In this document: piece after piece, positions 1 through 64,000 of the stretch
Numbering within the stretch: position 1 is the stretch's first letter
Layout: each line of letters opens with the position of its first letter
Assembly: GCA_029561455.1 (NCBI GenBank)
Contig: JAKQIY010000047.1
Span: 126,332 to 190,331, forward strand
Source of the DNA: a bacterium
Lineage (GTDB): Bacteria; Zhuqueibacterota; Zhuqueibacteria; Residuimicrobiales; Krinioviventaceae
DNA length: 64,000 nucleotides
Direction of reading: 5' to 3'
The notes under the pieces: generated by a model
Told to the model about the DNA's origin: nothing
Databases searched by the model: none
What the model saw: the letters and a program-made list of their open reading frames with translations, nothing else
Position numbers and translations under genes: made by a program

Positions 1-57
1 AGCATCTTTGCCGGGACCTGATGACTTGTAAGTTAGTCTGGAACAGATGCTTCGCCT
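1..57. repeat. Palindromic repeat bounded by GCGAAGCATCT, copy 1 (cut by window edge)
   Basis: The reverse complement of this stretch matches 51942-52001 with few differences. Both read as an outer GCGAAGCATCT, about 36 bases of interior, then AGATGC(TTCGC). The shared interior includes GACTAACTT, CAAGTCA and GGTCCCGG. The ends can pair as an 11-bp stem. No protein is encoded, so this is best read as a small non-coding repeat family. The left end lies outside the window. Confidence 0.7.
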
Positions 58-199
58 TTACAAAAAAATCTAAATCATCCGGTCTCAGAGTAGTTCCGCT
101 GTTTTTGCGAGACGTATCGAGGGGTCATTTCTCAGCTACCCGAAAGCATTTAAAATACGTCTCGATACGTCCGGGATTTTTCTGCAAATCCTGTAATTG

Positions 200-314
200 C
201 CACGACCTTCAGGTCGTGGAATAAATAAAGCAAAAACAGGGCTTTAGCCTAAATGGGAATTTGACTAAAGTCAATTTTGTCTTGTTTTAGTAATCCACGT
301 CATAAATGACGTGG
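200..314. repeat. Pair of perfect hairpins, REP-like
   Basis: CCACGACC-TTCA-GGTCGTGG lies at 200-219 and CCACGTCA-TAAA-TGACGTGG at 295-314, each with an 8-bp perfect stem and 4-base loop. Between them is a TTGACTAAAGTCAA palindrome. Paired hairpins of this style resemble REP/BIME elements or the ends of IS200/IS605-type elements. No transposase is nearby, so a relic is the most that can be inferred. Confidence 0.55.
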
Positions 315-740
315 CAAGAAGTACAAAAAGTCCTCCTCGCTGCACTCGTCGGCATGACAAAAACATACCGGTCCCCGAGTAGTCCCGCTGTTTTTGCGGG
401 ACGGGTAAGAGAACATGACCTGATAACCAAAAGTCACTCTACCTTCCCAGTGCGTCACAATATGACATTTGCACAAAGAATACATTATTGTGTGTATTTT
501 TAAATTTAGTCTTTTTCTTGAATTAGCCCTTATTCTACTCAACGACTCTTGTATTCCATGTCATTCTAAAGTTTAAAGAGAGAAGGGAGCCTGAATAATG
601 AAATATTTTTCCTTACCCGGATTGAAATTTACACAAATGAATTGCATACAAACATATTATTCTATAATCATCGAAAAATTTTAAGAAATGATGGTTTGGT
701 ATTAATAGTACCAACATTAAAAAGACCAAAAACTTTATAA

Positions 741-768
741 TTGACAAAATATAAAAATAGTATATATT
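741..768 (+). promoter_or_regulatory. Possible sigma-70-type promoter for the gene at 931
   Basis: TTGACA at 741-746 is followed after 16 bases by TATATT at 763-768, about 160 bases before the start of the PorV-like gene. The match is good, but the surroundings are very AT-rich, so chance is possible and the leader would be long. Confidence 0.35.
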
Positions 769-930
769 GTTTTAAGTATTGGACATCATATTATTACTGG
801 GCGATTCATGAGGAGAGGGAATTGAATCTAAAAGTGATTCAATGTAAAAATATTCGAGTTTTATTTATCTGATTTTATAAAAAATCATTAATTGATGAGG
901 ATATATTATCGAGACAAAGAAAGGTGAATT

Positions 931-1872
931 ATGTTAAGACAATACACTTTTTTTGGCATTTTTGTAATATTCTTTATTTTTCAAGTGTCGGTTATAAAAT
1001 CGCAGACCGAGTCATTTACAGAATTAGTACCGGGAACACGCTCAATTGCAATGGGACAGACTGCCAGTTCTTCGTTTTCCGATGCTACTTCGGGATATTT
1101 GAATCCCGCAAATATTATAAATGCCCGGAAATCAACCATATCTCTGTTTTACTCATCCCCCGGAGAACGTTTTGAATATAAAGGCTGTGGGCTTGCGATT
1201 CCCTTGAAAACTTTAGGTTCATTGGGTTTTGGTTATTATAAATTGAGTTCAAAAGTATTTTCATTGACAAGTGATAATGCAATTTCTGAAAAAGCATTTG
1301 AACATCAACATTACATTCTTGGTTATGCAAAAACTGTTTTCAACTCAATTGCTGTTGGCATGAATACCAAATATATTATAACAGATATTCTTCAAGGTGA
1401 AGGGACGCATGAATATTCAGCAATAGATTTAGGTATTCAATATCAACCTGAAATTGCCAACTCAATATTGAGTAACATTACTTTTGGCTTTTCAATGGAT
1501 AACCTGGTGCAATTAATGAAACCGGCAGAAAATAATAATGATCTTCTCCGTTATTACAGATTCATAATTGAAAAGCGGGTAGCATTTGGGGCAAATGCAA
1601 TTCAAATCATTACTAACCTGGCTTTGAACGAAGAATATTCCTATAAAAATAAAACCAGCATCGATTTGACTAAAGAAACGAGTCGGCCCAAAATTTTTTG
1701 GGGAATTGAATATGAAAGGGAGAATTTTTGCCTCAGGTTAGGTCAGGCTGCAAATTCGATTACCGGGGGAGTGGGAATCAAATTAAAATCCTTTAACCTG
1801 GGCTATGCGCATGGCCGGTTGATTCCTGAAGGTTCGCTAGCGAACAGTATCTCGATTAGTTTTGAATATTAA
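931..1872 (+). CDS. PorV/PorQ-like outer-membrane beta-barrel protein
   Basis: This 313-residue protein has an N-terminal hydrophobic signal segment (about residues 5-22) followed by a PorV-like opening, PGTRSIAMGQT, then an Asp-Ala-Thr and a NPAN motif (about residues 34-56). The rest alternates short Gly/aromatic strands and ends in the aromatic residue pattern typical of outer-membrane barrels (SISISFEY). PorV-family proteins shuttle or anchor T9SS cargo at the cell surface; PorQ-like members have related roles. The exact role here is inferred. An AAAGGTG ribosome site sits 6 bases before the ATG. The gene stands alone between repeat-filled gaps. A paralogue of the same family lies at 62826-63758. 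Confidence 0.7.
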   Translation: MLRQYTFFGIFVIFFIFQVSVIKSQTESFTELVPGTRSIAMGQTASSSFSDATSGYLNPANIINARKSTISLFYSSPGERFEYKGCGLAIPLKTLGSLGFGYYKLSSKVFSLTSDNAISEKAFEHQHYILGYAKTVFNSIAVGMNTKYIITDILQGEGTHEYSAIDLGIQYQPEIANSILSNITFGFSMDNLVQLMKPAENNNDLLRYYRFIIEKRVAFGANAIQIITNLALNEEYSYKNKTSIDLTKETSRPKIFWGIEYERENFCLRLGQAANSITGGVGIKLKSFNLGYAHGRLIPEGSLANSISISFEY

Positions 1873-1884
1873 TGAGTACAAAAT

Positions 1885-2137
1885 GGGGCTGTATAAAAGG
1901 TCTAAAAAATTGAGTATTACTTGAAATATTACTATTTTAGAGTAAAATTTCAAATTCACAGGTTTTGTATGAAAAAGCAAAGTACGTTCTTGTCATTTCG
2001 AGCGAAGCGAGAAAGCTTGTTTTTATGGTTTTAACAAAGAAAGATTCCTCATCGCTTCGCTCCTCGGAATGACAATGTTTGTATTCTTTTTATATGACGA
2101 ATAAGACATTCTACAAAAATACTATTGATACAGTCCC
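1885..2137. repeat. MITE-like repeat family 1, copy A
   Basis: The terminal inverted repeats are GGGGCTGTAT at the left and ATACAGTCCC at the right. In the middle (1991-2075) lies a long imperfect palindrome, TGTCATTTCGAGCGAAGCGAG facing CTTCGCTCCTCGGAATGACA. The interior matches copy B (25431-25678, opposite orientation) and copy D (31855-32080) almost end to end. No open frame is conserved. A fragment of the CTCGATACGTCC family follows at about 2149-2203, which leaves no gene between 1873 and 2245. Confidence 0.8.
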
Positions 2138-2245
2138 GTATATGCATTCAAAATACGTCTCGATCTCGATGCTCTCTACAGGACTACCCGACGACCGGAT
2201 TTGCTTTAAGATGTGGTCGACTCGGGATTGAGCACTGGTTTGGTT

Positions 2246-3223
2246 TTACAAGAATAACCGACTTTCTTCCTTATATCTCACCCTGGCCGGGTTTCCCTCT
2301 GCCCGGTATATTATAGCTCCGGTGATGTCGTATACCGAAGACCAGACCGTCTCAAAATTCAATGCTTTTTCATACTGGCACATAAAGCCCTTCTTGCCGC
2401 TCAGTATTCCTTTAATATATTCCACAGCATCACCTGGAACGTTATCGGCAGCCCTGACCGCCGTCTCATATCGACTGTAGGAATGATATAAATCTTTGGG
2501 TTCTTCGTAGCGCTGCATTTCTTTTGAAATGAAATGATTGGTTGCGGCCAGAAAATTACCCCGGTTAATTTTAATTTTTTGCGGACTGCATTCGGCGTGG
2601 GCAATTTCATGATTGTCCGCCAGTAACAGATGAAATGCCCCGCCGATGGGGATCGTTTGTATTGCCTCCAGCCCTTGCTGGACCGAGGCGCACTTTTCCA
2701 ATATATAACGGACCAGGAACATGGAATTCATGCCGGGTTTCAGTTCTTTGGCCCATATATATGTCATCCCTGCCGCTAACCCTTTTTCATTGATGCCGTC
2801 TTCCGCCCCGACAAATGCCGATGAATTGGCAATGAACGAATACCCGTCCGCCGGGGCATACAGGGCGCTGCAACTCATTTTCCGAAAAATCGGCGACAGA
2901 TCATTATTCCTGCCCAGAATGATCTGCCCGTTATGATGACACGCCAGCATGGAACAATGCGGCATTTTCAGGCACACGCTGATGCACAGCAGCCAGGCGG
3001 AAAATCGGGCATAAGAAATATCCATCGCTTCCGCCATGCCCCGCATTTCAGCGCCGGCTTGCGGAAAATATTTGCTTATGACCGGTTCCGATTGCGAGCC
3101 GTAACGATATTGAAAATCATCCAACGCATTAAAGCCGTAGAGTTGAATATTATTCTTTTTTAATAAACTACCTAACTTGTACCCAATATCATAATGGTTA
3201 CCCTTAAAGCGGGGATGATACAT
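2246..3223 (-). CDS. C45-family (acyl-CoA:6-APA acyltransferase-like) Ntn hydrolase
   Basis: This 325-residue protein is related to the isopenicillin N acyltransferase/choloylglycine-like Ntn hydrolases that cut or transfer linear amides. The likely nucleophile is Cys90, in a HCSMLACHH context. It is followed after about a dozen residues by the family motif GRNND (about 104-108), so self-cleavage before Cys90 is expected. The motif GINEKGLAAGMT (about 143-154) is also typical. No signal peptide is seen, so it is probably cytoplasmic. A GGAGGTGTC ribosome site precedes the ATG. It is the last gene of the run waaF-tsaC-GT9, 38 bases after the GT9 gene. The substrate cannot be told from sequence. 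Confidence 0.8.
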   Translation of the reverse strand: MYHPRFKGNHYDIGYKLGSLLKKNNIQLYGFNALDDFQYRYGSQSEPVISKYFPQAGAEMRGMAEAMDISYARFSAWLLCISVCLKMPHCSMLACHHNGQIILGRNNDLSPIFRKMSCSALYAPADGYSFIANSSAFVGAEDGINEKGLAAGMTYIWAKELKPGMNSMFLVRYILEKCASVQQGLEAIQTIPIGGAFHLLLADNHEIAHAECSPQKIKINRGNFLAATNHFISKEMQRYEEPKDLYHSYSRYETAVRAADNVPGDAVEYIKGILSGKKGFMCQYEKALNFETVWSSVYDITGAIIYRAEGNPARVRYKEESRLFL

Positions 3224-3261
3224 GAAGACACCTCCGATTTTAAAATTGTAACCAGGATATT

Positions 3262-4275
3262 TTATTTAGCTAATTTTTCCCTGGCAAGCTGAGTAACGGA
3301 ATTAATATTTAAAAGTTCCATAGGATTAGAATCTTTACGGGAATAATCCGTACCCGGGGGAGGAGTAAGCACCGAATTTTGCCGATTGTATGGGCCCCAG
3401 CGATCGGGACCGCATGCCACGCGCATAGAGTACAAGCCGATCACTTCTGCGCCCACGGTTACCGCCAGATGCAACGGGCCGGTGCTGTTGGCAATAACCA
3501 ACGCGCTGTTTTTAAGTAACGCGGCCAGTTCTTTTATCGACAATTGACCGTCAAAGCGGGTAACAGGGGTATATTTTTCTATGGTATCTGCAAGAGGCGC
3601 TTCGGTTTTAGAGCCGGTGATGCATATCGGCAAGCCGGGATCTTTGGCGAGTTCGGCGGCCAGTTTGCCAAAATTTTCTACCGGCCAATTTTGTCCCGAA
3701 CCGCCGCTGCCCGGATGCAGCACAATATATTTACCCCTGATGTCGTTTTCCTGTAACAGTCGGTTAATTCTATCTTTAGCTTCCTGAGGTATGTGAAATT
3801 TAAACTCGACTTTATCTGCTTGTACGCCAATAGCAGCGGCAATTTCCATATTATAATCCAGTTCATGGCGGTCGCCGAATTTACGGCGCTGTTTGACTTT
3901 TCTGTTGAACAGGAAAGAATATAAACGGAAAGCCGTGCCGGCGCGCACCGGAATACCCGCCAGCCAACATACCAAGGCTAAACGAAAAGAAGGATGCAAT
4001 ACCAGGGCGGCGTCGAAGCGGAGTCTTTTCAAGTCCCCGGTCAGTTTTAAAAGTCCGACAATACCTTTATGCTGACCTTTAAAATCATCGATCAACAGGT
4101 CATCGGCGTCGGGATGGCCGGACATGAGTTCATGCGTATAGGCGGCCACCAGCATGGCGGTGCGGCACTGCGGGAATGATTTCTTTATAGCAGTGAGAAC
4201 CGGGGCGGAGAGCAATACGTCGCCCATGCGGTCGGTGCGGATGACGAGGATATGTTGCAGGATATGATCTTTCAA
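3262..4275 (-). CDS. Glycosyltransferase family 9 (heptosyltransferase-like)
   Basis: At 337 residues this has the usual length for ADP-heptose:LPS heptosyltransferases. The N-terminal Rossmann half starts LVIRTDRMGDVLLSAPVL, where RMGDVLL is the family signature with the catalytic Asp at about residue 18. The C-terminal half has the HPGSGG motif (about 192-197) and NSTGPLHLAVTVGAEVIGLY (about 264-283), the nucleotide-sugar site. It probably adds a heptose-type sugar to the LPS core at the inner membrane. It lies 6 bases after tsaC and is probably co-transcribed. Donor and acceptor are not determined; it differs enough from the GT9 at 4923 to have a distinct acceptor. Confidence 0.85.
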   Translation of the reverse strand: MKDHILQHILVIRTDRMGDVLLSAPVLTAIKKSFPQCRTAMLVAAYTHELMSGHPDADDLLIDDFKGQHKGIVGLLKLTGDLKRLRFDAALVLHPSFRLALVCWLAGIPVRAGTAFRLYSFLFNRKVKQRRKFGDRHELDYNMEIAAAIGVQADKVEFKFHIPQEAKDRINRLLQENDIRGKYIVLHPGSGGSGQNWPVENFGKLAAELAKDPGLPICITGSKTEAPLADTIEKYTPVTRFDGQLSIKELAALLKNSALVIANSTGPLHLAVTVGAEVIGLYSMRVACGPDRWGPYNRQNSVLTPPPGTDYSRKDSNPMELLNINSVTQLAREKLAK

Positions 4276-4281
4276 AGCTGA

Positions 4282-4923
4282 TTATATATTAATGTCGATA
4301 ACTGTGCTGATTTCCAGTGGTGTAATTGCGCCTTCCCTGAGTATACGCGGGGGCGTTTTGGTAATATCAATAACTGTGGACGGCTGACTGGTTAGCGCTT
4401 CGCCGCCGTCAATGATCAGATCGAGCTCGCTGCCAAACTGATCGAAAACCTGCTGCGCTTTTGTTGCCGATGGCTGGCCGGAAATATTGGCGCTGGTGGA
4501 TACAATTGGAAAGCCGGAGATTTTCAACAAAGAGAGGCAGATGGGGTTGTCCGGAATGCGAATGGCGATGGTTTTGGATTTACCAAAGGGGAACTCTTTC
4601 AGAGTGCTGGAGGTTTCAAAAACAATCGTTAACGGTCCGGGCCAAAAATTTTCGATCAGTTTTTCCGCCTCTTCCGGGATCGATTCCACAATGTCGCTGA
4701 TCTGGATAATATCCGCAGCGATGACTATGAGAGCTTTGCCTTTATCACGCTGCTTGATTGTATATATCCGGTTAACGGCTTTATCATCAAAAATGTTGCA
4801 GCCAATGCCATAAACCGTTTCGGTTGGATAGGCGATAACGCCGCCTTTTTGCAATATCTTGGCCGCCCGGAAAATAAGCTCCGGTTCAGGGGACTTTTTA
4901 TTAATGGTAATTATATTATTCAT
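4282..4923 (-). CDS. tsaC: L-threonylcarbamoyladenylate synthase (YrdC/TsaC type)
   Basis: The enzyme makes threonylcarbamoyl-AMP from Thr, bicarbonate and ATP for the t6A37 modification of ANN-decoding tRNAs. The 213-residue protein shows GGVIAYPTETVYGIGC (about 27-42), a KQRDKGKAL segment (about 56-64) and the STSANISG motif (about 145-152), all diagnostic of the YrdC fold. It lacks the extra C-terminal Sua5 domain. A longer frame continues upstream to 5013 but runs inside the neighbouring GT9 gene. The ATG at 4923 has a GGAAG ribosome site and overlaps the GT9 stop codon by one base, so it is chosen as the start. Confidence 0.93.
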   Translation of the reverse strand: MNNIITINKKSPEPELIFRAAKILQKGGVIAYPTETVYGIGCNIFDDKAVNRIYTIKQRDKGKALIVIAADIIQISDIVESIPEEAEKLIENFWPGPLTIVFETSSTLKEFPFGKSKTIAIRIPDNPICLSLLKISGFPIVSTSANISGQPSATKAQQVFDQFGSELDLIIDGGEALTSQPSTVIDITKTPPRILREGAITPLEISTVIDINI

Positions 4924-5954
4924 TATGCTTCCGGTTTTATATATTGAAGAACGGATTGCAATACCTGTGACGGATGTATAGCTTGCATACATTCGTGCGT
5001 ACCAATCGGACATTTATTTCCACCATGAATGCCGCATGGCCGGCATGTTAACTGGTGTTCGAGTACGGTATTCCTTTCACCAAAAGGAGCAAAGCCAAAA
5101 GCCGGTATAGTTGGCCCAAACAGGGCAATGACCGGGGTTTTGACGGCAACGGCCAGGTGCATGGCGCCGCTATCGTTACACACCAGTACGGCGCATTTCT
5201 TATATAAGGCTGCGGATTGCCGCAGAGTTAGCCGTCCGGCAAGACTGACCACCGGGCCATCTAAACCGTCGACAATTCGCTCGCAGCATTCTTTATCGGC
5301 CATGCCGCCGGTTAGAATAACTTCTCTACCCTGAGCCAACAGCATTTTGACCAGGTCCCGGTAATATTTCTCCGGCCACTTTTTAGTGAACCAAACCGAG
5401 CCCGGCGCTACAGCAACCGGAGCGGGAGTGGTTTTGATATTGAACTCGCTGAATACATCTGTAATTGCATTTTCATCGTCATGATCCGGAAAAACAAACG
5501 GATGACGATCGGTAATTTCTACATGGGCAAATTTCAGCAGCGACAAATTCCGGTCAATTTCGTATATATGCGGATCATAATAAATTTTATCAGTATATAA
5601 AAAAGCTCCGCTGCTGGTGTTAAAACCAATACGTTTTTTAGCTCCGGTAAGCCGGGCAATCAGGGCGCTGCGTAAAGACCGGTGTGGTGAAATGACCGCA
5701 GAATAGTGTTCTTTATTTAATTGCCGTACAAGTTTTATTATTCCGGTTAATCCCTTGTCTTTGCCTCTTTTATCATAAATAATTATTTTATCGACAAAGG
5801 GATTGGTTTCAACCACATTCCTGGTTGATGGAATGACCACAACATGAATTTGCGGATAATTCAAACCGGATTTTGCCCAGCGAATTAACGGCGTGGTCAG
5901 AATAACGTCGCCAATGAATGCTGTCTGTATTATAAGGATTTTTTTTATTTGCAT
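4923..5954 (-). CDS. waaF: Lipopolysaccharide heptosyltransferase (WaaF-like, GT9)
   Basis: This 343-residue GT9 enzyme opens with ILIIQTAFIGDVILTTPL, carrying the GDVIL signature. It has VAPGSVWFTKKWP (about 183-195), matching the heptosyltransferase II PGS-x-W-x-TK-x-WP motif, and NDSGAMHLAVAVKTPVIALFGPT (about 257-279) in the donor-binding half. It ends with a Cys-rich CRPCGIHGGNKCPIGTHEC segment, also typical of WaaF-type proteins. The expected role is transfer of the second heptose onto inner-core LPS from ADP-heptose. tsaC follows with translational coupling. Confidence 0.85.
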   Translation of the reverse strand: MQIKKILIIQTAFIGDVILTTPLIRWAKSGLNYPQIHVVVIPSTRNVVETNPFVDKIIIYDKRGKDKGLTGIIKLVRQLNKEHYSAVISPHRSLRSALIARLTGAKKRIGFNTSSGAFLYTDKIYYDPHIYEIDRNLSLLKFAHVEITDRHPFVFPDHDDENAITDVFSEFNIKTTPAPVAVAPGSVWFTKKWPEKYYRDLVKMLLAQGREVILTGGMADKECCERIVDGLDGPVVSLAGRLTLRQSAALYKKCAVLVCNDSGAMHLAVAVKTPVIALFGPTIPAFGFAPFGERNTVLEHQLTCRPCGIHGGNKCPIGTHECMQAIHPSQVLQSVLQYIKPEA

Positions 5955-6115
5955 AAAGGAAAAAATAAAAAATTTTTTCTCTAATTGTTGTCGCTAAAAA
6001 ACGGGTTTTACAAAATTGTATTTCTTGCACAATAAAAAATTATCCGGATCCGGAAAACCGCTGTAATTATTTCGAATGATCAATTTTAAAAACCGTTTCC
6101 TAAACAAATTTGCGG

Positions 6116-7018
6116 TTATTGTAGAACCAGATCTTCCGGTTTGGTTTTCCAGCGTTTGTGCATCCAGAACCAGTGATCCGGCCATTTTTTAATGCATTCT
6201 TCCAGAACAGAGGCATGCCGCTGGGTTAATATTTTGATGTTTTCTTCCGTTACTCCGCCCTGTAAATCATCATATTTAATCTCTTGCAGGTACACGGTAT
6301 GATGGCCGTTTTTATTGCGAACGCAAACTCCAAATAACAACGGCGCCCCGGTTTTTAGAGCAAAAATAGCCGGACCCGGTGCGGTAGAGGAGGGACGGCC
6401 AAGAAAATTGACAAACACTCCTTCACGATGTGCATCCTGATCGGCAACTATTGCTACCAGTTTATTTTTTTTAAGAGATTTGATAACCCCTCGTACCGCC
6501 ATGCCCAGAGGCAAGGTTTCAACCCCGACCAGTTTACGATACTCTACAACCATGTTGCCGACACTCTTGTTGCGCTGTTCTTTTACAAGGCCAATTATCG
6601 GGTAACCTTTGGCCCGTATAGCCGCACCCATAATTTCCCAGTTACCAAAGTGTCCGGACATGCAAAGCACACCCTTTCCCACAAGCCGGCCTTGTTTCAT
6701 AAGATCAGCATTGACAAATTTTATTTGTTTTGTTAAAAATTCCGGAGTCATGCCGGGAAAACGCATAAATTCAATCAGGGTCATCCCCAAATTGATGTAG
6801 GTATCTCGGGCGATGGTATGGATTTCTTTATTGGATTTTTCCGGGTATGCCCGTTTGAGATTTTCAAGAGTAACATTTTTACGGATAGGTATGATATAAT
6901 ATATCAATCGCCCGATCATTCTGCCGGTAAGCAGAGCCCATTTTAGCGGCAGATATAAAACAAATCTGCCAAGCGCTTGTGCTAAATAATATTCAAGTTC
7001 ATTTTGAAATTTTTTCAT
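6116..7018 (-). CDS. LpxL/HtrB-family lipid A acyltransferase
   Basis: This 300-residue member of the lysophospholipid/Kdo2-lipid A acyltransferase family adds secondary acyl chains to lipid A at the inner membrane. The catalytic H-X4-E motif is SGHFGNWE (His123, Glu128). Downstream are VADQDAHREGVFVNFLGRPSSTAPG-type residues (about 192-217), with the conserved DQ and the Phe-Gly-Pro pocket. A hydrophobic N-terminal segment (about 18-45) anchors it. It is probably in one unit with the MA-type peptidase upstream (40-base gap). A 161-base AT-rich gap to waaF contains a TCCGGATCCGGA palindrome but no clear terminator. Acyl chain specificity is unknown. Confidence 0.85.
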   Translation of the reverse strand: MKKFQNELEYYLAQALGRFVLYLPLKWALLTGRMIGRLIYYIIPIRKNVTLENLKRAYPEKSNKEIHTIARDTYINLGMTLIEFMRFPGMTPEFLTKQIKFVNADLMKQGRLVGKGVLCMSGHFGNWEIMGAAIRAKGYPIIGLVKEQRNKSVGNMVVEYRKLVGVETLPLGMAVRGVIKSLKKNKLVAIVADQDAHREGVFVNFLGRPSSTAPGPAIFALKTGAPLLFGVCVRNKNGHHTVYLQEIKYDDLQGGVTEENIKILTQRHASVLEECIKKWPDHWFWMHKRWKTKPEDLVLQ

Positions 7019-7058
7019 GGATGGAATATAAGCATTTACAGGGATTTATCAAAAAGTT

Positions 7059-8102
7059 TTATTGTAATTCCGTATTCTTCTCCGCTTCAGAATCGGTTTC
7101 CTCTTTCGTATCCGTATTTTGCTCCACATTTGAATCCGTTTCTGTTTTCATATCTGTATCCGCTCCGGAATCTGTTTCCGTTCCCGTATCTGTATCCTTC
7201 TCCGCTTCGGCTTCTAATTGCCATTCCTGCATTTTTTTCCGGTTCCGCAGGCGTACAAGTAGTCCAACCAGGATGAAAAGGACAATAATCAAAATCCACA
7301 GGTAATTATCCAGATCGGCGAGCCAGAACCATTTGTAGTGCTTTTTGGCGCTGTTTAACCATTCTTTTTCAAAGGCGTTAAACGGGCTGCCGGTAGCATT
7401 CATAAAGCAGGAATCCAATTGCTGACCGGCGGCCAGACCGTCGAGGATAATGCGAACTGCATCGATATCGTAGGTAGCCAGGAGATATTGAATTGCGGAG
7501 TAGCTTTCCTGGTAGGCGAGTTCGGCTTTGGCGCGATGAAATTTCAACACCCGGTCAATCTGCGCGAGAGGAATGACCGAATTGGTGGCCAGGGCTTTGG
7601 AAAGGGCTCCACTGGTGATCCAGCGTTGTTCCCCGGAATAAAAAATTGCCAAGCCCTCGTCCATCCAGCGGGGGATAGCGGTGTTTTTCATTTTGTGATG
7701 GATCAAAAGGTGGAATAGCTCATGGATAATTGTGGCTTTGAAATCATTATCCTTGTCCCAACGGGGTGAGCGTATAGTCATACTGCTATTAGCGGGAGTA
7801 GCGAAGGCGCCGGTCCAATGGGGGAGGCGGCCGCGCAGGACATTTCTGAAATCTCTGCGGCTCGGGGCAATATATACATACAGCGATTCACAGGAATCAA
7901 TTTGCAGATCGACGGTCATCTCTTCGCAGGAGCGGTGGATTATTGCTGCAGCCTGCCGGGCATAAGCCGAGTCGGCTTGATCGAAAAAAATGTGTACCTT
8001 TCCGTCCCGCAGTTTACCCGCACTGTTTTCCGCCCCGGCCTGAAAGGATAAAAGGATAAAAATGATGAGTATTGATACGCACCGTCCAGTTATTTTTGCC
8101 AT
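7059..8102 (-). CDS. Membrane-anchored MA-type (gluzincin) zinc metallopeptidase with acidic tail
   Basis: The 347-residue protein begins with a signal peptide (about 1-24). Its catalytic domain carries HELFH (127-131) and WMDEGLA with the third zinc ligand Glu149, the peptidase-MA (gluzincin) arrangement. A single membrane segment lies at about 270-290, followed by positively charged RLRNRKK. The last 50 residues are a low-complexity acidic tail built of Asp/Glu-Thr pairs, encoded by a degenerate tandem DNA repeat (about 7075-7215). With N-out topology the peptidase faces the periplasm and the tail the cytoplasm. It lies just upstream of the LpxL-type gene. The substrate is unknown. Confidence 0.75.
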   Translation of the reverse strand: MAKITGRCVSILIIFILLSFQAGAENSAGKLRDGKVHIFFDQADSAYARQAAAIIHRSCEEMTVDLQIDSCESLYVYIAPSRRDFRNVLRGRLPHWTGAFATPANSSMTIRSPRWDKDNDFKATIIHELFHLLIHHKMKNTAIPRWMDEGLAIFYSGEQRWITSGALSKALATNSVIPLAQIDRVLKFHRAKAELAYQESYSAIQYLLATYDIDAVRIILDGLAAGQQLDSCFMNATGSPFNAFEKEWLNSAKKHYKWFWLADLDNYLWILIIVLFILVGLLVRLRNRKKMQEWQLEAEAEKDTDTGTETDSGADTDMKTETDSNVEQNTDTKEETDSEAEKNTELQ

Positions 8103-8187
8103 GTTCGTATTGCCGGATGAGTTTAAGACAATTATTCAGGCAAGCCTGCACCAGGTTTCTATTGATTAAGAAATTAGTGAACAGGCA

Positions 8188-8535
8188 TTAATTTAATGCA
8201 TACTCCCTGATGATTTGACACAAAGAATCGATCTGTTTTTTGGTTTTTTCAATTGCGAGCGACAGGTTTTTATTGGTAGTATCAATTTGCACATTTTCAT
8301 ATCTGTTAATATCAGGCGGATTCAGGTATTGAGCAATATCCTGTTGGGTTAATTCATTACCTTTTACCGCTTTACCGAATTCCAGCGCTTTTTCCAGGAT
8401 GAATTGATGCACCAGCATGATCTCGTGTGGTTTCAGATCATCGATCAACGGACTGACAAGCTTGCCATCAAATATACGTTTGATGATTTCCAGTTTCACT
8501 GAAGTGTTGAGTCCGGCTTTAACCGCAACGATCAT
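8188..8535 (-). CDS. Small protein of unknown function at the end of the PATAN operon
   Basis: Not recognised. The 115-residue protein is soluble, with no signal or membrane segment. A GGGGAG ribosome site precedes the ATG and it follows the GTPase-like gene by 18 bases, so it is very likely the last gene of that operon. Its last 40 residues (after YENVQIDTT) look like the closing strand-helix of P-loop kinases of the APS-kinase/AAA_33 type. There is no P-loop and the protein is too short for a whole kinase, so this resemblance is weak. It may be a helical adaptor. Confidence 0.55.
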   Translation of the reverse strand: MIVAVKAGLNTSVKLEIIKRIFDGKLVSPLIDDLKPHEIMLVHQFILEKALEFGKAVKGNELTQQDIAQYLNPPDINRYENVQIDTTNKNLSLAIEKTKKQIDSLCQIIREYALN

Positions 8536-8553
8536 AATGCTCCCCGGTAGTGG

Positions 8554-9063
8554 TTAATTAGCATAATTAATTGCTACATCAATTAGCGATGCAAAAACGG
8601 ATTTTATGCTTGCAACAGATTTGCTGTTGCAAAAAGTAAATTTTTCCTTGCCGGAAAATGAAATATAGGGATCGACAATTGTTTTTTTTATTGGCAAAGG
8701 CTTTTCTTTAATATCGGCGGCAATGATGAGGGGCGCTTCGAAACGGTGGCCGAGGAAATCGATATTTTTTTGGGCAATATCACATGAAGCTTCATCAAAC
8801 CAGTCAAAAACAATAATATACCCCAGCATTTTCCGGGCGATAATATCCCAGGCGATTTTATTATATGCGCCATTGGAACTGACGCCATATAAAAACAGTG
8901 ATAATTCCGGTTCAATTTTCAATTCACCAAAAATAATATCCTGATCCGATTTCATTACCCTGGGACAGGTGGAATACAGAAATGAATCATGTGATGAATT
9001 GGAGGAACCAATGACCAGAATTTCCCCAATTTTTTTTTCAGTATTTTGCATTAATTCAAACAT
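8554..9063 (-). CDS. Pseudo-GTPase: MglA/CvnD-like fold without nucleotide-binding motifs
   Basis: The 169-residue protein follows the pattern of the small bacterial GTPases often annotated ATP/GTP-binding protein (MglA/CvnD-like). It has a first strand EILVIG, then FGEL with LFLYG (switch/G3 region), IARKMLGYIIVFDW, and APLIIAAD (G4 strand). The motifs that bind nucleotide are gone: the P-loop GxxxxGKT reads GSSNSSHD, the G3 DxxGQ reads GVSSNG, and NKxD is absent. The same framework is seen in the C-terminal domain of the 10314-12140 product. It is 15 bases downstream of the second receiver-PATAN gene. A role as a non-catalytic partner is inferred. The start is either the ATG at 9063 or the one at 9051. 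Confidence 0.65.
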   Translation of the reverse strand: MFELMQNTEKKIGEILVIGSSNSSHDSFLYSTCPRVMKSDQDIIFGELKIEPELSLFLYGVSSNGAYNKIAWDIIARKMLGYIIVFDWFDEASCDIAQKNIDFLGHRFEAPLIIAADIKEKPLPIKKTIVDPYISFSGKEKFTFCNSKSVASIKSVFASLIDVAINYAN

Positions 9064-9078
9064 GAAGCCTGATTTTTT

Positions 9079-10296
9079 TTATTTTTTGCTAAAGAATTCT
9101 CTAACCCGTTTCAACTCCTGTTTTGACAAGAATACCCTGTAGGGTATCTTTTGCACGTGCGGCGACGGGTTGTTGTGAGGATCGCCTGCCTGATTATTTC
9201 GTTCTGCGACCGGCTGCGGGAGCCCGCCGGGGTCCTGATCTCTTTTAAAATATGAAGTGATCTGATTATAGGTAGATTCGCCGGATTCTTTTTTTTGTGC
9301 ATGGTCAAAAACGATCTGCGCAAAGGGGTCTTTAACCTGGTGCGGAGCAGCGCCTTTGATCAGCAAGCCTTTTTGCAACAGGGAGCGTACCAGTTCCAGG
9401 GCATGTAAATTATCCATCTTGCTTTCTTCAATGCCCTGCATTATGGTTTTCGGCTCGTAATAGCGATCCAGCATCTGTTTTTCCGGATGGCTGATCTGCT
9501 CGTCTTTAGCCGGGGTAATTGCTTTAAGCGATGTGTTAAGGGGCGGTAATAGCCGGGCCAAATCTTTCCATTGTTGTATCAGCCTGGTGCCTTTGGAAAG
9601 AATTTTACTGTTATTTTCATTGATCATCCTGGTGCGTTCGATCTGTTGAATGGATACCCAAAATGTGCCTTTGAGCCAGGTGAGCATGTGGGTTAAAGCC
9701 TGTTCCGGTTCAAAACCATCGATAAAGGCATCGATGATGCTACCGTTGTTTACAAATATCTGGCCTTCCATATAGCCGCGGGTCAGGTAAATTATGCCGG
9801 AGGTGCGGCTTAATTCCATGGTTTTGATCAGGTCGAGAACATTCATTTCTTCCAGATCGCCCTTGAAGCCATGATTTATGATCCAGCGGCTTTTTTCGGT
9901 ATTCCTGGTTTCATTCAACAGCGAATGTACCCGTACCACTACTTCTTCAGGGAAATAAGGTTTTTCAATATAATCATCGATACCCATTTCCATGCTTTTG
10001 ATCCTGTCTTCCAGTTTTGGTTCTTTGGTAGTAACAATAATGGGAATCTGGCTGGTAATGAAATTATTCTTTAAAAAGCGGAATAATTGAACGCCGCTGA
10101 TTACCGGCAGGTCCAGTTCGGTGATGATAACATGAGGCCGGTTAGCCTCGCAAAATTCGCAGGCTTTTTGTCCGTCTTCGATGTGCACGACTTCAAGATT
10201 GGTCTCGGCCAGGTTTTTAACCAACTGGTTCACTTCCGGGCCGGGGCTGTCGATCACCAAAACAACGTATTTATTTTTATTATTTGGACCTGGCAT
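9079..10296 (-). CDS. Receiver-PATAN (DUF4388) protein with Glu in place of the phospho-Asp
   Basis: The 405-residue protein has a receiver domain (about 10-130) and a PATAN/DUF4388 domain (about 144-220, with SRTSGIIYL and GQIFVNNGSIIDA), then a charged helical region and a Pro-rich tail. In the receiver, the conserved Lys (YIEKPY) and Thr (IPIIVTTK) are kept. The phospho-acceptor position is Glu60 (VIITELDLP) and only one of the paired acidic residues (Asp16) remains. Phosphotransfer is therefore unlikely; Glu may mimic the active state. PATAN domains are protein-interaction modules in gliding, polarity and development regulators. It lies 17 bases after the larger paralogue, with an AGGTG ribosome site. 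Confidence 0.8.
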   Translation of the reverse strand: MPGPNNKNKYVVLVIDSPGPEVNQLVKNLAETNLEVVHIEDGQKACEFCEANRPHVIITELDLPVISGVQLFRFLKNNFITSQIPIIVTTKEPKLEDRIKSMEMGIDDYIEKPYFPEEVVVRVHSLLNETRNTEKSRWIINHGFKGDLEEMNVLDLIKTMELSRTSGIIYLTRGYMEGQIFVNNGSIIDAFIDGFEPEQALTHMLTWLKGTFWVSIQQIERTRMINENNSKILSKGTRLIQQWKDLARLLPPLNTSLKAITPAKDEQISHPEKQMLDRYYEPKTIMQGIEESKMDNLHALELVRSLLQKGLLIKGAAPHQVKDPFAQIVFDHAQKKESGESTYNQITSYFKRDQDPGGLPQPVAERNNQAGDPHNNPSPHVQKIPYRVFLSKQELKRVREFFSKK

Positions 10297-10313
10297 AATA
10301 CACCTGCTTAAAG

Positions 10314-12140
10314 CTAGGCTTGTTTTTTATAATAATCCTTGAATAAAGAAAAGATCAACCGTCGTGAAGCGTTCTTGTCGAATTGGGAACACATCATAAT
10401 CTTTTCGTTTTTTTTCAAAGCCAGTTTGGCGCGGATTTCATCGATACCGGGGACATCCGGTCCGGTGGTTTTATTAATAATTACAATCAACGCGGGAACG
10501 TTCAGTTTTGAACGCAAGACATTCAACAGATATTGATAATAGCTCCAGTTAGCAGCTTTACATTCAACCAGCAGGATATAGCCCAGGGTTGTGGGAACAA
10601 AATAATCCAGCAACGGTGTAAATTCCTTTTCCATAGAAAAGGTGGTGATGTTTAAATAATGTTCACCTGTAAACCGGGCCGTACCAAAGTAGACCTCCGA
10701 AACATTGGCAACCGCTACCTGCGATTCAACCGGCTTGTTTGAGATCAGACAATCTACTATCTTTTTACGGGGAGATTGATCAGTGCCTAAAACCAGGATA
10801 TTGCCTTTTGCTTTGTAAAAAATGTCCGTTTGAAATTTTTCCCCGGCAGCGGACTGCTTTTGCGGCGCACCCTGTGGTTGGGTTTTGGTTACGGCATTGG
10901 GAAAAACTGTAGCCGCCGGCGGTGTTGGTTTGGGAGGCAGGGTTTGTATTTTTACTACCGGTGGTTTAACAACTATTGTTGAAGACTCTTTGGGTTGCGG
11001 TCTGGGTATGACTGGTTTGGGTTTATTAACCGGCGGGGGTTGGTAAAAATCAGTAACTTTGGCTTGCAGGGATTCAACATCCTGCTCTTTAATTATATCT
11101 TCGAAAAACGATTGCGTATTATTTTCACCGGTTACAGGCTCTGCATTACCGGTATCGGTAACCGGTATTTTAGGTTCTGCAACAGACGGTTTTTCTTTGA
11201 CAATGTTCAAAAAGCCCAGTTGGTTAAGTTGCAATATTTTTTTCAAAGTCTTTATTTCATCATCCTTGCTAGCCTGGATGATTTCTCCCAAAGTACGCTT
11301 ACCGTCGAATAATTCCAAAAAATATTGTAAATCACTATTCAGATCGTGCTTGGATATGATTTTATTAAAATTTGGGGTTGTAGTAATAACAACTTCGAGA
11401 GAAGGGAGTTTTTTTAACAAGTTTTCGCGTTGTTCCATTCTCATAGCTCCTTGCAATAGAATTGCCAGATTGCTGACCCGGGTTTCGTCAATTACATCGA
11501 TATCACAAAAGTGCATGGAAAATCTGCCTTTATTCCAGGTCATCATTTTAAAAACAGCCTCTTCCCCTTTGAGCGATAATGTATTGGCGCTGATAATGTT
11601 ACCATCTTCAAAAAAAATCTGCCCTGTAAAGCCATTTTCATTTAATAGCGTTAATATACCGGTCTTTTTTTCAATTCCAAAAACCTTGACAAGATCAAAT
11701 AAATTAATATCCTGTAATTTGCCGGAGAACTTTTTTTTGAGAATACTCGCTTCTGCCGATTTTCTCTCAATACGTGATAATAGCATATTAACACGCGCAA
11801 CCAGTTCTCTTATATGGATGGGTTTAACAATATAATCTTTGGCGCCGTTTTTTAAACATTTTACCCTGTTCCAGATATCGTTTTTTTGCGATATGACCAC
11901 AACAGGTATTTCTTTATTCAGTTTCAGCTTGTGGATAGCTTCCAGCAAACTATAACCATCAATACCGGTGGTTGATAGTTCGGTCAATACTACGTCAAAA
12001 GGTTTGGTTTGTATTAATTGCATAGCAACCGTATTGGTGCCGGCCAATTCTACCTTGTAACCGGAATCGGCAAAGTTGTTTTCCAAAACCTTTTGGTTTT
12101 TGGGGTCTTTGTCTATTATTAGTATTGAGCTGTTTTTCAT
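10314..12140 (-). CDS. Receiver-PATAN-(Pro-rich linker)-pseudo-GTPase fusion
   Basis: The 608-residue protein has four parts. A receiver (about 4-125) has Glu54 where the phospho-Asp should be (VVLTELSTTG) and Asp10-Lys11 in place of the acidic pair. A PATAN/DUF4388 domain (about 138-215) follows, with KTGILTLLNENG and GQIFFEDGNII, then a long Pro-rich linker (about 350-440). Last is a GTPase-like domain (about 445-605) with ILVLG, FGTARF, LGYILLVE and ALIVIINK. Its P-loop (GTDQSPRKK) lacks the GKS/T, and the NKxD motif is reduced to NKTT. It is the first gene of a four-gene unit starting after the terminator at 12231-12257. It probably integrates a signal by protein contact rather than phosphorylation or GTP turnover. 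No clear ribosome site was seen. Confidence 0.8.
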   Translation of the reverse strand: MKNSSILIIDKDPKNQKVLENNFADSGYKVELAGTNTVAMQLIQTKPFDVVLTELSTTGIDGYSLLEAIHKLKLNKEIPVVVISQKNDIWNRVKCLKNGAKDYIVKPIHIRELVARVNMLLSRIERKSAEASILKKKFSGKLQDINLFDLVKVFGIEKKTGILTLLNENGFTGQIFFEDGNIISANTLSLKGEEAVFKMMTWNKGRFSMHFCDIDVIDETRVSNLAILLQGAMRMEQRENLLKKLPSLEVVITTTPNFNKIISKHDLNSDLQYFLELFDGKRTLGEIIQASKDDEIKTLKKILQLNQLGFLNIVKEKPSVAEPKIPVTDTGNAEPVTGENNTQSFFEDIIKEQDVESLQAKVTDFYQPPPVNKPKPVIPRPQPKESSTIVVKPPVVKIQTLPPKPTPPAATVFPNAVTKTQPQGAPQKQSAAGEKFQTDIFYKAKGNILVLGTDQSPRKKIVDCLISNKPVESQVAVANVSEVYFGTARFTGEHYLNITTFSMEKEFTPLLDYFVPTTLGYILLVECKAANWSYYQYLLNVLRSKLNVPALIVIINKTTGPDVPGIDEIRAKLALKKNEKIMMCSQFDKNASRRLIFSLFKDYYKKQA

Positions 12141-12230
12141 TAATTTACGAATTTGTAATTGATTTCAAATTAAACAAAAATTTATTCAAAAAAACAGTGT
12201 ATGTCAAGGTATTTTTCAACGTATTTCAAG

Positions 12231-12257
12231 AAAAAAGCCAGATTTGATTCTGGCTTG
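12231..12257 (-). terminator. Rho-independent terminator after the 12282 gene
   Basis: On the minus strand, AGCCAGA-ATCAAA-TCTGGCT is followed by a run of six T. The 7-bp perfect stem with 6-base loop lies 25 bases past the stop of the 224-residue gene. It separates that unit from the receiver-PATAN operon. Confidence 0.8.
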
Positions 12258-12281
12258 AGGTATTTGTGTGACTGGATTATA

Positions 12282-12956
12282 TTAACAGACAGTTTCATGT
12301 TTGCCCGGCAGGCATTTCTGAAATTGCCTGATAAATTTTTGTTTTTTATAGCTCTTTTCTTTCCTGATAAAATGCAAAAATTTGTTATTCAATTCATCAA
12401 TTCTAAAAAAGGGCAATTCAGCCGTGCCGTTACCTGATAATCCGGCGTTCTCAATTATACCGGGGATCGACAGTGTGTAATTGTCGAAATCCACCGGTTG
12501 TTTAGCATTAAAATACAGGCATACAGATTGTGAAGCCGGGTCGGCAATTACCCGTATACTAAAATCCGCTCCCGGTAAGATGTCGTCTCCCGCACCGGAA
12601 AAAGTGTTGGTAGCGGCGCTGTTTTCTGTAAGCAACATTTTCATTTGATACGCTTTAACATGAGCAATGATTTTTTCCTGCGCCGGAATGCAATGGAAAT
12701 ATCCCTTTTGTACCGGTAAGCAGGTTAGCCGACATGCTAGATCGAGTACTTTGCCGGAAACGGCAACCGGCAATTCCTTGACGGTAAACTCATAGATACC
12801 GTCCAGTGTATGTAATTTTTTGCGGCAATAAGGACATTGGTTTATATGCCCCGCCCTTTTTGCCCTGGAGTTATGGTCATTTGTATTGCTCAGGAAGTGT
12901 TGTTCCAGTTCCAGAGCGCCGGGGCATTGTTTGATAACAGTGTTTGTGTATGTCAT
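12282..12956 (-). CDS. Unknown protein with an HxxxCxxC (anti-sigma-like) zinc motif
   Basis: This 224-residue soluble protein is not recognised over its length. Near the N terminus it has HINQCPYC (about 37-44), the H-x3-C-x2-C spacing of zinc-binding anti-sigma (ZAS/zf-HC2) domains, preceded by a helix as in that family. No membrane segment follows. The C-terminal half (about 130-190) looks like a small beta-rich domain. It lies 69 bases after the 360-residue gene, and a terminator closes the pair. A soluble zinc-dependent regulator of the upstream product is a reasonable guess, no more. Confidence 0.55.
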   Translation of the reverse strand: MTYTNTVIKQCPGALELEQHFLSNTNDHNSRAKRAGHINQCPYCRKKLHTLDGIYEFTVKELPVAVSGKVLDLACRLTCLPVQKGYFHCIPAQEKIIAHVKAYQMKMLLTENSAATNTFSGAGDDILPGADFSIRVIADPASQSVCLYFNAKQPVDFDNYTLSIPGIIENAGLSGNGTAELPFFRIDELNNKFLHFIRKEKSYKKQKFIRQFQKCLPGKHETVC

Positions 12957-13025
12957 GTTTTAACTGGTTTGTTATTTGAAAAATTATACCATAACATACA
13001 AACAAACCAGTAATTTTACGGAAAA

Positions 13026-14108
13026 TTATAATAGTTCCTGTAAATGACCACGAAAATTTTTCTTGGCAATTTTTGCCAGGTACTCAAAAACGGTTCTTTC
13101 TTCCTTTCGGTATTGCATTTGCGTTAATTGCGGCAAATAGTATTTCAAATTACGGTAATACGATGACGAATCTTTTTTCTGCAGCAGATCATAGAGTACA
13201 TCATGCAGAGCCAGGTGATATATTTGCGCCTTGTGGGCGGAAATTTTACCGGGTTTTAAATAGAGCTTATTTATTTTAGTGTTGACCTGCTGCATAACAA
13301 CCTGAACGTAACTTTCAATTTCCTGGTTTTCCAGGTGATCGAGCGGGGTGGGGACATTATCTTCGGCGTCCAGTTTCTCGCGCAACACTTCAAATTTTAC
13401 CCGGCGAATGAGTTTAACTATCGCATCAAGCGGTAAAAAGTTTTGATAATCTTCCAGGCTGTAAATAGCTTTTAAAAGTTTATTTATAGAACTGGATATG
13501 GAATCGCCTGGGTTGTAAATATCAATAAAACGGGTGTGCAAAATGTCTTCAGGAATGGGGGACGATTCCTTGCGCAGAAAACCGGCAATTTCTTTAGGGT
13601 CGATGGGTTGTTCCTTGTCGATTGTAAAATCGTTAGTATAGAATACATATTCTTTTCCCATTTCACGGAAGGTTTGCAGCTTTTCCGAACTGCGAATGGC
13701 AACTTTGATATTGCGGACAATCTTGGCGCCTTCCGGATCGCGTTCACGGAATATACGCGATAATTCCTGTTTGGTTTTACGAACAACCAGGCGCCGTGTC
13801 AATGCCAGCAATTCTTCATCGGTTATCCCAGGATTGGCCAGGAACGGCTGGTAATATTTTACAAGCTGGGGAAAATTACCGCAGCCGTCGCTGCTAAACA
13901 GTTCCGCAACGCAATCCAGTGCCAGGTCGCCCAGTTCTTCGCGGTTTTCATTCCGCTCGCCGGATATACGTTTGCCGATCACTTCCTGATAACGCAGATA
14001 GCCCAGAGATATTTTTTTAGTCAAATCAATAAATTGAACGAGTTGATTCTGACTATAAGTTCTGTTACAGATGCTTGCCACGGTAAAAATAAGAGTATTG
14101 TTTTCCAT
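13026..14108 (-). CDS. Unknown 360-residue protein, weakly sigma-like
   Basis: No family could be named. The protein is soluble and mostly helical by composition. The N-terminal half has LGDLALDCVAELF (about 58-70) and then TRRLVVRKTKQELSRIFRERD (about 104-124). This loosely recalls sigma-70 region 2, with its acidic helix and a following basic helix, but no DNA-binding region 4 is evident. The C-terminal part is rich in Lys/Tyr/Gln. It heads a two-gene unit with the HxxxCxxC protein, which suggests a regulator plus its zinc-binding partner. This reading is speculative. Confidence 0.5.
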   Translation of the reverse strand: MENNTLIFTVASICNRTYSQNQLVQFIDLTKKISLGYLRYQEVIGKRISGERNENREELGDLALDCVAELFSSDGCGNFPQLVKYYQPFLANPGITDEELLALTRRLVVRKTKQELSRIFRERDPEGAKIVRNIKVAIRSSEKLQTFREMGKEYVFYTNDFTIDKEQPIDPKEIAGFLRKESSPIPEDILHTRFIDIYNPGDSISSSINKLLKAIYSLEDYQNFLPLDAIVKLIRRVKFEVLREKLDAEDNVPTPLDHLENQEIESYVQVVMQQVNTKINKLYLKPGKISAHKAQIYHLALHDVLYDLLQKKDSSSYYRNLKYYLPQLTQMQYRKEERTVFEYLAKIAKKNFRGHLQELL

Positions 14109-14293
14109 AGGAGTAGTCTAGATTAATTCATGCGATTATGTTATTTACCAGTGTACCGGCAAATGGTATACCATTTTTATTACAAAAATGTTATATCTAA
14201 CCTGTTGTTTTTATTGAGCGAGTTTTGGCAGGTTGCCGCAACGACGGCATTTGGAGTGTGATAGACTGGAACAGTGTTCTAGACTGGAACACA

Positions 14294-14326
14294 TAAAAAA
14301 AGCGAACCTGGGGTTCGCTTTTTTTA
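14294..14326 (-). terminator. Rho-independent terminator after the NtrC-type gene
   Basis: AGCGAACC (14301-14308) pairs with GGTTCGCT (14312-14319) around a 3-base loop. A-rich and T-rich flanks on either side make it potentially bidirectional. It lies 24 bases past the stop of the minus-strand regulator gene at 14350 and ends that unit. Confidence 0.85.
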
Positions 14327-14349
14327 AGAAATATTTAAATCTATTATGA

Positions 14350-15735
14350 TTAATTATTAACCATAGTCAGGCCGTATTTTTTTGCTTTGCGATAAATAGT
14401 AGCCCGGCCGATCCCCAGTTTTTTGGCGGTTTTGGAAATATTGCCTTCACATTCCAGCAGCGCCTGGCGCAGGGCATCTTCTTCCAGCTTTTCGATCCAA
14501 CTGGCCAGGGTGTTATCGGCCTCATAGATCTGTTTTTCGCCGATAGAACGCACCGCCGGCGGCAGATCGCGGCTGGTTATTTCATCATCCGCAGCCAGCA
14601 CCACTGCTCTTTCGACGGCGTTTTCCAGTTCGCGCACATTGCCAGGCCAGTTGTAATTCTGCAGCAGTTCCATGGCATCCGGATTAATATCTTTAACGCT
14701 TTTATTTTCCTGTTCATTGTATTTTTTAATAAAATGGGCGGTGAGCAGGGGAATATCTTCTTTTCTCTCGCGCAGCGGCGGCAGTTTAATGGGAAAAACC
14801 GACAAGCGGTAGTAGAGATCTTCACGGAAGCCGCCGTGTTTCATTTCCTCCTCCAGGTCTTTATTGGTAGCGGAAATGACGCGGACATTGACTTTGATCA
14901 ATTCATTGCCGCCAACCCGTTCAAATTCACGTTCCTGCAGAATACGCAGGATTTTCGCCTGGGTAGCGGGCGACATGAGGCCGATTTCATCGAGAAAAAT
15001 GGTGCCGCCATCGGCTTGTTCGAACTTGCCGATCCTTTTGCCGGCGGCGCCGGTAAAGGAGCCCTTTTCGTGGCCGAACAGTTCGCTTTCCAGCAGTGAT
15101 TCCGGCAGGGCTGAACAGTTGACGGCGACAAACGGTTTATCGGCGCGGGTTTTGGAATGAAAATGCGTAGCGCGCGCAATCAATTCCTTACCGGTGCCGC
15201 TTTCTCCCTGAATCAGTACGGTGACGTTACTGTCCACCACTTTGCTGAGTGATTTAAAAACATCCTGCATAACGCCGCTTTGGCCGATTATATTGCCAAA
15301 GGAGTATTTGCCTTTCAGCTCGGTGCGCAGTTCATCGACTTCACGGCGCAGCGAACTGTTGAGCAGGGCGTTATTCACCGTAACCAGCATGCGGTCGCGG
15401 GCAAACGGCTTGGTGAGAAAATCATAAGCGCCGAGTTTCATGGAATTTACGGCGCGTTCAATAGTGCCGTGCGCGGTCATCATCACAACCTGGATGCGCG
15501 GATCTTCTTCTTTGATCTGCTGCAGCGTCTCCAGGCCGTCCATGCCGGGCATCTGAATATCCAGCAGCACCATGTCCGGCTTGTCTTCCCTGATCATTTT
15601 CATACAGGATTCGCCGTTCTGGGCGGTCTGTATTTCATATTTTTTTTCTTTGTGAAGACTGGCTTCGATCATTTTACAAATATTTTTGTCATCGTCAACG
15701 ATGAGGATGACCGGTTTGTAGACAATATCTTCCAC
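14350..15735 (-). CDS. NtrC-family sigma-54 activator response regulator
   Basis: The 461-residue protein has the full three-domain layout. The receiver (about 8-125) has ILIVDDD and the phospho-acceptor Asp in MVLLDIQMPGMDG intact. The AAA+ domain has GESGTGKE (Walker A, about 175-182), the sigma-54 contact loop as GSFTGA rather than GAFTGA, and GGTIFLDEIG (Walker B). A Fis-type helix-turn-helix (about 430-455) reads GNISKTAKKLGIGRATIYRK. It activates sigma-54 promoters when phosphorylated. No histidine kinase is encoded in the window. It lies 67 bases after lpxK and may be the last gene of the lipid A operon. Confidence 0.93.
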   Translation of the reverse strand: MEDIVYKPVILIVDDDKNICKMIEASLHKEKKYEIQTAQNGESCMKMIREDKPDMVLLDIQMPGMDGLETLQQIKEEDPRIQVVMMTAHGTIERAVNSMKLGAYDFLTKPFARDRMLVTVNNALLNSSLRREVDELRTELKGKYSFGNIIGQSGVMQDVFKSLSKVVDSNVTVLIQGESGTGKELIARATHFHSKTRADKPFVAVNCSALPESLLESELFGHEKGSFTGAAGKRIGKFEQADGGTIFLDEIGLMSPATQAKILRILQEREFERVGGNELIKVNVRVISATNKDLEEEMKHGGFREDLYYRLSVFPIKLPPLRERKEDIPLLTAHFIKKYNEQENKSVKDINPDAMELLQNYNWPGNVRELENAVERAVVLAADDEITSRDLPPAVRSIGEKQIYEADNTLASWIEKLEEDALRQALLECEGNISKTAKKLGIGRATIYRKAKKYGLTMVNN

Positions 15736-15802
15736 TCTGTTTGCTCCATGAAAGAGTTTATAATTTTCTTCTGTTCTATTCTATCAAAAATTTTTTAAAT
15801 AT

Positions 15803-16852
15803 TCAAGTACTTTGTTCGATTTTGAGACAGTTTATTTTACCGGCAATTACGTCCAAATCGTATGGGTTGACCGGTTTTATGTGCATGGCCAGGTAAAACC
15901 AGTTTGGGTTATGGGTAATTTCCTCAGGCAATTTTACCCAGTCTTTTTCTGTAGTTACAAAACGGGTATTATTATTACTAGAGAGCGTTGTCAGTTTTTG
16001 AATATCATTATCTGTGTAGAAATGATGATCTTGAAAAGTAATAAAATGTTTTATTTCCGCACCCAGGCTCGTCAGGGTGTTTTTAAAACCGACGGGATTT
16101 CCCAAACCTGAAAAAGCGATCACCGGGTTGTGCCGGAGTACATTTAAATCTAATTTACCAAGCGCATTACCCAGCGTTGTCGGCATGTAGAGGGCGTGAA
16201 CGACCGGTTTATTGCGAACTATTCGAGGCAATTCCGGTTGGGGATCGTCTTCATTGTTGCTATTGATCCAGACAATATCTGCTCTTTTCAGGTTGAACAG
16301 CGGTTCCCGTAACGGCCCGGCCGGCAATACAAAACCGTTGCCGAACAGTTTGGTGCTGTTGATAGCGACAATGTCCACATCCCGGCGGAGACGGCGATGC
16401 TGATAGCCGTCATCGAGCAGGATCAGGTGCGGCTGGAAATGGGTTAATGCATGCCTGGCTGCCTGCACCCGGTCTTTATTGACAATGACCGGCACACCCG
16501 GCAGGGCTTTGGCTAAAAGTAATGCTTCATCGCCGGACTCGTTTACATGAGCAAGAATCTTTTGCCCGTCCGCAACCACCACATTGCCGGTAGATTTACG
16601 TCCGTATCCCCTGCTGATGATGCAAATCCTGATCTGTTTTGCTGTGAACCATTGCGCCAGGGTGATGACGGTTGGGGTTTTGCCGGTGCCGCCCACCACG
16701 ATATTACCCACGCTGATAACCGGGCAATCAACTTTAAATGACGGCAAAACGCCTGCATCATAGCCAAGGTTACGAATGATCATAACCAGGCTATAGAGCA
16801 GGGAGAGCGGCCATAACAGGAGCGCCGGCCATTTATTTTCGAAAAAGGTCAT
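15803..16852 (-). CDS. lpxK: Tetraacyldisaccharide 4'-kinase
   Basis: LpxK phosphorylates the 4' position of the tetraacyl disaccharide precursor in lipid A synthesis, at the inner membrane. The 349-residue protein has an N-terminal membrane-associated helix (about 8-28) and the LpxK Walker A GGTGKTP (about 54-60). RGYGRK, GDEALLLA and LLDDGYQHRRL-type motifs (about 139-150) are all diagnostic. The start overlaps the end of the DUF374 gene by 20 bases, indicating translational coupling. Length is normal for the family. Confidence 0.95.
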   Translation of the reverse strand: MTFFENKWPALLLWPLSLLYSLVMIIRNLGYDAGVLPSFKVDCPVISVGNIVVGGTGKTPTVITLAQWFTAKQIRICIISRGYGRKSTGNVVVADGQKILAHVNESGDEALLLAKALPGVPVIVNKDRVQAARHALTHFQPHLILLDDGYQHRRLRRDVDIVAINSTKLFGNGFVLPAGPLREPLFNLKRADIVWINSNNEDDPQPELPRIVRNKPVVHALYMPTTLGNALGKLDLNVLRHNPVIAFSGLGNPVGFKNTLTSLGAEIKHFITFQDHHFYTDNDIQKLTTLSSNNNTRFVTTEKDWVKLPEEITHNPNWFYLAMHIKPVNPYDLDVIAGKINCLKIEQST

Positions 16853-17486
16853 CAGCTTCCTTTTGCAAATCCATCATGCGTTGTTGAATGTCCAGGCGGC
16901 ATAATTCCAAGGTGTCGGCATCGGCTGTATCCGGTAGAAATAGGGGCGGACCATAGGCCAGACAAACTTTGCCAAACGGTTTCCACAAGGTAAAGGCATC
17001 CCAGCTTTTTAGAACAACCGGATTTTTAGCCGAAAAGGTCAGCGGCAGTAATACTGCGCCTGCGCGTTGCGCCAACTGTAGTGCGCCTATTTTAAATACA
17101 TAACGAGGGCCGGTCGGACCATCGGGGGTCATCGTGCAATGATTACCACTTTTTAGTACTTTTAACATGTTACGATAGGCTTTTGTTCCACCGCGGGTGC
17201 TGGAACCGCGGACAGTACGGTAGCCAAACCGTTCCATAGCGCGGGCAATGATTTCGCCATCATTGTGTTCGCTGACCATGGCCGCAACGCCTTCATTGCG
17301 ATGTGCATACATGGGCAGCAGCATTTTACCGTGCCATATTACAAACATAATGGGCTTTCCAGTTGCGTATGCCTGGTGCAGGTATTTCCGGTTGTGTGCG
17401 GATTTAATAGCGGATTTCCCCAACGCCATAATAAAGAGCCAGGCAAGTTTCATAGCCAGCAGGTTTAAAAATTGTTTTTTATTCAT
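16833..17486 (-). CDS. DUF374-type lysophospholipid acyltransferase family protein
   Basis: The 217-residue protein belongs to the DUF374 branch of glycerolipid/lipid A acyltransferases. IWHGKMLLPM (about 52-61) supplies the catalytic His. MVSEHNDGEIIARAMERFGY, RGSSTRGGTKAYRNML and TPDGPTGPRYVFKIGAL (about 123-139) are the family hallmarks. DUF374 proteins are usually found with lpx or kdt genes, and it here sits between lpxB and lpxK, so a role in lipid A or inner-core acylation is likely. The acyl donor and acceptor are not known. Confidence 0.85.
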   Translation of the reverse strand: MNKKQFLNLLAMKLAWLFIMALGKSAIKSAHNRKYLHQAYATGKPIMFVIWHGKMLLPMYAHRNEGVAAMVSEHNDGEIIARAMERFGYRTVRGSSTRGGTKAYRNMLKVLKSGNHCTMTPDGPTGPRYVFKIGALQLAQRAGAVLLPLTFSAKNPVVLKSWDAFTLWKPFGKVCLAYGPPLFLPDTADADTLELCRLDIQQRMMDLQKEADDLFRK

Positions 17487-17503
17487 ACCGGACAGGGGTT
17501 ATA

Positions 17504-18634
17504 TTATACTAATTGTTGTAAAATCAACCGGGCGGTTTTCTCCGATGAGCCCGGTTCGCCAAGTTTGGCTTTGACTTTATTTAACCTTGTTATTTTGTCG
17601 GTGCGGTAGGCGTTGTCGAACAGTAAATTTTCCAGTTCCGGAATGACTTTATCCGGGGTCAGATCATGTTGAATAAATTCACGGGCGACCTGTTCACCAG
17701 CAACGATGTTGGCCAGGCCGATATGGGGTATTTTTACCACTCTTTTACCTATGGCATAAGAAAGCGGCGAAACGTGGTAAGCAATGGCAAACGGGGTGGC
17801 AAAACAGGCGGTTTCCAGGGTGGCGGTACCCGATGCCACCAAAGCGGCGGTGGCGTGTTTCATCAGATCATAAGTCCGGTTTTCGACAATATGAATCCCC
17901 GGCGTTTCCAGCACAATGGCTTTTATGAGTTCCGCCTGAATGGAAGCCGCTTTACTTACTACAATCTCCAGTTCCGGGTGGTTACGTTTTACTCCCAGCG
18001 CCGCAGCCAGCATGGTTGGTAAAAGCGAGTTGATCTCCTGGATACGACTGCCGGGCAGCAGCGCCAGCAGGGGGACGTCCGGCTTGATGTGCAGCTCGCT
18101 GCAGAATTCCTGCCTGGTATAGCGGGTTTGCAGGCCGTCCAGCAAGGGGTGGCCGACAAATGTGGTTGGCAGGCCGTGCTCGGCAAAAAAGGATACTTCA
18201 AAATCGAACAATACGGCCAGGTGATCGATGAATTTTGCCATTTTTTTTGCGCGGCCCCGACCCCAGGCCCACACTTGCGGGGCGATATAGTAGAAAACCC
18301 GTCCGCCTCTTTTCTTGATCTCTTGAGCAAATTTGAGGTTAAAGCCGGGATAGTCGATCAACACCAGAATATCCGGTCGACGTTGTTCATATTCCTCAAC
18401 CAGGCGGTGAAAAACAGAGCGAAAAAAGCCATAATGTTTGGCAACTTCCCAAAAACCGATATAGGCCAGTTGTTTTATATGATAAAACTGTTCCATACCG
18501 GCGTTTTTCATAGAATCGCCGCCAACCCCGAATATTTCCAGGGTAGGTTCAAGCCGGCGCAGGGCTTTGACCAGTTCGCCGCCGTGTAAATCGCCGGAGG
18601 CTTCCCCGGCTATCATCATGATCTTGATCGGCAT
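17504..18634 (-). CDS. lpxB: Lipid-A-disaccharide synthase
   Basis: LpxB joins UDP-2,3-diacylglucosamine and lipid X to form the tetraacyl disaccharide with release of UDP (GT19). The 376-residue protein begins MIAGEASGDLHGGELVKAL, the LpxB signature. It continues with GVGGDSMKNAGME, LIDYPGFNLKFA and YYIAPQVWAWGRGRAKKM (about 124-141). The C-terminal half has LLPGSRIQEI and SGTATLETACFATPFAIAYHV. Length is normal. It is followed after 17 bases by the DUF374 gene and preceded after 7 bases by a methyltransferase gene. Confidence 0.96.
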   Translation of the reverse strand: MPIKIMMIAGEASGDLHGGELVKALRRLEPTLEIFGVGGDSMKNAGMEQFYHIKQLAYIGFWEVAKHYGFFRSVFHRLVEEYEQRRPDILVLIDYPGFNLKFAQEIKKRGGRVFYYIAPQVWAWGRGRAKKMAKFIDHLAVLFDFEVSFFAEHGLPTTFVGHPLLDGLQTRYTRQEFCSELHIKPDVPLLALLPGSRIQEINSLLPTMLAAALGVKRNHPELEIVVSKAASIQAELIKAIVLETPGIHIVENRTYDLMKHATAALVASGTATLETACFATPFAIAYHVSPLSYAIGKRVVKIPHIGLANIVAGEQVAREFIQHDLTPDKVIPELENLLFDNAYRTDKITRLNKVKAKLGEPGSSEKTARLILQQLV

Positions 18635-18641
18635 AAAATGC

Positions 18642-19214
18642 TCAGAATAATAACCAACGCAGCAGCAGCAGTAAAGTAACGGCGGTAAAGCTTTGCAGGG
18701 TGTTCCTTTCGGTGCGCAGGGCGCGTTTCAATTCGGTCGGTTTCCGAACGCCATGTCCCCAGTTGCTGAAGCGGGGGACAAAGCGGGGCACGTTTTGCAT
18801 ATATTCGGTAAATTGAGCGCCGAATTTGGACTGTAAGAAAGTTTCTTCCTGTTTGATAATGGTGCCGTATTGAATATAGAACAATGCCAGGTATATGAGA
18901 ATAAACCAGGGCATCCAGGGCCAGGCAATGACCAGCATGCCCAGGCTGAGCAAAAAATTACCGACATACAGGGGATTACGCACATGCCCGTATGGGCCGG
19001 TGGTTACCAGTTCATCGGCGCCGACCTCGGTGGTGGTGCGGGTTGCCTTGCCGGCATAACGAACCGACCAGATGCGGATGAGTTCGCCGCAGAGGGCAAT
19101 TAAAAAACCCGCTATAAATGAAAACAGCGTGGTTTTTGCCAGGATCAGGGCGGCAATAATGAGCGGTATTGGGGTGTAGCTTCTGTATTTGAAAAAGAAT
19201 TGTGAATTCGACAC
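18642..19214 (-). CDS. ICMT/PEMT-type integral membrane methyltransferase
   Basis: The 190-residue membrane protein has several hydrophobic segments (about 15-40, 70-110, 172-188). It also has the isoprenylcysteine/phospholipid methyltransferase motif GPYGHVRNPLYVGNFL (about 73-88) and a later EETFLQSKFGAQFTEYMQNVPRF (about 127-149), which bind S-adenosylmethionine. The substrate is unknown. The position, one base from the oxidoreductase gene and 7 bases from lpxB, suggests a lipid or sugar connected with the outer membrane. Confidence 0.8.
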   Translation of the reverse strand: MSNSQFFFKYRSYTPIPLIIAALILAKTTLFSFIAGFLIALCGELIRIWSVRYAGKATRTTTEVGADELVTTGPYGHVRNPLYVGNFLLSLGMLVIAWPWMPWFILIYLALFYIQYGTIIKQEETFLQSKFGAQFTEYMQNVPRFVPRFSNWGHGVRKPTELKRALRTERNTLQSFTAVTLLLLLRWLLF

Positions 19215-19215
19215 G

Positions 19216-20205
19216 TTATTTTCCTGCGTTTTGTGCTTTGATGATATCAGTTATTTGTGTGGCGATTTTTAACGCCGCATAACCGTCCTCGCCGCTGACG
19301 ACTGGGCGGCTATTAGTAGTGATAGCATGGAAAAAGCTTTTCCATTCCGCCTGCATGGCATCGTCTTCCGGCGGTTTGGGTTGATTGTAGATAATATGTT
19401 TTTTATTTTTTCCTTTATCGATCATGCCCAGGCTCATGGTGCTTTCCGCTTTTTCATTTTCATCGACGATCTGGAACAACTCGGTGAGCCGTTGTAAAAA
19501 ATCTATTGATATGTATGAATCCCGCTGGAACAGGCGCATTTTACGCATTTTTCGCTGCGAGATACGGCTGGCGGTAACATTGGCAACACAGCCGTTCCCG
19601 AACTGGATTCGGGCGTTGGCAATATCTACTTCATCGGAAACCACGGCCACACCATTAGCGTGAATGTCGGTTACCGGGCTTTTGACGAGGCTGAGGATTA
19701 TATCAATATCATGGATCATCAGGTCGAGAATGACGGCGACATCGGTGCCGCGTGGATCGAACGGCGCCAGCCGGTGCGATTCGATAAAGCGCGGGTTGAG
19801 TTCATAGCCGTTTAATGCTCTTATGGCCGGGTTAAAGCGCTCAATATGGCCGGTCTGCAGCGGCACATTTTTTTGTCGCGCCAGGGTAACCATTTCTTCA
19901 GCTTCGGCCAGGGTGACGGCGATTGGTTTTTCAACAAATACCGGGCGGCCGGCTTGTATGGCCAGCAGGGCGGTTTCCAAATGTTGAGTGGTCGGCACGA
20001 TAACGCCAACGACATCCACCGCCTCTATCAACTCGCCGGCTGATGTAAAGGCAGTGCAATTATATTTTTCCGCAACCAGTTTCTTTCTTTCGGAATCAAT
20101 ATCGTAAACTCCTACCAATTCTGCTTCGGGCAAACGCGACAGGGCATTGCAATGATATTCTCCCAGTTTACCAATGCCGATAATACCAACTTTATAAGCG
20201 GACAT
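19216..20205 (-). CDS. Gfo/Idh/MocA-family oxidoreductase in the lpx operon (GnnA-like?)
   Basis: The 329-residue NAD(P)-dependent sugar dehydrogenase has a Rossmann start VGIIGIGKLGEYH and the family motif VFVEKPIAVT (about 94-103, with the catalytic Lys in EKP). GHIERFNPAI and DLMIHDIDIILSL (about 161-173) form the substrate region. It heads the operon containing lpxB and lpxK. In some bacteria an enzyme of this family (GnnA) oxidises UDP-GlcNAc so that GnnB can install a 3-amino group, giving amide-linked lipid A. GnnA is one candidate here, but no aminotransferase or lpxA is in the window, so the assignment is open. Confidence 0.8.
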   Translation of the reverse strand: MSAYKVGIIGIGKLGEYHCNALSRLPEAELVGVYDIDSERKKLVAEKYNCTAFTSAGELIEAVDVVGVIVPTTQHLETALLAIQAGRPVFVEKPIAVTLAEAEEMVTLARQKNVPLQTGHIERFNPAIRALNGYELNPRFIESHRLAPFDPRGTDVAVILDLMIHDIDIILSLVKSPVTDIHANGVAVVSDEVDIANARIQFGNGCVANVTASRISQRKMRKMRLFQRDSYISIDFLQRLTELFQIVDENEKAESTMSLGMIDKGKNKKHIIYNQPKPPEDDAMQAEWKSFFHAITTNSRPVVSGEDGYAALKIATQITDIIKAQNAGK

Positions 20206-20317
20206 CCATTACCCTTTCCATTTTGATCTGAATTATGATTAATTGTGAAAATTATTCACAAATGATAATGTAATTATAAAAAGCCAGAATAACAAATTTT
20301 TCTTGGTAACAGCAGGG

Positions 20318-20776
20318 TTACCAGAGCGGCGCCAGCAAAGCGGCAATTTCCTGCAGGCTGTCGGCATCGCTTTGAGCAAAAGCATTCAATTTATCGCTGT
20401 CGATATCCAGAACCGCCTGTACCTGCCGGGTAGCGTCAAAAACCGGCACCACAATTTCCGACCTGGAACGTTTGTCGCAGGCGACATGACCGGGGAATTG
20501 ATGAACATCCGGGACGAGGATGGTTTGCTTTTCCCTGGCGCAGGCGGCGCATACGCCTTTATCGAGGGTCAGCTTGACGCAGGCTGGGGGCCCCTGGAAC
20601 GGCCCCAGCAGCAGGTGATCTTTTTTAACAAAATAAAAACCCACCCAGAAAAAGTCGGGACGGTATTCTTTGAGAATAGCCGCCGTGTTGGCCAGGGCGG
20701 CATAAGTATCTGTTTTACGCAGCACCTGGGCGCGGATGCGCTTGGCGGCCCATTTACAGGCTTCCTGTTTATCCAC
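20318..20776 (-). CDS. msrC: Free methionine-(R)-sulfoxide reductase (GAF domain)
   Basis: The 152-residue single GAF domain of the fRMsr family reduces free Met-R-sulfoxide using thioredoxin. All three cysteines expected from the E. coli/yeast enzymes are present with correct spacing: Cys66 (PPACVK), Cys76 (KGVCA) and Cys100 (GHVACD). The motif VPDVHQFPGHVACD and SRSEIVVP (about 104-111) confirm the family. Its start overlaps the end of the upstream 194-residue gene by 8 bases. With the glycosylase gene this makes an oxidative-damage repair unit. Confidence 0.93.
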   Translation of the reverse strand: MDKQEACKWAAKRIRAQVLRKTDTYAALANTAAILKEYRPDFFWVGFYFVKKDHLLLGPFQGPPACVKLTLDKGVCAACAREKQTILVPDVHQFPGHVACDKRSRSEIVVPVFDATRQVQAVLDIDSDKLNAFAQSDADSLQEIAALLAPLW

Positions 20777-21353
20777 TTGATCTTGTGTCCTCTATAATGA
20801 TTTTCAGGGTTTTAAATTCATCTGCTAATAATATTCTATATGCCGGCCGGTAAGCGCTACGATAACGGGCAGAATGGTGGATGGGCGGATAATTGTCCCG
20901 CTGCGCCCCGGCATCCAACTCGGTAAATTGCTCGATAGTGAAGGGCAGGAGATTGTTTACGATCAAGGTTCGCAGGTGTTGCCATTGCTCAAGGAACAGC
21001 GCTTTATTTTCAATAAAAAGATGGGCGGAATTATACATCGCCTGCCACAACGGTTTGGGATTCGCCAGCAGCGCTTTTAACGGCCGCAAATGCACCCGGA
21101 TTACCTGCCCGTTGGTTGCTACGGTTTCCGTGAGTTGCGCCTGCGGTTCTGCAGTCAGCGACTGCCATTCTTGTTGCAGATAATTACAGGCGGCTTCCGG
21201 ATTGTGCATAATGTGGCCGGGACCCATAGCGCCCTGGTATAAAAGTTTGTATATATCCTGTACCGCCGCATCGGGATAATCGAGCATGTGGTTTTGCACC
21301 AGGGTGAGCAGAGATTTCTCATTATCTTTATACATCCGGATTCCATCCTTCAT
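20769..21353 (-). CDS. Conserved-looking protein of unknown function in a repair operon
   Basis: The 194-residue soluble protein could not be assigned a function. Strongly patterned stretches suggest an enzyme-like fold: YQGAMGPGHIM (about 39-49) and, near the end, PPIHHSARYRSAYRPAYR (about 156-173), rich in His, Arg and Tyr. It overlaps both neighbours (glycosylase upstream, fRMsr downstream), so co-translation is very likely. Two starts are possible, ATG at 21353 or at 21335. The context suggests a role in oxidative damage handling, but that is inference only. Confidence 0.7.
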   Translation of the reverse strand: MKDGIRMYKDNEKSLLTLVQNHMLDYPDAAVQDIYKLLYQGAMGPGHIMHNPEAACNYLQQEWQSLTAEPQAQLTETVATNGQVIRVHLRPLKALLANPKPLWQAMYNSAHLFIENKALFLEQWQHLRTLIVNNLLPFTIEQFTELDAGAQRDNYPPIHHSARYRSAYRPAYRILLADEFKTLKIIIEDTRSSG

Positions 21354-22236
21354 TTAAAATAAACTCCATCCAGTAGGCCAGGTATTTCCAGCGTCCGAAT
21401 TCAGCATAAAAATCTTCAATCTGTTTCACATCCGGACGCACACCATTGAAATGAGTTTTGGTCATGTAAGAGATGACCAGGCTGTCCACCGCCAGTTCAT
21501 CAAAGCGGCCGTACAGGGCGCATAAATAACGGGCGGTTACTTTGCCTATGCCTTTAAAGCCCAGAAAATACTTGTTGAGTTCGGGATAAGACAACTCGCC
21601 ATTTTCAACCGGCGTTTGCAGTGGATCGGGTTTGGTAAAGTGTTCGCACAAGGCAATGAGATAGCTGCTGCGGTAGCCAACCCGGCCGGTATCTTTGAGG
21701 AACTGTTCACCGGCCTGCAAAACCTGCTGCGGTTTGGGAAAAATGCGCAAGTCTGTGCCCGACGCCGGACTGCCGAGCCGGGCGATGTTGTTGATCATGG
21801 TTACCGCCTGCTTCCATTGCACATTGGTACCGCAAATGCTTTTAAACACATCTTCATAAACCGACTCGGTGCGCATAAGGCGGCCCATACCTTTGCCCAG
21901 CACCCGGTTGAGGATCGGATAATGTTCGCTGATGCGGTAAAATTCGCGCAGATCGAGGTTGAGATTGAAAACATGTTTTACCTTGTTGGTAATGTCTTTT
22001 TGAATTTGAGCGCCGGAACGTTCGGTTTGCAGTTCAAGCCGGGCGCCAACCGGTTGGAGTTGTTTGCCTTCCCGGATAGTTACCACGAACGGCGGTTGTT
22101 CATCGGTTTGCATGGCCCAATGCAGGGTTTGGGTGGCATTGTCCCAGCGAAACGGCGCCAGTTGAAACCAGCCGTGAGTTTTTACGGTTGCCGCCAGGGA
22201 AAAGGGGGTATCGGTAACATCCAGGGTAAAATTCAT
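21328..22236 (-). CDS. HhH-GPD DNA glycosylase (AlkA/OGG1-like)
   Basis: This base-excision DNA glycosylase contains the helix-hairpin-helix GFKGIGKVTARYLCALYGR (about 241-259), followed by ELAVDS with the likely catalytic Asp. An upstream helix has EDVFKSICGTNVQWKQAV. The N-terminal 90 residues form the beta-rich domain seen in AlkA/OGG1. The frame stays open to 22527, but that extension runs antisense through the osmC gene; the ATG at 22236 gives a 302-residue protein of normal size and is chosen. Substrate (3-methyladenine or oxidised base) cannot be fixed. It is divergent from osmC, with about 100 bases between. Confidence 0.85.
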   Translation of the reverse strand: MNFTLDVTDTPFSLAATVKTHGWFQLAPFRWDNATQTLHWAMQTDEQPPFVVTIREGKQLQPVGARLELQTERSGAQIQKDITNKVKHVFNLNLDLREFYRISEHYPILNRVLGKGMGRLMRTESVYEDVFKSICGTNVQWKQAVTMINNIARLGSPASGTDLRIFPKPQQVLQAGEQFLKDTGRVGYRSSYLIALCEHFTKPDPLQTPVENGELSYPELNKYFLGFKGIGKVTARYLCALYGRFDELAVDSLVISYMTKTHFNGVRPDVKQIEDFYAEFGRWKYLAYWMEFILNEGWNPDV

Positions 22237-22339
22237 AGTTACATCCGCTGTAAATAAATATTGAATGAATCTTTTTCTGCTGCCGGTCATCAAAAGAATA
22301 AAATTAAGTGATTGAAATGTAATAAACAAGGAGATTCCT

Positions 22340-22741
22340 GTGGAGATCAAGGTCACTTTTCCGGGCGCGGCGCGGGTTGATGCGCAGTATGGGGATATGA
22401 AAATAGTAACCAACCAGGACGGCACTGCTCCGGCGCCGTTTGCATTGTTCCTGGCGTCCATCGGCACCTGCGCCGGTATATATGTAAAACATTTTTGCGA
22501 CCAGCGTAATATTCCTGCTGATGACATTGAAATAATTCAGCACATGGAAACCGATCCGTTAACGCGCCTGGTGGGCCGCATTAACCTGGAGATCAAATTA
22601 CCGGCCGGTTTCCCGGATAAATATAGAGAAGCGGTGATCCGCGCTGCCGACCAATGCGCAGTTAAAAAGCATCTGGCGCAGCCGCCGGTCATTCATGTTA
22701 CCGCTGATATTGCTGCAAATGCGATTGTTGCGGTAAATTAG
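22340..22741 (+). CDS. OsmC/Ohr-family protein
   Basis: The 133-residue thiol-dependent peroxidase-like protein has both family cysteines: one in ASIGTCAGIYV (about residue 44) and one in ADQCAVKKHL (about 106). OsmC/Ohr enzymes reduce organic or fatty-acid hydroperoxides. It starts with GTG at 22340, 7 bases after an AAGGAG ribosome site. It is a single gene closed by a terminator and is divergent from the DNA glycosylase operon, which suggests a shared oxidative stress control region. Confidence 0.88.
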   Translation: MEIKVTFPGAARVDAQYGDMKIVTNQDGTAPAPFALFLASIGTCAGIYVKHFCDQRNIPADDIEIIQHMETDPLTRLVGRINLEIKLPAGFPDKYREAVIRAADQCAVKKHLAQPPVIHVTADIAANAIVAVN

Positions 22742-22774
22742 TAATTCAGGTCATGGTCATTTATATGGATTTGG

Positions 22775-22808
22775 GGACGCAACACTGTTGTTGAGGTTGC
22801 GTCCTTTT
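22775..22808. terminator. Terminator shared by osmC and the Crp/Fnr gene
   Basis: GGACGCAAC (22775-22783) pairs with GTTGCGTCC (22796-22804) and is followed by TTTT on the plus strand. It lies between the convergent osmC and crp/fnr-type genes and could serve osmC mainly. Confidence 0.75.
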
Positions 22809-22832
22809 GCATTATAGCATTATGGGTGCTCA

Positions 22833-23507
22833 TTAATCGGTAGTTAATCTTTGCCAGACCCGCGTGTTGATGTTTATGGTTTTCCCTTCCCATACCACCA
22901 GATGGTCATTTTTTAACCGTAAAAGCAAGCGTGACAAAGATTCCGGGGTGGTGCCGATAGCCGCCGCCAGATCTTTTTTAGACAAAGCCGGAACGATCTT
23001 TTCTTTTTCGCCATATTGCTCGCGCAAGAAGAGCAGAAATCTTTCTTCCACATCATGGATGACCAGGTGTTTGATCTGGTTTGCCAGGTAGCGCTGTTTT
23101 TTCATAAGCATACTGATAAAATCGTAACGAAAATCTTCATTTTCCAGCAGACAGTGGAATTGCCGGCGGGGCAGCACGTAAACCTGCCCGGCCGATAACG
23201 CCCGGGCCGAAACCGGGTAATGGTTTTCCTCGAACAAGATCACTTCGGCAAAAATTTCACCGGGTTTTATGGTTTTTATAACGATTTCACGGCCGTCGGC
23301 GGAGGTTTTATAAAGTTGAATATTGCCCTTGATGCAATGGTATAGCGAGTGCCCTTTTTCCCCTTCTGTAAACAGGATTTGTTTGTTTTTAAGGTTTTTT
23401 AAAATGCAAATTTCCGCCAGGGCGCGGCGGCTTTTGGTTGTAATGTCTTTAAAAAAGGTCGATTTGGTCAGATTTAACTCGATAGCGCTAATAATATCAT
23501 CAGACAT
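22833..23507 (-). CDS. Crp/Fnr-family regulator with FNR-type recognition helix
   Basis: The 224-residue protein has a cyclic-nucleotide-binding-like beta barrel (about 15-125), a long dimer helix and a C-terminal winged helix (about 172-215). The recognition helix reads TTPESLSRLL, with Glu189, Ser192 and Arg193 forming the ExxSR set that reads TTGA half-sites in FNR. The N-terminal Cys cluster of FNR is absent; only Cys34, Cys58 and Cys119 occur, so oxygen sensing by an Fe-S cluster of the E. coli type is unlikely. It is divergent from the ferredoxin gene, with a matching site between them. Confidence 0.9.
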   Translation of the reverse strand: MSDDIISAIELNLTKSTFFKDITTKSRRALAEICILKNLKNKQILFTEGEKGHSLYHCIKGNIQLYKTSADGREIVIKTIKPGEIFAEVILFEENHYPVSARALSAGQVYVLPRRQFHCLLENEDFRYDFISMLMKKQRYLANQIKHLVIHDVEERFLLFLREQYGEKEKIVPALSKKDLAAAIGTTPESLSRLLLRLKNDHLVVWEGKTININTRVWQRLTTD

Positions 23508-23587
23508 AAGCTTACCTGTGTTGAGCCTGGGATTGTGATTTTTGCAATATAATTATTATCTGGAAAATTTAAAACTAAAAAAATGTC

Positions 23588-23601
23588 TTGACGCATATCA
23601 A
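23588..23601. promoter_or_regulatory. FNR/Crp-type operator TTGAC-GCAT-ATCAA
   Basis: This is a 14-base palindrome of the TTGA-N6-TCAA form, in the divergent gap between the Crp/Fnr-type gene (start 23507) and the ferredoxin gene (start 23691). It fits the ExxSR recognition helix of the neighbouring regulator. It probably controls one or both flanking genes. Confidence 0.75.
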
Positions 23602-23690
23602 GGATATTTTTGTGGAACATATCTATATTATTTTACAAGCATCAGCATTATCGGCCGCAAGGTCGATGTATAAAAACACAAGAGGTTAAT

Positions 23691-24536
23691 ATGAAAAGAA
23701 ACATAATTAATATAGATCAAAAAAAATGTACCGGCTGCGGGTTGTGCATTCCCGGCTGCCCGGAAGGCGCAATACAACTCATCGACGGCAAAGCCCGGCT
23801 GGTGAGCGATTTGATTTGCGACGGCCTTGGCGCATGCCTGGGTCACTGTCCCGAAGGCGCCATTACAATTGAAGAACGCGAGGCCGAACCGTACGATGAG
23901 AAAAAGGTGATGCAAAACATAGCGCCGCAGGGGTTGAATACCATTAAAGCGCATTTAAAACATTTGCAGGATCACGGACAAACCGACTATTATAACCAAG
24001 CGCTGGATTATTTACGTGAGCATGATATTCAAGTTAGCAGTGAACCACAGGGACATGTTACATCACACCATGCCGGCTGCCCCGGTTCCCGCTCCATCAG
24101 CTTTGCGGAGGACAAAGGGAACGTAGCTGAAGCGACTGGGCATAGAGCTTCGCAATTGACAAGCTGGCCGGTGCAAATGCACTTGATTTCGCCGAATGCG
24201 CCCCATTTCCGCAACGCCGATCTGCTGTTGGCCGCTGATTGCGTGGCGTTCAGCGCCGGTGATTTTCACAAAGATTATTTGCAGGGCAAAGTTTTGGCCA
24301 TCGCTTGTCCCAAGCTGGACGACGGTCAGCAGGTTTACCTGGAAAAGCTGGTAGCCCTGATCGAACAGGCGGAGATCAATTCAATAACAGTCATATTTAT
24401 GCAAGTGCCCTGTTGCAGCGGTTTATTGCGGCTGGCGCAGCAGGCGGTAGAATTGTCCGCCCGCAAAGTTCCGGTTAAAGCGATTGTGATTGGTATTCGT
24501 GGCGAAAAATTGCGCGAAGAGTGGGTCAAGATGTGA
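23691..24536 (+). CDS. 4Fe-4S ferredoxin-type protein with Cys-rich C-terminal domain
   Basis: The 281-residue protein has a ferredoxin domain with a full cluster motif CTGCGLCIPGCP (Cys13, 16, 19, 23) and a second, shortened one (CDGLGACLGHCPEGA). A C-terminal domain (about 150-281) bears further cysteines in DCVAFS, IACPKLDD and VPCCSGLL. This architecture is common near Crp/Fnr-type regulators in anaerobes, where the function is not settled. It may be an electron carrier or redox sensor. ATG 23691 has an AAGAGG ribosome site; an upstream in-frame extension to 23610 is rejected because it overlaps the control region. Confidence 0.88.
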   Translation: MKRNIINIDQKKCTGCGLCIPGCPEGAIQLIDGKARLVSDLICDGLGACLGHCPEGAITIEEREAEPYDEKKVMQNIAPQGLNTIKAHLKHLQDHGQTDYYNQALDYLREHDIQVSSEPQGHVTSHHAGCPGSRSISFAEDKGNVAEATGHRASQLTSWPVQMHLISPNAPHFRNADLLLAADCVAFSAGDFHKDYLQGKVLAIACPKLDDGQQVYLEKLVALIEQAEINSITVIFMQVPCCSGLLRLAQQAVELSARKVPVKAIVIGIRGEKLREEWVKM

Positions 24537-24853
24537 AAAATGAAACGTGAGACGTCAGACGTGAAACGTGAGACGTAGTAAAGAGAGGTCAGTAACGGTT
24601 ATCAGTTTTCAACACATAGCTATCAGCAAAGCGCAGTATGTCATGATGAAATATAACCGGTTCCTGGATTCTTTGAACATCACACTGTCCGGGAACCCAG
24701 GCTTCTCCGCTCCAAACTCTGGTTTGAAACAACCTAAAAAATTTTACACTTATAGCCTGTTTCAGAAATAAAAATGAAAATTTGTTGTTACACAGGATAG
24801 AAATATTTTGAAACAATACAGTTTGAAAAAATTTTGTATGAAGGAGTGTGACA
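24537..24853. other. Gene-free interval upstream of ferritin
   Basis: A short direct repeat of GAAACGTGAGACGT units lies at about 24541-24577, followed by AT-rich DNA. A 67-codon frame at 24568-24771 has no ribosome site or recognisable product and is not called. The ferritin promoter is presumably in 24770-24840, but no clear -35/-10 pair or Fur-like box was found. Confidence 0.5.
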
Positions 24854-25342
24854 ATGATTTCAAAAGCAATGGAAAAAGCCTTAAACGGTCAGATCAATAA
24901 AGAGACCTATTCCGCCTACTTGTATTTCGCTATGGCCGCTTATTTTGATAGCGAAAACCTTGAAGGAATGGCCGGTTTTATGAAAGTTCAAGCCCAGGAA
25001 GAAATGGGACATGCCATGAAATTTTATAATTATATTAACGAGCAGGGCGGCCGTGTTACCCTGGATGCAATTGATAAACCCCAGGCCTCCTATAAAAATC
25101 CTTTGGAAATTTTTCAGCTCTCACTCAAGCATGAAAAATTCATAACCGACAGCATCAATAAGCTGATGGATCAGGCGATCAAGGAAAATGATCATGCCAC
25201 CAAAGAGTTTCTGCACTGGTTTGTTAAAGAGCAGGTTGAAGAAGAAGACCACATGGCCAAAATTGTCAGCAAGCTGGAACGGGTCGGCGAGTCCGGTCAG
25301 GGCCTGTTGATCATGGACGCCCAGCTTGGCAGCAGAAAATAA
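24854..25342 (+). CDS. ftnA: Ferritin
   Basis: The 162-residue non-haem ferritin stores iron and oxidises Fe(II). Four-helix bundle sequence is seen from the start, with ferroxidase ligands in ETYSAYLYFAMAAYF (Glu17, Tyr24), QAQEEMGHAMKFY (Glu50, His53), Glu94 region and KEQVEEEDH (Gln/Glu near 127-131). The ATG at 24854 is chosen: AAGGAG lies 7 bases upstream, whereas the GTG at 24848 would be only one base from it. A terminator follows. It completes the redox/iron island with ferredoxin and OsmC. Confidence 0.95.
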   Translation: MISKAMEKALNGQINKETYSAYLYFAMAAYFDSENLEGMAGFMKVQAQEEMGHAMKFYNYINEQGGRVTLDAIDKPQASYKNPLEIFQLSLKHEKFITDSINKLMDQAIKENDHATKEFLHWFVKEQVEEEDHMAKIVSKLERVGESGQGLLIMDAQLGSRK

Positions 25343-25369
25343 TAATTAATATTTCTCCCATTCGTTACA

Positions 25370-25417
25370 ACAAAAGCTCCTTTGCAGATGGTTGCTGCCA
25401 GGGAGTTTTTGTTTTTA
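25370..25417 (+). terminator. Terminator after ferritin
   Basis: ACAAAAGCTCC (25370-25380) pairs imperfectly (one bulge) with GGGAGTTTTTGT (25401-25412), followed by more T. It lies 28 bases past the ferritin stop codon. Confidence 0.6.
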
Positions 25418-25430
25418 TAAAAGCGCAGGT

Positions 25431-25678
25431 GGGCTGTATCGAAAGCCATTCTAGTTAAATATATAACTCTGTTTATTTAAAAACTGACTGCATTGTCATT
25501 CCGAGGAGCGAAGCGACGAGGAATCTTTATTGTTAAAAAGCATAAAAAAAAGATTTCTCGCTTCGCTCGAAATGACAAGACGTACTTTTACATATAAAAC
25601 CTGTGAATTTGAAATTTAACTCTGTAATAGTTATATTTCAGGCAATACCCAATTTTTTAGACCTTTTGATACAACCCC
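25431..25678. repeat. MITE-like repeat family 1, copy B
   Basis: This copy runs from GGGCTGTATC to GATACAACCCC, and its reverse complement matches copy A almost along the full length. It includes the central palindrome GTCATTCCGAGGAGCGAAGCGACGAG facing CTCGCTTCGCTCGAAATGAC (about 25496-25577). No coding capacity. Confidence 0.85.
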
Positions 25679-25692
25679 TACCTTACTTGTTT

Positions 25693-25837
25693 GGGGAGTG
25701 TGGTTTTTCTAGAATCATTTAACCCCAATCGGGGTTGTTGTTTCAAATGATGATTTGATATGACGCCGTAGATTGGGCTTGTTTCCGGATTGTCGAAAAT
25801 TTTCAGGGTGAAAAAAAAGGTGGGTCAAGACCACACT
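25693..25837. repeat. Nested inverted repeat, unknown element
   Basis: Outer arms AGTGTGGT (25697-25704) and ACCACACT (25830-25837) enclose a second pair (ATCATTT and AAATGAT), which in turn encloses AACCCCAATCGGGGTT (about 25721-25736). No gene is seen between 25679 and 25890. It could be a small mobile repeat or a structured RNA; only one copy is clear in the window. Confidence 0.4.
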
Positions 25838-25890
25838 ACAAAAAATTTATATAATTTATGGATTTAAAATAGAAATGCTGGTTTTACGAT

Positions 25891-26790
25891 TTATGGAATT
25901 GTTTGCGCCAGCGAAGCGAAGATTTGCTGCATCTTTTCTGCCTGAATATGTCCCGCCACACCGGTAATGAACTGGTTTTTTTGTATAAAACATACCGAGC
26001 CGTAGTAACTGTCCTTATAGAGAAAAGCAGCATCTCCAATATTTTTTAGTACTTCAGGAACAGTTTCGACAGGAGACTTGGCATTTTGCAAGCTGGCATA
26101 CTTTTCTCCGGCATCCTGTCCATTTGTAAAAGGGATGATGAAAATGGTGTATTGATCTTCCCCGGCGGCATATTCGGCGCTGTAACCGTTGTTGAGAAAA
26201 GCCTGACCGAGAACATCCTGTGGATAGTATCTTTCGCTGCCGGGGACTCTTTCTTGCAGTGGGAAAAGAGTAAATATCTGCGGCAGGGAACCCCTGTCCG
26301 GCAGCCTGGCGGAAATCAGACCTCCCAAGCGGGTAAGAAAAGACGCAATTGCGGGGGATGAGGAATAGGCAATGAGCTTGATATAATAACGATCCTGCCA
26401 AAAATACAGCGAGTTGCTATAGATAACCGCGCCGCTTCCCAGGGTAACCGGTTTGCCTTTGGCCGATTTTTCCTGCGCATACATGCCGAACGCGTTCAGT
26501 GAATCCCCCATATCATAAATATCCACAACCGCTTCGTCGCTGTCGGGATTCATAACGACAAACGTGACCACCTGTTGAAAGCCAAAATGCAGATAAGCGG
26601 GGGCGGCGCCATTGATGTACTCCCAAAGATTGTCCCGGTTATAAACCTGGTGAGCAGCAGAAATGATTATTGGCGACAATTCCGCGGCGGCGGGAACAAG
26701 GCCGGTTATATCCTGACTTGTACCCATTGATAAGTTACAAGTTAAAAATATAAATAATAGTAAAGATAATCCAAATTTCATAATGAACAC
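25891..26790 (-). CDS. Exported DUF6599-family protein
   Basis: The 299-residue protein has a cleavable signal peptide (about 1-24) and no later membrane segment, so it is periplasmic. DNLWEYINGAAPAYLHFGFQQV (split here, about 53-74) is typical of DUF6599, a family without known function. A second half repeats a similar alpha/beta pattern. It starts right after the aldo/keto reductase gene stop and is surely co-transcribed with it. Co-location with an exported reductase suggests a role in periplasmic redox chemistry; this is inference. Confidence 0.75.
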   Translation of the reverse strand: MFIMKFGLSLLLFIFLTCNLSMGTSQDITGLVPAAAELSPIIISAAHQVYNRDNLWEYINGAAPAYLHFGFQQVVTFVVMNPDSDEAVVDIYDMGDSLNAFGMYAQEKSAKGKPVTLGSGAVIYSNSLYFWQDRYYIKLIAYSSSPAIASFLTRLGGLISARLPDRGSLPQIFTLFPLQERVPGSERYYPQDVLGQAFLNNGYSAEYAAGEDQYTIFIIPFTNGQDAGEKYASLQNAKSPVETVPEVLKNIGDAAFLYKDSYYGSVCFIQKNQFITGVAGHIQAEKMQQIFASLAQTIP

Positions 26791-27684
26791 CTAAAACAGA
26801 ATCCTGCTATTTTCTTTTAATTCATCCATATTAGCCATAGCGACCGCAGCCGAGGCAATATAGCTGTGCTGTAATACCCATTGAATGGCATCGAACCAGG
26901 AAGGTGTCTTATCCGGCGACAGCGACAATGGTCCGCCGGAACAGGTTTTCATAGCGACAATGCCGATATTGTTTTGTGCGGCAGTTTGCAGTTCCGTTTC
27001 CAGGGCTTGCTGATCCCATTCACTGAATCGTCCGGTTTGTGTATGAGTATATGAGCCCCTGTGATTATAAGCTACCATCACGACATCGTAAAAATGATCG
27101 CTGTTATTGGTGCGCAGCAGTTCTGCCTGGTTTTCATGACTGGAAAACCCGCAGGCCCTGATTTTACCGGATTTTTTAGCCTCGGTAAAAAAGCTTCGCA
27201 CGGTTTCATGCTGCAGCAGGGGCAAGGAAGTGAGATTATGCAAGAGCAGCACATCCAGGTAATCGGTTTGCAGCGCTTCCAGGCTTTCCTGCAGGGAGGT
27301 TTCCAGCATGGCTTGAATTTTTTTGGCGACAGGCCGGGTTTTTAATTGTTCGCCATTTTCCCGCAGTTCCAGGGTTACTTTGGTTTGAATAATGATTTTT
27401 TTACGAAATTCTTTAATAACATTGCCGATGACCACTTCGTTTTGTCCATTGGCGTAAATGCGACCGGTATCGAGAAAATTGATGCCGCTATCCAGCGCGG
27501 TACGAATAAAGGATGGATCATTCGTCCGGGTTGCGCCAAAGCCGAGCGTCGTTACTTGCAGGCCGGTTCTACCCAGGACGCGGTATTGTGGTGTAGCCTG
27601 GGCCAGGGCGCCGGGGAAAATGCTCAGGGCCGCCAGTCCGGCGCCGGTTTGTAAAAACTCTTTTCGGGTTATTTTTTTTATCAT
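26791..27684 (-). CDS. Exported aldo/keto reductase (1 of 3)
   Basis: This NADPH-dependent reductase with AKR barrel fold has the catalytic tetrad: Asp (NFLDTGRIYANG), Tyr in the same motif, Lys (IIIQTK) and His (LLLHNL). The N terminus ITRKEFLQTGAGLAALSIFPG is Tat-signal-like (Arg-Lys instead of Arg-Arg). The ATG at 27684 puts this motif near the N terminus and gives 297 residues; an ATG at 27726 is also possible and neither has a clear ribosome site. DUF6599 follows directly. The substrate is not known. Confidence 0.82.
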   Translation of the reverse strand: MIKKITRKEFLQTGAGLAALSIFPGALAQATPQYRVLGRTGLQVTTLGFGATRTNDPSFIRTALDSGINFLDTGRIYANGQNEVVIGNVIKEFRKKIIIQTKVTLELRENGEQLKTRPVAKKIQAMLETSLQESLEALQTDYLDVLLLHNLTSLPLLQHETVRSFFTEAKKSGKIRACGFSSHENQAELLRTNNSDHFYDVVMVAYNHRGSYTHTQTGRFSEWDQQALETELQTAAQNNIGIVAMKTCSGGPLSLSPDKTPSWFDAIQWVLQHSYIASAAVAMANMDELKENSRILF

Positions 27685-27748
27685 ATTATTGCAATTTTCG
27701 TATACGGATTTCTGGTTGTTTTTCATTCTTAAAAAGTTTCAACAATTT

Positions 27749-28420
27749 TCAGGTATCGGTTGACCCGAAATGATAGGGATAGAGAATTGCCGGTTTAATG
27801 ACTTTAGCTGCTGCAGCAACCATCTCCGGCGACATGGTATACGGCAGGTTCATGGGCAAAAAGGCGCAATAGATGTCATGCAGCGCCGCCATTTCCGGGA
27901 TATTTTCAGTATCGCCGGCCACATATACTTTTTTATCGCCAAAAGTTAACACATAACCGTTGCCGACGCCTTGGGGATGAAAGGGCTGGCCGTTATCTCT
28001 TTTACCAACGATATTATAGGCCGGTACTGCCAGAATTTCGATGCCGTTTACGGTTTGTTTATCGCCGTTGTGCATAACAATTCCCTCGCCCAGGCTTTCT
28101 GCTACTTTAGCGGTAACCACCAGTTTGGTGTTTAGCTGTTTTATTTTTTCCAATGCGCTAGTATCCAGGTGATCGCCATGTTCGTGAGTGATTAGAATGA
28201 TGTCCGCTTTGGGCAGTAGGCTGTAATCCGCAAACATGGTTACGGGATCGACATGAATGATCTGGTCATTAAATGTAAACATTAACGTGCCGTGGCCGAT
28301 GCAGGTTATGACCAGGTTCCCGCCGGAGGTTTTAATGGTATCCGCCTCGAAATCGGCGGCGGTACCTACTGTGGAGAATAGAAATATTAAAGCCAGAATG
28401 AAGAATATTTTATAACGCAT
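27749..28420 (-). CDS. Exported metallo-beta-lactamase-fold hydrolase (UlaG-like)
   Basis: The 223-residue protein has a signal peptide (about 1-21). The MBL-fold zinc motif is THEHGDHLD (about 78-86), with HVDP before it, GDT (about 169-171) and a final His in YPYHFGSTD (about 214-222). These match the UlaG/YtnP-type branch. It acts in the periplasm on an unknown ester or phosphoester. It lies 64 bases upstream of the aldo/keto reductase gene on the same strand, so it is probably the first gene of this three-gene unit. Confidence 0.85.
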   Translation of the reverse strand: MRYKIFFILALIFLFSTVGTAADFEADTIKTSGGNLVITCIGHGTLMFTFNDQIIHVDPVTMFADYSLLPKADIILITHEHGDHLDTSALEKIKQLNTKLVVTAKVAESLGEGIVMHNGDKQTVNGIEILAVPAYNIVGKRDNGQPFHPQGVGNGYVLTFGDKKVYVAGDTENIPEMAALHDIYCAFLPMNLPYTMSPEMVAAAAKVIKPAILYPYHFGSTDT

Positions 28421-28584
28421 GGTATAGCTCCGGAAAATGTGAATTTAGTGTTTATCATATTTAATAGATTTTTTTGTCAAGCGCAACAAAAAAATAAGGG
28501 GGCGATGACTAGTATTTTAAGGCTGTAACAAAAGCCCTGGAAAACCGGTTGTGGATAAAGTGGATGATATTTTATAGTCCTACC

Positions 28585-29024
28585 GGGGCTGTATCAAAAG
28601 CCCCAATTTGCATAAAGTCATTTATAATATAAAGCGTTCAAAACAAACTTGTCATTTCGAGTGAAGTGAGGAATCTTGTTTTTACAATAAGTTAAGTAAG
28701 ATAGATTCCTCGTCGCTTTGCTCCTCGGAATGACATACCGGGCCGCATATCAGTCATCTCGATACGTCCCGAAAGGTGAAGCAAGGGGACTACTCGATGA
28801 CCGTTACAGATTCAGAAAAGTACGGTCGTCGAGTAGTCCGTCCCGCCAAGCGGGACGGACGTATCGAGACGACATTCTCCTGTCAATAGTAACAAACTGG
28901 AGTTTGGGAATGAGGAGGCGTTCTCCCATCCAAACTCCTGTTTGGATGGGAAATTGTCCTTGAAATTCTATTTCAAATATATGTTCCTCATCGGCAGGGT
29001 AGTACTAACTGTTGATACAATCAC
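28585..29024. repeat. MITE-like repeat family 1, copy C, carrying an inserted palindrome
   Basis: The left end GGGGCTGTATCAAAAG is intact. The central GTCATTTCGAGTGAAGTGAG/CTTTGCTCCTCGGAATGAC palindrome lies at 28650-28734. The right end is weak (TTGATACAATCAC). At about 440 bases it is longer than copies A and B because the CTCGATACGTCC palindrome sits inside it. Confidence 0.65.
28753..28873. repeat. Repeat family 2 palindrome (CTCGATACGTCCC)
   Basis: GTCATCTCGATACGTCCC at the left faces GGGACGGACGTATCGAGACGAC at the right. Internal arms are GGGACTACTCGATGACCG and CGGTCGTCGAGTAGTCC. A degraded copy lies at 52071-52175 and fragments at 88-177, 377-403 and 2149-2203. Confidence 0.75.
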
Positions 29025-29113
29025 GAAAAATGTCAAGTAAATGAGCAACTTTTTAAACTCTGCACAAACAAAATATTCAGGCGGGCAATCTTTTAACTGC
29101 CCCCTTGCCGATG

Positions 29114-31366
29114 TTATATTCTCCAGGCATAACCGAGCTTGGCAAAAAAGGTGTGGTCGGTTTGGGTGATGGAATAGACCTGGTTGCCCCAGTAATTGTC
29201 CGAGTAACCGAGGAACAACACTGTTTGCGGGTTGATCTTGTAAGAAAAGAGCGCCTGAGTAAACAGTTTTTTCTCTTTTGCTTCAAAACCATCATCGATA
29301 TCGGTATACATATCAATGTTTCGATTGTAAACACGATATTGAAAAATAGTCCTCACGAAGGTGCGCTTATTGAACTGGTAAACAAAACGCAGGCGGCTGA
29401 TATTGGCTGTATATAAACGAGCGTGGTCTACATTCAGGCGCTCCCAGGATTGATCTATTTTGATCTTGAAATGCAGGCCGCATTTTAATTCAATACCCGG
29501 ATCAAGTTGTAAAATTTTACCAGGACGGCAATTATCATAGTCTACCTGGTCGCCAATACGGCCTTCAAATGATAAATATAAAAAACCGGCGGGTTGCATT
29601 TCACTCCAACAGTTGAAGAAATTTGCCCGGAATTCCTTACCTTCATAGTGATCTTTACCATGTTCAACATATAATGTGAGGTAGGACTGTAACGGGCCCT
29701 GGTATTGAAAATTTGATGTCAAAGCCTGGTGCAGCGGCCGGTAAAAATAATCGCGGCGGAAATCGTAACTGCCATACAGGCTGAGCCAGGTAAACCAGCT
29801 GCCCGGATCACGCTGTTTTTTGATGGTTCCGCCAATTTCACTATAGCGATACCCGGCCTGGGACATGAAACCCAGATCGCCGCGAAATCCCGGAGAGACC
29901 TGGCGATACAACGCATACACATTATAGTCACGGGTATTGTGGTTAATATAGGTATGTGTAGCTGTTCCTTCAAAAGCATCATTGGGCTGCTCATATTCCT
30001 CGCTGATGCTTTGCGGATAAATGGTATTGGACTTTAATACCTGGAAACGCACCTGGTCTTTTTGAGTAAATTTAAACAAGCCGTCAACTCCCCCCAGCCG
30101 GTTATGATAATCATCACCTTCCCGGTCGGTAACAATGACGCCAATGTTGGAAGAAGAAAACAGGTCTCTTTTATAACGAAAAACTGAACTCATATTCCGT
30201 TGCTCCAGAGTGCCGCTGTTAGAGCCTTCGCTGCCCGGGAACAGGAGATTGGTCATTTCATCCTGGGCTGTGTAAAAACCAATAGTATTTTTCCCTTCCT
30301 TGCCGGTAAGTTTGACGCCGGCGCGCGGATCGGCGAGGGTACGGGTGTATACCACCGGCAATTCCGATTCAAAAAAATCCGCGCCTTCCAAAAAGAACGG
30401 ACGTTTTTCCGGGTAATAAATGGCAAAACGGCGGTTAATATCCAGTTGCTGGACGTCGGCTTCAACTTGTGAAAAATCCGGATTAATGGTAGAACCGAGG
30501 GTAATATTTGGCGTAACGCTCCAGCGCGCCGTTATGCCGGGATCGAGTTTGGTTTTATCCTGGTGCATTGGGGTATGAATATCATCCTCCCGTTGTGCGG
30601 ATGATAGAGCGGACAAGGTAGGGTCGAATTCAAGGTCCCGGCCCGGAGTTGCTCCGGCAAAGCCGATGAGTTTGAGCGCCTGGCACATATAGCAGTTATT
30701 GTTGCGGTCGCGTGGAAAGGCGCCGATATGATGGCGGATGTTGCGGGGATAGCTGCGCACCACATCAAAGCCCCACATCTGGTCTCCTTCAGTGCGCTGG
30801 AAATTAAGAGCGCTGAAGGGGATGGCCATTTCGACAACCCAGCCTTCATCAGTGATGCGGCCGTGCGAATCCCAGATTGCATCCCAGGAGCCGCCGTCGC
30901 CGCCATCGCTTTCAATCATATCGGCTTGAATGCCAAAAGGATTACAGGCAAAATCATAGGTGCGACGGTTGTCGTTAAATGTGTCGAAGAGGATTAAAAT
31001 CCAGTCGTCGCTCCACAAATCGTCGCGGTCGGTAAAATGCGCGCGAATTTTATCCGGCTCCGGATCGAAGCAACGAAAACCCACATAGATATAATTATCA
31101 TTATATACCAGCAGCGCTTCGGCTCTGACCGGCGCCGGAATGTTTTCGCCGGGGCGCACTTCGATATTGGCGTCAACAACCACGGCATCTTGCCAGAAGG
31201 GTTCATCAAAAATCGCATCGATTTTTGCTGTGGCATTGATTTTCGGTACCCGGTAGGGGATTCTTTGCAGGGAATCACTGTTATTAAAGAGAGCGAAGGC
31301 AGGTGTTATGGCCAGAAACAAGAAAAAGAGACTAGTAATGGTTGTCCATATTTTACATTTTTGCAT
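29114..31366 (-). CDS. DUF5916 outer-membrane protein with N-terminal CBM9-like domain
   Basis: The 750-residue protein has a signal peptide (about 1-25) and a CBM9/DOMON-like beta-sandwich (about 40-230), including DEPFWQDA and DDLWSDDWILILFDTF. The DUF5916 region (about 240-750) is rich in aromatic beta strands, including NPDFSQVEADVQQLDINRR and PEKRPFFLEGADFF, and ends like an outer-membrane barrel. DUF5916 proteins are widespread in FCB bacteria and their function is not established. The length is typical. A GAGGG ribosome site precedes the ATG. It is flanked on both sides by repeat-rich gaps, so it is probably monocistronic. Confidence 0.85.
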   Translation of the reverse strand: MQKCKIWTTITSLFFLFLAITPAFALFNNSDSLQRIPYRVPKINATAKIDAIFDEPFWQDAVVVDANIEVRPGENIPAPVRAEALLVYNDNYIYVGFRCFDPEPDKIRAHFTDRDDLWSDDWILILFDTFNDNRRTYDFACNPFGIQADMIESDGGDGGSWDAIWDSHGRITDEGWVVEMAIPFSALNFQRTEGDQMWGFDVVRSYPRNIRHHIGAFPRDRNNNCYMCQALKLIGFAGATPGRDLEFDPTLSALSSAQREDDIHTPMHQDKTKLDPGITARWSVTPNITLGSTINPDFSQVEADVQQLDINRRFAIYYPEKRPFFLEGADFFESELPVVYTRTLADPRAGVKLTGKEGKNTIGFYTAQDEMTNLLFPGSEGSNSGTLEQRNMSSVFRYKRDLFSSSNIGVIVTDREGDDYHNRLGGVDGLFKFTQKDQVRFQVLKSNTIYPQSISEEYEQPNDAFEGTATHTYINHNTRDYNVYALYRQVSPGFRGDLGFMSQAGYRYSEIGGTIKKQRDPGSWFTWLSLYGSYDFRRDYFYRPLHQALTSNFQYQGPLQSYLTLYVEHGKDHYEGKEFRANFFNCWSEMQPAGFLYLSFEGRIGDQVDYDNCRPGKILQLDPGIELKCGLHFKIKIDQSWERLNVDHARLYTANISRLRFVYQFNKRTFVRTIFQYRVYNRNIDMYTDIDDGFEAKEKKLFTQALFSYKINPQTVLFLGYSDNYWGNQVYSITQTDHTFFAKLGYAWRI

Positions 31367-31854
31367 AAAGGTCCCTCTATTCCGGGTTATTTTTAATACT
31401 CGGTGAATTATGAGCGGTTATTTATAGTCATTGCCCGGGTGTAAACCCAAACAAGCCATTCCAACAACAGGGTTTTACAAACAAGTTATTAAATCATGTA
31501 AAAGATATAAAGATCTCTTTTTATTGGAATGGATTAGATATTTTAACCTGTGCAAAATGGTTTAAATATTAGACACAATATTTTAAAAAAAGGTTGCAAA
31601 AAAATTGATTTTATAAACAACAGCTAATCTTTATTGCCTGTTTGTATACGAAAAGAGTTTTTTGTTGTTTCATTAGGTGGAGACGTTAGGTTGGCAGACG
31701 TCTCGTCACAGTCCGGGATTGCATCTGGCGAGATTTCTAATTCTGTTAAAATACCTGTACATGTAAATTGAAACATCATGGTTTGAACAGGGTTAGAAAC
31801 CCTGCTAAATTACCTACGCCGGGATGGGAATCCCGGTGCGATCAGAGTTTTAAA

Positions 31855-32080
31855 ATAGTGTATTGCCTTAACTATAACTGTTTTAGAGTAAGGTTACAAA
31901 TTCACAGGTTATATATGTAAATCCAAAGCACGTTCTTGTCATTTCGAGCGAAGCGAGAAATCTTGTTTTTATGGTTTTAAAAAAAAAGATTCCTCGTCGT
32001 TTCACTCCTCGGAATGACACAATAGAGAGTTTTATATATGCAGAATAAGACATTCTACAAACTTGTTTTGATACAGTCCT
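31855..32080. repeat. MITE-like repeat family 1, copy D (left end missing)
   Basis: It matches copy A from GTGTATTGCC through the central palindrome (31937-32020) to TTTTGATACAGTCC at 32066-32079. The outermost left inverted repeat is not present. Confidence 0.75.
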
Positions 32081-32159
32081 GCGATCAAAATTGAAATTCC
32101 GGTACAGATATTTTACCCCAACCAGGGTTATCTCGATATAGTTCGATAGAATAATAAAT

Positions 32160-32192
32160 AAGCCCTCAAAAGCTTGCGGTAAATGAGGGCTT
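32160..32192 (-). terminator. Terminator after the T9SS cargo gene
   Basis: On the minus strand, AAGCCCTCA (complement of 32184-32192) pairs with TGAGGGCTT (complement of 32160-32168), followed by an AT-rich tract. It lies 24 bases beyond the stop of the gene at 32217. Confidence 0.65.
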
Positions 32193-32216
32193 GATGATAT
32201 GCTTGTATAATTGATT

Positions 32217-33698
32217 TTACTTGAGATACAGCAGTTTTTGCATGGTTTTATGGCCCGAAGCGGATAAAATACAGAAATACACGCCACTGCTCAGGCCGCG
32301 GGCGTTCCAGTTCAGGGTATAGGTTCCGGCCGGCTGCTGTCCGTTGATCAAAGTAGCCTGCAGAGCGCCGCGGGCATCGATAATATCCAGGCGCACATGG
32401 CCGGTCACCGGGATATCGTATTTTATACAAGTACCTTCGTTGAATGGATTGGGATAGTTGGGGTAAAGGGCGCAGGTTTGGGGGATGGCCGAAACGGCCG
32501 ATCCGGATGCGGCCGTAACCGTAATGGGTGAGTGGGTTTCCGCCCGGCCGTCCAGGTCGACGCTTTGCAACCAGTACCGGCAGGTTTGTCCTGCCTTTAT
32601 TTCCACCTCATCCTGATAGTTATAATCACGCTGTTGCATGCAAGTACCGGCGCCGGGGAGCAGCCGGGTGTTGATTTTTACAGCATTGGAAAAATCCTCC
32701 GTCAGGCCGCGATATATATTCCAGCCCAGGTTTCGGTCCTCAGACATGGTCGTCCACGTTAGGCGGATGCCGCTTTCGTTTTGCGCCGCCTGAAAAGATA
32801 CCAGGTTTACCGGCAGAGAGGCATCTTGAAATTCCTCCCACCAGTCGTCCAGGACATTCTCCGCACCGGAAGCAAAGATGACCGTCGAAGCTGCGTTGGC
32901 GGTAGAATTGGGGTGCGAATCGCCGCCCGTACCGCCATATTCTTCTTTCAGGCGGTTGGGATCGGTGGCATGATCGGTGGCATTGGCAAGCACATCGAAC
33001 CAGTCGAATACCCGGACATTTTTATAAGTGGGGTGGTTACCGTTATAATCATCCAGCCAGTTGTTTTTCAGCCAGTTGTTGAATGTGCGCGCCCGCAGCG
33101 CATTATCGTCATCTGTGCAGCCGTAGCACAGGGGCGGGGCGGTAACAATAATGAACAGGGTGCCGGGATTTGTGGCAAAGATATCTTCCAGGGGATGATA
33201 GGTGTAACCGCCATTTGTATAGGTACTTCCAGATCCACTTGGGTGCCGGTAAACAGACTTGTAATTAACCATACTTTGTGTACCGCTGAACGGACTCCCC
33301 GGTTCTGTGCCGTCGCTGCCTATATCGCTGATGGGGTAGCAGCTTTTAAACATGATAATCTTGTTTTCACCATCGGCGCAGCCAAAGGTTTTGACGGTTT
33401 CCAGGTAATCGTTAAACCATAAAATCCAGTGGTTCATGTTGGTATTGTCGCCCGGGGTGCCGCCCAGCGAAGCCGGACGTCCGGCGTCCGGGTCCATCGT
33501 GGTGCCATAATAAATATCATTGCGTTCATCTATATAAGATTTATTAATTAATGCAGTGTTCAGGCTGTTGGACAGCCAGTTAGCGCCGCAGGAGTGATGG
33601 ATAAAAACACAATCGTCGCCCGCGGCATAGGTTATTGTTGCAAATAAAGCCATAAACAAGACGATGATAACAAGTAAAACTGATTTACAATAACTCAT
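32217..33698 (-). CDS. T9SS-secreted SGNH-hydrolase-like protein
   Basis: This 493-residue secreted protein has a signal peptide (about 1-25). An N-terminal domain (about 28-290) contains CVFIHHSCGANWL, IIMFKSCYP, LFIIVTAPP and GGDSHPN, spaced like the blocks of SGNH/GDSL-type hydrolases. A fibronectin-like linker follows (about 295-400). The C-terminal T9SS sorting domain (about 410-493) has LYPNYPNPFNEGT, SSGVYF and a terminal KLLYLK. The hydrolase assignment is tentative. The ATG at 33698 has a strong GAGGAGGC site; a longer frame to 33725 lacks one. Confidence 0.72.
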   Translation of the reverse strand: MSYCKSVLLVIIVLFMALFATITYAAGDDCVFIHHSCGANWLSNSLNTALINKSYIDERNDIYYGTTMDPDAGRPASLGGTPGDNTNMNHWILWFNDYLETVKTFGCADGENKIIMFKSCYPISDIGSDGTEPGSPFSGTQSMVNYKSVYRHPSGSGSTYTNGGYTYHPLEDIFATNPGTLFIIVTAPPLCYGCTDDDNALRARTFNNWLKNNWLDDYNGNHPTYKNVRVFDWFDVLANATDHATDPNRLKEEYGGTGGDSHPNSTANAASTVIFASGAENVLDDWWEEFQDASLPVNLVSFQAAQNESGIRLTWTTMSEDRNLGWNIYRGLTEDFSNAVKINTRLLPGAGTCMQQRDYNYQDEVEIKAGQTCRYWLQSVDLDGRAETHSPITVTAASGSAVSAIPQTCALYPNYPNPFNEGTCIKYDIPVTGHVRLDIIDARGALQATLINGQQPAGTYTLNWNARGLSSGVYFCILSASGHKTMQKLLYLK

Positions 33699-33791
33699 AA
33701 TGCCTCCTCTGTCGGACAAGGTCACCTGTTATAATAGTACCTGAATTTTAAAATTGAGGTTAAAGAAATTGAAATTTTACTATTACTAAAT

Positions 33792-33889
33792 GATGGGCAG
33801 TGTCCCACCATTTTTTTCATATGTTTATTAATGATTAACACTATATTATTCAGTAAGTTATCGCTGTAGTGGGACGCTGCCCATCCTAC
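33792..33889. repeat. Repeat family 3 palindrome (GTAGGATGGGCA), copy 1
   Basis: GATGGGCAGTGTCCCAC at the left faces GTGGGACGCTGCCCATCCTAC at the right, with an AT-rich centre. A second element with the same ends and nearly the same length lies at 44593-44691. The ends can form a stem of about 17 bp. Confidence 0.75.
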
Positions 33890-34107
33890 AGTTTATTATT
33901 AAACAAGTCCATTATTAAAAGACAAAAGTTCATTTTAGAAATTTAGGTAGTATAATAGAACAACCGAGAATTAGTTTGCTAAATATTATCAAGTTTAAAT
34001 GGTGAAATGATTAGGTCTCTATTCTGCCTGTTAACATCATTAAAACAGTTGCGAGCGTGATATTGTTTCAATAATAGGGATAAAAATCAATTTTTGCAGA
34101 CAAAAAA

Positions 34108-34136
34108 CAAAAAATCCCCCATATATAGGGAAAAAA
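34108..34136 (-). terminator. Possible terminator after the pentapeptide-repeat gene
   Basis: On the minus strand, TCCC-TATATATGG-GGGA is followed by a T run. The stem is short, so confidence is modest; it lies about 45 bases past the stop at 34177. Confidence 0.45.
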
Positions 34137-34176
34137 TAAATTTTTTGAAATTATAGAACCGCGACAGTTATTTATT

Positions 34177-35391
34177 TTAATCCTGCTTGTTGATCGACAA
34201 TACCGCCAGTTGGGTAACGATTTGCGGCAGAATGGGCACCAGTTCCTGCTGGGTCAGCTTCATCACCCGGTCGCCGGTGGTTTTAAGTCCGTCATTGGTC
34301 ATATTTTTAAGATACAGTTCCAGTTCCGTTAAAATTTCCAGTTTGCTTCTGTTCACAAACCGGTCAAAAGGATGTTTTTCAACGGTATTTTTAATTTCAT
34401 TAATGGCATTGGTACAGATATTAATATTTTTGTTATGCACGCTGCGTAGTTTTTCATATTCCTCGCGCACCAGTTTACTCTCTGTGGGTGGTTTGTTGGC
34501 TTGCAGAATGAACTGGAACATGCAGTCCATACGGTTTTCAATCATGCGGGACTTGGCTTCGTAACGGGTTTGAATTTCCCTGGCGGCGTCTTTTTCCATG
34601 ACCGAGGAAGTAATGGCAAAAACAGCGCGGGACTGGCCGCCTCTGCCGTCATAGCTGATCAGTTTCAAACCCAGACCGGGTTTTTCTTTTTCCAGTTCAT
34701 TAACAATAAGTTCAATGATCAGCGAATCGACCCAGGAGATGCCATGATCGAAAACAAACTCCATGGTCGGTTTTGACTTGTAAATTTCTTCAAATTCACC
34801 CGGCAGCAGTGAGCCTTCCTTGGGGTTGCGATATTTACGGGCAACATCGGTATAAATATATTCGCATACCACATTTTTAATCTTCCAGCCAAATGTGCTG
34901 CAACGATAAAAAGTAATACCGTTGAGGATGGTCCCTTCCAGGTTACAGTCGTTCATATTGGTTTCAATGAGGGTGCAATTCTCCATATCGGCAAAGCTTA
35001 AATTGGCGGCCATCAGGTTGGCGCGGCCCAGGTTAACGTTTTTCAGAATGGCATTGCTCATATCGGAATCACCGATTTCCGCCATCCGCATATCTGCGCC
35101 GTTTAAATTGGCTTTACATAGTTTAACTCCCCACATTTCCGCAACCATCAGCCGGGTTTCTTCCAGGTTGGCTTCGCTCAGATCGGCTTCAATCAAATTG
35201 GACTTTAATAGCGTTGCCCCCTTGAAATTGGCCCCGGTCAGATCCGCGCTGTGCAAATTTATGCCCCAGAGTTTTGCGCCTTTTAGTTTTACTTCACGCA
35301 GATCGGGCTTTAAAAGCGGATTATCCTTGCGCCATTCATTCCAATCTTTAACGCCCTGTTTCAGTATTTTAAGATGATCCGGATTGGCCAT
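34177..35391 (-). CDS. Pentapeptide-repeat protein with unknown C-terminal domain
   Basis: In this 404-residue soluble protein, residues about 30-170 form a pentapeptide-repeat beta helix (A-D/N-L-x-x units such as ADLTGANFKGATL, ADLSEANLEETRL). After about residue 175 comes a non-repeat domain with VCEYIYTDVARKYRNP and EEIYKSKPTMEFVFDHG, then a charged helical region to the end. The C-terminal part was not recognised; it may be an alpha/beta domain followed by coiled coil. No signal peptide is present. A GAGGT ribosome site precedes the ATG. It appears monocistronic. The role is unknown; pentapeptide helices usually act as scaffolds. Confidence 0.75.
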   Translation of the reverse strand: MANPDHLKILKQGVKDWNEWRKDNPLLKPDLREVKLKGAKLWGINLHSADLTGANFKGATLLKSNLIEADLSEANLEETRLMVAEMWGVKLCKANLNGADMRMAEIGDSDMSNAILKNVNLGRANLMAANLSFADMENCTLIETNMNDCNLEGTILNGITFYRCSTFGWKIKNVVCEYIYTDVARKYRNPKEGSLLPGEFEEIYKSKPTMEFVFDHGISWVDSLIIELIVNELEKEKPGLGLKLISYDGRGGQSRAVFAITSSVMEKDAAREIQTRYEAKSRMIENRMDCMFQFILQANKPPTESKLVREEYEKLRSVHNKNINICTNAINEIKNTVEKHPFDRFVNRSKLEILTELELYLKNMTNDGLKTTGDRVMKLTQQELVPILPQIVTQLAVLSINKQD

Positions 35392-35547
35392 TCTTTTACC
35401 TCATGTTAGTGCTGCCGGCGGACAGATACGTTTATTCCGATATGACAATGATATAAAGATAAGATTAATTTCGATATTGGTCAAATCATTTATGCGTTTT
35501 GGAGCATGAAAACAGCAAAAATAACGATACCAATATAAATTTTTTAT

Positions 35548-36456
35548 TTAAATTGTGACCCAGCGATACCCGCAGCCCTGGTTAAAGTGAATTACCGGAA
35601 CGTGCGGACAGACGCTGTGCAAATGTTCGCTTAACAAACGCACGCCGTTTTCTTCACTCGTCCCATGATTCAACACCACCAGCGGTATACCGGTGTCTTC
35701 AGCATATACTGTTTGTATCCAGGTGCGGATGCTGTCATCGATAGCAACATAAAAATTGGCGCCCATATTCATAAAATCTATGGGATTGCAACCGCAACCG
35801 GTGCCGATACCAACCCTGGAAACCTGAAAATCCGGGTCGCCGTAAAATTGCACCCCGGTCTGGTTAAACGATTTTAATCGGGCAACAATATATTCCGCCA
35901 TTTTAATTGCAGGCGTTGGTTCAACGTTGTAAACCCGGTAATAGGTATTGCTGTTGTGGAGTTTGTCTTCCGCAAAACCCAGTGCGCGGGCAAAGGCCAG
36001 GGGAACGCCGAATCCGGCAACCGAATCAAGCACATCGTGGCAGCGAATTATGACCAGATCATTCGCCATGATCCACTGCTTTTTTTGTTCAATGGCCTGC
36101 AAATAGGCGGTTTTAGCTTCCGGGCATCCCTGGGCGTATTCCGCATTCACTGCATCAATTTCACGATGATAATAAAAAGTCGGTTCGTGCACGACCATTA
36201 CGTTCACTCCCCCGGCAACCGCCTGGCGCAGCGTTTGCCAATACGGCATCCAGCAGGTACCGATCTTTTTGATCACCGTATCCGGGTTGCCGATAATGAT
36301 CTGGTCTACCGAAGGCTCCGGTATGGGGCGTAGTGAGCGCAGATATTTATGGAGATCTGCGGCGGTTCTTATTTCACCGCCGGCAGCTGGCAGGGAAGAA
36401 GCAAATGCGGCAAGCGCAGCGGCGCCGGTAAGCTGAATAAAGTGTCTTCTTTTCAT
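35548..36456 (-). CDS. Tat-exported NIF3-like (YbgI-type) dinuclear metal protein
   Basis: The 302-residue protein has an N-terminal twin-arginine signal, MKRRHFIQLTGAAALAAF. NIF3-type metal ligands are recognisable: VVHEPTFYYH (about 88-97), RCHDVLDSV (about 138-146) and a C-terminal NHGTSEENGV with the His/Glu pair (about 262-271). NIF3/YbgI proteins are normally cytoplasmic with unresolved function, so a Tat signal is unusual. It lies 30 bases after the gene for a Cys-rich membrane protein and is probably co-transcribed with it. Confidence 0.75.
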   Translation of the reverse strand: MKRRHFIQLTGAAALAAFASSLPAAGGEIRTAADLHKYLRSLRPIPEPSVDQIIIGNPDTVIKKIGTCWMPYWQTLRQAVAGGVNVMVVHEPTFYYHREIDAVNAEYAQGCPEAKTAYLQAIEQKKQWIMANDLVIIRCHDVLDSVAGFGVPLAFARALGFAEDKLHNSNTYYRVYNVEPTPAIKMAEYIVARLKSFNQTGVQFYGDPDFQVSRVGIGTGCGCNPIDFMNMGANFYVAIDDSIRTWIQTVYAEDTGIPLVVLNHGTSEENGVRLLSEHLHSVCPHVPVIHFNQGCGYRWVTI

Positions 36457-36486
36457 AGGTTCCTCTTTATAATAGGATAAGAGAGA

Positions 36487-37032
36487 TTATTTTTTCTTCA
36501 TCCAGGGACAATCTTCTTTTTGCGGGCAATGCGCACAACCATAGATGCGCGATACCAAAGGTAATATAATAAAAGAATTGATAATAAATGCACAATATAA
36601 TATCAGCATAGTTGCATTGTAATTGTTAAACAGAAAGAGCGCCCCGGTAATTAACGGCGCAAACCAGAGCGGGAAAATGACCGGAATGTGTTTTTTGAAT
36701 TTACGCATAAATTGTGTGCCGTCTTTAGCCGGAACGAGTTTGGCGGATATTTGTCCATAACCGCATGGACAGGTACGAGTACCGTAAAAATGGCAAAAAG
36801 GACATATAAAGACAATGAACCACAAAGCTCCGGCTAGTCCGTAGATTACAAAGGTGATTGCAGCAAGCCAGCCCCAAAAGGTAAAACCGAGTCCGACCAA
36901 ATGGATCAAGGCCCCCAAAAGTGTCATAATGATATAAGGCAGATTGTCGATAATTTCCTGTACATGGGAGTATTCCTGCACGGGATGGTAATTTTTACAA
37001 TTTTCCGGTCCATTGTTTTTTTCTTCAATCAT
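36487..37032 (-). CDS. Cys-rich integral membrane protein, unknown
   Basis: This 181-residue protein is not assigned to a family. Four or so membrane segments (about 30-50, 55-78, 117-133, 138-158) alternate with Cys clusters: ICPFCHFYGTRTCPCGYG (about 75-92) between helices and CAHCPQKEDCPW (about 166-177) at the C terminus. The Cys spacing suggests metal or Fe-S binding. It precedes the Tat-exported NIF3-like gene, so the pair may handle a metal centre in the envelope. Confidence 0.65.
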   Translation of the reverse strand: MIEEKNNGPENCKNYHPVQEYSHVQEIIDNLPYIIMTLLGALIHLVGLGFTFWGWLAAITFVIYGLAGALWFIVFICPFCHFYGTRTCPCGYGQISAKLVPAKDGTQFMRKFKKHIPVIFPLWFAPLITGALFLFNNYNATMLILYCAFIINSFIILPLVSRIYGCAHCPQKEDCPWMKKK

Positions 37033-37456
37033 GGTTGATTTTTTCCTTTTTCATAAAGTTGCTCTGATTGTAGCTCGTGTTAACTCGATTCTGTATGCGG
37101 AGAGTAATTCTACCAGAGAATTTACAGTTTTACTCTGTTTGGAACCGGATTGTTCGAATTTTTTTTGCCGGGTAACTAGATCAATATTTATAAGACGGTT
37201 TGAAGAGGATACCGGAAATATTATACCATTTTACCCGGAGCTGTATTGAAAACGCTGATATGAACTGGCGCATATAAATGTAGTAAAGAATATTTTCCTG
37301 ACTTGTCTTCCCGGGTGATGCGGGTAGTTTTGTTTTGCAGCTATAAATGATTATTCTGCGCATCACTTCCCGGAATAACCAGCAGAAGTTATTCTCTATC
37401 TCAAAAAGAGAAGCAAATTTTGGGCAGCTTTAATACAGCTCCGGAAATATGAATGT
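37033..37456. other. Gene-free interval with a MITE-like element
   Basis: No gene is seen. The right half is the inverted-repeat element at 37235-37444. The left half is AT-rich upstream DNA of the Cys-rich membrane protein gene. Confidence 0.6.
37235..37444. repeat. MITE-like element with perfect 13-bp ends (family 1 relative)
   Basis: CCGGAGCTGTATT (37235-37247) and AATACAGCTCCGG (37432-37444) are perfect inverted repeats. The interior has a GTGATGCG/CGCATCAC inner pair. Ends of the form G-CTGTAT link it to family 1, but the interior differs. It is about 210 bases and non-coding. Confidence 0.7.
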
Positions 37457-38371
37457 TTACATCGCCAGATATTTATTCATATTTGTTATTGCTTCGTCGA
37501 TTTCAGCAGGCGTTTTAAAGCCGATCACCACCGCATCGACGCAAGCGAGACCCATGACAAATTTTATGGCCTGTTCCCGGACGGCCGCGTCGGTAAAGGT
37601 GCCGTCGCCCACCAGTTTCATACCGATGATGCCTTTGCCGGATTGATGCATCAAGCTGATCTTTTGAACAACCGCATCCACATCGGCCGGCTGTTCCCAG
37701 GATGCCCCGTCAGGATTATCCATAACGCTGCCTTTATGATTGATGCGCACCAGCCGGACATCGCCCCAGTTAAAGGTAGAAGCCGCCGTTAACGGTTCAA
37801 AACCGTGAATGGAGACGCCGCAGGCCCGGATAATCTGTTTTTCTTTGGCCTCATCAAAAATATCCATCAATTTTTTCTGCTTTTCCACCCAGTCGCCACT
37901 GGTAACGCAGTGGATGAGCATGGAATCGAAATAATCGGTGCCCACTTCTTTGCGGCAGCGGTCAATTTCGCGCATCGGGTCGTCGAACTTACCCCATGAT
38001 AATTTGGACTGGATCTGGATCTTTTCACGATCGACATTTTTTATGGCTTTACCGAGCATTTCGTGCATTTCGCCATAGTTATCGGCCGTATCAAAAAAGG
38101 TAATGCCCTGCTCGAGGGCGTATTTTACCAGGTTATTAAAGCCTTCCTGTCCCAATTCGCGCTGCACTCTGCCGGAGTGACTACCGGTACCCATACCCAG
38201 TCGCGATACAGAAATACCGGACTGACCTAGAAGTACCTTGTCCGTGGCGGTTCTTTTTGGTTTATCAGCGCCGGCATGCAACAGACCGGGGATAACAGTT
38301 ACGGTTGCGGCAGCACCGGCGGTAATTTTTAAAAAATTCCGCCTGCTCAATTTATCCTTTTGTGGTGTCAT
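37457..38371 (-). CDS. Tat-exported aldo/keto reductase (2 of 3)
   Basis: The 304-residue AKR-fold reductase has a clear twin-arginine signal SRRNFLKITAGAAATVTV. Catalytic residues are the Asp and Tyr of FFDTADNYGEMHE (about 95-107), Lys in IQSKLSWG and His in MLIHCV. FVMGLACVDAVVIGFKTPAEID near the C terminus is the NADP-binding end of the barrel. It is likely periplasmic, with substrate unknown. It stands alone, 36 bases after the DjlA-like gene on the same strand. Confidence 0.85.
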   Translation of the reverse strand: MTPQKDKLSRRNFLKITAGAAATVTVIPGLLHAGADKPKRTATDKVLLGQSGISVSRLGMGTGSHSGRVQRELGQEGFNNLVKYALEQGITFFDTADNYGEMHEMLGKAIKNVDREKIQIQSKLSWGKFDDPMREIDRCRKEVGTDYFDSMLIHCVTSGDWVEKQKKLMDIFDEAKEKQIIRACGVSIHGFEPLTAASTFNWGDVRLVRINHKGSVMDNPDGASWEQPADVDAVVQKISLMHQSGKGIIGMKLVGDGTFTDAAVREQAIKFVMGLACVDAVVIGFKTPAEIDEAITNMNKYLAM

Positions 38372-38407
38372 ATAGTCCTTTCTTAATATAAAATCAGTAT
38401 ATATGCC

Positions 38408-39160
38408 TTAAGCGGCATTGCGTTCTTTCATGATTTTTTCAAAAGCTTCCTGAATTTCCTGGAATTTTTCAGTGGCTATTTTAATAAATTCTTCAGGCAA
38501 TCCTTTGGAAATGACCCGGTCCGGATGGTGTTCCAGAACCAGTTGACGGTATTTCTTTTTAATTACCTCATTGCTGTCGGTACGGCTAACGCCAAGTATA
38601 GCATAATATTTGTCGTTATTTTGAATATAAATAGATTTTATTCGTTCATACTCTTTCAGATCGATAGTAAAAATAAGCGCCGCCCTTTTGAGCATTTTTT
38701 CTTCATTTTCATGCAGATTGCCGTCCGCTGCGGCAATGCGGATCAACAATTCCAGCATTGAATTTAATAAATGGACATCGTTGTGAAACAGTTCATAGAA
38801 TTGTTCGGCGAACATGTCAAAGGAATCGTTGGAGAGCTTGGCGGTATTGAAAATTTTAATAGCCATTTCCCTGGCATCATTGTCCAGGTGTAATGATTGC
38901 CGCATAAAGTTTTCAACCACCTGAATTTCCTCTTTGGAGACCCGGCCGTCGGCGCGGGCGAGTTTGGCAAGCAGGGAAAAAGTGGCTACAAAAAAAACTG
39001 CCTGGCTTTGTTCATGAGGGGTATAACCATAGCTTTTCCTGCCGGTGGTTTCTCCCGGTTTGTCGAACTGGTGCCCGATGACAGCGCCAAACACTGCGCC
39101 CAGCGGCCCTCCCAATGCAAAGCCGATTGTGCCGCCAATCGCTTTTCCTAACCAACTCAT
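38408..39160 (-). CDS. djlA: DjlA-like co-chaperone (TerB-like plus J domain)
   Basis: The 250-residue protein has a Gly-rich N-terminal segment that could insert in the membrane (about 3-28). A TerB-like helical metal/acid-rich domain follows (about 55-175, with ARADGRVSKEEI and AAADGNLHENEE), then a C-terminal J domain (about 180-245) with the HPD motif in LEHHPDR, which stimulates DnaK ATPase. This is the DjlA order and length. An AGGAG ribosome site precedes the ATG. It is divergent from the ECF sigma operon. Confidence 0.88.
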   Translation of the reverse strand: MSWLGKAIGGTIGFALGGPLGAVFGAVIGHQFDKPGETTGRKSYGYTPHEQSQAVFFVATFSLLAKLARADGRVSKEEIQVVENFMRQSLHLDNDAREMAIKIFNTAKLSNDSFDMFAEQFYELFHNDVHLLNSMLELLIRIAAADGNLHENEEKMLKRAALIFTIDLKEYERIKSIYIQNNDKYYAILGVSRTDSNEVIKKKYRQLVLEHHPDRVISKGLPEEFIKIATEKFQEIQEAFEKIMKERNAA

Positions 39161-39340
39161 CCGTTCTCCTGTTTCAGGTTGATTATTCTATTATATCCTG
39201 AAAATATAGGAATTAAGGCACAAATTCAAGTATTTTTTTCCGGGGAGTTGAACAGGGAATCATTGTTATGTATTGTTCTAGTCTTTGCAATAAAAATCGT
39301 GAACGACAGGGGTGGAGATGACGATTTTTAATTTTTATTT

Positions 39341-39985
39341 TTGAATTATAATTGTAATTTTTATGTTGAACTGTTTAAACCGGGAATAAACCCGGATTTG
39401 GATTGTCTAATTTTTAAAGGAAAAAACCGTATAAACAAGACCGATGAACAATTATTAAATCTTGCCCGGAAAGGAGATGCAGAGTCCTTCTCTGCGCTTG
39501 TAAAGCGCTATGAAACCCAGGTAGCTGCCACAGTTATTGGCATGCTGGGTCATTGTGCAGAGGCGGATGATGTCGGTCAGGAAACATTTATTCGTTTTTA
39601 CAAAGCGCTGCATGATTTTCGTGGAGAAGCGGCTTTGGGTACTTATTTAACGCGCATTGCGATCAACCTGTCGTTGAACGAAATAAAGCGTCGCCGCCGG
39701 CGGACCTGGTTTTTCCCTGAATCTACCGATGCTGTTCATCATCTACCGGATGAAAACAAGCCTGAAGATATTGAAATGATAAAGCTGGTACACAAGGCAA
39801 TCGGGCAACTGGATTCTGATTTTCGCGCTGTAGTAGTATTGCGCCTGATTGACGGTTATTCCACCAGGGAAACCGCGGAAATATTAAAAATACCGGAAGG
39901 CACTGTGTTGTCGCGGCTGGCGCGCGCTCAGAAAAAAATGCAAACAATTCTTTCACCTTTTATGGGAGAGAAAAGTGATGACTAG
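39341..39985 (+). CDS. ECF-type RNA polymerase sigma factor
   Basis: The sigma-70 family protein has region 2 (DDVGQETFIRFYKALHDF, about 87-104) and region 4 helix-turn-helix (YSTRETAEILKIPEGTVLSRLARAQ, about 171-195). The start is uncertain. The open frame begins at a TTG (39341) without a ribosome site. Homology would start near NKTDEQLLNLARKGD, and AAAGGA sits 8-9 bases before an ATA codon at 39431, so the true start may be that non-standard codon or a mutated ATG. It overlaps the anti-sigma-like gene, indicating a coupled pair. Confidence 0.88.
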   Translation: MNYNCNFYVELFKPGINPDLDCLIFKGKNRINKTDEQLLNLARKGDAESFSALVKRYETQVAATVIGMLGHCAEADDVGQETFIRFYKALHDFRGEAALGTYLTRIAINLSLNEIKRRRRRTWFFPESTDAVHHLPDENKPEDIEMIKLVHKAIGQLDSDFRAVVVLRLIDGYSTRETAEILKIPEGTVLSRLARAQKKMQTILSPFMGEKSDD

Positions 39986-40427
39986 AAAAAAAATTGATAA
40001 AAAAATAACCGATATACTATATCGTTCATTTGATGATGAATTAACAGCCAAAGAACAGGAGTTTTTGGCTAATGCTCTTGAACATTCGGAAGAATTACGC
40101 CGGGAGCATCAACAAATTGTCGCCATGCGCCGGATGATCTCCGAAAAAGGCGGGGGCCGGTTCGAACCATTTTTCAGCGCCCGGGTGATGCAGCGGGTTA
40201 ATGCCATTCGCAAAAGCCCGGACCGGGCGGCCGAGTTTTTCGAATCTTTGGCATATATGTTCAAGCGGGTCGCACTGGTGGGCGGCATTGCGGTTATTAT
40301 ACTCTTTTCTATTCATTTTATACAAAAAGAGGATAATACTCACCTGGCCAGTGAAACTGTATCGGAAATGACGCTCGATGATGTATTGGGATCGGCGTTT
40401 GCGTCTTCATTGGAGGAAATTTTATGA
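39978..40427 (+). CDS. Membrane anti-sigma-factor-like protein
   Basis: The 149-residue protein has a cytoplasmic helical N-terminal half (about 1-85), one membrane segment (about 96-114, VALVGGIAVIILFSIHFI) and a short outer tail. It has no HxxxCxxC zinc motif. Position directly after, and overlapping, the sigma gene is typical of a cognate anti-sigma factor. ATG 39978 is preferred over GTG 39975 because GGGAGAG lies at a better distance. Its stop overlaps the next ATG (ATGA). Confidence 0.75.
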   Translation: MTRKKIDKKITDILYRSFDDELTAKEQEFLANALEHSEELRREHQQIVAMRRMISEKGGGRFEPFFSARVMQRVNAIRKSPDRAAEFFESLAYMFKRVALVGGIAVIILFSIHFIQKEDNTHLASETVSEMTLDDVLGSAFASSLEEIL

Positions 40428-40900
40428 ATGTACAATTGAAATCAGCCATTATTATTCTGGCAACGCTGTTTATCGGTATGGCTATAGGCGCGCTGGGAAT
40501 GAAACAGCTCTATAAACCGGGCAGACCCCGGTTTGCCGATTTTCGCGAACGCGATGCTTTTATGCATCTTCATGAAGACATTATCCAACCCAACAGCGAG
40601 GCGCAACGCGATTCGATTCACCATGTCCTGACGGAATTTTTACCCAAATTTCAAAAGTTAACGGAACAACATCGCAGCGATATCCGGGCATTAGTCGATT
40701 CCATGCAAACGCAACTGGAGCCAATCTTAACCAAAGAACAAATCCGGCGTTTGAAGGAAAGAAGGAATAATATGCCTCCCGGTCCCGGCGCTCCGCCACT
40801 GGGCGTTCGTGGGCCCTGGCCGCCGCAAAGAATGCCCCCCGGCGCTCCACCGGACAGCCTGCGGCCGCGTTGGCCGGACAGAGACCGAAAACCGGAATGA
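40424..40900 (+). CDS. Spy/CpxP-like envelope protein with Pro-rich tail
   Basis: The 158-residue protein has an N-terminal anchor or signal (about 8-27), a helical hairpin-like region (about 45-115) with LEPILTKEQIRRLKER resembling the LTxxQ motif of Spy/CpxP/CnrX-type proteins, and a Pro/Gly/Arg-rich tail (about 116-158). Such proteins act as periplasmic chaperones or metal sensors that control an ECF sigma pair. It overlaps the anti-sigma gene by four bases, so it is probably the third part of the sensing complex. Confidence 0.7.
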   Translation: MNVQLKSAIIILATLFIGMAIGALGMKQLYKPGRPRFADFRERDAFMHLHEDIIQPNSEAQRDSIHHVLTEFLPKFQKLTEQHRSDIRALVDSMQTQLEPILTKEQIRRLKERRNNMPPGPGAPPLGVRGPWPPQRMPPGAPPDSLRPRWPDRDRKPE

Positions 40901-40966
40901 ACTTTGATCTCCGGTTGTCTAACTGCCAAGATAGTGAGCAGTGGATAAACCAGAATGGAGATCAAT

Positions 40967-42433
40967 ATGAAAACAAAGTTTTTTGATGTATTATTGGCAG
41001 TATTAATTACCCTTGTTCTGACGATATTTATTAAAAGTAGCTACAGTCAATGGGAAGAACCGAGTCCGGGGGATATGCAATTCATGCCCAAACCCCCGGG
41101 CAAGGGATTCTTGCACGAAATGTTGAGCGGGGAACAACAAGCCATACTTGATAGTACGATTGCACAGTTTGAAAAGAGCGGCAAGTCTCATGCGCAGATC
41201 AAAGTCGTAGTTGATTCCCTGTTTGCAGACTGGGGTATTGAACGCCCCGAACCGCCGCATGGCCCGTTAGGCGGCGGTTTGATGGAACAGTTAAGCGCTG
41301 AACAACGCGTCGAGTTGGAAACTACTATCGAACAATTACGCAAGACCGGTGCGAGCCGTGACGAGATACACCAGGCTGTTGAGGCGCTGCTTTCCAAATG
41401 GGGTGTAGAACGCCCCGAACCCCCGCAAGGGCCTTTGGGCGGCGGTATGATGGAACAGTTAAGCGCTGAACAACGCGCCGAGTTTGAAACTACCATCGAA
41501 CAGTTACGCAAGACCGATACGAGTCGTGACGAGATACACCTGGCTGTTGAGTCGCTGTTTTCCAAATGGGGGATAGAACGCCCCGAGCCCCCGCATGGCC
41601 CGTTTGGCGGCGGATTGATGGAACAATTAAGCGAGCGACAACGCGCCGAGTTGGAAAATACCATCGAACAGTTACGCAAGACCGGCACAAGCCGCGACGA
41701 GATTCACCAGGCGGTTGAGGCGCTGCTTTCCAAATGGGGTGTTGAACGCCCTGAACCCCCGCATGGCCCGTTTGGCGGCGGCCTGATGGCGCAATTAAGC
41801 GAGCAACAACGCGCCGAATTGGAAAATACCATTAAACAATTACGCGACGCCGGTAAAATGCGGGAAGAAGTACGGGCTGCAGTTGATGCCCTGCTGGACA
41901 AATGGGGTATTGAACGCCCCGAACCTCCGCTTAGGCAGCTTTCACGCGAGATAATGGAACAATTAACGACTGAACAAAAACAAAAGATTCACACAAAGGT
42001 TCAGGACTTGAAAGAGAAGGGGACGTCCCCGGAAGAAATCCGTCAAGCTGTAAATGTCCTGTTGCTGGAATTTGGCATTACCCCGCCAAAAACGGAGAAT
42101 GAAAGTAATAATGAATCCGATGATACTAGTTCGAACAGTACCGGTGTAAACAATACTATAATAGCCGGCAGTGTTAATTTCCCCAATCCTTTCAATCCGC
42201 ATACCCGCATCAGTTATGCCCTGGCCAAGCCGGAAAATGTCAAAATTCAAGTTTTTAATATCAACGGGCAACTGGTGCGAACCTTGATCGATTCTTACCA
42301 GAGCGGTGGTAATTATGCCTGTATGTGGAACGGCGTTTTGGAAAATGGCGAACCGGCGCCAAGCGGATTGTATTTTTATCGCATCGATGCCGGTGGGGAA
42401 CAACTGGTACGACGCATGACTCTGACCAAGTAG
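40967..42433 (+). CDS. T9SS-secreted protein with tandem 56-residue repeats
   Basis: The 488-residue protein has a signal peptide (about 1-25). It then has about six helical units of 56 residues, the middle four nearly identical and spaced exactly 168 bases apart in DNA (unit starts 41237, 41405, 41573, 41741, with a divergent one at 41909). Each unit has ERPEPPHGPxGGG, then MEQLSxxQRAELE and LRKTGxSRDEI, and ends SKWG. The LSxxQ helices resemble the LTxxQ region of the Spy-like neighbour. The C terminus (about 400-488) is a T9SS sorting domain with NFPNPFNPHTRI and SGLYFYRI. ATG 40967 is chosen over 40955, since TGGAG fits it. Confidence 0.82.
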   Translation: MKTKFFDVLLAVLITLVLTIFIKSSYSQWEEPSPGDMQFMPKPPGKGFLHEMLSGEQQAILDSTIAQFEKSGKSHAQIKVVVDSLFADWGIERPEPPHGPLGGGLMEQLSAEQRVELETTIEQLRKTGASRDEIHQAVEALLSKWGVERPEPPQGPLGGGMMEQLSAEQRAEFETTIEQLRKTDTSRDEIHLAVESLFSKWGIERPEPPHGPFGGGLMEQLSERQRAELENTIEQLRKTGTSRDEIHQAVEALLSKWGVERPEPPHGPFGGGLMAQLSEQQRAELENTIKQLRDAGKMREEVRAAVDALLDKWGIERPEPPLRQLSREIMEQLTTEQKQKIHTKVQDLKEKGTSPEEIRQAVNVLLLEFGITPPKTENESNNESDDTSSNSTGVNNTIIAGSVNFPNPFNPHTRISYALAKPENVKIQVFNINGQLVRTLIDSYQSGGNYACMWNGVLENGEPAPSGLYFYRIDAGGEQLVRRMTLTK

Positions 42434-42502
42434 AAAATATACCGGGTTCGCTGGAATTAAAGAAACACCGGTCATACCGGTTCAATAAAAAGGAGGTAGC
42501 AA

Positions 42503-43327
42503 GTGATAAAAAGAAATTTTGTTGTATTATTAGCCCTGTTTATGTGCGGAGCCGTAATGATTTATAACACAGCTGCTAGTGAAAAGCCGGTCGGCGCTAT
42601 TATTATCGATGGCAAGGATAATGACTGGAGCGATTTGATGACCACATATATTGAAGACCTGGACGGGATGATGGGAGTAGCACATGATGATTCATCGCTG
42701 ATCCTGATGTTTCGTTTTCCGGAACAGGACCTGACCCGCAAGGTGATGATGGGCGGAGCAACCCTGTGGTGGCATCATGAAGGCAAAAAGAAAAAGGAAT
42801 ATGGCATTAAATTCCCGATGCAGCGCCCGCAGCCCGGTTCAAGGCCGGACAGGATGGAACGAACCAATGACCGGGATACTGGCCGGGAAAGAACTAAGGA
42901 GTCGCCCTCTTTTCCGATGGAATTGATATCGCCGGTACTTTGTATTGAAAAAACCGGAGAAAAACTGCCCTGGAGCGATGTAAATGGCATCGCCGCTTCA
43001 GCTGGTATGAAAAAAGGCGAATTGTGTTTCGAGTTCAGGATACCTATCCGGCCCGATAACCCTTATTCCCTGGTGAGCAAGCCCGGAAAAAATTTTAAAG
43101 TATGCCTGGAATTGGGTGAAAAAGTGGATATGTCGTCCATGCGTCCGCCAATGGATGAAGGCGGCGCACCGGGCGGTGGAATGGGCGGCGGTCGCAGCGG
43201 CAGAGGCGGCGGCGATGGGATGGGGCCTGGCGGTATGGGTGGGCCCGGTGGCCCGGGAGGAGGACCAGCAGATATGCAAGATATGTTTAAACCGGAAGAA
43301 GTGTGGGTTACTGTGCAATTACCATAA
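42503..43327 (+). CDS. Exported DOMON/CBM9-like protein with Gly-rich loop
   Basis: The 274-residue protein starts with GTG at 42503, 6 bases after AAGGAGG. It has a signal peptide (about 1-24) and a beta-sandwich core resembling the CBM9/DOMON heme- or sugar-binding fold (IDGKDNDWSDL, about 35-45; later FEFRIPI). A Gly/Met-rich segment (about 219-252) precedes the final strand EEVWVTVQLP. It closes the ECF operon, and a strong terminator follows. Function is unknown. The Met-, Asp- and Gly-rich composition could suit metal binding. Confidence 0.7.
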   Translation: MIKRNFVVLLALFMCGAVMIYNTAASEKPVGAIIIDGKDNDWSDLMTTYIEDLDGMMGVAHDDSSLILMFRFPEQDLTRKVMMGGATLWWHHEGKKKKEYGIKFPMQRPQPGSRPDRMERTNDRDTGRERTKESPSFPMELISPVLCIEKTGEKLPWSDVNGIAASAGMKKGELCFEFRIPIRPDNPYSLVSKPGKNFKVCLELGEKVDMSSMRPPMDEGGAPGGGMGGGRSGRGGGDGMGPGGMGGPGGPGGGPADMQDMFKPEEVWVTVQLP

Positions 43328-43408
43328 CCCTGAAAGAATGATGGGGGTGTGTTTTAAGCCGGCAGTGAAAAAGTTTTAACCGAACAGATAGCTGATTAGA
43401 CTGAATAT

Positions 43409-43446
43409 AAAAAAAGGACGATTGCTAATTACAATCGTCCTTTTTT
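43409..43446. terminator. Strong bidirectional terminator
   Basis: AAAAAAGGACGATTG (43409-43424) pairs with CAATCGTCCTTTTTT (43432-43446) around a 7-base loop. It lies between the end of the ECF operon (plus) and the end of the lipoprotein gene (minus) and should serve both. Confidence 0.9.
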
Positions 43447-43517
43447 GTGTTGAATATGAAATTAAAGCAAAGTTATATCCGGCGTAACAAATCCGGGTAA
43501 ATTTGCCAGAATATATT

Positions 43518-44090
43518 CTACTGCGCCACTGCGGTGGTGGTATCGGCGGCTACGCTGTCAACTGCTGCGACAGCTGCTTCAACAATACCGGCGGCATATT
43601 GAACAACGACAGTATAATTGCGTTGTTCGGGAGCCAAATTTTCCTGCAGCAGGGGTTGATCTTGCGGCACGACAACGCTGTCTGCCGGAGCCCATTCGGA
43701 GCTGACCAGACACAGATCTTTGCCCTGGTGAAAGCCGGTAAAAGAGCCTTGCGGGCCATCGGCCTGGTACAAGCTATCTGCAACCCAGCCCTTTGCAACC
43801 AGTAATTTTTTTAACGAATCGGCTTTAACAAAAGCATCTGCTAAAGTTACGCCATTGCCGGTAACTTTGGCTTCAAAGCCATTCAGGCTGTCGCCTTTAA
43901 CCGGGTCAATAACCAGCAGTTTTTGAGTAGCCGGCTGAATTGTAAACAATGCCTGCATATCCTGAACAATTGCAGTAAAAGCCGCCGGTTCTTCAACCGG
44001 AGCCGGCTGTTGTTTACAGCCATTCATCAATACCAGTACAAGTGTGAATAAACCCATCACCACCACGCCAAAACGGGCAGTTCTTAACAT
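43518..44090 (-). CDS. Lipoprotein of unknown function
   Basis: The 190-residue protein has a type II signal peptide ending in the lipobox LMNGC (Cys25), so it should be lipid-anchored. The mature part has a compact region (about 40-140) and an Ala/Val-rich tail (about 165-190). No family recognised. Single gene; a long AT-rich gap lies upstream. Confidence 0.7.
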   Translation of the reverse strand: MLRTARFGVVVMGLFTLVLVLMNGCKQQPAPVEEPAAFTAIVQDMQALFTIQPATQKLLVIDPVKGDSLNGFEAKVTGNGVTLADAFVKADSLKKLLVAKGWVADSLYQADGPQGSFTGFHQGKDLCLVSSEWAPADSVVVPQDQPLLQENLAPEQRNYTVVVQYAAGIVEAAVAAVDSVAADTTTAVAQ

Positions 44091-44800
44091 GTAACATCTC
44101 CTTATAAAATAATGAAATACGGGAAAGGATTAGTTTAATCATTTCCATAAATGTGCAAGTATATTCGGGCATTAATTTATATAAAAAAAACTTATTTCAA
44201 AGAGAAAAGTGTAAAAAATTGTAAAAATTTTTAAATACAAGGGAAAACAGGCCAATATTGTATGTGGTGGATAATAATCAAATTCTATATGAAAAATACA
44301 AGTAATGAAAAGAGTTTTTTATTACATTCCATACTATTTGCGGAGTGATGGTATTAAAAGGAAAAAATCGGTAAATAGTAGCACACTTGCAGAAAGATAT
44401 CGGTCAAATACTATCTTCTTTTGCCGGATTATTATTATCTTTGGGATTTTATGGAAAGAGGTTATACTTTCCGCAGCGCTCAAATAAGAAAAAAATCTTT
44501 AAATGATATTTGATACAGTTTATAAAATACAACCTGAATTTCTAAAATGAACAATTACTTTTTTTAACACTGATTTTTTTGATAATAAACATGTAGGATG
44601 GGCAATGTCTGATACTATACATAAAATATTGATTAATTTGGTATTAATGGCTAAGAAATGCCGGAAAAGTAATAGTTGGACATTGCCCATCGTTTTTTAA
44701 AAATCATACTCGCAACTTTTTTACTCTCAATTTAGATGTTCAGGTACAATATTATATCAGAATTATATTTGAGCGCTGCTGGGGGGTAACTAGACAACGA
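44091..44800. other. Gene-free AT-rich interval
   Basis: It holds the upstream region of the lipoprotein gene, AT-rich DNA and one copy of repeat family 3 (44593-44691). A 60-codon plus frame at 44305-44487 has no ribosome site or recognisable product and is not called. Confidence 0.6.
44593..44691. repeat. Repeat family 3 palindrome (GTAGGATGGGCA), copy 2
   Basis: GTAGGATGGGCAATGTC at the left faces GGACATTGCCCATC at the right. Its length and ends match 33792-33889 in reverse orientation, while the AT-rich centre has diverged. Confidence 0.75.
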
Positions 44801-45754
44801 TCATACATTAGTAAAGAGCGGCTCCAGACCTGCGGCAGTTTGCCGAAGCAGTTCAATTTCAGCTTTAGTTACAGGAGCGGCGTTGGCGGCTATTTCCAGC
44901 GCCAGCGGGAAAAACATTTGCTCACCTGGAGGAATTGCCGCGGTTACGCCCTGCGCCAGGGTAAAGCGCAATGCCAGGTCCGCCAGTTTTTTATCATCAA
45001 CCGGAATGGGATTGTACCAGCATTTCTTAAAAGGCTTGTGTGCATCTTGAGCAATGCTGCTGTGCGCCAGCCCTTTGAGCGCTAAAATTCCCATGCCTTT
45101 TTCCCGTGCTTGGGCAATTACTGTCGGGCCGAAATTGCCTTTTAACCAGGCGGCAAAGTTGATCGGGAACAGGATCGTGTCGAAAGCAAACTTTTCCATA
45201 GCCAACAGGGCGGCTTGTTCCGAATGCGCCGAAAAGCCGAGAAAGCGTACCTTACCATCCTGTTTAGCTTTAACAAACACTTCCATAGCGCCGTTGGGTC
45301 CAAAGGCGGTTTCCACATCCTGAATAGTTGTCAGGGCGTGCAGTTGGTATAGGTCGAAATGGTCGGTTTGCATCATGGCGAGGGATTCGTGCAGTTCTTT
45401 TTCAGCGCCTTCTTTGCTGCGTTCCCCGGTTTTACAGGCCAGAAATGAACGGTTACGCCAGGGCTTTAGCGCCGGGCCAAGTTTTTCCTGGGCGTTGCCG
45501 TAAGACGGCGCCACATCATAGTAATTGATACCGCGGGCAAAGGCCTGGGCTACAGCATTGTTGGCGGAGGTCTGTTCCTCATTCATGACCAGGATGCCGC
45601 CAAAGCCGATCACTGACAGGCTTTCACCGGTTGCGCCCAGCGTTCTTTTGGGAAGAGGCTGTAATGACGAGCTAGATGAACAATTCAGTAAAGCGGACAA
45701 GGTTAACATGCTGCCTCCGGCTACGGTTGATTTAATAAAAGTGCGTCTGTTCAT
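44801..45754 (-). CDS. Tat-exported lipoprotein aldo/keto reductase (3 of 3)
   Basis: The 317-residue AKR-fold reductase has a twin-arginine start (MNRRTFIKSTVAGGS) and a lipobox-like LLNC before a Ser run, suggesting a Tat-exported lipoprotein. Catalytic residues are the Asp and Tyr of YYDVAPSYG, Lys in FLACKTG and His in YQLHAL. ATG 45754 is chosen because TGGAG lies 6 bases before it; upstream ATGs at 45766 and 45784 lack one. Single gene. The substrate is unknown. Confidence 0.83.
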   Translation of the reverse strand: MNRRTFIKSTVAGGSMLTLSALLNCSSSSSLQPLPKRTLGATGESLSVIGFGGILVMNEEQTSANNAVAQAFARGINYYDVAPSYGNAQEKLGPALKPWRNRSFLACKTGERSKEGAEKELHESLAMMQTDHFDLYQLHALTTIQDVETAFGPNGAMEVFVKAKQDGKVRFLGFSAHSEQAALLAMEKFAFDTILFPINFAAWLKGNFGPTVIAQAREKGMGILALKGLAHSSIAQDAHKPFKKCWYNPIPVDDKKLADLALRFTLAQGVTAAIPPGEQMFFPLALEIAANAAPVTKAEIELLRQTAAGLEPLFTNV

Positions 45755-45928
45755 ATTATTCTCCATTTTAATAGCTTTGTGCAAGTGAATCCCGGGCCGG
45801 TTTTATGCGTAAAATATACAGCTCAGGTTTGATGACAAAGCATTATGAAAAATCAATTGCATAAAAGCTCCATTCATTTTATATTAACAATCAAAACGGA
45901 TTTTTTATTTTAGTTACAGCAGAAAAGG

Positions 45929-47020
45929 ATGTTTGTTTTGTTCAGAAAAATAAAACGTGCATACCAGATATTAACCAGCGACCTCAGTTTTGCCGAGATG
46001 GAGCATCTTTTTCGAACCGATGTACCGGGCATATTCGAGTTCTATACCCAGGAGATGCGAAAATACCCCCAAAGCCGTAGGGGTTTGCGGCGGATGCTGA
46101 GTTTTATAAAGAACCTGTTCATTGCCTTTATTCTAAAGTTACGGCCGGCGCGGCGGGTGGTTTACTTTTTTGCCCTGTATTTTTTTATTTCCGGCATTTG
46201 GACCCGCAATTTTTTTCATTGTTTTATCGGCTTTGCCATAGTCAATATTTTATTGGCGGCGGAACTTGCCGATAAAATTACCGCCAAAGACGAATTGGAT
46301 GTGGCGCGCAGAATTCAAACCCGCCTATTGCCCGAAAAAGCGCCGCTGAATGCTTTTTATGATATTGTCTTTTTTACCGAGCCGGCCCGCGAGGTCGGCG
46401 GCGATTTTTGTGATTTTATTGAGGGGAAACCGGTTAACGATAAGCTCAAAGTACTCATTGCGGATATATCGGGCAAGGGCATGGAAGCGGCTTTATATAT
46501 GGTGCAGGTGCATACGATAATGACCAGCCTGAAAACTGAAACCGGCATTAAACAATACCTGGTAGATTTGAATGACAAACTCGCACCGGTGCTGCCTCCG
46601 CAGGTGTTTATGACCTCTTCAATTATCGAATTGATCAATAACAATGAAATAAACCTTTGCCGCGCCGGACATTTACCGGTTCTGCATTATTCTGCGGTTA
46701 ACCACACCTGCACACAACTGGTGCCGCGCGGACTGGGAATCGGTTTAACGCCCAATTCGTTATTTGCCAATAACCTTGAAGCGCTTAATCTGAAAACGGT
46801 AAAAGGTGATATTATTGTTTTGTATACGGATGGACTGATCGAAGCCATGAATCAGTATAAAAAAGAGTTTGGCGAAGAACGGCTGGAAAAGATAGTTTGC
46901 GCCAATGCCGATCTTGACGCTGCTGATATTCAAAATATGATTTTAAAGGGAATTGCCGGTTTTCGCGGCGCTGCCGTACCCCATGACGATATGACCCTGA
47001 TTGTAATGAAACACAAATAA
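45929..47020 (+). CDS. RsbU-type PP2C (SpoIIE-family) serine phosphatase
   Basis: The 363-residue protein has a helical N-terminal region, two adjacent membrane segments (about 75-112), then a linker helix DELDVARRIQTRLLPEKAP that is typical before RsbU-type phosphatase domains. The PP2C domain (about 145-362) keeps the metal-binding Asp residues: EVGGDFCDF, ADISGKG, YTDGLIEA and HDDMTLIV. It should dephosphorylate an anti-sigma antagonist; no such partner or kinase is in the window. The ATG at 45929 sits right on the AAGG; the TTG at 45938 has better spacing and may be the true start. Confidence 0.88.
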   Translation: MFVLFRKIKRAYQILTSDLSFAEMEHLFRTDVPGIFEFYTQEMRKYPQSRRGLRRMLSFIKNLFIAFILKLRPARRVVYFFALYFFISGIWTRNFFHCFIGFAIVNILLAAELADKITAKDELDVARRIQTRLLPEKAPLNAFYDIVFFTEPAREVGGDFCDFIEGKPVNDKLKVLIADISGKGMEAALYMVQVHTIMTSLKTETGIKQYLVDLNDKLAPVLPPQVFMTSSIIELINNNEINLCRAGHLPVLHYSAVNHTCTQLVPRGLGIGLTPNSLFANNLEALNLKTVKGDIIVLYTDGLIEAMNQYKKEFGEERLEKIVCANADLDAADIQNMILKGIAGFRGAAVPHDDMTLIVMKHK

Positions 47021-47027
47021 AAAAATA

Positions 47028-47062
47028 CCTGCCACACCGGGTATTGGTATGGCAGGCAACTT
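47028..47062. terminator. Bidirectional terminator
   Basis: CCTGCCA (47028-47034) pairs with TGGCAGG (47050-47056), with extra pairing of the ACC/GGT inner bases, and is flanked by A and T runs. It lies between the convergent phosphatase and DUF4249 genes. Confidence 0.7.
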
Positions 47063-47069
47063 TTCTGAA

Positions 47070-47945
47070 TTATTTTACGATTTGCAAATTATATTTTGAC
47101 CCACACAGTGAGCCGAACAGGCCGATACCGCCCTGTATACCGCCGGATATCTCCGGGTGCTCTTTGGTCATATAATGGTGCATATTGTCGTCAATCGCCA
47201 GTACGCTGAGCGTATTGGAGCCATAGAATACGATCATGGATGCATACCAATAGATGGTGTTTTTATTCTCAAAATCGGGAGCCGTCAGGTCGGACATTTT
47301 GACCAGCGCAAAAATTCGGCGTGGTTCACCGTTGCCGCCGCTGTCGTATTCATCCTGACTTTGCGGATATTTGTCGTTACCAAACGGGTAGATATATTCC
47401 GCATTGTTCCAGGCCTCGTTGCAGTACATTTCCACCATAATCAACTGGTCGGGGTTTTCGTTTTGTACAAAAATCGGCTTTCTATACCCCAGGTTGGTAT
47501 CGTTTTCAACATTGGGTGAATCGGTTTTCAGGTCGCTTTCGATCTCCAACTCTGCCGGCACTGTAGTTACGGCGGTCACGGTTTCCGAGCCGGTTTTTAC
47601 TGTTAGCGTATAGGTGGACCTGGGTTTGATCAAGAGGGCGCTGTTATAATAGTAGCCCGGTTTAGTAGTAGATTCCACCAATTGGGTTACAACTCCACTG
47701 GCCGATTCGGTCAGGGTTACATTGGCGCCCTTGATAGCCGCATTCGCCGGATCATAATATTCGGTAACCGGACGGGTATAGGAGATCATAATAGCATGAT
47801 TCTCTGTCAGATTCTCGTTTCCCCAGAGATAGCCGAATACGGTAACTTCTTTCTGATATTCGGGTGCGGCGGGATTCTTTTCACAGCCGCTCAGCAACAA
47901 TGTAATACTCAGTAAGGCAAAGATCAGTTTATATATTAATTTCAT
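47070..47945 (-). CDS. DUF4249-type lipoprotein, partner of the TonB receptor
   Basis: The 291-residue lipoprotein has a type II signal ending LLLSGC (Cys21). The body has Ig-like beta strands, including GANVTLTESASGVVT and YTLTVKTGSETVTAVTTVP, as in DUF4249, a family regularly encoded next to TonB-dependent receptors in Bacteroidota. It follows the receptor gene by 13 bases. The pair probably forms an uptake complex in the outer membrane; its substrate is unknown. Confidence 0.8.
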   Translation of the reverse strand: MKLIYKLIFALLSITLLLSGCEKNPAAPEYQKEVTVFGYLWGNENLTENHAIMISYTRPVTEYYDPANAAIKGANVTLTESASGVVTQLVESTTKPGYYYNSALLIKPRSTYTLTVKTGSETVTAVTTVPAELEIESDLKTDSPNVENDTNLGYRKPIFVQNENPDQLIMVEMYCNEAWNNAEYIYPFGNDKYPQSQDEYDSGGNGEPRRIFALVKMSDLTAPDFENKNTIYWYASMIVFYGSNTLSVLAIDDNMHHYMTKEHPEISGGIQGGIGLFGSLCGSKYNLQIVK

Positions 47946-47958
47946 AGTTTAGCTCCTG

Positions 47959-50184
47959 TTAAAAGTGTATGGTATAGCCAAAGGTTGGCAAAAACGGGAT
48001 CTGGCTGAAATCTTCAACCTCGGCGGGGTTTTTCGCCAGGTCATAATCCCGGAACCAGACATTTTTATGGTTATATACGTTAATGATCTGGATATAGGCT
48101 TCCATCGGCAGCTTTGTAAACATCAGGTGGGTGTTATAAAACAACCCAATATCCAGCCTGTGATAATCCGGCAGGCGGTAAAAATTCATTTTACCATCCA
48201 GGGTTTTGTTGTAAATCCGGCCTTCCTGGTCCGCAACGGCATAACGGGCGGTGGCTTCGGTATAGGGTTGGCCGGAGCCGTATTTAAAAGCGATATTCAG
48301 GCGCCATTTTTTACTGAGGCGGTAATCCTCGATGAGCGTAAAGGTATGGCGACGATCATAGGTAGGATAATATTCCAGCCCGTAGTTGAAATTATCGACT
48401 TGTTTTTTGGTCCAGGCCAGCGAATAACCCAGCCAGCCTTCAAATTTCCACAAGTTGTTGCGCAGGTAAACATCCATACCATAGGCATTGCCGGTGCCGC
48501 TCAAAAAGTTTTGCGCTGCGGTCTGATTTTCAATATCTTCATCGGCTGCGCGATAGGTGCGGTATTCGGCGATGTTCAGGTACTTTTTATAATAGCCTTC
48601 AAGGCTGATGGCAAAGGTTCTCTTGTTGTCATAATTAAAGCCCAATATATAATGATCGGCTTTGCCCGGTTTAAAGGTTTTGTCGACCGGAAACCACATG
48701 TCCGCAAAACTCATCCCGCCTTGCTGCACCAGGTTCAGGAATTGGTGATAGCGGCCGGTACTGGCGGTGACGTTGATTTCATCTGTGATGATACGTTTTA
48801 GCGAAACGCGGGGATCGAAACGAACGTAATTGCCGTCGGTGTAGTGATCGACCCTGATACCGGTTTGCAAAATGGTGAGCGGGGTAATGCGGTAATTATC
48901 CTGCAGGAACAGGCAGTTATAATTGCCTTCGAATGAATTCAGATAATCAGTATCGACAACTCGGTATTTCAGATCAAAATCCACAAATTTGGTTTCAAAG
49001 CCAAAATCCATGGAATGATTGCTGGTGGGTGTATAGGTCAGCATGCCTTTAAGAGCCACATCCGACACCTGGTTTTTGATGCCGAATTCAACTTCATCAA
49101 ATTTTACCTTGGTATCGCTGTCGAAGCGGCTGCCGGCAAACACAAAGTGAGAAAAGAGTCGGCTGCTAAACAGGTGTGTCCACTGGCTGGAAAAGGTTTT
49201 ATTACCCCAGTCCAGTTTAATATCCGTGCCGCCGCTGGAGAGGTCGAGAACGTCGTTGCCGGCATAAAAGCTGATGCTGGCCTGGTTGTTTGGGTCAATA
49301 TCCCAGTTGAACTTGGCGTGACCGTCGTAAAAATAGTAGGGCAGGTCAAAGTTCGCCAGTTTTTCCGCCAGTTCCAGGTAGGTCCTTCTGCCGGAAACCA
49401 TCCATGAACCATGTTTCCACGGCCCTTCCAGGGTGGTGCTGGCGCTGAGCAGGCTGAGACGGGCTACACCCTGAAACTCTTCGCGGTTACCTTCTTTATT
49501 CACCACATTCAACACCGAGGAGAGACGACCACCATATTGCGAGGGGTAGCCTCCCTTGAGCAGTTCAACGGATTTGACCGCATCGGTATTAAAGGTGCTG
49601 AAAAAACCGAACATGTGATTGGGGTTGTAAACATCGATATGATCGAGCAGGATCAGGTTCTGATCCGGGCTGCCGCCACGCACATATAAACCGGCGGAGA
49701 AATCGGACAAGGTAGCAACGCCGGGCAGCATTTGTAATGAACGGAAGAGGTCGGCTTCGACCACGGCCGGAATTTTCATAAGCTGTGGCACCTGCATGGC
49801 GATCTGGCTCGGTTTAATATCCAGTTCGCGTTTATCGCGCTCCGCTTCCACAACTACATCCTGCATCTGGATCGCTTCCACTTCCAATTCGGCGTCCAGG
49901 GTCAGGTCGTCGCCGTTGATAATAGTTACATTCTTGATTTCGGTTTTAAAGCCGATGTACCGGAAGCAGACTTGATACGTTCCCGGCGACAGCGTGGGAA
50001 GGACGTAATAGCCCTTCATGTTGGTAGTGGTGCCGATGTTGGTGTCTTTGATCCAGACATTGCCCATTATTACCGGTTCTTTGTTGGCCTTTTCACGGAC
50101 AAACCCATGGATGGTGCCGGCCAGGAGGGAACCGCTTTGCAATACAATTAAAAGGATCAAAAGGATCAGTTTTTTCATGAACAT
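47959..50184 (-). CDS. TonB-dependent receptor with carboxypeptidase-like N-terminal domain
   Basis: The 741-residue protein has a signal peptide (about 1-22), a CarboxypepD_reg-like beta-sandwich (about 24-105, with GTIHGFVREKANKEPV), a plug domain (about 110-235, with FRSLQMLPGVA and SAGLYVRGGSPDQNLILLD), and a 22-strand-type barrel to the C-terminal aromatic residue (YTIHF). This is the SusC-like/TBDR layout but shorter than SusC. It imports a ligand using TonB energy. The start at 50184 has GGGAG at good distance; ATG 50178 is possible. DUF4249 follows in the same unit. Confidence 0.92.
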   Translation of the reverse strand: MFMKKLILLILLIVLQSGSLLAGTIHGFVREKANKEPVIMGNVWIKDTNIGTTTNMKGYYVLPTLSPGTYQVCFRYIGFKTEIKNVTIINGDDLTLDAELEVEAIQMQDVVVEAERDKRELDIKPSQIAMQVPQLMKIPAVVEADLFRSLQMLPGVATLSDFSAGLYVRGGSPDQNLILLDHIDVYNPNHMFGFFSTFNTDAVKSVELLKGGYPSQYGGRLSSVLNVVNKEGNREEFQGVARLSLLSASTTLEGPWKHGSWMVSGRRTYLELAEKLANFDLPYYFYDGHAKFNWDIDPNNQASISFYAGNDVLDLSSGGTDIKLDWGNKTFSSQWTHLFSSRLFSHFVFAGSRFDSDTKVKFDEVEFGIKNQVSDVALKGMLTYTPTSNHSMDFGFETKFVDFDLKYRVVDTDYLNSFEGNYNCLFLQDNYRITPLTILQTGIRVDHYTDGNYVRFDPRVSLKRIITDEINVTASTGRYHQFLNLVQQGGMSFADMWFPVDKTFKPGKADHYILGFNYDNKRTFAISLEGYYKKYLNIAEYRTYRAADEDIENQTAAQNFLSGTGNAYGMDVYLRNNLWKFEGWLGYSLAWTKKQVDNFNYGLEYYPTYDRRHTFTLIEDYRLSKKWRLNIAFKYGSGQPYTEATARYAVADQEGRIYNKTLDGKMNFYRLPDYHRLDIGLFYNTHLMFTKLPMEAYIQIINVYNHKNVWFRDYDLAKNPAEVEDFSQIPFLPTFGYTIHF

Positions 50185-50328
50185 ATTACTCCCATAATTT
50201 GATAAATTGCTACCTTAATTAATGTTACTCTTACGCAGTAAATACGATCAAGTTACAGTTTACACTTGATGAAGATCACAAAATTTTTTTTCTTTTGGAG
50301 TTTAACCGGAGTTTTATGGAAATCGTGC

Positions 50329-50802
50329 TTATTCCGCCAGAGATTTTTTCAAATGTTGAATTTTTAATTGCAATTCGAATTGAAATCGCTCATTGTCCGA
50401 TGGACTTATAAAGACTTTATCCTTGCCAATGTGCAGACACAAGCCATTGGTAAACCGGTTGCAAAAGCCTTTTTGCCTGTAACTTGCGCCCAACGTCCGG
50501 CTATTGAACCGCACCGGGGTGACCGCCTCTATATCTTTATAAAGATATCTGCCTTTTATGAGCCAGCCGCATCGCAAATCCAGGGTGTTTTCGTTTAATT
50601 GATATTCCGTGTGATAACCGGCATGAATGATCAACACAAAAATAACCAACGGCGTTAAAAAGAAAGGAATAGCTATCGGCTGCATAACCGATGGATCTGT
50701 AAAAAAGCCCATGGTGTATAACGGCAGTATGGTTACCAGGAATATAAAGAACAACATAACGGCAACAAAAAAACTACTGGGCGACGGATTGTCAACCTGC
50801 AT
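50329..50802 (-). CDS. Small membrane protein with bacterial PH-like domain
   Basis: The 157-residue protein has two membrane segments (about 10-31 and 43-63), then a beta-rich domain (about 70-150) with YQLNENTLDLRCGWL and YKDIEAVTPVR, resembling bacterial PH (bPH/YdbT-like) domains. ATG 50802 has a GGGAGG site 6 bases upstream and is preferred to an earlier start at 50868. Function unknown. Confidence 0.65.
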   Translation of the reverse strand: MQVDNPSPSSFFVAVMLFFIFLVTILPLYTMGFFTDPSVMQPIAIPFFLTPLVIFVLIIHAGYHTEYQLNENTLDLRCGWLIKGRYLYKDIEAVTPVRFNSRTLGASYRQKGFCNRFTNGLCLHIGKDKVFISPSDNERFQFELQLKIQHLKKSLAE

Positions 50803-51068
50803 ATAATCCTCCCGGATAATAACAGGTAAAATATACAAATAAAAAACCACAGACCAAAGCGATAACAATTTTTTAGCAATGTTGGAAAAATTTAATTATA
50901 TTCTGTTATTCTGAACGGAACGGCAAACTGACGACGGGTTAATTACTACCCTCCTGTGGATTGGTTATTAATACAAAGAATTAAGGGCTGCAACCGGCAT
51001 TAAGATGCTTTTAACAGGCCAAGTGTTTACATGGATAGATCAAATATTTTCACAATCAGGAGTTTTCT

Positions 51069-51719
51069 TTGTCTTTAAAATACAAACATGTTTTATGGGA
51101 CTGGAACGGCACGCTGCTGGACGATATGTGGCTGTGTGTGGATGTGATCAACGAACTGCTGGGAAAATACGGTAAACCAAAACTTTCTTACGGGGACTAT
51201 CAGCAGCATTTCGATTTTCCGGTGCGCGATTATTATGAACGCATCGGCTTTGAGTTTGATAAGGTACCGTTCGAAGTGGTGGGCACCGAGTATATCAACA
51301 ATTATTACCGGCGCTGGCACGAATGTACCCTGCATAAAGATGTGAAATATGTGCTGGGCGCAATTCAAAAAGCGGGGTTCACCCAGTCCATTCTCTCCGC
51401 GGCGGATGTGAAAATGCTGTACGCCGGGGTGGAACTGTTTGGCCTGCAGGGCTATTTTAATGAACTGACCGGGTTGAATCATCATTATGCGGACGGCAAG
51501 ATTGGCATTGCCCGCGAATACATGCAGCGCCAGAGTCTAAAGCCGCAGCAGTTTTTGTACATTGGCGATACCACCCACGATTGCCAGGTGGCGCGGGAGA
51601 TTGGCGTGGATGTGGTATTGTTTACCAACGGGCATCATACCCCGGAGCGTTTGCAGGATTGCGGCGCGCCGCTGATCCACTCGCTGCGCCAGACGCTGCC
51701 GATGCTGGGGATTGAGTAA
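51069..51719 (+). CDS. HAD-superfamily phosphatase (phosphoglycolate phosphatase-like)
   Basis: The 216-residue protein has motif I VLWDWNGTLLDD, with the nucleophile Asp and an Asn replacing the second Asp seen in most DxDGT motifs, a variant known in this branch. Motif II Ser lies in TQSILSAAD, a Lys in the GLNHHYADGKIG region, and motif IV in YIGDTTHDCQVA (about 161-172). A cap domain occupies about 20-90. It starts with TTG at 51069, with CAGGAG about 7 bases upstream. It dephosphorylates a small metabolite of unknown identity. Confidence 0.85.
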   Translation: MSLKYKHVLWDWNGTLLDDMWLCVDVINELLGKYGKPKLSYGDYQQHFDFPVRDYYERIGFEFDKVPFEVVGTEYINNYYRRWHECTLHKDVKYVLGAIQKAGFTQSILSAADVKMLYAGVELFGLQGYFNELTGLNHHYADGKIGIAREYMQRQSLKPQQFLYIGDTTHDCQVAREIGVDVVLFTNGHHTPERLQDCGAPLIHSLRQTLPMLGIE

Positions 51720-51812
51720 AGAGGGTGTATATAAGCTGTCAGCTGTCAGCTTTCAGTGGGCAGGGTGGGGCGTGACCTACTATTTATGCCACAGACAACT
51801 ATGTGCTACGCA

Positions 51813-51903
51813 CCTCGGCGCTGCTCGATACCCAAAATATGCTGAATAGCTAAATATACGCCGTTTTTTGAAAGTAGCAAGTTCAAGGTGCGTAGCACAT
51901 TTC
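51813..51903. repeat. About 90-base direct repeat, copy 1
   Basis: CCTCGGCGCTGCTCGATACC starts a stretch matching 52159-52245 with about ten differences. Both end CAAGGTGCGTAGCACAT. The copy is preceded by ATGTGCTACGCACC (51801-51814), an inverted version of the end, so the unit can fold back. Confidence 0.8.
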
Positions 51904-51941
51904 TAACACTGATCGCACCGGAAAACATTTTTTTGTAGGGG

Positions 51942-52001
51942 CGAAGCATCTGTTCCGGACTAACTTTTCAAGTCAACCGGTCCCGGTAAAGATGCTTCGC
52001 C
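51942..52001. repeat. Palindromic repeat bounded by GCGAAGCATCT, copy 2
   Basis: GCGAAGCATCT at the left and AGATGCTTCGC at the right form an 11-bp stem. The interior matches the window-edge copy at 1-57 in inverted orientation. Confidence 0.75.
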
Positions 52002-52070
52002 CGGATAGCAATAAAAAGATTCCTTGTCACAAGCTCCTCGGAATAACATGCCTGACGAAGCGAACACAAC

Positions 52071-52175
52071 CGTCATCTCGATACGTCCCGAAAGATAAAG
52101 CAACGGGACTACTCGAAGACCGTAATATATTAAAAAAACCGGTCGTTGAGTAGTCCGCCTCGGCGCAGCTCGATA
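52071..52175. repeat. Repeat family 2 palindrome, degraded copy
   Basis: It starts CGTCATCTCGATACGTCCCG and contains GGGACTACTCG facing GAGTAGTCC. Its right end merges into the second copy of the 90-base repeat. Confidence 0.65.
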
Positions 52176-52245
52176 CCTAAAATATGCTGAATAGCCAAGT
52201 ACACTGTTTTTTGAAAATAGCAAGTCCAAGGTGCGTAGCACATCT
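52159..52245. repeat. About 90-base direct repeat, copy 2
   Basis: It matches 51813-51903 in direct orientation about 345 bases away, with shared AAAATATGCTGAATAGC and TTTTTTGAAA blocks. Non-coding. Confidence 0.8.
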
Positions 52246-52540
52246 CCGCAACAAAGTGTAGCCCACCTCTCCGCACATACAGCACAAGCCCATACCGGTT
52301 CGGAGTCATAGTCTTGTCTTTATAGCAGTCCCGTGCCCCAGGTGGACCACACTAAAAACCTACTCGATGACCGGGCCTGCTGGTAATAAATACCCCGTTC
52401 ATGATACCAATATAGCCAAACTATATGTGCACTATTTACTGTAATTGAAAAAATTGTTACCTTGAGTATAACACCGGAATTTTGCATATACACAAGGTGT
52501 TAATCAAAACAACACACAGTGTAATTCACAAGGATTCGGC

Positions 52541-54070
52541 ATGAACACAATCATTAACGATAATCCGCTGCGCCAGGGAATGCGGCTGAAACGACTGCCG
52601 CAACCCTGTACCCTGATCATCCTGGGCGCCACCGGCGACCTGACCAAACGCAAATTAATACCCGCCCTGTTCAGCCTGTTCAAACAGGAACTGCTGCCGC
52701 AGCAGTTCAGGATCATCGCTTTTGCCCGCCGGCCCAAAACCACTGCCGATTTTGTCGCCGATATGCGCCAGGGTTTGCAGGAATTTGCCGGAATTGCTGT
52801 CAATGACCGCCAGGCGGAACAATTCCTGGCCCTGCTTCATTACCACCAGGGTGATTTTACCGAAATTGAACCGCACCGGCAACTGGCAGGGGTATTACAA
52901 CGCTATGAAGCCGAGAACGGGGTCCCGGCCAATCGTTTATTTTACCTGGCTACCCCGCCTTCGCAGTATGAAGCGATCGTCCAAAACCTGGGCGCGGCCG
53001 GCCTGGCCAATAGTAATAACGGCTGGACACGCATCATCATCGAAAAGCCATTCGGTCATGATCTGGCCAGCGCCATGCAGCTGAGCGGCGTGGTCGGCGG
53101 GGTGTTTCGTGAAGAACAGATATACCGTATCGACCATTATCTCGGCAAGGAAACCGTACAGAATATTTTGGTATTCCGTTTTGCCAACGGTATATTTGAA
53201 CCGGTCTGGAACCGGCGTTATATCGACCATGTGCAGATCACCGTTGCGGAGACCCTGGGCGTGGAAGGACGCGGCCGCTTTTATGAAGAAACCGGCATTA
53301 TCCGCGATATCATGCAGAACCATATCTTGCAACTATTCAGCCTGTTTGCCATGGAGCCGCCCGCCGCCTTTGACGCTACCGCCGTGCGTGATGAAAAAGT
53401 CAAGGTACTCAAAGCGGTAAAACCGCTCTCCCCGGAAGATATCGATAGAAAAATTGTCTACGGACAATACGCCGCCGGTTCGCTGCTGGGCAAAGACTTG
53501 TCCGGTTATTTGCAGGAAGAGGGCGTTGCGCCCGACTCGATAACCGCCACCTATATTGCCATGAAATTATATATCGATAACTGGCGCTGGGCCGGGGTGC
53601 CGTTTTATTTGCGCGCCGGCAAACGGCTGCCCAAGCGGGTAACCGAAATCGCCATCCAGTTCAGGGAAGCGCCGTTGCAAATATTCGGCGTGGCGGCGCG
53701 GGATGAAATTGCCGCCAATGTGCTGACCTTGAAAATCCAGCCGGACGAGGGGATTTCATTAAAATTCGATTCCAAAGTACCGGGTCCCGGCGGCAATATC
53801 CGTCCGGTGACTATGGATTTCCGCTACGGCACCAGTTTTGGCGAAACCCCGCCCGATGCCTATGAGCGCCTGCTACTCGACGCCATGATCGGCGATTCCA
53901 CCCTGTTCACCCGCGCCGATGAAAACGAGCGCGCCTGGGAAATCATTACCCCGGCGCTCGAACATGGGCAAAAACTTTCTGTTCTCCCCCAATATTCGGC
54001 CGGCTCATGGGGCCCGGCCGAAGCGGAAGAACTGCTGAAACGGGATCGCCGCGCCTGGAGGCGGCTATGA
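52541..54070 (+). CDS. zwf: Glucose-6-phosphate 1-dehydrogenase
   Basis: The enzyme oxidises glucose-6-phosphate to 6-phosphogluconolactone with NADP+, the entry to the oxidative pentose phosphate pathway. The 509-residue protein has the coenzyme loop LGATGDLTKRKLIPAL (about 28-43), IIEKPFGHDL (about 167-176) and the substrate motif RIDHYLGKE (about 196-204). FANGIFEPVWNRRYIDHVQITVAE follows. Length is normal. It overlaps opcA by four bases (ATGA), and pgl follows opcA, making a three-gene unit. Confidence 0.97.
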   Translation: MNTIINDNPLRQGMRLKRLPQPCTLIILGATGDLTKRKLIPALFSLFKQELLPQQFRIIAFARRPKTTADFVADMRQGLQEFAGIAVNDRQAEQFLALLHYHQGDFTEIEPHRQLAGVLQRYEAENGVPANRLFYLATPPSQYEAIVQNLGAAGLANSNNGWTRIIIEKPFGHDLASAMQLSGVVGGVFREEQIYRIDHYLGKETVQNILVFRFANGIFEPVWNRRYIDHVQITVAETLGVEGRGRFYEETGIIRDIMQNHILQLFSLFAMEPPAAFDATAVRDEKVKVLKAVKPLSPEDIDRKIVYGQYAAGSLLGKDLSGYLQEEGVAPDSITATYIAMKLYIDNWRWAGVPFYLRAGKRLPKRVTEIAIQFREAPLQIFGVAARDEIAANVLTLKIQPDEGISLKFDSKVPGPGGNIRPVTMDFRYGTSFGETPPDAYERLLLDAMIGDSTLFTRADENERAWEIITPALEHGQKLSVLPQYSAGSWGPAEAEELLKRDRRAWRRL

Positions 54071-55203
54071 CCGGCCGCGCAGAACTGCAATTCCCCGGGA
54101 TCAGCGTGGAATTATCCCGTATTGAGCAGGAATTCCGGGAAATCTGGAAACAAACCACCGATAGCAGTAACCCGGATGCGGTGCTCAAAGCGAGTACCCT
54201 GAACCTGGTCATAACCTGTAATACGCCCGACCGGCTGCCGGTGATTTTTCAGCATGTGCCGGAATTAACCTTGCATCATCCCGGCCGGATCATTATTGTT
54301 TATATTGACCGTAACAATCCGTCGGCGCAGATCACTGCAACTATAACCGCTTTTTGTCAGCCGCCCCGCTACGACGGCAAGCAGATTTGCTGTGAACTGG
54401 TTAGTCTGGAAACCGGCCCGGCTGGGAAAAGGTATTTACCCGGCGCCCTGCTGCCATTGCTGCTGCCGGATTTGCCGGTTTTTTTGTGGACTCCAAATAA
54501 TCTGGTGCTGCACAGTCCGGCGTTCAGTAATTTTCATAAAAATATTGAACGGGTTATATTGCACAGCCCGGCATCGCTGCCAACAGTAAAGGCACTTTAC
54601 GAAATGGCCGGGGCCATCCTTAAAACTGCCGAAATGAGCAAGGTCAGCGATATGACCTGGGCGGCCCTTACCGGCTGGCGGGAAGCGATTGCCGGCTTTT
54701 TTGATGGGCAGAACGGCCCTGAACTTTTAAGAAATACTAGTTCGATTGATATTCGCTACAGCGGCGCCGGGGTGTCGCTGCCGGCACACCTGTTAACCGG
54801 TTGGCTGGCGTTCCTGCTCAAATGGCGACATTTGTCGGGCAGAGAGGGAGAGTATACATTTATCACCCCGCAAGGCCGGCCTGTTGTTGTCTGTTGTAAA
54901 CCGGACGGGAAGGCAATCCATGGTAAAGAACTGGTTGCGGTTACCATTAATTTAGAACCGGTAAACGGCGACAGTCTGGTTTTTACAGCGGAACAGGGCG
55001 CAGAAAATGAAATTACCACAATAGCAAAAAAGGATGATCAACTGATATTTGTCAATAAAATCCGCAACCCGGCGCCGGATGAAGCGCATTTGCTGTGCGC
55101 CGAACTCGATAATTTATATGAAGATAAAGTTTATCTGGGCGCTGTGCAGCAGGTGTATAAACTATTGACCGCAGGAACTGATGGAAAAGCAGAAATTTAC
55201 TAA
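54067..55203 (+). CDS. opcA: OpcA-like glucose-6-phosphate dehydrogenase assembly protein
   Basis: The 378-residue protein is of the OpcA family, which in cyanobacteria and actinobacteria promotes assembly and redox control of G6PDH. NLVITC near the N terminus, then DLPVFLWTPNNL (about 138-149), a central helical part and a beta-rich C-terminal domain fit the family. ATG 54067 overlaps the zwf stop codon (ATGA); an earlier ATG at 54007 is inside zwf and is rejected. The position between zwf and pgl supports the assignment. Confidence 0.85.
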   Translation: MTGRAELQFPGISVELSRIEQEFREIWKQTTDSSNPDAVLKASTLNLVITCNTPDRLPVIFQHVPELTLHHPGRIIIVYIDRNNPSAQITATITAFCQPPRYDGKQICCELVSLETGPAGKRYLPGALLPLLLPDLPVFLWTPNNLVLHSPAFSNFHKNIERVILHSPASLPTVKALYEMAGAILKTAEMSKVSDMTWAALTGWREAIAGFFDGQNGPELLRNTSSIDIRYSGAGVSLPAHLLTGWLAFLLKWRHLSGREGEYTFITPQGRPVVVCCKPDGKAIHGKELVAVTINLEPVNGDSLVFTAEQGAENEITTIAKKDDQLIFVNKIRNPAPDEAHLLCAELDNLYEDKVYLGAVQQVYKLLTAGTDGKAEIY

Positions 55204-55918
55204 TTGTCATATTTATAATGACGTGAACGAACTGAGCTGCGCTGTTGCGGAACAGTTTGTTAAACTGGGGAATGATTCCATACAGCGGCATGGTCGGTTT
55301 ACCGTGGCATTGTCCGGCGGGTCAACGCCAAAAATTTTATACAATGCCCTGGTTCAGCATTATAATGCGGCAATTGACTGGAGCAAGGTGTGGTTCTTTT
55401 GGAGCGACGAACGCTATGTACAGGAGGATCATCCGGACAGTAATGCCGGGATGGCCCGGCAACACCTGTTACAGCCACTGCACATTCCTGAAAAAAACAT
55501 ATACCCGGCGCCGACAATCCATACCGACCCCGTGCAAGCAGCGACCGAATATGAAAACACAATTCACCGTGAACTGCCGGGATCGGGCATCCCCCGTTTC
55601 GAACTGATCCTGCTGGGGCTCGGCGACGACGGCCACACCGCCTCGCTGTTCCCCGAAACAGCCGCCCTGCATGAACAGCAGCGCCTGGTCGCGGCAAACC
55701 TGGTAACAAAAATGTCCAAATGGCGGATTACCTTTACGTTTCCGTTGCTAAATTCCGCAAAAAACATTATTTTCCTTGTGGCGGGCGAAAACAAAGCCCG
55801 GGTCATTCACGATATATTGGTCAACAAGAAAAACTATCCGGCGACGCAGATCTGTCCGTTTAACGGACAATTACTCTGGTATCTGGATAAATCAGCTGCC
55901 GGGATGATCCTTCATTAA
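55181..55918 (+). CDS. pgl: 6-phosphogluconolactonase (DevB type)
   Basis: The enzyme hydrolyses 6-phosphogluconolactone made by Zwf. The 245-residue protein has VALSGGSTPKILYNAL (about 41-56), WFFWSDERYVQEDHPDSNAGMAR (split by context, about 70-92) and LLGLGDDGHTASLFP (about 145-159), all diagnostic of the NagB/RpiA-like Pgl family. The start lies 23 bases inside the end of opcA, indicating coupling. Confidence 0.95.
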   Translation: MEKQKFTNCHIYNDVNELSCAVAEQFVKLGNDSIQRHGRFTVALSGGSTPKILYNALVQHYNAAIDWSKVWFFWSDERYVQEDHPDSNAGMARQHLLQPLHIPEKNIYPAPTIHTDPVQAATEYENTIHRELPGSGIPRFELILLGLGDDGHTASLFPETAALHEQQRLVAANLVTKMSKWRITFTFPLLNSAKNIIFLVAGENKARVIHDILVNKKNYPATQICPFNGQLLWYLDKSAAGMILH

Positions 55919-55948
55919 TAGTTTTAAAAAAACTTTAGGAATTTTAGT

Positions 55949-56851
55949 ATGTCTACTACCAGTCAGGAATTGGAAAAAATTTCCGATGAAATCGTCGCCA
56001 CGTATGACAAGTATGGCGGTATTAACCGTATCGACGGCGCCAATCTGCCTACTTTGCAGCACATTGTGGAAATACTGGACGATTTTATGCAAATTCTGTT
56101 TCCGGGTTATTTCGGTAACCGTATGCCGGCCCGTTCCAACATTTCTTTTTTTGTGCAAAGCTCTATCGATTCATTGTTCCTGCGCTGCACGGATGAATTT
56201 TGTCGGGCGTGCGAGTTTGCCAAAAAGAAATACAAAGTTACCAAAACTTGTAAAAATTGTCATGAACAAAGCGCCCTGGAGTTAATCCGAAAAATTCCGG
56301 ATATCCGTTCGGCCCTGAAAATGGATATTAAGGCCGGCCTTGACGGCGATCCGGCGGCCAAATCTACCGAGGAAGTCATCCTGTGCTATCCCTATGTATA
56401 TGCAATTGCCACTCATCGTGTAGCGCACGAAATTTATAAAATGGATATACCACTTGTCCCCCGCATGATGTCGGAATGGGCGCATCGTCGCACCGGTATT
56501 GATATTCATCCCGGCGCGGAAATTGGCAGCCATTTTTTTATCGATCACGGCAGCGGCGTGGTCATTGGCGAGACTTCGCAAATCGGCAATAATGTTAAAA
56601 TATACCAGGGCGTTACCCTGGGCGCGCTCAGTTTCAAGAAAAAGCCGGACGGCACTATAGTTAAAGGCGGAAAAAGGCATCCTACTATTGAAGACCGGGC
56701 AACGATCTATTCCGGCGCTACGATCCTGGGCGGAGATACAATTATCGGTCACGATTCCGTTATCGGCGCCAATACCTGGATTACCGCTTCGGTGCCGCCC
56801 AAAACCCTGGTTACATTTCAGGAGCAGCAAAAATATCGTTCCCTGTCGTAA
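55949..56851 (+). CDS. cysE: Serine O-acetyltransferase (EpsC-type CysE)
   Basis: The enzyme forms O-acetyl-L-serine from serine and acetyl-CoA for cysteine synthesis. The 300-residue protein has a helical N-terminal domain (about 1-165), then a left-handed beta helix of hexapeptide repeats, with GIDIHPGAEIGSHFFIDHGSG (key His and Asp at about 191-207), VIGETSQIGNNVKIYQGVTLGA and a C-terminal tail with ASVPP. A CEFAKKK/KNCHEQSA segment (about 90-110) with several cysteines is present, as in the EpsC branch. It is 30 bases after pgl. Confidence 0.93.
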   Translation: MSTTSQELEKISDEIVATYDKYGGINRIDGANLPTLQHIVEILDDFMQILFPGYFGNRMPARSNISFFVQSSIDSLFLRCTDEFCRACEFAKKKYKVTKTCKNCHEQSALELIRKIPDIRSALKMDIKAGLDGDPAAKSTEEVILCYPYVYAIATHRVAHEIYKMDIPLVPRMMSEWAHRRTGIDIHPGAEIGSHFFIDHGSGVVIGETSQIGNNVKIYQGVTLGALSFKKKPDGTIVKGGKRHPTIEDRATIYSGATILGGDTIIGHDSVIGANTWITASVPPKTLVTFQEQQKYRSLS

Positions 56852-56894
56852 CAATTACAACCTAATTGCGTAAACAAGTAAAACAGAGGGAATT

Positions 56895-57986
56895 ATGACG
56901 TCGTTATTTGGTAAAAATTATAGCAAACAGGAATTGCTGTCGCGCATTGGCGACATGGGGCAGTTAGCCGGGGTGCGACCCGTTGAACTGGCTAACGGCA
57001 ATGAGCGGGGTGTCCGCGCTCTGGAGTTTAACACCGGCAGTGGTTTATCATTTACAGTGCTGACCGACCGGGGTTTTGATATCTATGACGCCAAATTCAG
57101 AGGCGCATCGCTGTGCTGGCATTCACCGTCCGGCCCGGTGGCGCCCGCTTTTTATGATCCCTATAACACCGGCTGGCTGTGGTCGTTCCCCGGCGGACTG
57201 GTGACCACCTGCGGACTATCCAATGTCGGCACACCACAGGACAAACTGGAAGAGGCCTGGGGATTGCATGGCCGCATTTCCAATACCCCGGCAAAAAATG
57301 TCTCTTTTGGCGCGGACTGGCAAAATGACGACTTTATGCTGGGCGCATCAGGAGAAATCCGCGAAGCCCGGTTGTTTGGTCCCAATTTGGCGCTGCGACG
57401 CAATATCTACGCCCGCCTCGGCGAATCCAGAATCTGGATCAAAGATGAAATCCAAAACCAGGGTTTTGAAGAAGCGCCGCTGATGCTTTTATATCACTGT
57501 AATATTGGTTACCCGGTACTGGACAAGGATACGGAATTTGTTGCAGTCATTGAAGATATGGAACCGCGAGATAAAATTGCCGAAGCCGGCGTCGATAACT
57601 TTGATTCCTTTACCGAACCGGCTGCGGATTTTAAAGAGCAATGTTTTTACATTGATCATGATGTGGATCAGAATGGCATTGTTAATACGGCGGTTGTTAA
57701 CCGTCATTTCAACGGCAACCAGGGGTTGGGCGTTTACCTGACATACCTGAAGAACGAATTACCCTATTTTACCCAATGGAAAATGACGGGGCAGGGCGCA
57801 TATATTGTCGGGCTGGAGCCGGGGAACTGCTACCCGGAAGGTCAATTTAATGCCCAAAAACGCAACGCTTTGACCATGCTGCCGCCGGGCGGAAAAGCTG
57901 TATTTAATCTGGAAATTGGCGTGCTGGAAGACAATAATCAAATACGCGCTTTTGAAGCCCGGCTGCGGGAACTCGATTACGAATAA
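56895..57986 (+). CDS. DUF4432 aldose-1-epimerase-like protein
   Basis: The 363-residue galactose-mutarotase-like fold protein of the DUF4432 branch has TDRGFDIYDAKFRGASLCWHSP (split, about 57-78), GGLVTTCGLSNVG (about 100-112) with the Cys typical of this branch, WGLHGRISN (about 122-130) with the catalytic-type His, and GLEPGNCYPEG (about 308-318). It probably acts on a sugar anomeric centre in the cytoplasm. Its substrate is unknown. It lies between cysE and the ABC exporter and has a GAGGGA ribosome site. Confidence 0.82.
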   Translation: MTSLFGKNYSKQELLSRIGDMGQLAGVRPVELANGNERGVRALEFNTGSGLSFTVLTDRGFDIYDAKFRGASLCWHSPSGPVAPAFYDPYNTGWLWSFPGGLVTTCGLSNVGTPQDKLEEAWGLHGRISNTPAKNVSFGADWQNDDFMLGASGEIREARLFGPNLALRRNIYARLGESRIWIKDEIQNQGFEEAPLMLLYHCNIGYPVLDKDTEFVAVIEDMEPRDKIAEAGVDNFDSFTEPAADFKEQCFYIDHDVDQNGIVNTAVVNRHFNGNQGLGVYLTYLKNELPYFTQWKMTGQGAYIVGLEPGNCYPEGQFNAQKRNALTMLPPGGKAVFNLEIGVLEDNNQIRAFEARLRELDYE

Positions 57987-57994
57987 GAGGAATT

Positions 57995-58921
57995 ATGCTC
58001 CAGGTAGAAAATTTAACCAAATCTTTTAACGGCAAGCTCGCGGTTGATCATATCTCTTTTGAGGTGAAACACGGGGAAGTGTTTGGTTTTTTAGGCCCGA
58101 ACGGCGCCGGAAAATCCACTACGATCAATATGATCTGTTCGCTGCTCAAACCGGACAGCGGCTCGATCCGCATCAACGGCTTTGAACTGAATCCGGATGA
58201 GCCGGCAATGCGAAAAAATCTTGGCGTAGTGCCCCAGGATATTGCCCTGTACCAGGAGATCAGCGCTGTACAAAATCTTGTCTTTTGGGGACAGTTATAT
58301 GGTTTAAAGGGCGCCCTGCTCAAAGACCGCATAGACGCCATGCTGACCCTGTTTGGATTAAAAGACCGTGCCAAAGAAAAGGTTAAAAATTACTCCGGAG
58401 GCATGAAACGCCGTCTGAATATGGCCGCCGGTATGCTGCACAACCCGGAATTGCTGCTGCTGGACGAGCCCACCGTCGGCATCGATCCGCAGGCGCGCCA
58501 TAATATACTCGATGTGGTTAAACAGATCGCCCGCGAAGGGACTACTGTTCTGTATACCACCCATTATATGGAAGAAGCCGAAGAATTATGCGACCGGCTC
58601 GCCATCATCGATTATGGCCGTATTCTCGCCAGCGGCACCAGAGAAAGCATTACCAAAATCGTTGGCGAAAACCGGTTCCTGAAAATTAATGGAATTTTTA
58701 CTGCCGAAGCGGCCGAACGTTTACCCAAAGAGATACCCAATCTTGCCCTCATATCACTGCGCGATAAGGAAGTGGTTTATAGTTTACCGGCGCATTTTGG
58801 CACCGGACAGTTCCTGGAACAACTAGGCAAATCCGGGTTTGTCATCGAAAACCTGTCCATCAAAGAGCCCAGCCTCGATTCCGTGTTTATCAAACTGACC
58901 GGAAGGGAATTACGCGATTGA
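57995..58921 (+). CDS. ABC-2 transporter ATP-binding protein
   Basis: This 308-residue ATPase of a DrrA/CcmA/YhaQ-type exporter has Walker A GPNGAGKST (34-42), Q-loop in VPQDIALYQE, signature YSGGMKRRLN (about 133-142), Walker B LLLLDEPTVGIDP (about 153-165) and H-loop in TTHYMEEAEE. The C-terminal 80 residues form the usual extra domain of ABC-2 exporters. Its TGA overlaps the TTG start of the first permease. An AGAGGAATT ribosome site precedes the ATG. Confidence 0.95.
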   Translation: MLQVENLTKSFNGKLAVDHISFEVKHGEVFGFLGPNGAGKSTTINMICSLLKPDSGSIRINGFELNPDEPAMRKNLGVVPQDIALYQEISAVQNLVFWGQLYGLKGALLKDRIDAMLTLFGLKDRAKEKVKNYSGGMKRRLNMAAGMLHNPELLLLDEPTVGIDPQARHNILDVVKQIAREGTTVLYTTHYMEEAEELCDRLAIIDYGRILASGTRESITKIVGENRFLKINGIFTAEAAERLPKEIPNLALISLRDKEVVYSLPAHFGTGQFLEQLGKSGFVIENLSIKEPSLDSVFIKLTGRELRD

Positions 58922-60165
58922 TAAGAGCCCTGTTAAAAAAAGATATAAACCGCAAACTGGCCAATCCTGCCGGATACCTGATCATGCTTGCCATGCCGCT
59001 GTTTTTTACGTTGCTCATGGGTGTGATCTTTTCACCGCGGGAAAAGCAGAATATATTGCCTCAAGTCAGGTTGTTGCTGGTGGACCAGGACAGCAGCTTT
59101 GTTTCCAACATGATGATCAATATGTTCAACCGCGGCGAACTGGCAGATATGTTTAGGGTAACTCAAGTTCCCCTCGATTCCGGGCGGACGCTGATCGAAA
59201 AAGACCAGGCCTCTGCTTTGCTGATCATTCCCACCGGCTTCCAGGATTCGCTGATCGCACAAAAATCCAGTACCGTAAAGCTGGTTAAAAATCCGGGACA
59301 GCAATTTGCCCCCAAAATGGCGGAAGAAACCGTTAAAATCTTTTGCCTGGGCGCCGACAGGTTATTCCGCGTCGCCGCCGGACCAGTTAAAATGGTGAAT
59401 GAGATGTTCAAAGCCGGGGAATGGCCCGATGCAAAACAGGTTGCGCCCCTGATTATCGCTCTCAAAACCCTTTTTAACAAGCAGAGTAATTATTTAAATC
59501 CGCCGCTTGTTAAATTGACGGAAAAAACCGTTTCAATACAGGATAAAGCCCAACCCGATTTTAATATTTTCGCTTTTCTGCTGTCGGGTATGATCGTTAT
59601 GTTTTTATTGTTCAACCTGGACACCCTGGCGCGTGATATATACCGGGAAAAAGAAAACCTTACTCTGTTCCGTATTGTCACCGGCCCGGTAAGTGTTCAG
59701 AATTTTGTGCTTTCCAAACAGATCTTTTTGTTTTTATCGGCTGCCACTGCTTTTTACCTGGTTTGGATAGTTGCCCTGTTGTTTTTTAGAATTTCGATAA
59801 CACTCCCGCAGATCCTCATATTCATGATCTTTTCAGCAATTCTAATAGCCAGTATGACAGGGATAATCAGCCTGTTTTATTCCATGGTTAAAACCCGCGC
59901 GCAAGGTTCCGCCATTGCTTCGGCGCTCATTATATGTTTAAGCATAACCGGCGGCGCCATGATCCCCCTGCAAAGTCTGCCGCAGTTTATCAAACAGATT
60001 TCCTTTATATCCCCGGTCTTTTGGGGAGTGGATGGTATACAGAAGATTTTAATTTATAATTTTGGCCTCCGGCAGTTGGCGGAACATTTTATCATACTAG
60101 TAATCCTGGCCATCCTTTTGAATACCGGCGCCTGTATTCTCTATGAAAGGAAATTCCGGTCGTGA
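58918..60165 (+). CDS. ABC-2 transporter permease 1
   Basis: The 415-residue protein starts with TTG that overlaps the ATPase stop codon. It has one N-terminal membrane segment (about 18-38), a large outer domain (about 40-215) and five clustered helices (about 220-410), the ABC-2/YhgE-like pattern. PQSLPQFIKQISFISPVFWGVDGIQ-type residues before the last helix are typical. It likely pairs with permease 2 as a heterodimer to export a lipid, drug or polysaccharide; the substrate is unknown. Confidence 0.9.
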   Translation: MIRALLKKDINRKLANPAGYLIMLAMPLFFTLLMGVIFSPREKQNILPQVRLLLVDQDSSFVSNMMINMFNRGELADMFRVTQVPLDSGRTLIEKDQASALLIIPTGFQDSLIAQKSSTVKLVKNPGQQFAPKMAEETVKIFCLGADRLFRVAAGPVKMVNEMFKAGEWPDAKQVAPLIIALKTLFNKQSNYLNPPLVKLTEKTVSIQDKAQPDFNIFAFLLSGMIVMFLLFNLDTLARDIYREKENLTLFRIVTGPVSVQNFVLSKQIFLFLSAATAFYLVWIVALLFFRISITLPQILIFMIFSAILIASMTGIISLFYSMVKTRAQGSAIASALIICLSITGGAMIPLQSLPQFIKQISFISPVFWGVDGIQKILIYNFGLRQLAEHFIILVILAILLNTGACILYERKFRS

Positions 60166-61307
60166 AAGCCATAGTAAATATCGCCCTGCATAGTTTGCGA
60201 ATCCTGGTCAGCGACAAACTGGCAGCGATCTGGATGCTGCTGATGCCCTGCATTTATATTTTAATTTTCGGTAATGTATTCAAATATGAGAACGATCATT
60301 CCCGTGATACCGCCTACCTGGGCATTCTCAACCATGATAAAGGTTTTTTATCCGCTCAATTGATCGAAAAGTTGGCTTCGGAAAACCTGGAAATCGATAC
60401 CCTGACCACTGAACCGGCAGAAAGTCCCACGCGAATGTTGATCATTCCGGAGCATTTTACAACGGCGTTAATGAATCAGGATACCGTTTCCCTGATTTTA
60501 AAAAAACGACCTGACGCCAATCTCGAAGCCGCCGCAACAGCCACCCTTGCCATCCGCCGGGCTTATTTTTTATTGTTGGCCGATCTGACGGAACTGGCTA
60601 TTAACAGGGCAAAATTAACTCCTGATAATATTCAGGCGCTGACCGCCCGTAAACCGCTTGTGCGCCTGGAAACCTCGCACTCCGGTCTGTATAAAATTAT
60701 GCCTACCGGTTATAACTTTCAGGTGCCTGCCAATATCATTATGTTCACAATGATGGTCGTTTTTATTTATGCAGGCACGGCGATGCAGGATGAAAAAAAT
60801 GCCGGTTTACTCCGTCGTATTCGTATTGCGCCTGTTTCATTTGGACAATTATTTATTGGTAAACTTGCCGGGGTTTCCCTGGTAGGACTGGTACAAATTC
60901 TGTTGTTATTAGTTATCGGAAGATTTGTTTTTGGGGTGTATTATGGGCCGTCATTTGTAGCGCTCGGCGCGCTGGTTATTGCTTTTGCCACAACAGTTGG
61001 CGCTATCGGTTTATGTTTGGGTTTCCTGATAAATGAAGAAGAAAAACTGGTCGGCTTTGCGATTATGTTCGCTTTGGTCATGTCCGCCCTGAGCGGCTGT
61101 TGGTGGCCTATGGAAGTCATGCCGCAATGGATGCAGAAACTATCATTAATATTACCCTCCGGTCTGGCGCTGCGAGCGTTTCACCAGCTTGTAACTTATG
61201 GCAGGGGGCTGGAATCGATCCTGATCTATATTGCCGGACTTGTCGGTATCGCCCTGCTGTTTTCCCTGTTATTTGCCCGTATTTTAAAGAAATGGGCCGG
61301 CGTCTGA
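60162..61307 (+). CDS. ABC-2 transporter permease 2
   Basis: The 381-residue protein starts with GTG overlapping the TGA of permease 1. It has the same layout: an N-terminal helix (about 20-36), an outer domain (about 40-180) and helices from about 188 to 375, with LSGCWWPMEVMPQWMQKLSLI before the last pair. It has RRIRIAPVSFGQLFIGKL, the ABC-2 permease coupling region. It ends the plus-strand run. No clear terminator was found in the two bases before the convergent barrel gene. Confidence 0.9.
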   Translation: MKAIVNIALHSLRILVSDKLAAIWMLLMPCIYILIFGNVFKYENDHSRDTAYLGILNHDKGFLSAQLIEKLASENLEIDTLTTEPAESPTRMLIIPEHFTTALMNQDTVSLILKKRPDANLEAAATATLAIRRAYFLLLADLTELAINRAKLTPDNIQALTARKPLVRLETSHSGLYKIMPTGYNFQVPANIIMFTMMVVFIYAGTAMQDEKNAGLLRRIRIAPVSFGQLFIGKLAGVSLVGLVQILLLLVIGRFVFGVYYGPSFVALGALVIAFATTVGAIGLCLGFLINEEEKLVGFAIMFALVMSALSGCWWPMEVMPQWMQKLSLILPSGLALRAFHQLVTYGRGLESILIYIAGLVGIALLFSLLFARILKKWAGV

Positions 61308-61308
61308 C

Positions 61309-62796
61309 CTAAAAAAAGTAACCGAGTTTAATGCCAATACCGGGCATGGGGGCAAAAAACAACCGGGTATCGAGCTGGTAGTTTTTGGCAATCATGAACC
61401 CTGTTTTCATCGACAAGCCGGGAATCCAGGTAACCGTGGCTTCTTTTTCTTCGCCGGACACTTCCTGCACCAGTTCGGCGTTTATTGCGCTGGCATCGAG
61501 TTCGAATGAGCCGATAACCAGGGCCAGGTTCAGACCGAAATTCAGGTTGGCCATGTATTTTTCATCCAGAAAATCATAACCAAAAGCGTTAAAGTATTTG
61601 CGTATGCCCAGCGTCGTTTCAAAAAACGGGCTCTGGTAAGAGGCCTGCAAACCCAGCGATGAGGGGAACTGGAGTAATAAATGATCGCTGGTTTTGTTTT
61701 GCACCGGTTCGGTCAGGGTCAGTTTTGCCAGGTCCAGTTTAGTGGCGTCAAAAAGATCTTCTTCATCAGCTACGCCATTCTGCACATCATCTTCATCCCC
61801 GCCAAACAACATATCTTCATTTAATCCGGGAATTTTATATTGCATAGAAGTCATTTTGCCGGACAGATCGATATTTGATTGCCAGTCGAAATCGACCCCG
61901 AACACAAATGATTTATTGGCGGCGAACAGCGCGCCTACCTGACTATGCCAGCCGTCGCCGTTAAAGTCGATAACTGCTTTTTGTCCCAGCAGGTTGGTTT
62001 CACCGGCGCTGAAATCAATGCGGGGATCATAGGGATCATTAAAAGCATATTCCGTCCCGGCGGTTTCCATTATGCCGTCCATTTTCATTTCATCGACCAT
62101 ATCGGCTTTAACATGGGTGCGGCCCAGTTTTAGTCCCAACGCTACATTACGATTCATACGGCGGGCCCAGCCGGCTGAGTATTGCGTTGCTTTGATATTC
62201 ATATCTAATTGCAGCAGCGCGTTCATGCGCAGGCGGATAATCTTGTTCTGGTCACCCACCTGTTTACGGGTTTCGAGCAAGGTTTCCAGGCCGTCATTAT
62301 AAGTATTGATATTCATGTAAAACGGCTGACCGATCTCAAAACTGACTATGCTGACGCCTTTGTGATGGCGAATTGGTTTGACGAACTGAAAGCCATATAA
62401 TCCGCCCTGGTGTAAAACTTTAGCCGATAGCGTCGGGTATACCAGTTCCGTTTCGGCGGTCTTGTAATCCTGTATCGCCTCGTCGATTTCATCTTCGATA
62501 GTGGAATTAAAATCGCTAAAATCGGATGTATCAATCCATAACGGGGGTTGAATATTGAGGCCGACAAATATCCGGTTAAACGTAACCATACTGGCGGGAT
62601 TCATCCACACATCCCAGGGGGACTTGGATTTGTACCCCATTGAATTGCCAATCCCGGAAATTAACTGGGAATAATAAGAGAATTTGACCTCGGTGTTGCC
62701 GCCGCGCAGAAACAGCAGGGCATTTTCAGGATTTTCCTGGGCGTGCATTTGTGCACCCATCCCCAGCAAAATCATTATATAAAAAAGTTTTTTCAT
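61309..62796 (-). CDS. Outer-membrane beta-barrel protein, unknown
   Basis: The 495-residue protein has a signal peptide (about 1-19) followed by many amphipathic strands and a C-terminal Phe (IGIKLGYFF), the pattern of an outer-membrane barrel. WDVWMNPASMV (about 61-71) recalls the NPA motif of PorV/TraF-like barrels. An acidic loop (about 325-345) carries GGDEDDVQNGVADEEDLFD. No specific family is certain. It is co-directional with, and 29 bases downstream of, the PorV-like gene. Confidence 0.65.
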   Translation of the reverse strand: MKKLFYIMILLGMGAQMHAQENPENALLFLRGGNTEVKFSYYSQLISGIGNSMGYKSKSPWDVWMNPASMVTFNRIFVGLNIQPPLWIDTSDFSDFNSTIEDEIDEAIQDYKTAETELVYPTLSAKVLHQGGLYGFQFVKPIRHHKGVSIVSFEIGQPFYMNINTYNDGLETLLETRKQVGDQNKIIRLRMNALLQLDMNIKATQYSAGWARRMNRNVALGLKLGRTHVKADMVDEMKMDGIMETAGTEYAFNDPYDPRIDFSAGETNLLGQKAVIDFNGDGWHSQVGALFAANKSFVFGVDFDWQSNIDLSGKMTSMQYKIPGLNEDMLFGGDEDDVQNGVADEEDLFDATKLDLAKLTLTEPVQNKTSDHLLLQFPSSLGLQASYQSPFFETTLGIRKYFNAFGYDFLDEKYMANLNFGLNLALVIGSFELDASAINAELVQEVSGEEKEATVTWIPGLSMKTGFMIAKNYQLDTRLFFAPMPGIGIKLGYFF

Positions 62797-62825
62797 AATT
62801 AAAGTCCTGTAAACAAAAACAGTTT

Positions 62826-63758
62826 TTAATGCGTTAAAGATAAAGACACCCTTGGCGTATGCGCCAGGTCGTTGATTAAATAGGCAAAATCAAACTGAAT
62901 ACCGACCTTGCCGGCCAGCATATTCAAACCCATGCCAAAGCTGTAATTGCGGTTGACCTCGGCATTCATGTTTTGCCAGATGCCGCCGCGACACATGATC
63001 ACTTTAAAAAAAGTAACTTCGGCGCCAAGGTGAATTTTATCGCTGACATCTTCATACAGGGCTTTTTCCCAATCCAGCACTACTGTGGATTGCATAGTGA
63101 TCTTTTGTGACATGCCGAAAATCAACCCGGCCGGCACGCCTTCGGAATAACTGGTGCCCAGGGTTTCATTATCATAATTGATAGAATTGACCACATCGCG
63201 GGCAAATACTCCGGCGCGGGTGCGCGGCGTTATCTGCCACATCAAACCGAAATCCATACCGTATCCGGAGGCGCTGCCCTGAATGCGGTTTTCACCGCCG
63301 TCTTCATTATTGCCAAAGCTGGAATTGCGATAGCGCAGATTGACGCCGATCCCGGTCTTGCCCAGAGCCGGCAATTTAAAAACTCCGGCCCAACTGCCTA
63401 TCAGGGTTGTTTCGCGCAACGCATCGTTGCCTGAACTAATAAATCCCACCGCCACGTAATGATAGCCAAGCCGCGTGGTATAAGCGCCCAGTCCATAGGG
63501 TATCAGACCCATTTGCCGGGTATACATGACAGTTAGCTGGCTCTCGCGCAGCAGAGTTAACCCGGCGGGATTCCAGAATACAGCGTTGACGTCATCACTC
63601 AAACCGGTATACGCGCCGCCCATGCCCATAGGCCGGGCGCCGTAACCAATATCGACAAAAGCCGCCGGAATATCGGCCAAAGCCGCAAAGCCGGGGAATA
63701 ATACCAGCACTAGTACTGCCAGCGCCTTTTTATTAAAAAATAATTTCATTTTATCCAA
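62826..63758 (-). CDS. PorV/PorQ-family outer-membrane protein
   Basis: The 310-residue protein has a signal peptide (about 1-29). It then has the family opening AAFVDIGYGARPMGMGGAYT (about 32-51), DDVNAVFWNPAGL (about 55-67) and barrel strands to the end. PorV-type proteins work with the T9SS attachment complex, so this gene may serve secretion of the neighbouring partial cargo (63778 onward). The start is either TTG at 63758, with AGGTG 5 bases upstream, or ATG at 63749. Confidence 0.82.
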   Translation of the reverse strand: MDKMKLFFNKKALAVLVLVLFPGFAALADIPAAFVDIGYGARPMGMGGAYTGLSDDVNAVFWNPAGLTLLRESQLTVMYTRQMGLIPYGLGAYTTRLGYHYVAVGFISSGNDALRETTLIGSWAGVFKLPALGKTGIGVNLRYRNSSFGNNEDGGENRIQGSASGYGMDFGLMWQITPRTRAGVFARDVVNSINYDNETLGTSYSEGVPAGLIFGMSQKITMQSTVVLDWEKALYEDVSDKIHLGAEVTFFKVIMCRGGIWQNMNAEVNRNYSFGMGLNMLAGKVGIQFDFAYLINDLAHTPRVSLSLTH

Positions 63759-63777
63759 TTCTTCACCTGTATATCAA

Positions 63778-64000
63778 TTATTTAATCAATACAAAAGTCT
63801 TTAATTCTTCTTTTTCACCGGAGCTGTCTTTAATTCGGAAATGAATGAGGTACCTGCCGTTCAGCGCCATGCGGCCGTAATTGGTTATACCATCCCAGGT
63901 TTCCGTAACCTCGCCCCGCCTTCTGAATTCCGAATCGACCAGGTTTTTGACCAGGTCGCCAACCATATTATATATAGTGATCGTTACCAGCGGATTTTCT
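63778..64000 (-). CDS. 3' end of a secreted protein with FlgD-Ig/T9SS-tail-like domain (partial)
   Basis: Only the last 73 codons are inside the window, and the frame is open to the edge. The residues (VTITIYNMVGDLVKNLVDSE, then GEVTETWDGITNYGR, ALNGRYLIHFRI and a final KTFVLIK) match the C-terminal beta-sandwich that ends many large FCB secreted proteins (FlgD-Ig or T9SS sorting type). It lies 19 bases upstream of the PorV-like gene, so the two are probably co-transcribed. Confidence 0.75.
   Translation of the reverse strand, partial: ENPLVTITIYNMVGDLVKNLVDSEFRRRGEVTETWDGITNYGRMALNGRYLIHFRIKDSSGEKEELKTFVLIK

Follow-up and report, generated by a model that had tools for sequence, protein, structure and literature searches.

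Canonical receivers carry an aspartate at the phospho-acceptor position. In Asp-less receivers, the commonest substitute is glutamate (PMC4395418), which in some receivers may mimic phosphorylation when it occupies the phospho site (PMC4395418, PMC12632262), and a recent review describes the regulation of bacterial pseudo-receivers as a mystery (PMC12632262). One such pseudo-receiver, FrzS, is part of the MglA network (PMC11580455). Eukaryotic pseudo-GTPases have the G-domain fold, have lost nucleotide-binding residues and are kept for binding (PMC4080450, PMC5593906, PMC10731463); one of them, CENP-M, takes part in the assembly of a complex (PMC4080450). The PATAN regulators of cyanobacteria are linked to pilus motors, and PixE is thought to bind PilB1 (PMC7690835). 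Here, we describe an operon in which pseudo-receivers are paired with pseudo-GTPases over most of a phylum.

The operon lies in a 64,000-nucleotide stretch of a KSB1 (Zhuqueibacterota) genome (hereafter, the window) and comprises four ORFs, all on the minus strand. P4 (10314-12140; 608 aa) combines a receiver (residues 6-118, 11787-12125; Pfam, 1.2e-22), a PATAN/DUF4388 domain (residues 139-237, 11430-11726; Pfam, 9.5e-15), a Pro-rich linker recognised by its composition (residues 330-440, 10821-11153; 21 Pro in residues 321-446) and a pseudo-GTPase domain assigned by profile and fold (residues 446-608, 10317-10805). P3 (9079-10296; 405 aa) has a receiver (residues 12-123, 9928-10263; Pfam, 1.2e-16) and a PATAN/DUF4388 domain (residues 145-244, 9565-9864; Pfam, 2.5e-14). 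The two PATAN domains score 53.8 and 55.2 bits against a cut-off of 25 (PF14332) and are the only ones in the 5.85 Mb assembly that holds the window. P2 (8554-9063; 169 aa) is a free pseudo-GTPase, identified through its homologues, an AF2 model, Foldseek and structural alignment, and P1 (8188-8535; 115 aa) is a small protein placed by family alignment. The intergenic gaps are 17 (P4/P3), 15 (P3/P2) and 18 (P2/P1) bases. A first-pass annotation of this DNA had proposed four tightly spaced genes with gaps of 15-18 bases, two receiver-PATAN proteins and one G-like domain fused through a Pro-rich linker, all of which the ORF coordinates, Pfam and linker composition bear out.

Upstream of P4 is a promoter-like site (TTGACA-17-TAAATT; 12179-12207, minus strand), which is weak since promoter-like sites across the region were no more frequent than in shuffles. 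A weak terminator-like hairpin with a T tail lies between P5 and P4 (12235-12256, minus strand); 15 terminator-like sites were observed vs 8.8 expected. Members of the P5 family (12282-12956, minus strand) match zf-HC2 in 10 of 21 cases, and P5 is possibly an anti-sigma-like protein. P6 (13026-14108, minus strand; 360 aa) shows 45-76% identity across the phylum and has an invariant core (KTKQELSRIF.ERDPEGAK), and it had no match in Pfam or PDB. At the other end of the operon, a four-Cys motif (C..YxCKGxxCI..NPxCAR) is found in most P1 relatives but not in the window P1 or its nearest relatives, and no solved relative of P1 was found.

Homologues of P2 occur in 60 of the 82 KSB1 genomes, and the nearest relative in GTDB contigs, the one returned by a scan with a single protein, is 67% identical in P2 and belongs to a candidate division KSB1 genome. 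Around these homologues we found a recurring order, whole or in part, of NtrC-type regulator, P6, P5, P4, P3, P2, P1 and peptidase. P4, P3 and P2 are adjacent, on one strand and in the same order in all 51 loci that hold the three genes, with median gaps of 18 and 21 bases. This constancy of order and strand indicates that the operon is more than a chance arrangement. Sequence counts across the phylum are not independent events. P2 and P1 were not detected in four genomes that retain P4 and P3, and P1 was not detected in several families where another gene comes after P2. Eight of nine close pairs gave a dN/dS ratio of 0.02-0.18 for P2 (the ninth pair, with identical proteins, gave 0); for P4 and P3 the ratio was 0.06-0.22 wherever dS was finite. 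These low ratios demonstrate that the proteins are maintained by selection.

Both window receivers have glutamate in place of the phospho-acceptor aspartate, a point on which the first-pass annotation was silent. The substituted residues are Glu54 of P4 (11979-11981, minus strand), located by alignment to NtrC-type receivers that a neighbouring gene encodes, and Glu60 of P3 (10117-10119, minus strand), also placed by alignment. P4 and P3 are therefore Asp-less receivers (ALR/PsR) rather than canonical response regulators. The reference NtrC-type receivers have Asp in 25 of 25 cases. Glu was present in 46 of 52 P4 receivers in a first alignment, and with four later loci added the count became 47 Glu, eight Asp and one Ala (n = 56). 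Among 57 P3 receivers, 40 have Glu and eight have Asp, with Gly, Ala and others in the remainder. Lys-Pro is retained in 51 of 52 P4 receivers; across the operon receivers the first acidic residue and the Lys are mostly retained and the second acidic residue is mostly lost. Glu also occupies the phospho site in three of the five REC-PATAN proteins that we read outside the operon, so the substitution is not special to it.

The G-like domains were recognisable through family profiles and predicted structure. Single-sequence searches with P2 returned nothing in Pfam, NCBIfam or PDB, a plasmid search gave just three Streptomyces matches (E 3-6), and Pfam had no match in the C-terminal part of P4. 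In PDB, the profile of the 55 free copies matched Rab proteins (Rab3, at a best E of 3.8e-4), and the one built on 49 fused copies matched Sar1 and SRP receptor beta (E 2.7e-4 and 5.7e-4). The free and fused profiles align with each other at E 8e-19 (hhalign). For both, COG2229 GTPases of the phylum ranked first among non-operon GTPases, with E-values that come from a small set, and intact COG2229 GTPases scored above the Rup GTPase of the window genome, whose MglA was not reported in this comparison. These profile searches point to a relationship of both domains with the COG2229/CvnD branch of MglA-like small GTPases. In a tree, all free copies form one group and all fused copies another (modest support, 0.69 and 0.76), a split that is consistent with one duplication. 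Elsewhere in the phylum, one KSB1 genome (L139) encodes an intact COG2229 GTPase in the midst of several roadblock-like ORFs. A COG2229-like match was also seen in NZ_CP119142.1, a 2.17 Mb Neisseria gonorrhoeae record that is listed as a plasmid and may be mislabelled or contaminated.

AF2 models were built from an alignment of four sequences with no true GTPase among them, and had moderate confidence: pLDDT 69.9 and pTM 0.71 for P2, and pLDDT 75.5 and pTM 0.76 for the fused domain. Foldseek placed MglA first for P2 (3t1o; E 1.4e-7), with MglA and Rab proteins among the top matches, and Arf6 followed by MglA for the fused domain. Structural alignment gave Z 16.7 for P2 against Ras-like GTPases (Ras/Rab chains) and Z 15-17 for the fused domain against the Arf/MglA fold (Arf chains up to 17.1). 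Both G-like domains are thus predicted to adopt a Ras-like small GTPase fold, and with matches at Z 16-17 the models do not bear out the unrelated fold that would have refuted the first-pass annotation.

The strand landmarks that had been read from the window sequence (EILVIG/NILVLG, FGEL/FGTA and LGYIIVFD/LGYILLVE) are present in the two domains, and GK[ST], TPGQ/DxxG and [NT]KxD, which had been called missing, are absent from both. The P-loop position of the fused domain reads GTDQSPRK, and near its G4 position there is 'INKTT' alone. When aligned with COG2229, Thermus, Deinococcus and actinobacterial relatives, the domains share the strand pattern, and GK[ST], the switch I Thr and TPGQ are missing. 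The first-pass annotation had held that intact P-loops in relatives would point to local decay. On survey, the P-loop (GxxxxGK[ST], Walker A) was absent from all 55 free copies and from 48 of 51 fused copies, but was intact in three fused copies (L075, L084 and L138), all from classes other than that of the window. TPGQ occupies the G3 position in one fused relative (L049, genome G044). At G4, [NT]KxD is missing from every copy; one free copy has NKPD away from that site. Conservation among the free copies is lowest at the P-loop, switch II and G4 (0.31 vs about 0.50 for the rest; permutation p about 1e-4), and the near-invariant residues are Glu14, Tyr59-Gly60, Leu80-Gly81 and Trp88, with all 55 copies having a Glu where beta1 begins. 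The G-like domains are probably unable to bind GTP.

The intact P-loops are confined to a single clade, from other classes, in which the receiver Asp is retained as well. Six genomes with Asp in P4 form this clade (L068, L075, L084, L087, L091 and L138), each with a GK or GR relic of the P-loop in the fused domain. Loss of the Asp and loss of the P-loop largely go together, although not perfectly; a strict coupling is ruled out by two genomes of one genus in the window's order (G048 and G049), which have Asp in P4 without a P-loop. Since the losses map to few branches, the association does not represent many independent events.

Because the switch residues are lost yet the proteins are kept by selection, the operon probably signals by protein binding alone. 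We consider it probable that it is a signalling module derived from PATAN and small-GTPase systems, one that gave up control through GTP and phosphate and has come to act as a binding scaffold. The window copy could instead be a locally decayed version of a recently active ancestor, for which the three intact P-loops in other classes and the missing Cys motif of the window P1 might speak. However, the P-loop is lost in all same-class genomes, dN/dS is well below 1, the frames are open and the gene order is conserved; P-loop loss throughout the class under purifying selection indicates an ancient loss, and we rejected local decay, which is highly improbable given the phylum-wide conservation and low dN/dS. 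A stepwise history is conceivable, and we entertain it tentatively: in the clade that keeps the P-loop, the fused protein would still bind nucleotide and take phosphate, and the stripped form seen elsewhere would be a later step away from an active switch. The six genomes with both P4 Asp and a P-loop relic fit this history, as do the AGRR and AGRS P-loop intermediates of two same-class families, but even in these copies TPGQ, the Thr of switch I and [NT]KxD are missing. This alternative concerns history and is compatible with a scaffold in the window.

Two further alternatives assign the domains another activity. They might still switch, either with some non-GTP ligand or with a nucleotide that other residues hold. 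Some pseudoenzymes do keep ligand binding by way of other residues, and the invariant beta1 Glu together with the near-invariant Tyr59-Gly60 and Trp88 could mark a new site. However, sequence varies most in the very loops that would line the pocket (P-loop, switch II and G4), which is not what a conserved ligand site would show, and we regard this reading as improbable. It is likewise unlikely that the pseudo-G domains act as decoys, competing with real MglA for roadblock partners and so tuning MglA. On another contig, the window genome does encode an intact MglA (GPGLGGKTT, TIPGQ) and two adjacent roadblock-like ORFs, and the strands and helix that the pseudo-G family retains sit outside the pocket, yet the pseudo-G profiles are closest to COG2229 rather than to this MglA and their gene neighbours encode REC-PATAN, not roadblock, proteins. 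Indeed, Pfam found no roadblock match in the four genes or their neighbours (the one Robl_LC7 match of the genome is on another contig), and the operon is without the roadblock/MglB gene of an MglA-type module.

If the operon does act as a scaffold, its Glu receivers may be held in an active-like shape, so that they would be locked on. The free and fused pseudo-G domains would pair with each other, or with roadblock/MglA proteins, by way of the conserved strands beta1, beta3 and beta4 and helix 2, and PATAN would connect the module to an output machine. Control would then come through protein amount and binding, not through GTP or phosphate. Possible partners are the MglA and roadblock-like proteins of the genome and its PilB-like proteins, which were matched below the curated cut-off. 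The first-pass annotation had proposed an operon that works without phosphate or GTP switching, and this negative half is well supported by the Ras/MglA fold, the variable nucleotide loops and the mostly Asp-less receivers; its positive half, a scaffold or relay, or use of another ligand, is a reasonable though conjectural reading. On a broader scale, we see an even chance that both phosphorylation and GTP control have been largely abandoned within one phylum, with the inert proteins retained as a selected binding apparatus that includes a conserved family of small bacterial pseudo-GTPases. Since the old switch survives in part in some relatives, half-intact and stripped forms of one module can be compared to ask how a switch protein functions once its switch is gone.

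Among described systems, the operon shares features with several and differs from each. Its receivers resemble other ALR/PsR receivers in having Glu for Asp, but they are joined to PATAN and, in P4, also to a pseudo-GTPase. Cyanobacterial PATAN-REC regulators (PixE, PixG and LsiR) also pair PATAN with a receiver, but have no GTPase-like domain. Conversely, the eukaryotic pseudo-GTPases (CENP-M, p190RhoGAP domains and some septins) have no receiver or PATAN context. The Myxococcus polarity module (MglA, MglB, RomR and FrzS) likewise combines a small-GTPase fold with receiver proteins; its MglA hydrolyses GTP, and we found no pseudo-GTPase described in the cited literature on that module. With the COG2229/CvnD-type GTPases (conservon CvnD, and those of Thermus and Deinococcus), the G-like domains share the template FGxL..L.L.LYG..WD.L...LGxxVL.D and a Ras-like fold. 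Those GTPases keep GxxGxGKT, TTV and GTPGQ, whereas the operon copies have lost all three; the operon also differs in having no roadblock gene and in the fusion of its second G copy to REC-PATAN. Thermus plasmids carry DUF4388 and a COG2229 GTPase together, with a roadblock gene as well in one of two, and this grouping suggests that the operon module probably derives from such a system.

Follow-up and report, generated by a model that had tools for sequence, protein, structure and literature searches.

A candidate envelope-stress ECF sigma factor operon with a predicted T9SS-exported string of Spy-like hairpins

The window analysed here, a stretch of 64,000 nucleotides, is part of a 5.85-Mb genome (contig C36) and carries at 39341-43327 a compact run of five genes, the features of which are collected in Table 1. 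The order read earlier from the letters alone (ECF sigma factor, anti-sigma-like protein, Spy/CnrX-like protein, repeat protein and CBM9-like Gly-rich exported protein) was confirmed, as were the overlaps among the first three genes (39975/39985 for genes 1/2 and 40424/40427 for genes 2/3). Gaps of 66 bp and 69 bp separate the repeat gene from the Spy-like gene before it and the CBM9-like gene after it. The cluster ends at a terminator-like 9-bp hairpin with T6, which was read from the sequence and is absent from the terminator/promoter scanner output. An Rfam search of 36000-46000 gave no match, and a sigma-70 promoter scan was no richer than shuffles (9 vs 6.7). Matches over the Pfam or NCBIfam cut-offs were obtained for the sigma factor and for the T9SS tail (NCBIfam), and the anti-sigma-like, Spy-like and CBM9-like proteins had none individually. 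Both the repeats and the CBM9-like gene occur at a single place in the genome.

Table 1. Features of the gene cluster, in positions of the window.
Feature	Position	Strand	Basis or remark
ECF sigma factor	39341..39985	+	Pfam Sigma70_r2, r4_2; NCBIfam sigma70-ECF
Putative ECF promoter P1, GGAAT-N17-GTCTAA, before sigma gene	39383..39410	+	motif match
Anti-sigma-like protein: cytoplasmic N-part, one TM, no zinc motif	39978..40427	+	sequence, profile alignment
Membrane-anchored Spy/CnrX-like protein, short form, two LTxxQ motifs	40424..40900	+	N-terminal TM; family profile
Putative ECF promoter P2, GGAAT-N18-GTCTAA, before repeat gene	40894..40922	+	overlaps Spy-like gene stop
T9SS-exported repeat protein: signal peptide, six 56-residue units, T9SS type A tail	40967..42433	+	
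Six tandem 168-bp units: two-helix hairpin and Gly/Pro/His/Met/Arg-rich linker	41111..42118	+	
T9SS sorting domain	42179..42418	+	TIGR04183; residues 409-488, counted in the ORF that starts at 40955
CBM9/DOMON-like exported protein, Gly-rich tail	42503..43327	+	
Intrinsic terminator-like hairpin and T-run, cluster end	43416..43446	+	sequence

The first product matched Pfam Sigma70_r2 (1.3e-14) and r4_2 (2.2e-11) and scored 88.6 bits with NCBIfam sigma70-ECF (cut-off 42.9); it has the sigma2 and sigma4 domains and the adjoining anti-sigma gene that mark an ECF sigma factor. The TTG start at 39341 lies 5' of putative promoter P1 and is probably unused; the true start is probably at about 39432. 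No in-frame ATG, GTG or TTG is found in 39411-39470, between the putative −10 element of P1 and sigma region 2; an ATA that follows an AAAGGA-like site there is conserved in a relative of the same genus and may be the start codon. The anti-sigma-like protein had no Pfam or NCBIfam match near cut-off; in a profile alignment it pairs with anti-sigma proteins of the zinc type that occupy the same slot in related operons.

Taken alone, the Spy/CnrX-like protein of the window falls below the Pfam Metal_resist cut-off (E=0.87, 10.2 bits vs 29.2). The proteins of this slot align as a single family, however, and the family profile connects it to same-slot proteins that pass the cut-off, the long forms in loci L103 and L104 being Metal_resist at 5.5e-21 and 3.3e-22. 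Among the 16 short sensors, the glutamine of the first LTxxQ and one aspartate are kept in all 16, and the second LTxEQ is also kept. AlphaFold gave a TM helix and four further helices (mean pLDDT 55.7), which is no more than suggestive. Foldseek returned no match to this model at E<=0.001, and in a VIA comparison with the same model Spy chains reached Z 3.7-4.8, a level that bundles unrelated to Spy attained as well.

The fourth gene, whose ATG follows a Shine-Dalgarno-like GGAG, encodes six units at exact 56-residue spacing (TRF: period 168 bp, score 889, 4.2 copies). The T9SS tail assigned to it from the sequence was confirmed by TIGR04183 (33.4 bits vs cut-off 23), with Pfam PF18962 at 26.2 bits, slightly below its cut-off of 27. 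The genome encodes about 150 T9SS tails and an SprA translocon gene (SprA_N 149 bits; 0 of 14 control genomes). The protein has what is expected of T9SS type A cargo: a signal peptide (judged by eye), the C-terminal sorting domain shared by such cargo, and a translocon in its own genome. The tail is found in 21 of 25 repeat proteins, and one of the four without it is cut by a contig end. AlphaFold suggests two helices in each unit, with linkers of pLDDT <50 and a pTM of 0.29.

The arrangement recalls CnrYXH of Cupriavidus metallidurans, the same trio of sigma factor (CnrH), membrane anti-sigma (CnrY) and membrane-anchored helical sensor (CnrX), in which CnrX binds Co/Ni and switches CnrY, releasing CnrH (PMC4598750). 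In the window, by contrast, the sigma gene comes first, the downstream cargo is exported by the T9SS, and the anti-sigma aligns with zinc-type proteins as noted above. A metal response of the CnrYXH type, with the sensor binding metal and exported His/Met-rich linkers sequestering it at the surface, would agree with the Metal_resist sensors of L103/L104 and with linkers of 6.6% His (2.1% in other ORFs) and 7.2% Met (2.4%). However, the enrichment in the linkers extends to Gly, Pro and Arg, and the window linker has at most one His per unit. The short sensors, unlike CnrX, show no conserved metal site: judged by the conservation of columns in their own alignment, Cys and Met stay below half in every column and the His maximum is 9/16. 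The linked neighbours described below are of general efflux types (MacAB, ABC, AcrB-family), and no metal ATPase was recognised among them. The sequence-only reading had offered an envelope-stress or a metal response; the metal half was not supported, His and Met being enriched in linkers only, and we consider it quite unlikely.

That reading had also likened the helices of the repeats to the LTxxQ helix of the sensor. When the unit profile was compared by hhalign with family profiles, the Spy-like family (here 20 slot proteins only, without repeat proteins) scored 81% and the anti-sigma family 50%, against 0.3% for the sigma and 0.2% for the CBM9-like family, and at most 1.3% was seen among the 12 listed of 40 column shuffles. 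Against single ORFs the median was 19.6 for 28 Spy-family members and 10.3 for 274 others, the top non-Spy ORF being the CBM9-like protein of L103, which itself has an LTEEQ helix. The likeness is thus above background; it is, however, almost confined to the LTxxQ helix, the second helix of the unit (GAxREEIxxAVxxLLxxWGI) having no counterpart in the sensor, and common descent is unproven. The proposed structural comparison of the units with Spy-type folds yielded no significant fold match (Foldseek with a three-unit model, none at E<=0.001). Taken at full length, the repeat protein scores over the cut-off of Metal_resist (36.8 vs 29.2), and also over those of Med26 and DUF1722.

Could the repeats instead have no kinship with the sensor and form a surface adhesin or a protein of the matrix, merely co-regulated, with the LTxxQ start as a common helix cap? 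Single units matched WHEP-TRS in 14 of 45 cases and LTXXQ in 8 of 45 (best 0.002), which would suit such a protein, as would the second helix. In a PDB search with the unit profile designed helical repeats came top, and Spy (E=0.12) stood beside the EF-hand proteins troponin C and centrin, which match the same first columns; the Spy match is therefore unusable as proof of kinship. On the other hand, when repeat proteins are set aside, nearly all the ORFs of these loci that match the unit profile best are Spy-family, and plain multi-LTxxQ proteins hold the repeat-protein slot in related operons (L098). On balance, we regard the adhesin explanation as unlikely, and descent of the unit from the sensor as plausible on these alignments.

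Conservation of the locus was then examined. A profile of the six units found repeats in 18 of 147 genomes. With a profile of 45 units, 17 of the 82 genomes from the phylum were positive, as were 16 of 387 from a broader set and 4 of 5 from the phylum to which G131 belongs. Loci named outside KSB1 are from Latescibacterota and 'Patescibacteria' MAGs. After removal of duplicates 25 repeat loci were left, 22 of them assessable upstream and three at a contig edge (L075, L087, L088). A search for the gene order, as the sequence-only reading had proposed, showed that sigma, anti-sigma and Spy-like genes precede the repeat gene on the same strand in 15 of the 22, with at least one further phylum represented (the window, L073, L074, L076, L078, L079, L081, L082, L085, L086, L089, L165, L166, L168 and L169; in L086 a 1035-aa gene is inserted). 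The full set is absent from L077, L080, L083, L084, L116, L117 and L167. The CBM9-like gene is more widespread than the repeats (40 of 147 genomes) and lies directly 3' of the repeat gene in the window, L073, L074, L081, L082, L086 and L165. Pfam CBM9_1 matches one of 19 members of its family (1.7e-4), and the window protein alone has no match.

Some variants of the locus were also seen. In L081, L082, L083, L077, L086, L165 and L104 a DUF5659-like protein of about 78 aa is encoded ahead of the repeat gene or of the slot that this gene would occupy. In L104 the slot itself is occupied by a His/Gly-rich protein with a T9SS tail (8291-9070, minus strand). In L117/L118, from 'Patescibacteria' MAGs, a gene with three copies of a shorter unit and no T9SS tail (7764-8258, plus strand) follows genes for an ECF-like sigma factor and a membrane protein.

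Alignment of the regions 5' of the sigma genes revealed, a short way before the conserved start, GGGAAT...TTGTCTAA. The strict pattern GGAAT-N16-19-GTC[ATC]AA occurs 41 times in 673,980 bases of these loci (duplicate loci included), against 3.0 in mononucleotide shuffles. In the 64-kb window it occurs exactly twice, at 39383 and 40894, with 0.59 expected per 64 kb from Markov-1 samples. Within 500 nt 5' of the first ATG, the motif was found for 16 of 22 sigma genes, 12 of 23 repeat genes, 4 of 29 CBM9-like genes and 2 of 259 other ORFs of at least 150 aa from the same loci, both of the last being Spy-like genes directly before a CBM9-like gene. Fisher p values against the other ORFs are 2e-19, 3e-13 and 1e-3, respectively, and overstate the significance because the loci are related. 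With an alternative start rule and 700 nt, 12 of 25 repeat genes have the motif, three having <150 nt upstream. It also precedes repeat genes without an adjoining sigma set (L077, L083). The 11 of 23 repeat loci without it include L165, whose sigma gene likewise lacks it; the other sigma genes without it are those of L103, L093, L104, L116 and L094, and the three sigma genes paired with a zinc-motif anti-sigma are all among these six.

The sigma gene thus has its own conserved −35/−10-type motif, as expected of autoregulation at the sequence level. Since the motif precedes the repeat gene as well as the sigma gene, the former has its own putative promoter, apparently one of the same sigma factor, and common control of the two genes by one motif is suggested. 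Separate promoters together with the lack of a shared response had been named beforehand as refuting the idea; of these two, a separate promoter-like site does exist at the repeat gene, but it is of the same type. The classical ECF boxes are AAC and CGT, and autoregulation is common among such factors (PMC8103513); GGAAT/GTC is a variant of these boxes, and we infer that the sigma factor of the window reads it.

Over the whole genome a tighter pattern was only moderately specific (8 matches vs 2 in the reversed control). Besides P1 and P2, one match precedes an operon for an ABC ATPase, a 1133-aa protein and TolC-, HlyD- and AcrB-type proteins, one a TonB-like/ExbB pair and one a lipoprotein-like gene; the remaining three lie inside or away from ORFs. 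The second gene of the ABC/TolC/HlyD/AcrB operon (G000:C29 near 394505, L213) ends in a Golvesin_C domain. Eight genomes with repeat loci gave 36 matches (10 in the reversed control), the six of these in which the repeat gene adjoins the sigma set 32 (9), and six same-order genomes without repeats 6 (1). The motif is too unspecific genome-wide and cannot alone name members of the regulon, and other ECF factors of the genome might read such sites.

An efflux link was also seen in related operons. That of L165 comprises sigma, anti-sigma, Metal_resist-like sensor, DUF5659-like, repeat, CBM9-like, TolC, MacA and MacB genes, and its MacA (4313-5800, minus strand) contains one in-frame repeat unit after the HlyD domains (E 7.6e-15), to which matches of the window and other repeat proteins with MacA are due. 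The operon of L098 ends in MacA-MacB. A broader reading would have the sigma factor direct T9SS export of a multivalent chain built from the hairpin of its own Spy-type sensor, so that chaperone or sponge function would reach beyond the periplasm to the cell surface; with the same hairpin spliced into the MacA of a relative, a single module would connect sensing with efflux and with display at the surface. As a whole we consider this reading doubtful.

Taken together, a regulon with export is well supported at the level of sequence, and we consider it rather probable that the locus encodes an autoregulated envelope-stress ECF regulon which displays Spy-like hairpins, strung together, at the cell surface. 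In the resting state the sigma factor would be bound by the one-TM anti-sigma; the membrane-anchored Spy/CnrX-like protein would sense periplasmic stress and relay it to the anti-sigma. The freed sigma factor would then use promoters of the observed type GGAAT-N17/18-GTC(T/A)AA, P1 serving sigma, anti-sigma and sensor with read-through to the rest, and P2 serving the repeat and CBM9-like proteins. The T9SS would carry the repeat protein across the outer membrane, presumably to the surface, as a flexible string of six predicted LTxxQ hairpins. In what is the least certain step, the repeats would most likely bind misfolded protein or toxic amphipathic compounds there in a multivalent, Spy-like manner, hypothetically as a surface chaperone or sponge, beside efflux pumps of the same response.

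Spy/CpxP proteins are periplasmic chaperones of envelope-stress responses, and provide feedback in the Cpx response. The repeats could accordingly be pictured as a decoy which, in transit through the periplasm, competes for the ligand of the sensor or for the anti-sigma before export and so ends the response. Sensor and repeats do have the same motif helix and the same promoter type; the T9SS tail, however, speaks for export, and the decoy appears very improbable. As for the surface-displayed hairpin string that we prefer, the Spy/CpxP (LTXXQ) proteins are likewise LTxxQ-started helical hairpins under envelope-stress control, but here the units are tandem two-helix units of about 45 residues with flexible linkers, an outer-surface sorting tail and an ECF-type motif.

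Known envelope-stress responses have their effects in the periplasm and at pumps. Here an apparent stress-sigma motif is kept, across KSB1 and one or more further phyla, before a predicted surface-exported, sensor-like repeat protein. If this reading is true, stress proteostasis or compound binding would reach beyond the outer membrane, the T9SS would gain a role in stress response, and the uncultured group KSB1 would have a predicted regulon with promoter motif and targets. In literature searches that covered few subscription papers, neither a description of the operon nor a stress-sigma-controlled Spy-like repeat cargo of the T9SS was found. Finally, DUF4249 and TonB-receptor-like genes are found in the window at 47073-50214 on the minus strand, and in L074, L087 and L108 a pair of this kind directly follows the repeat gene or the CBM9-like gene.
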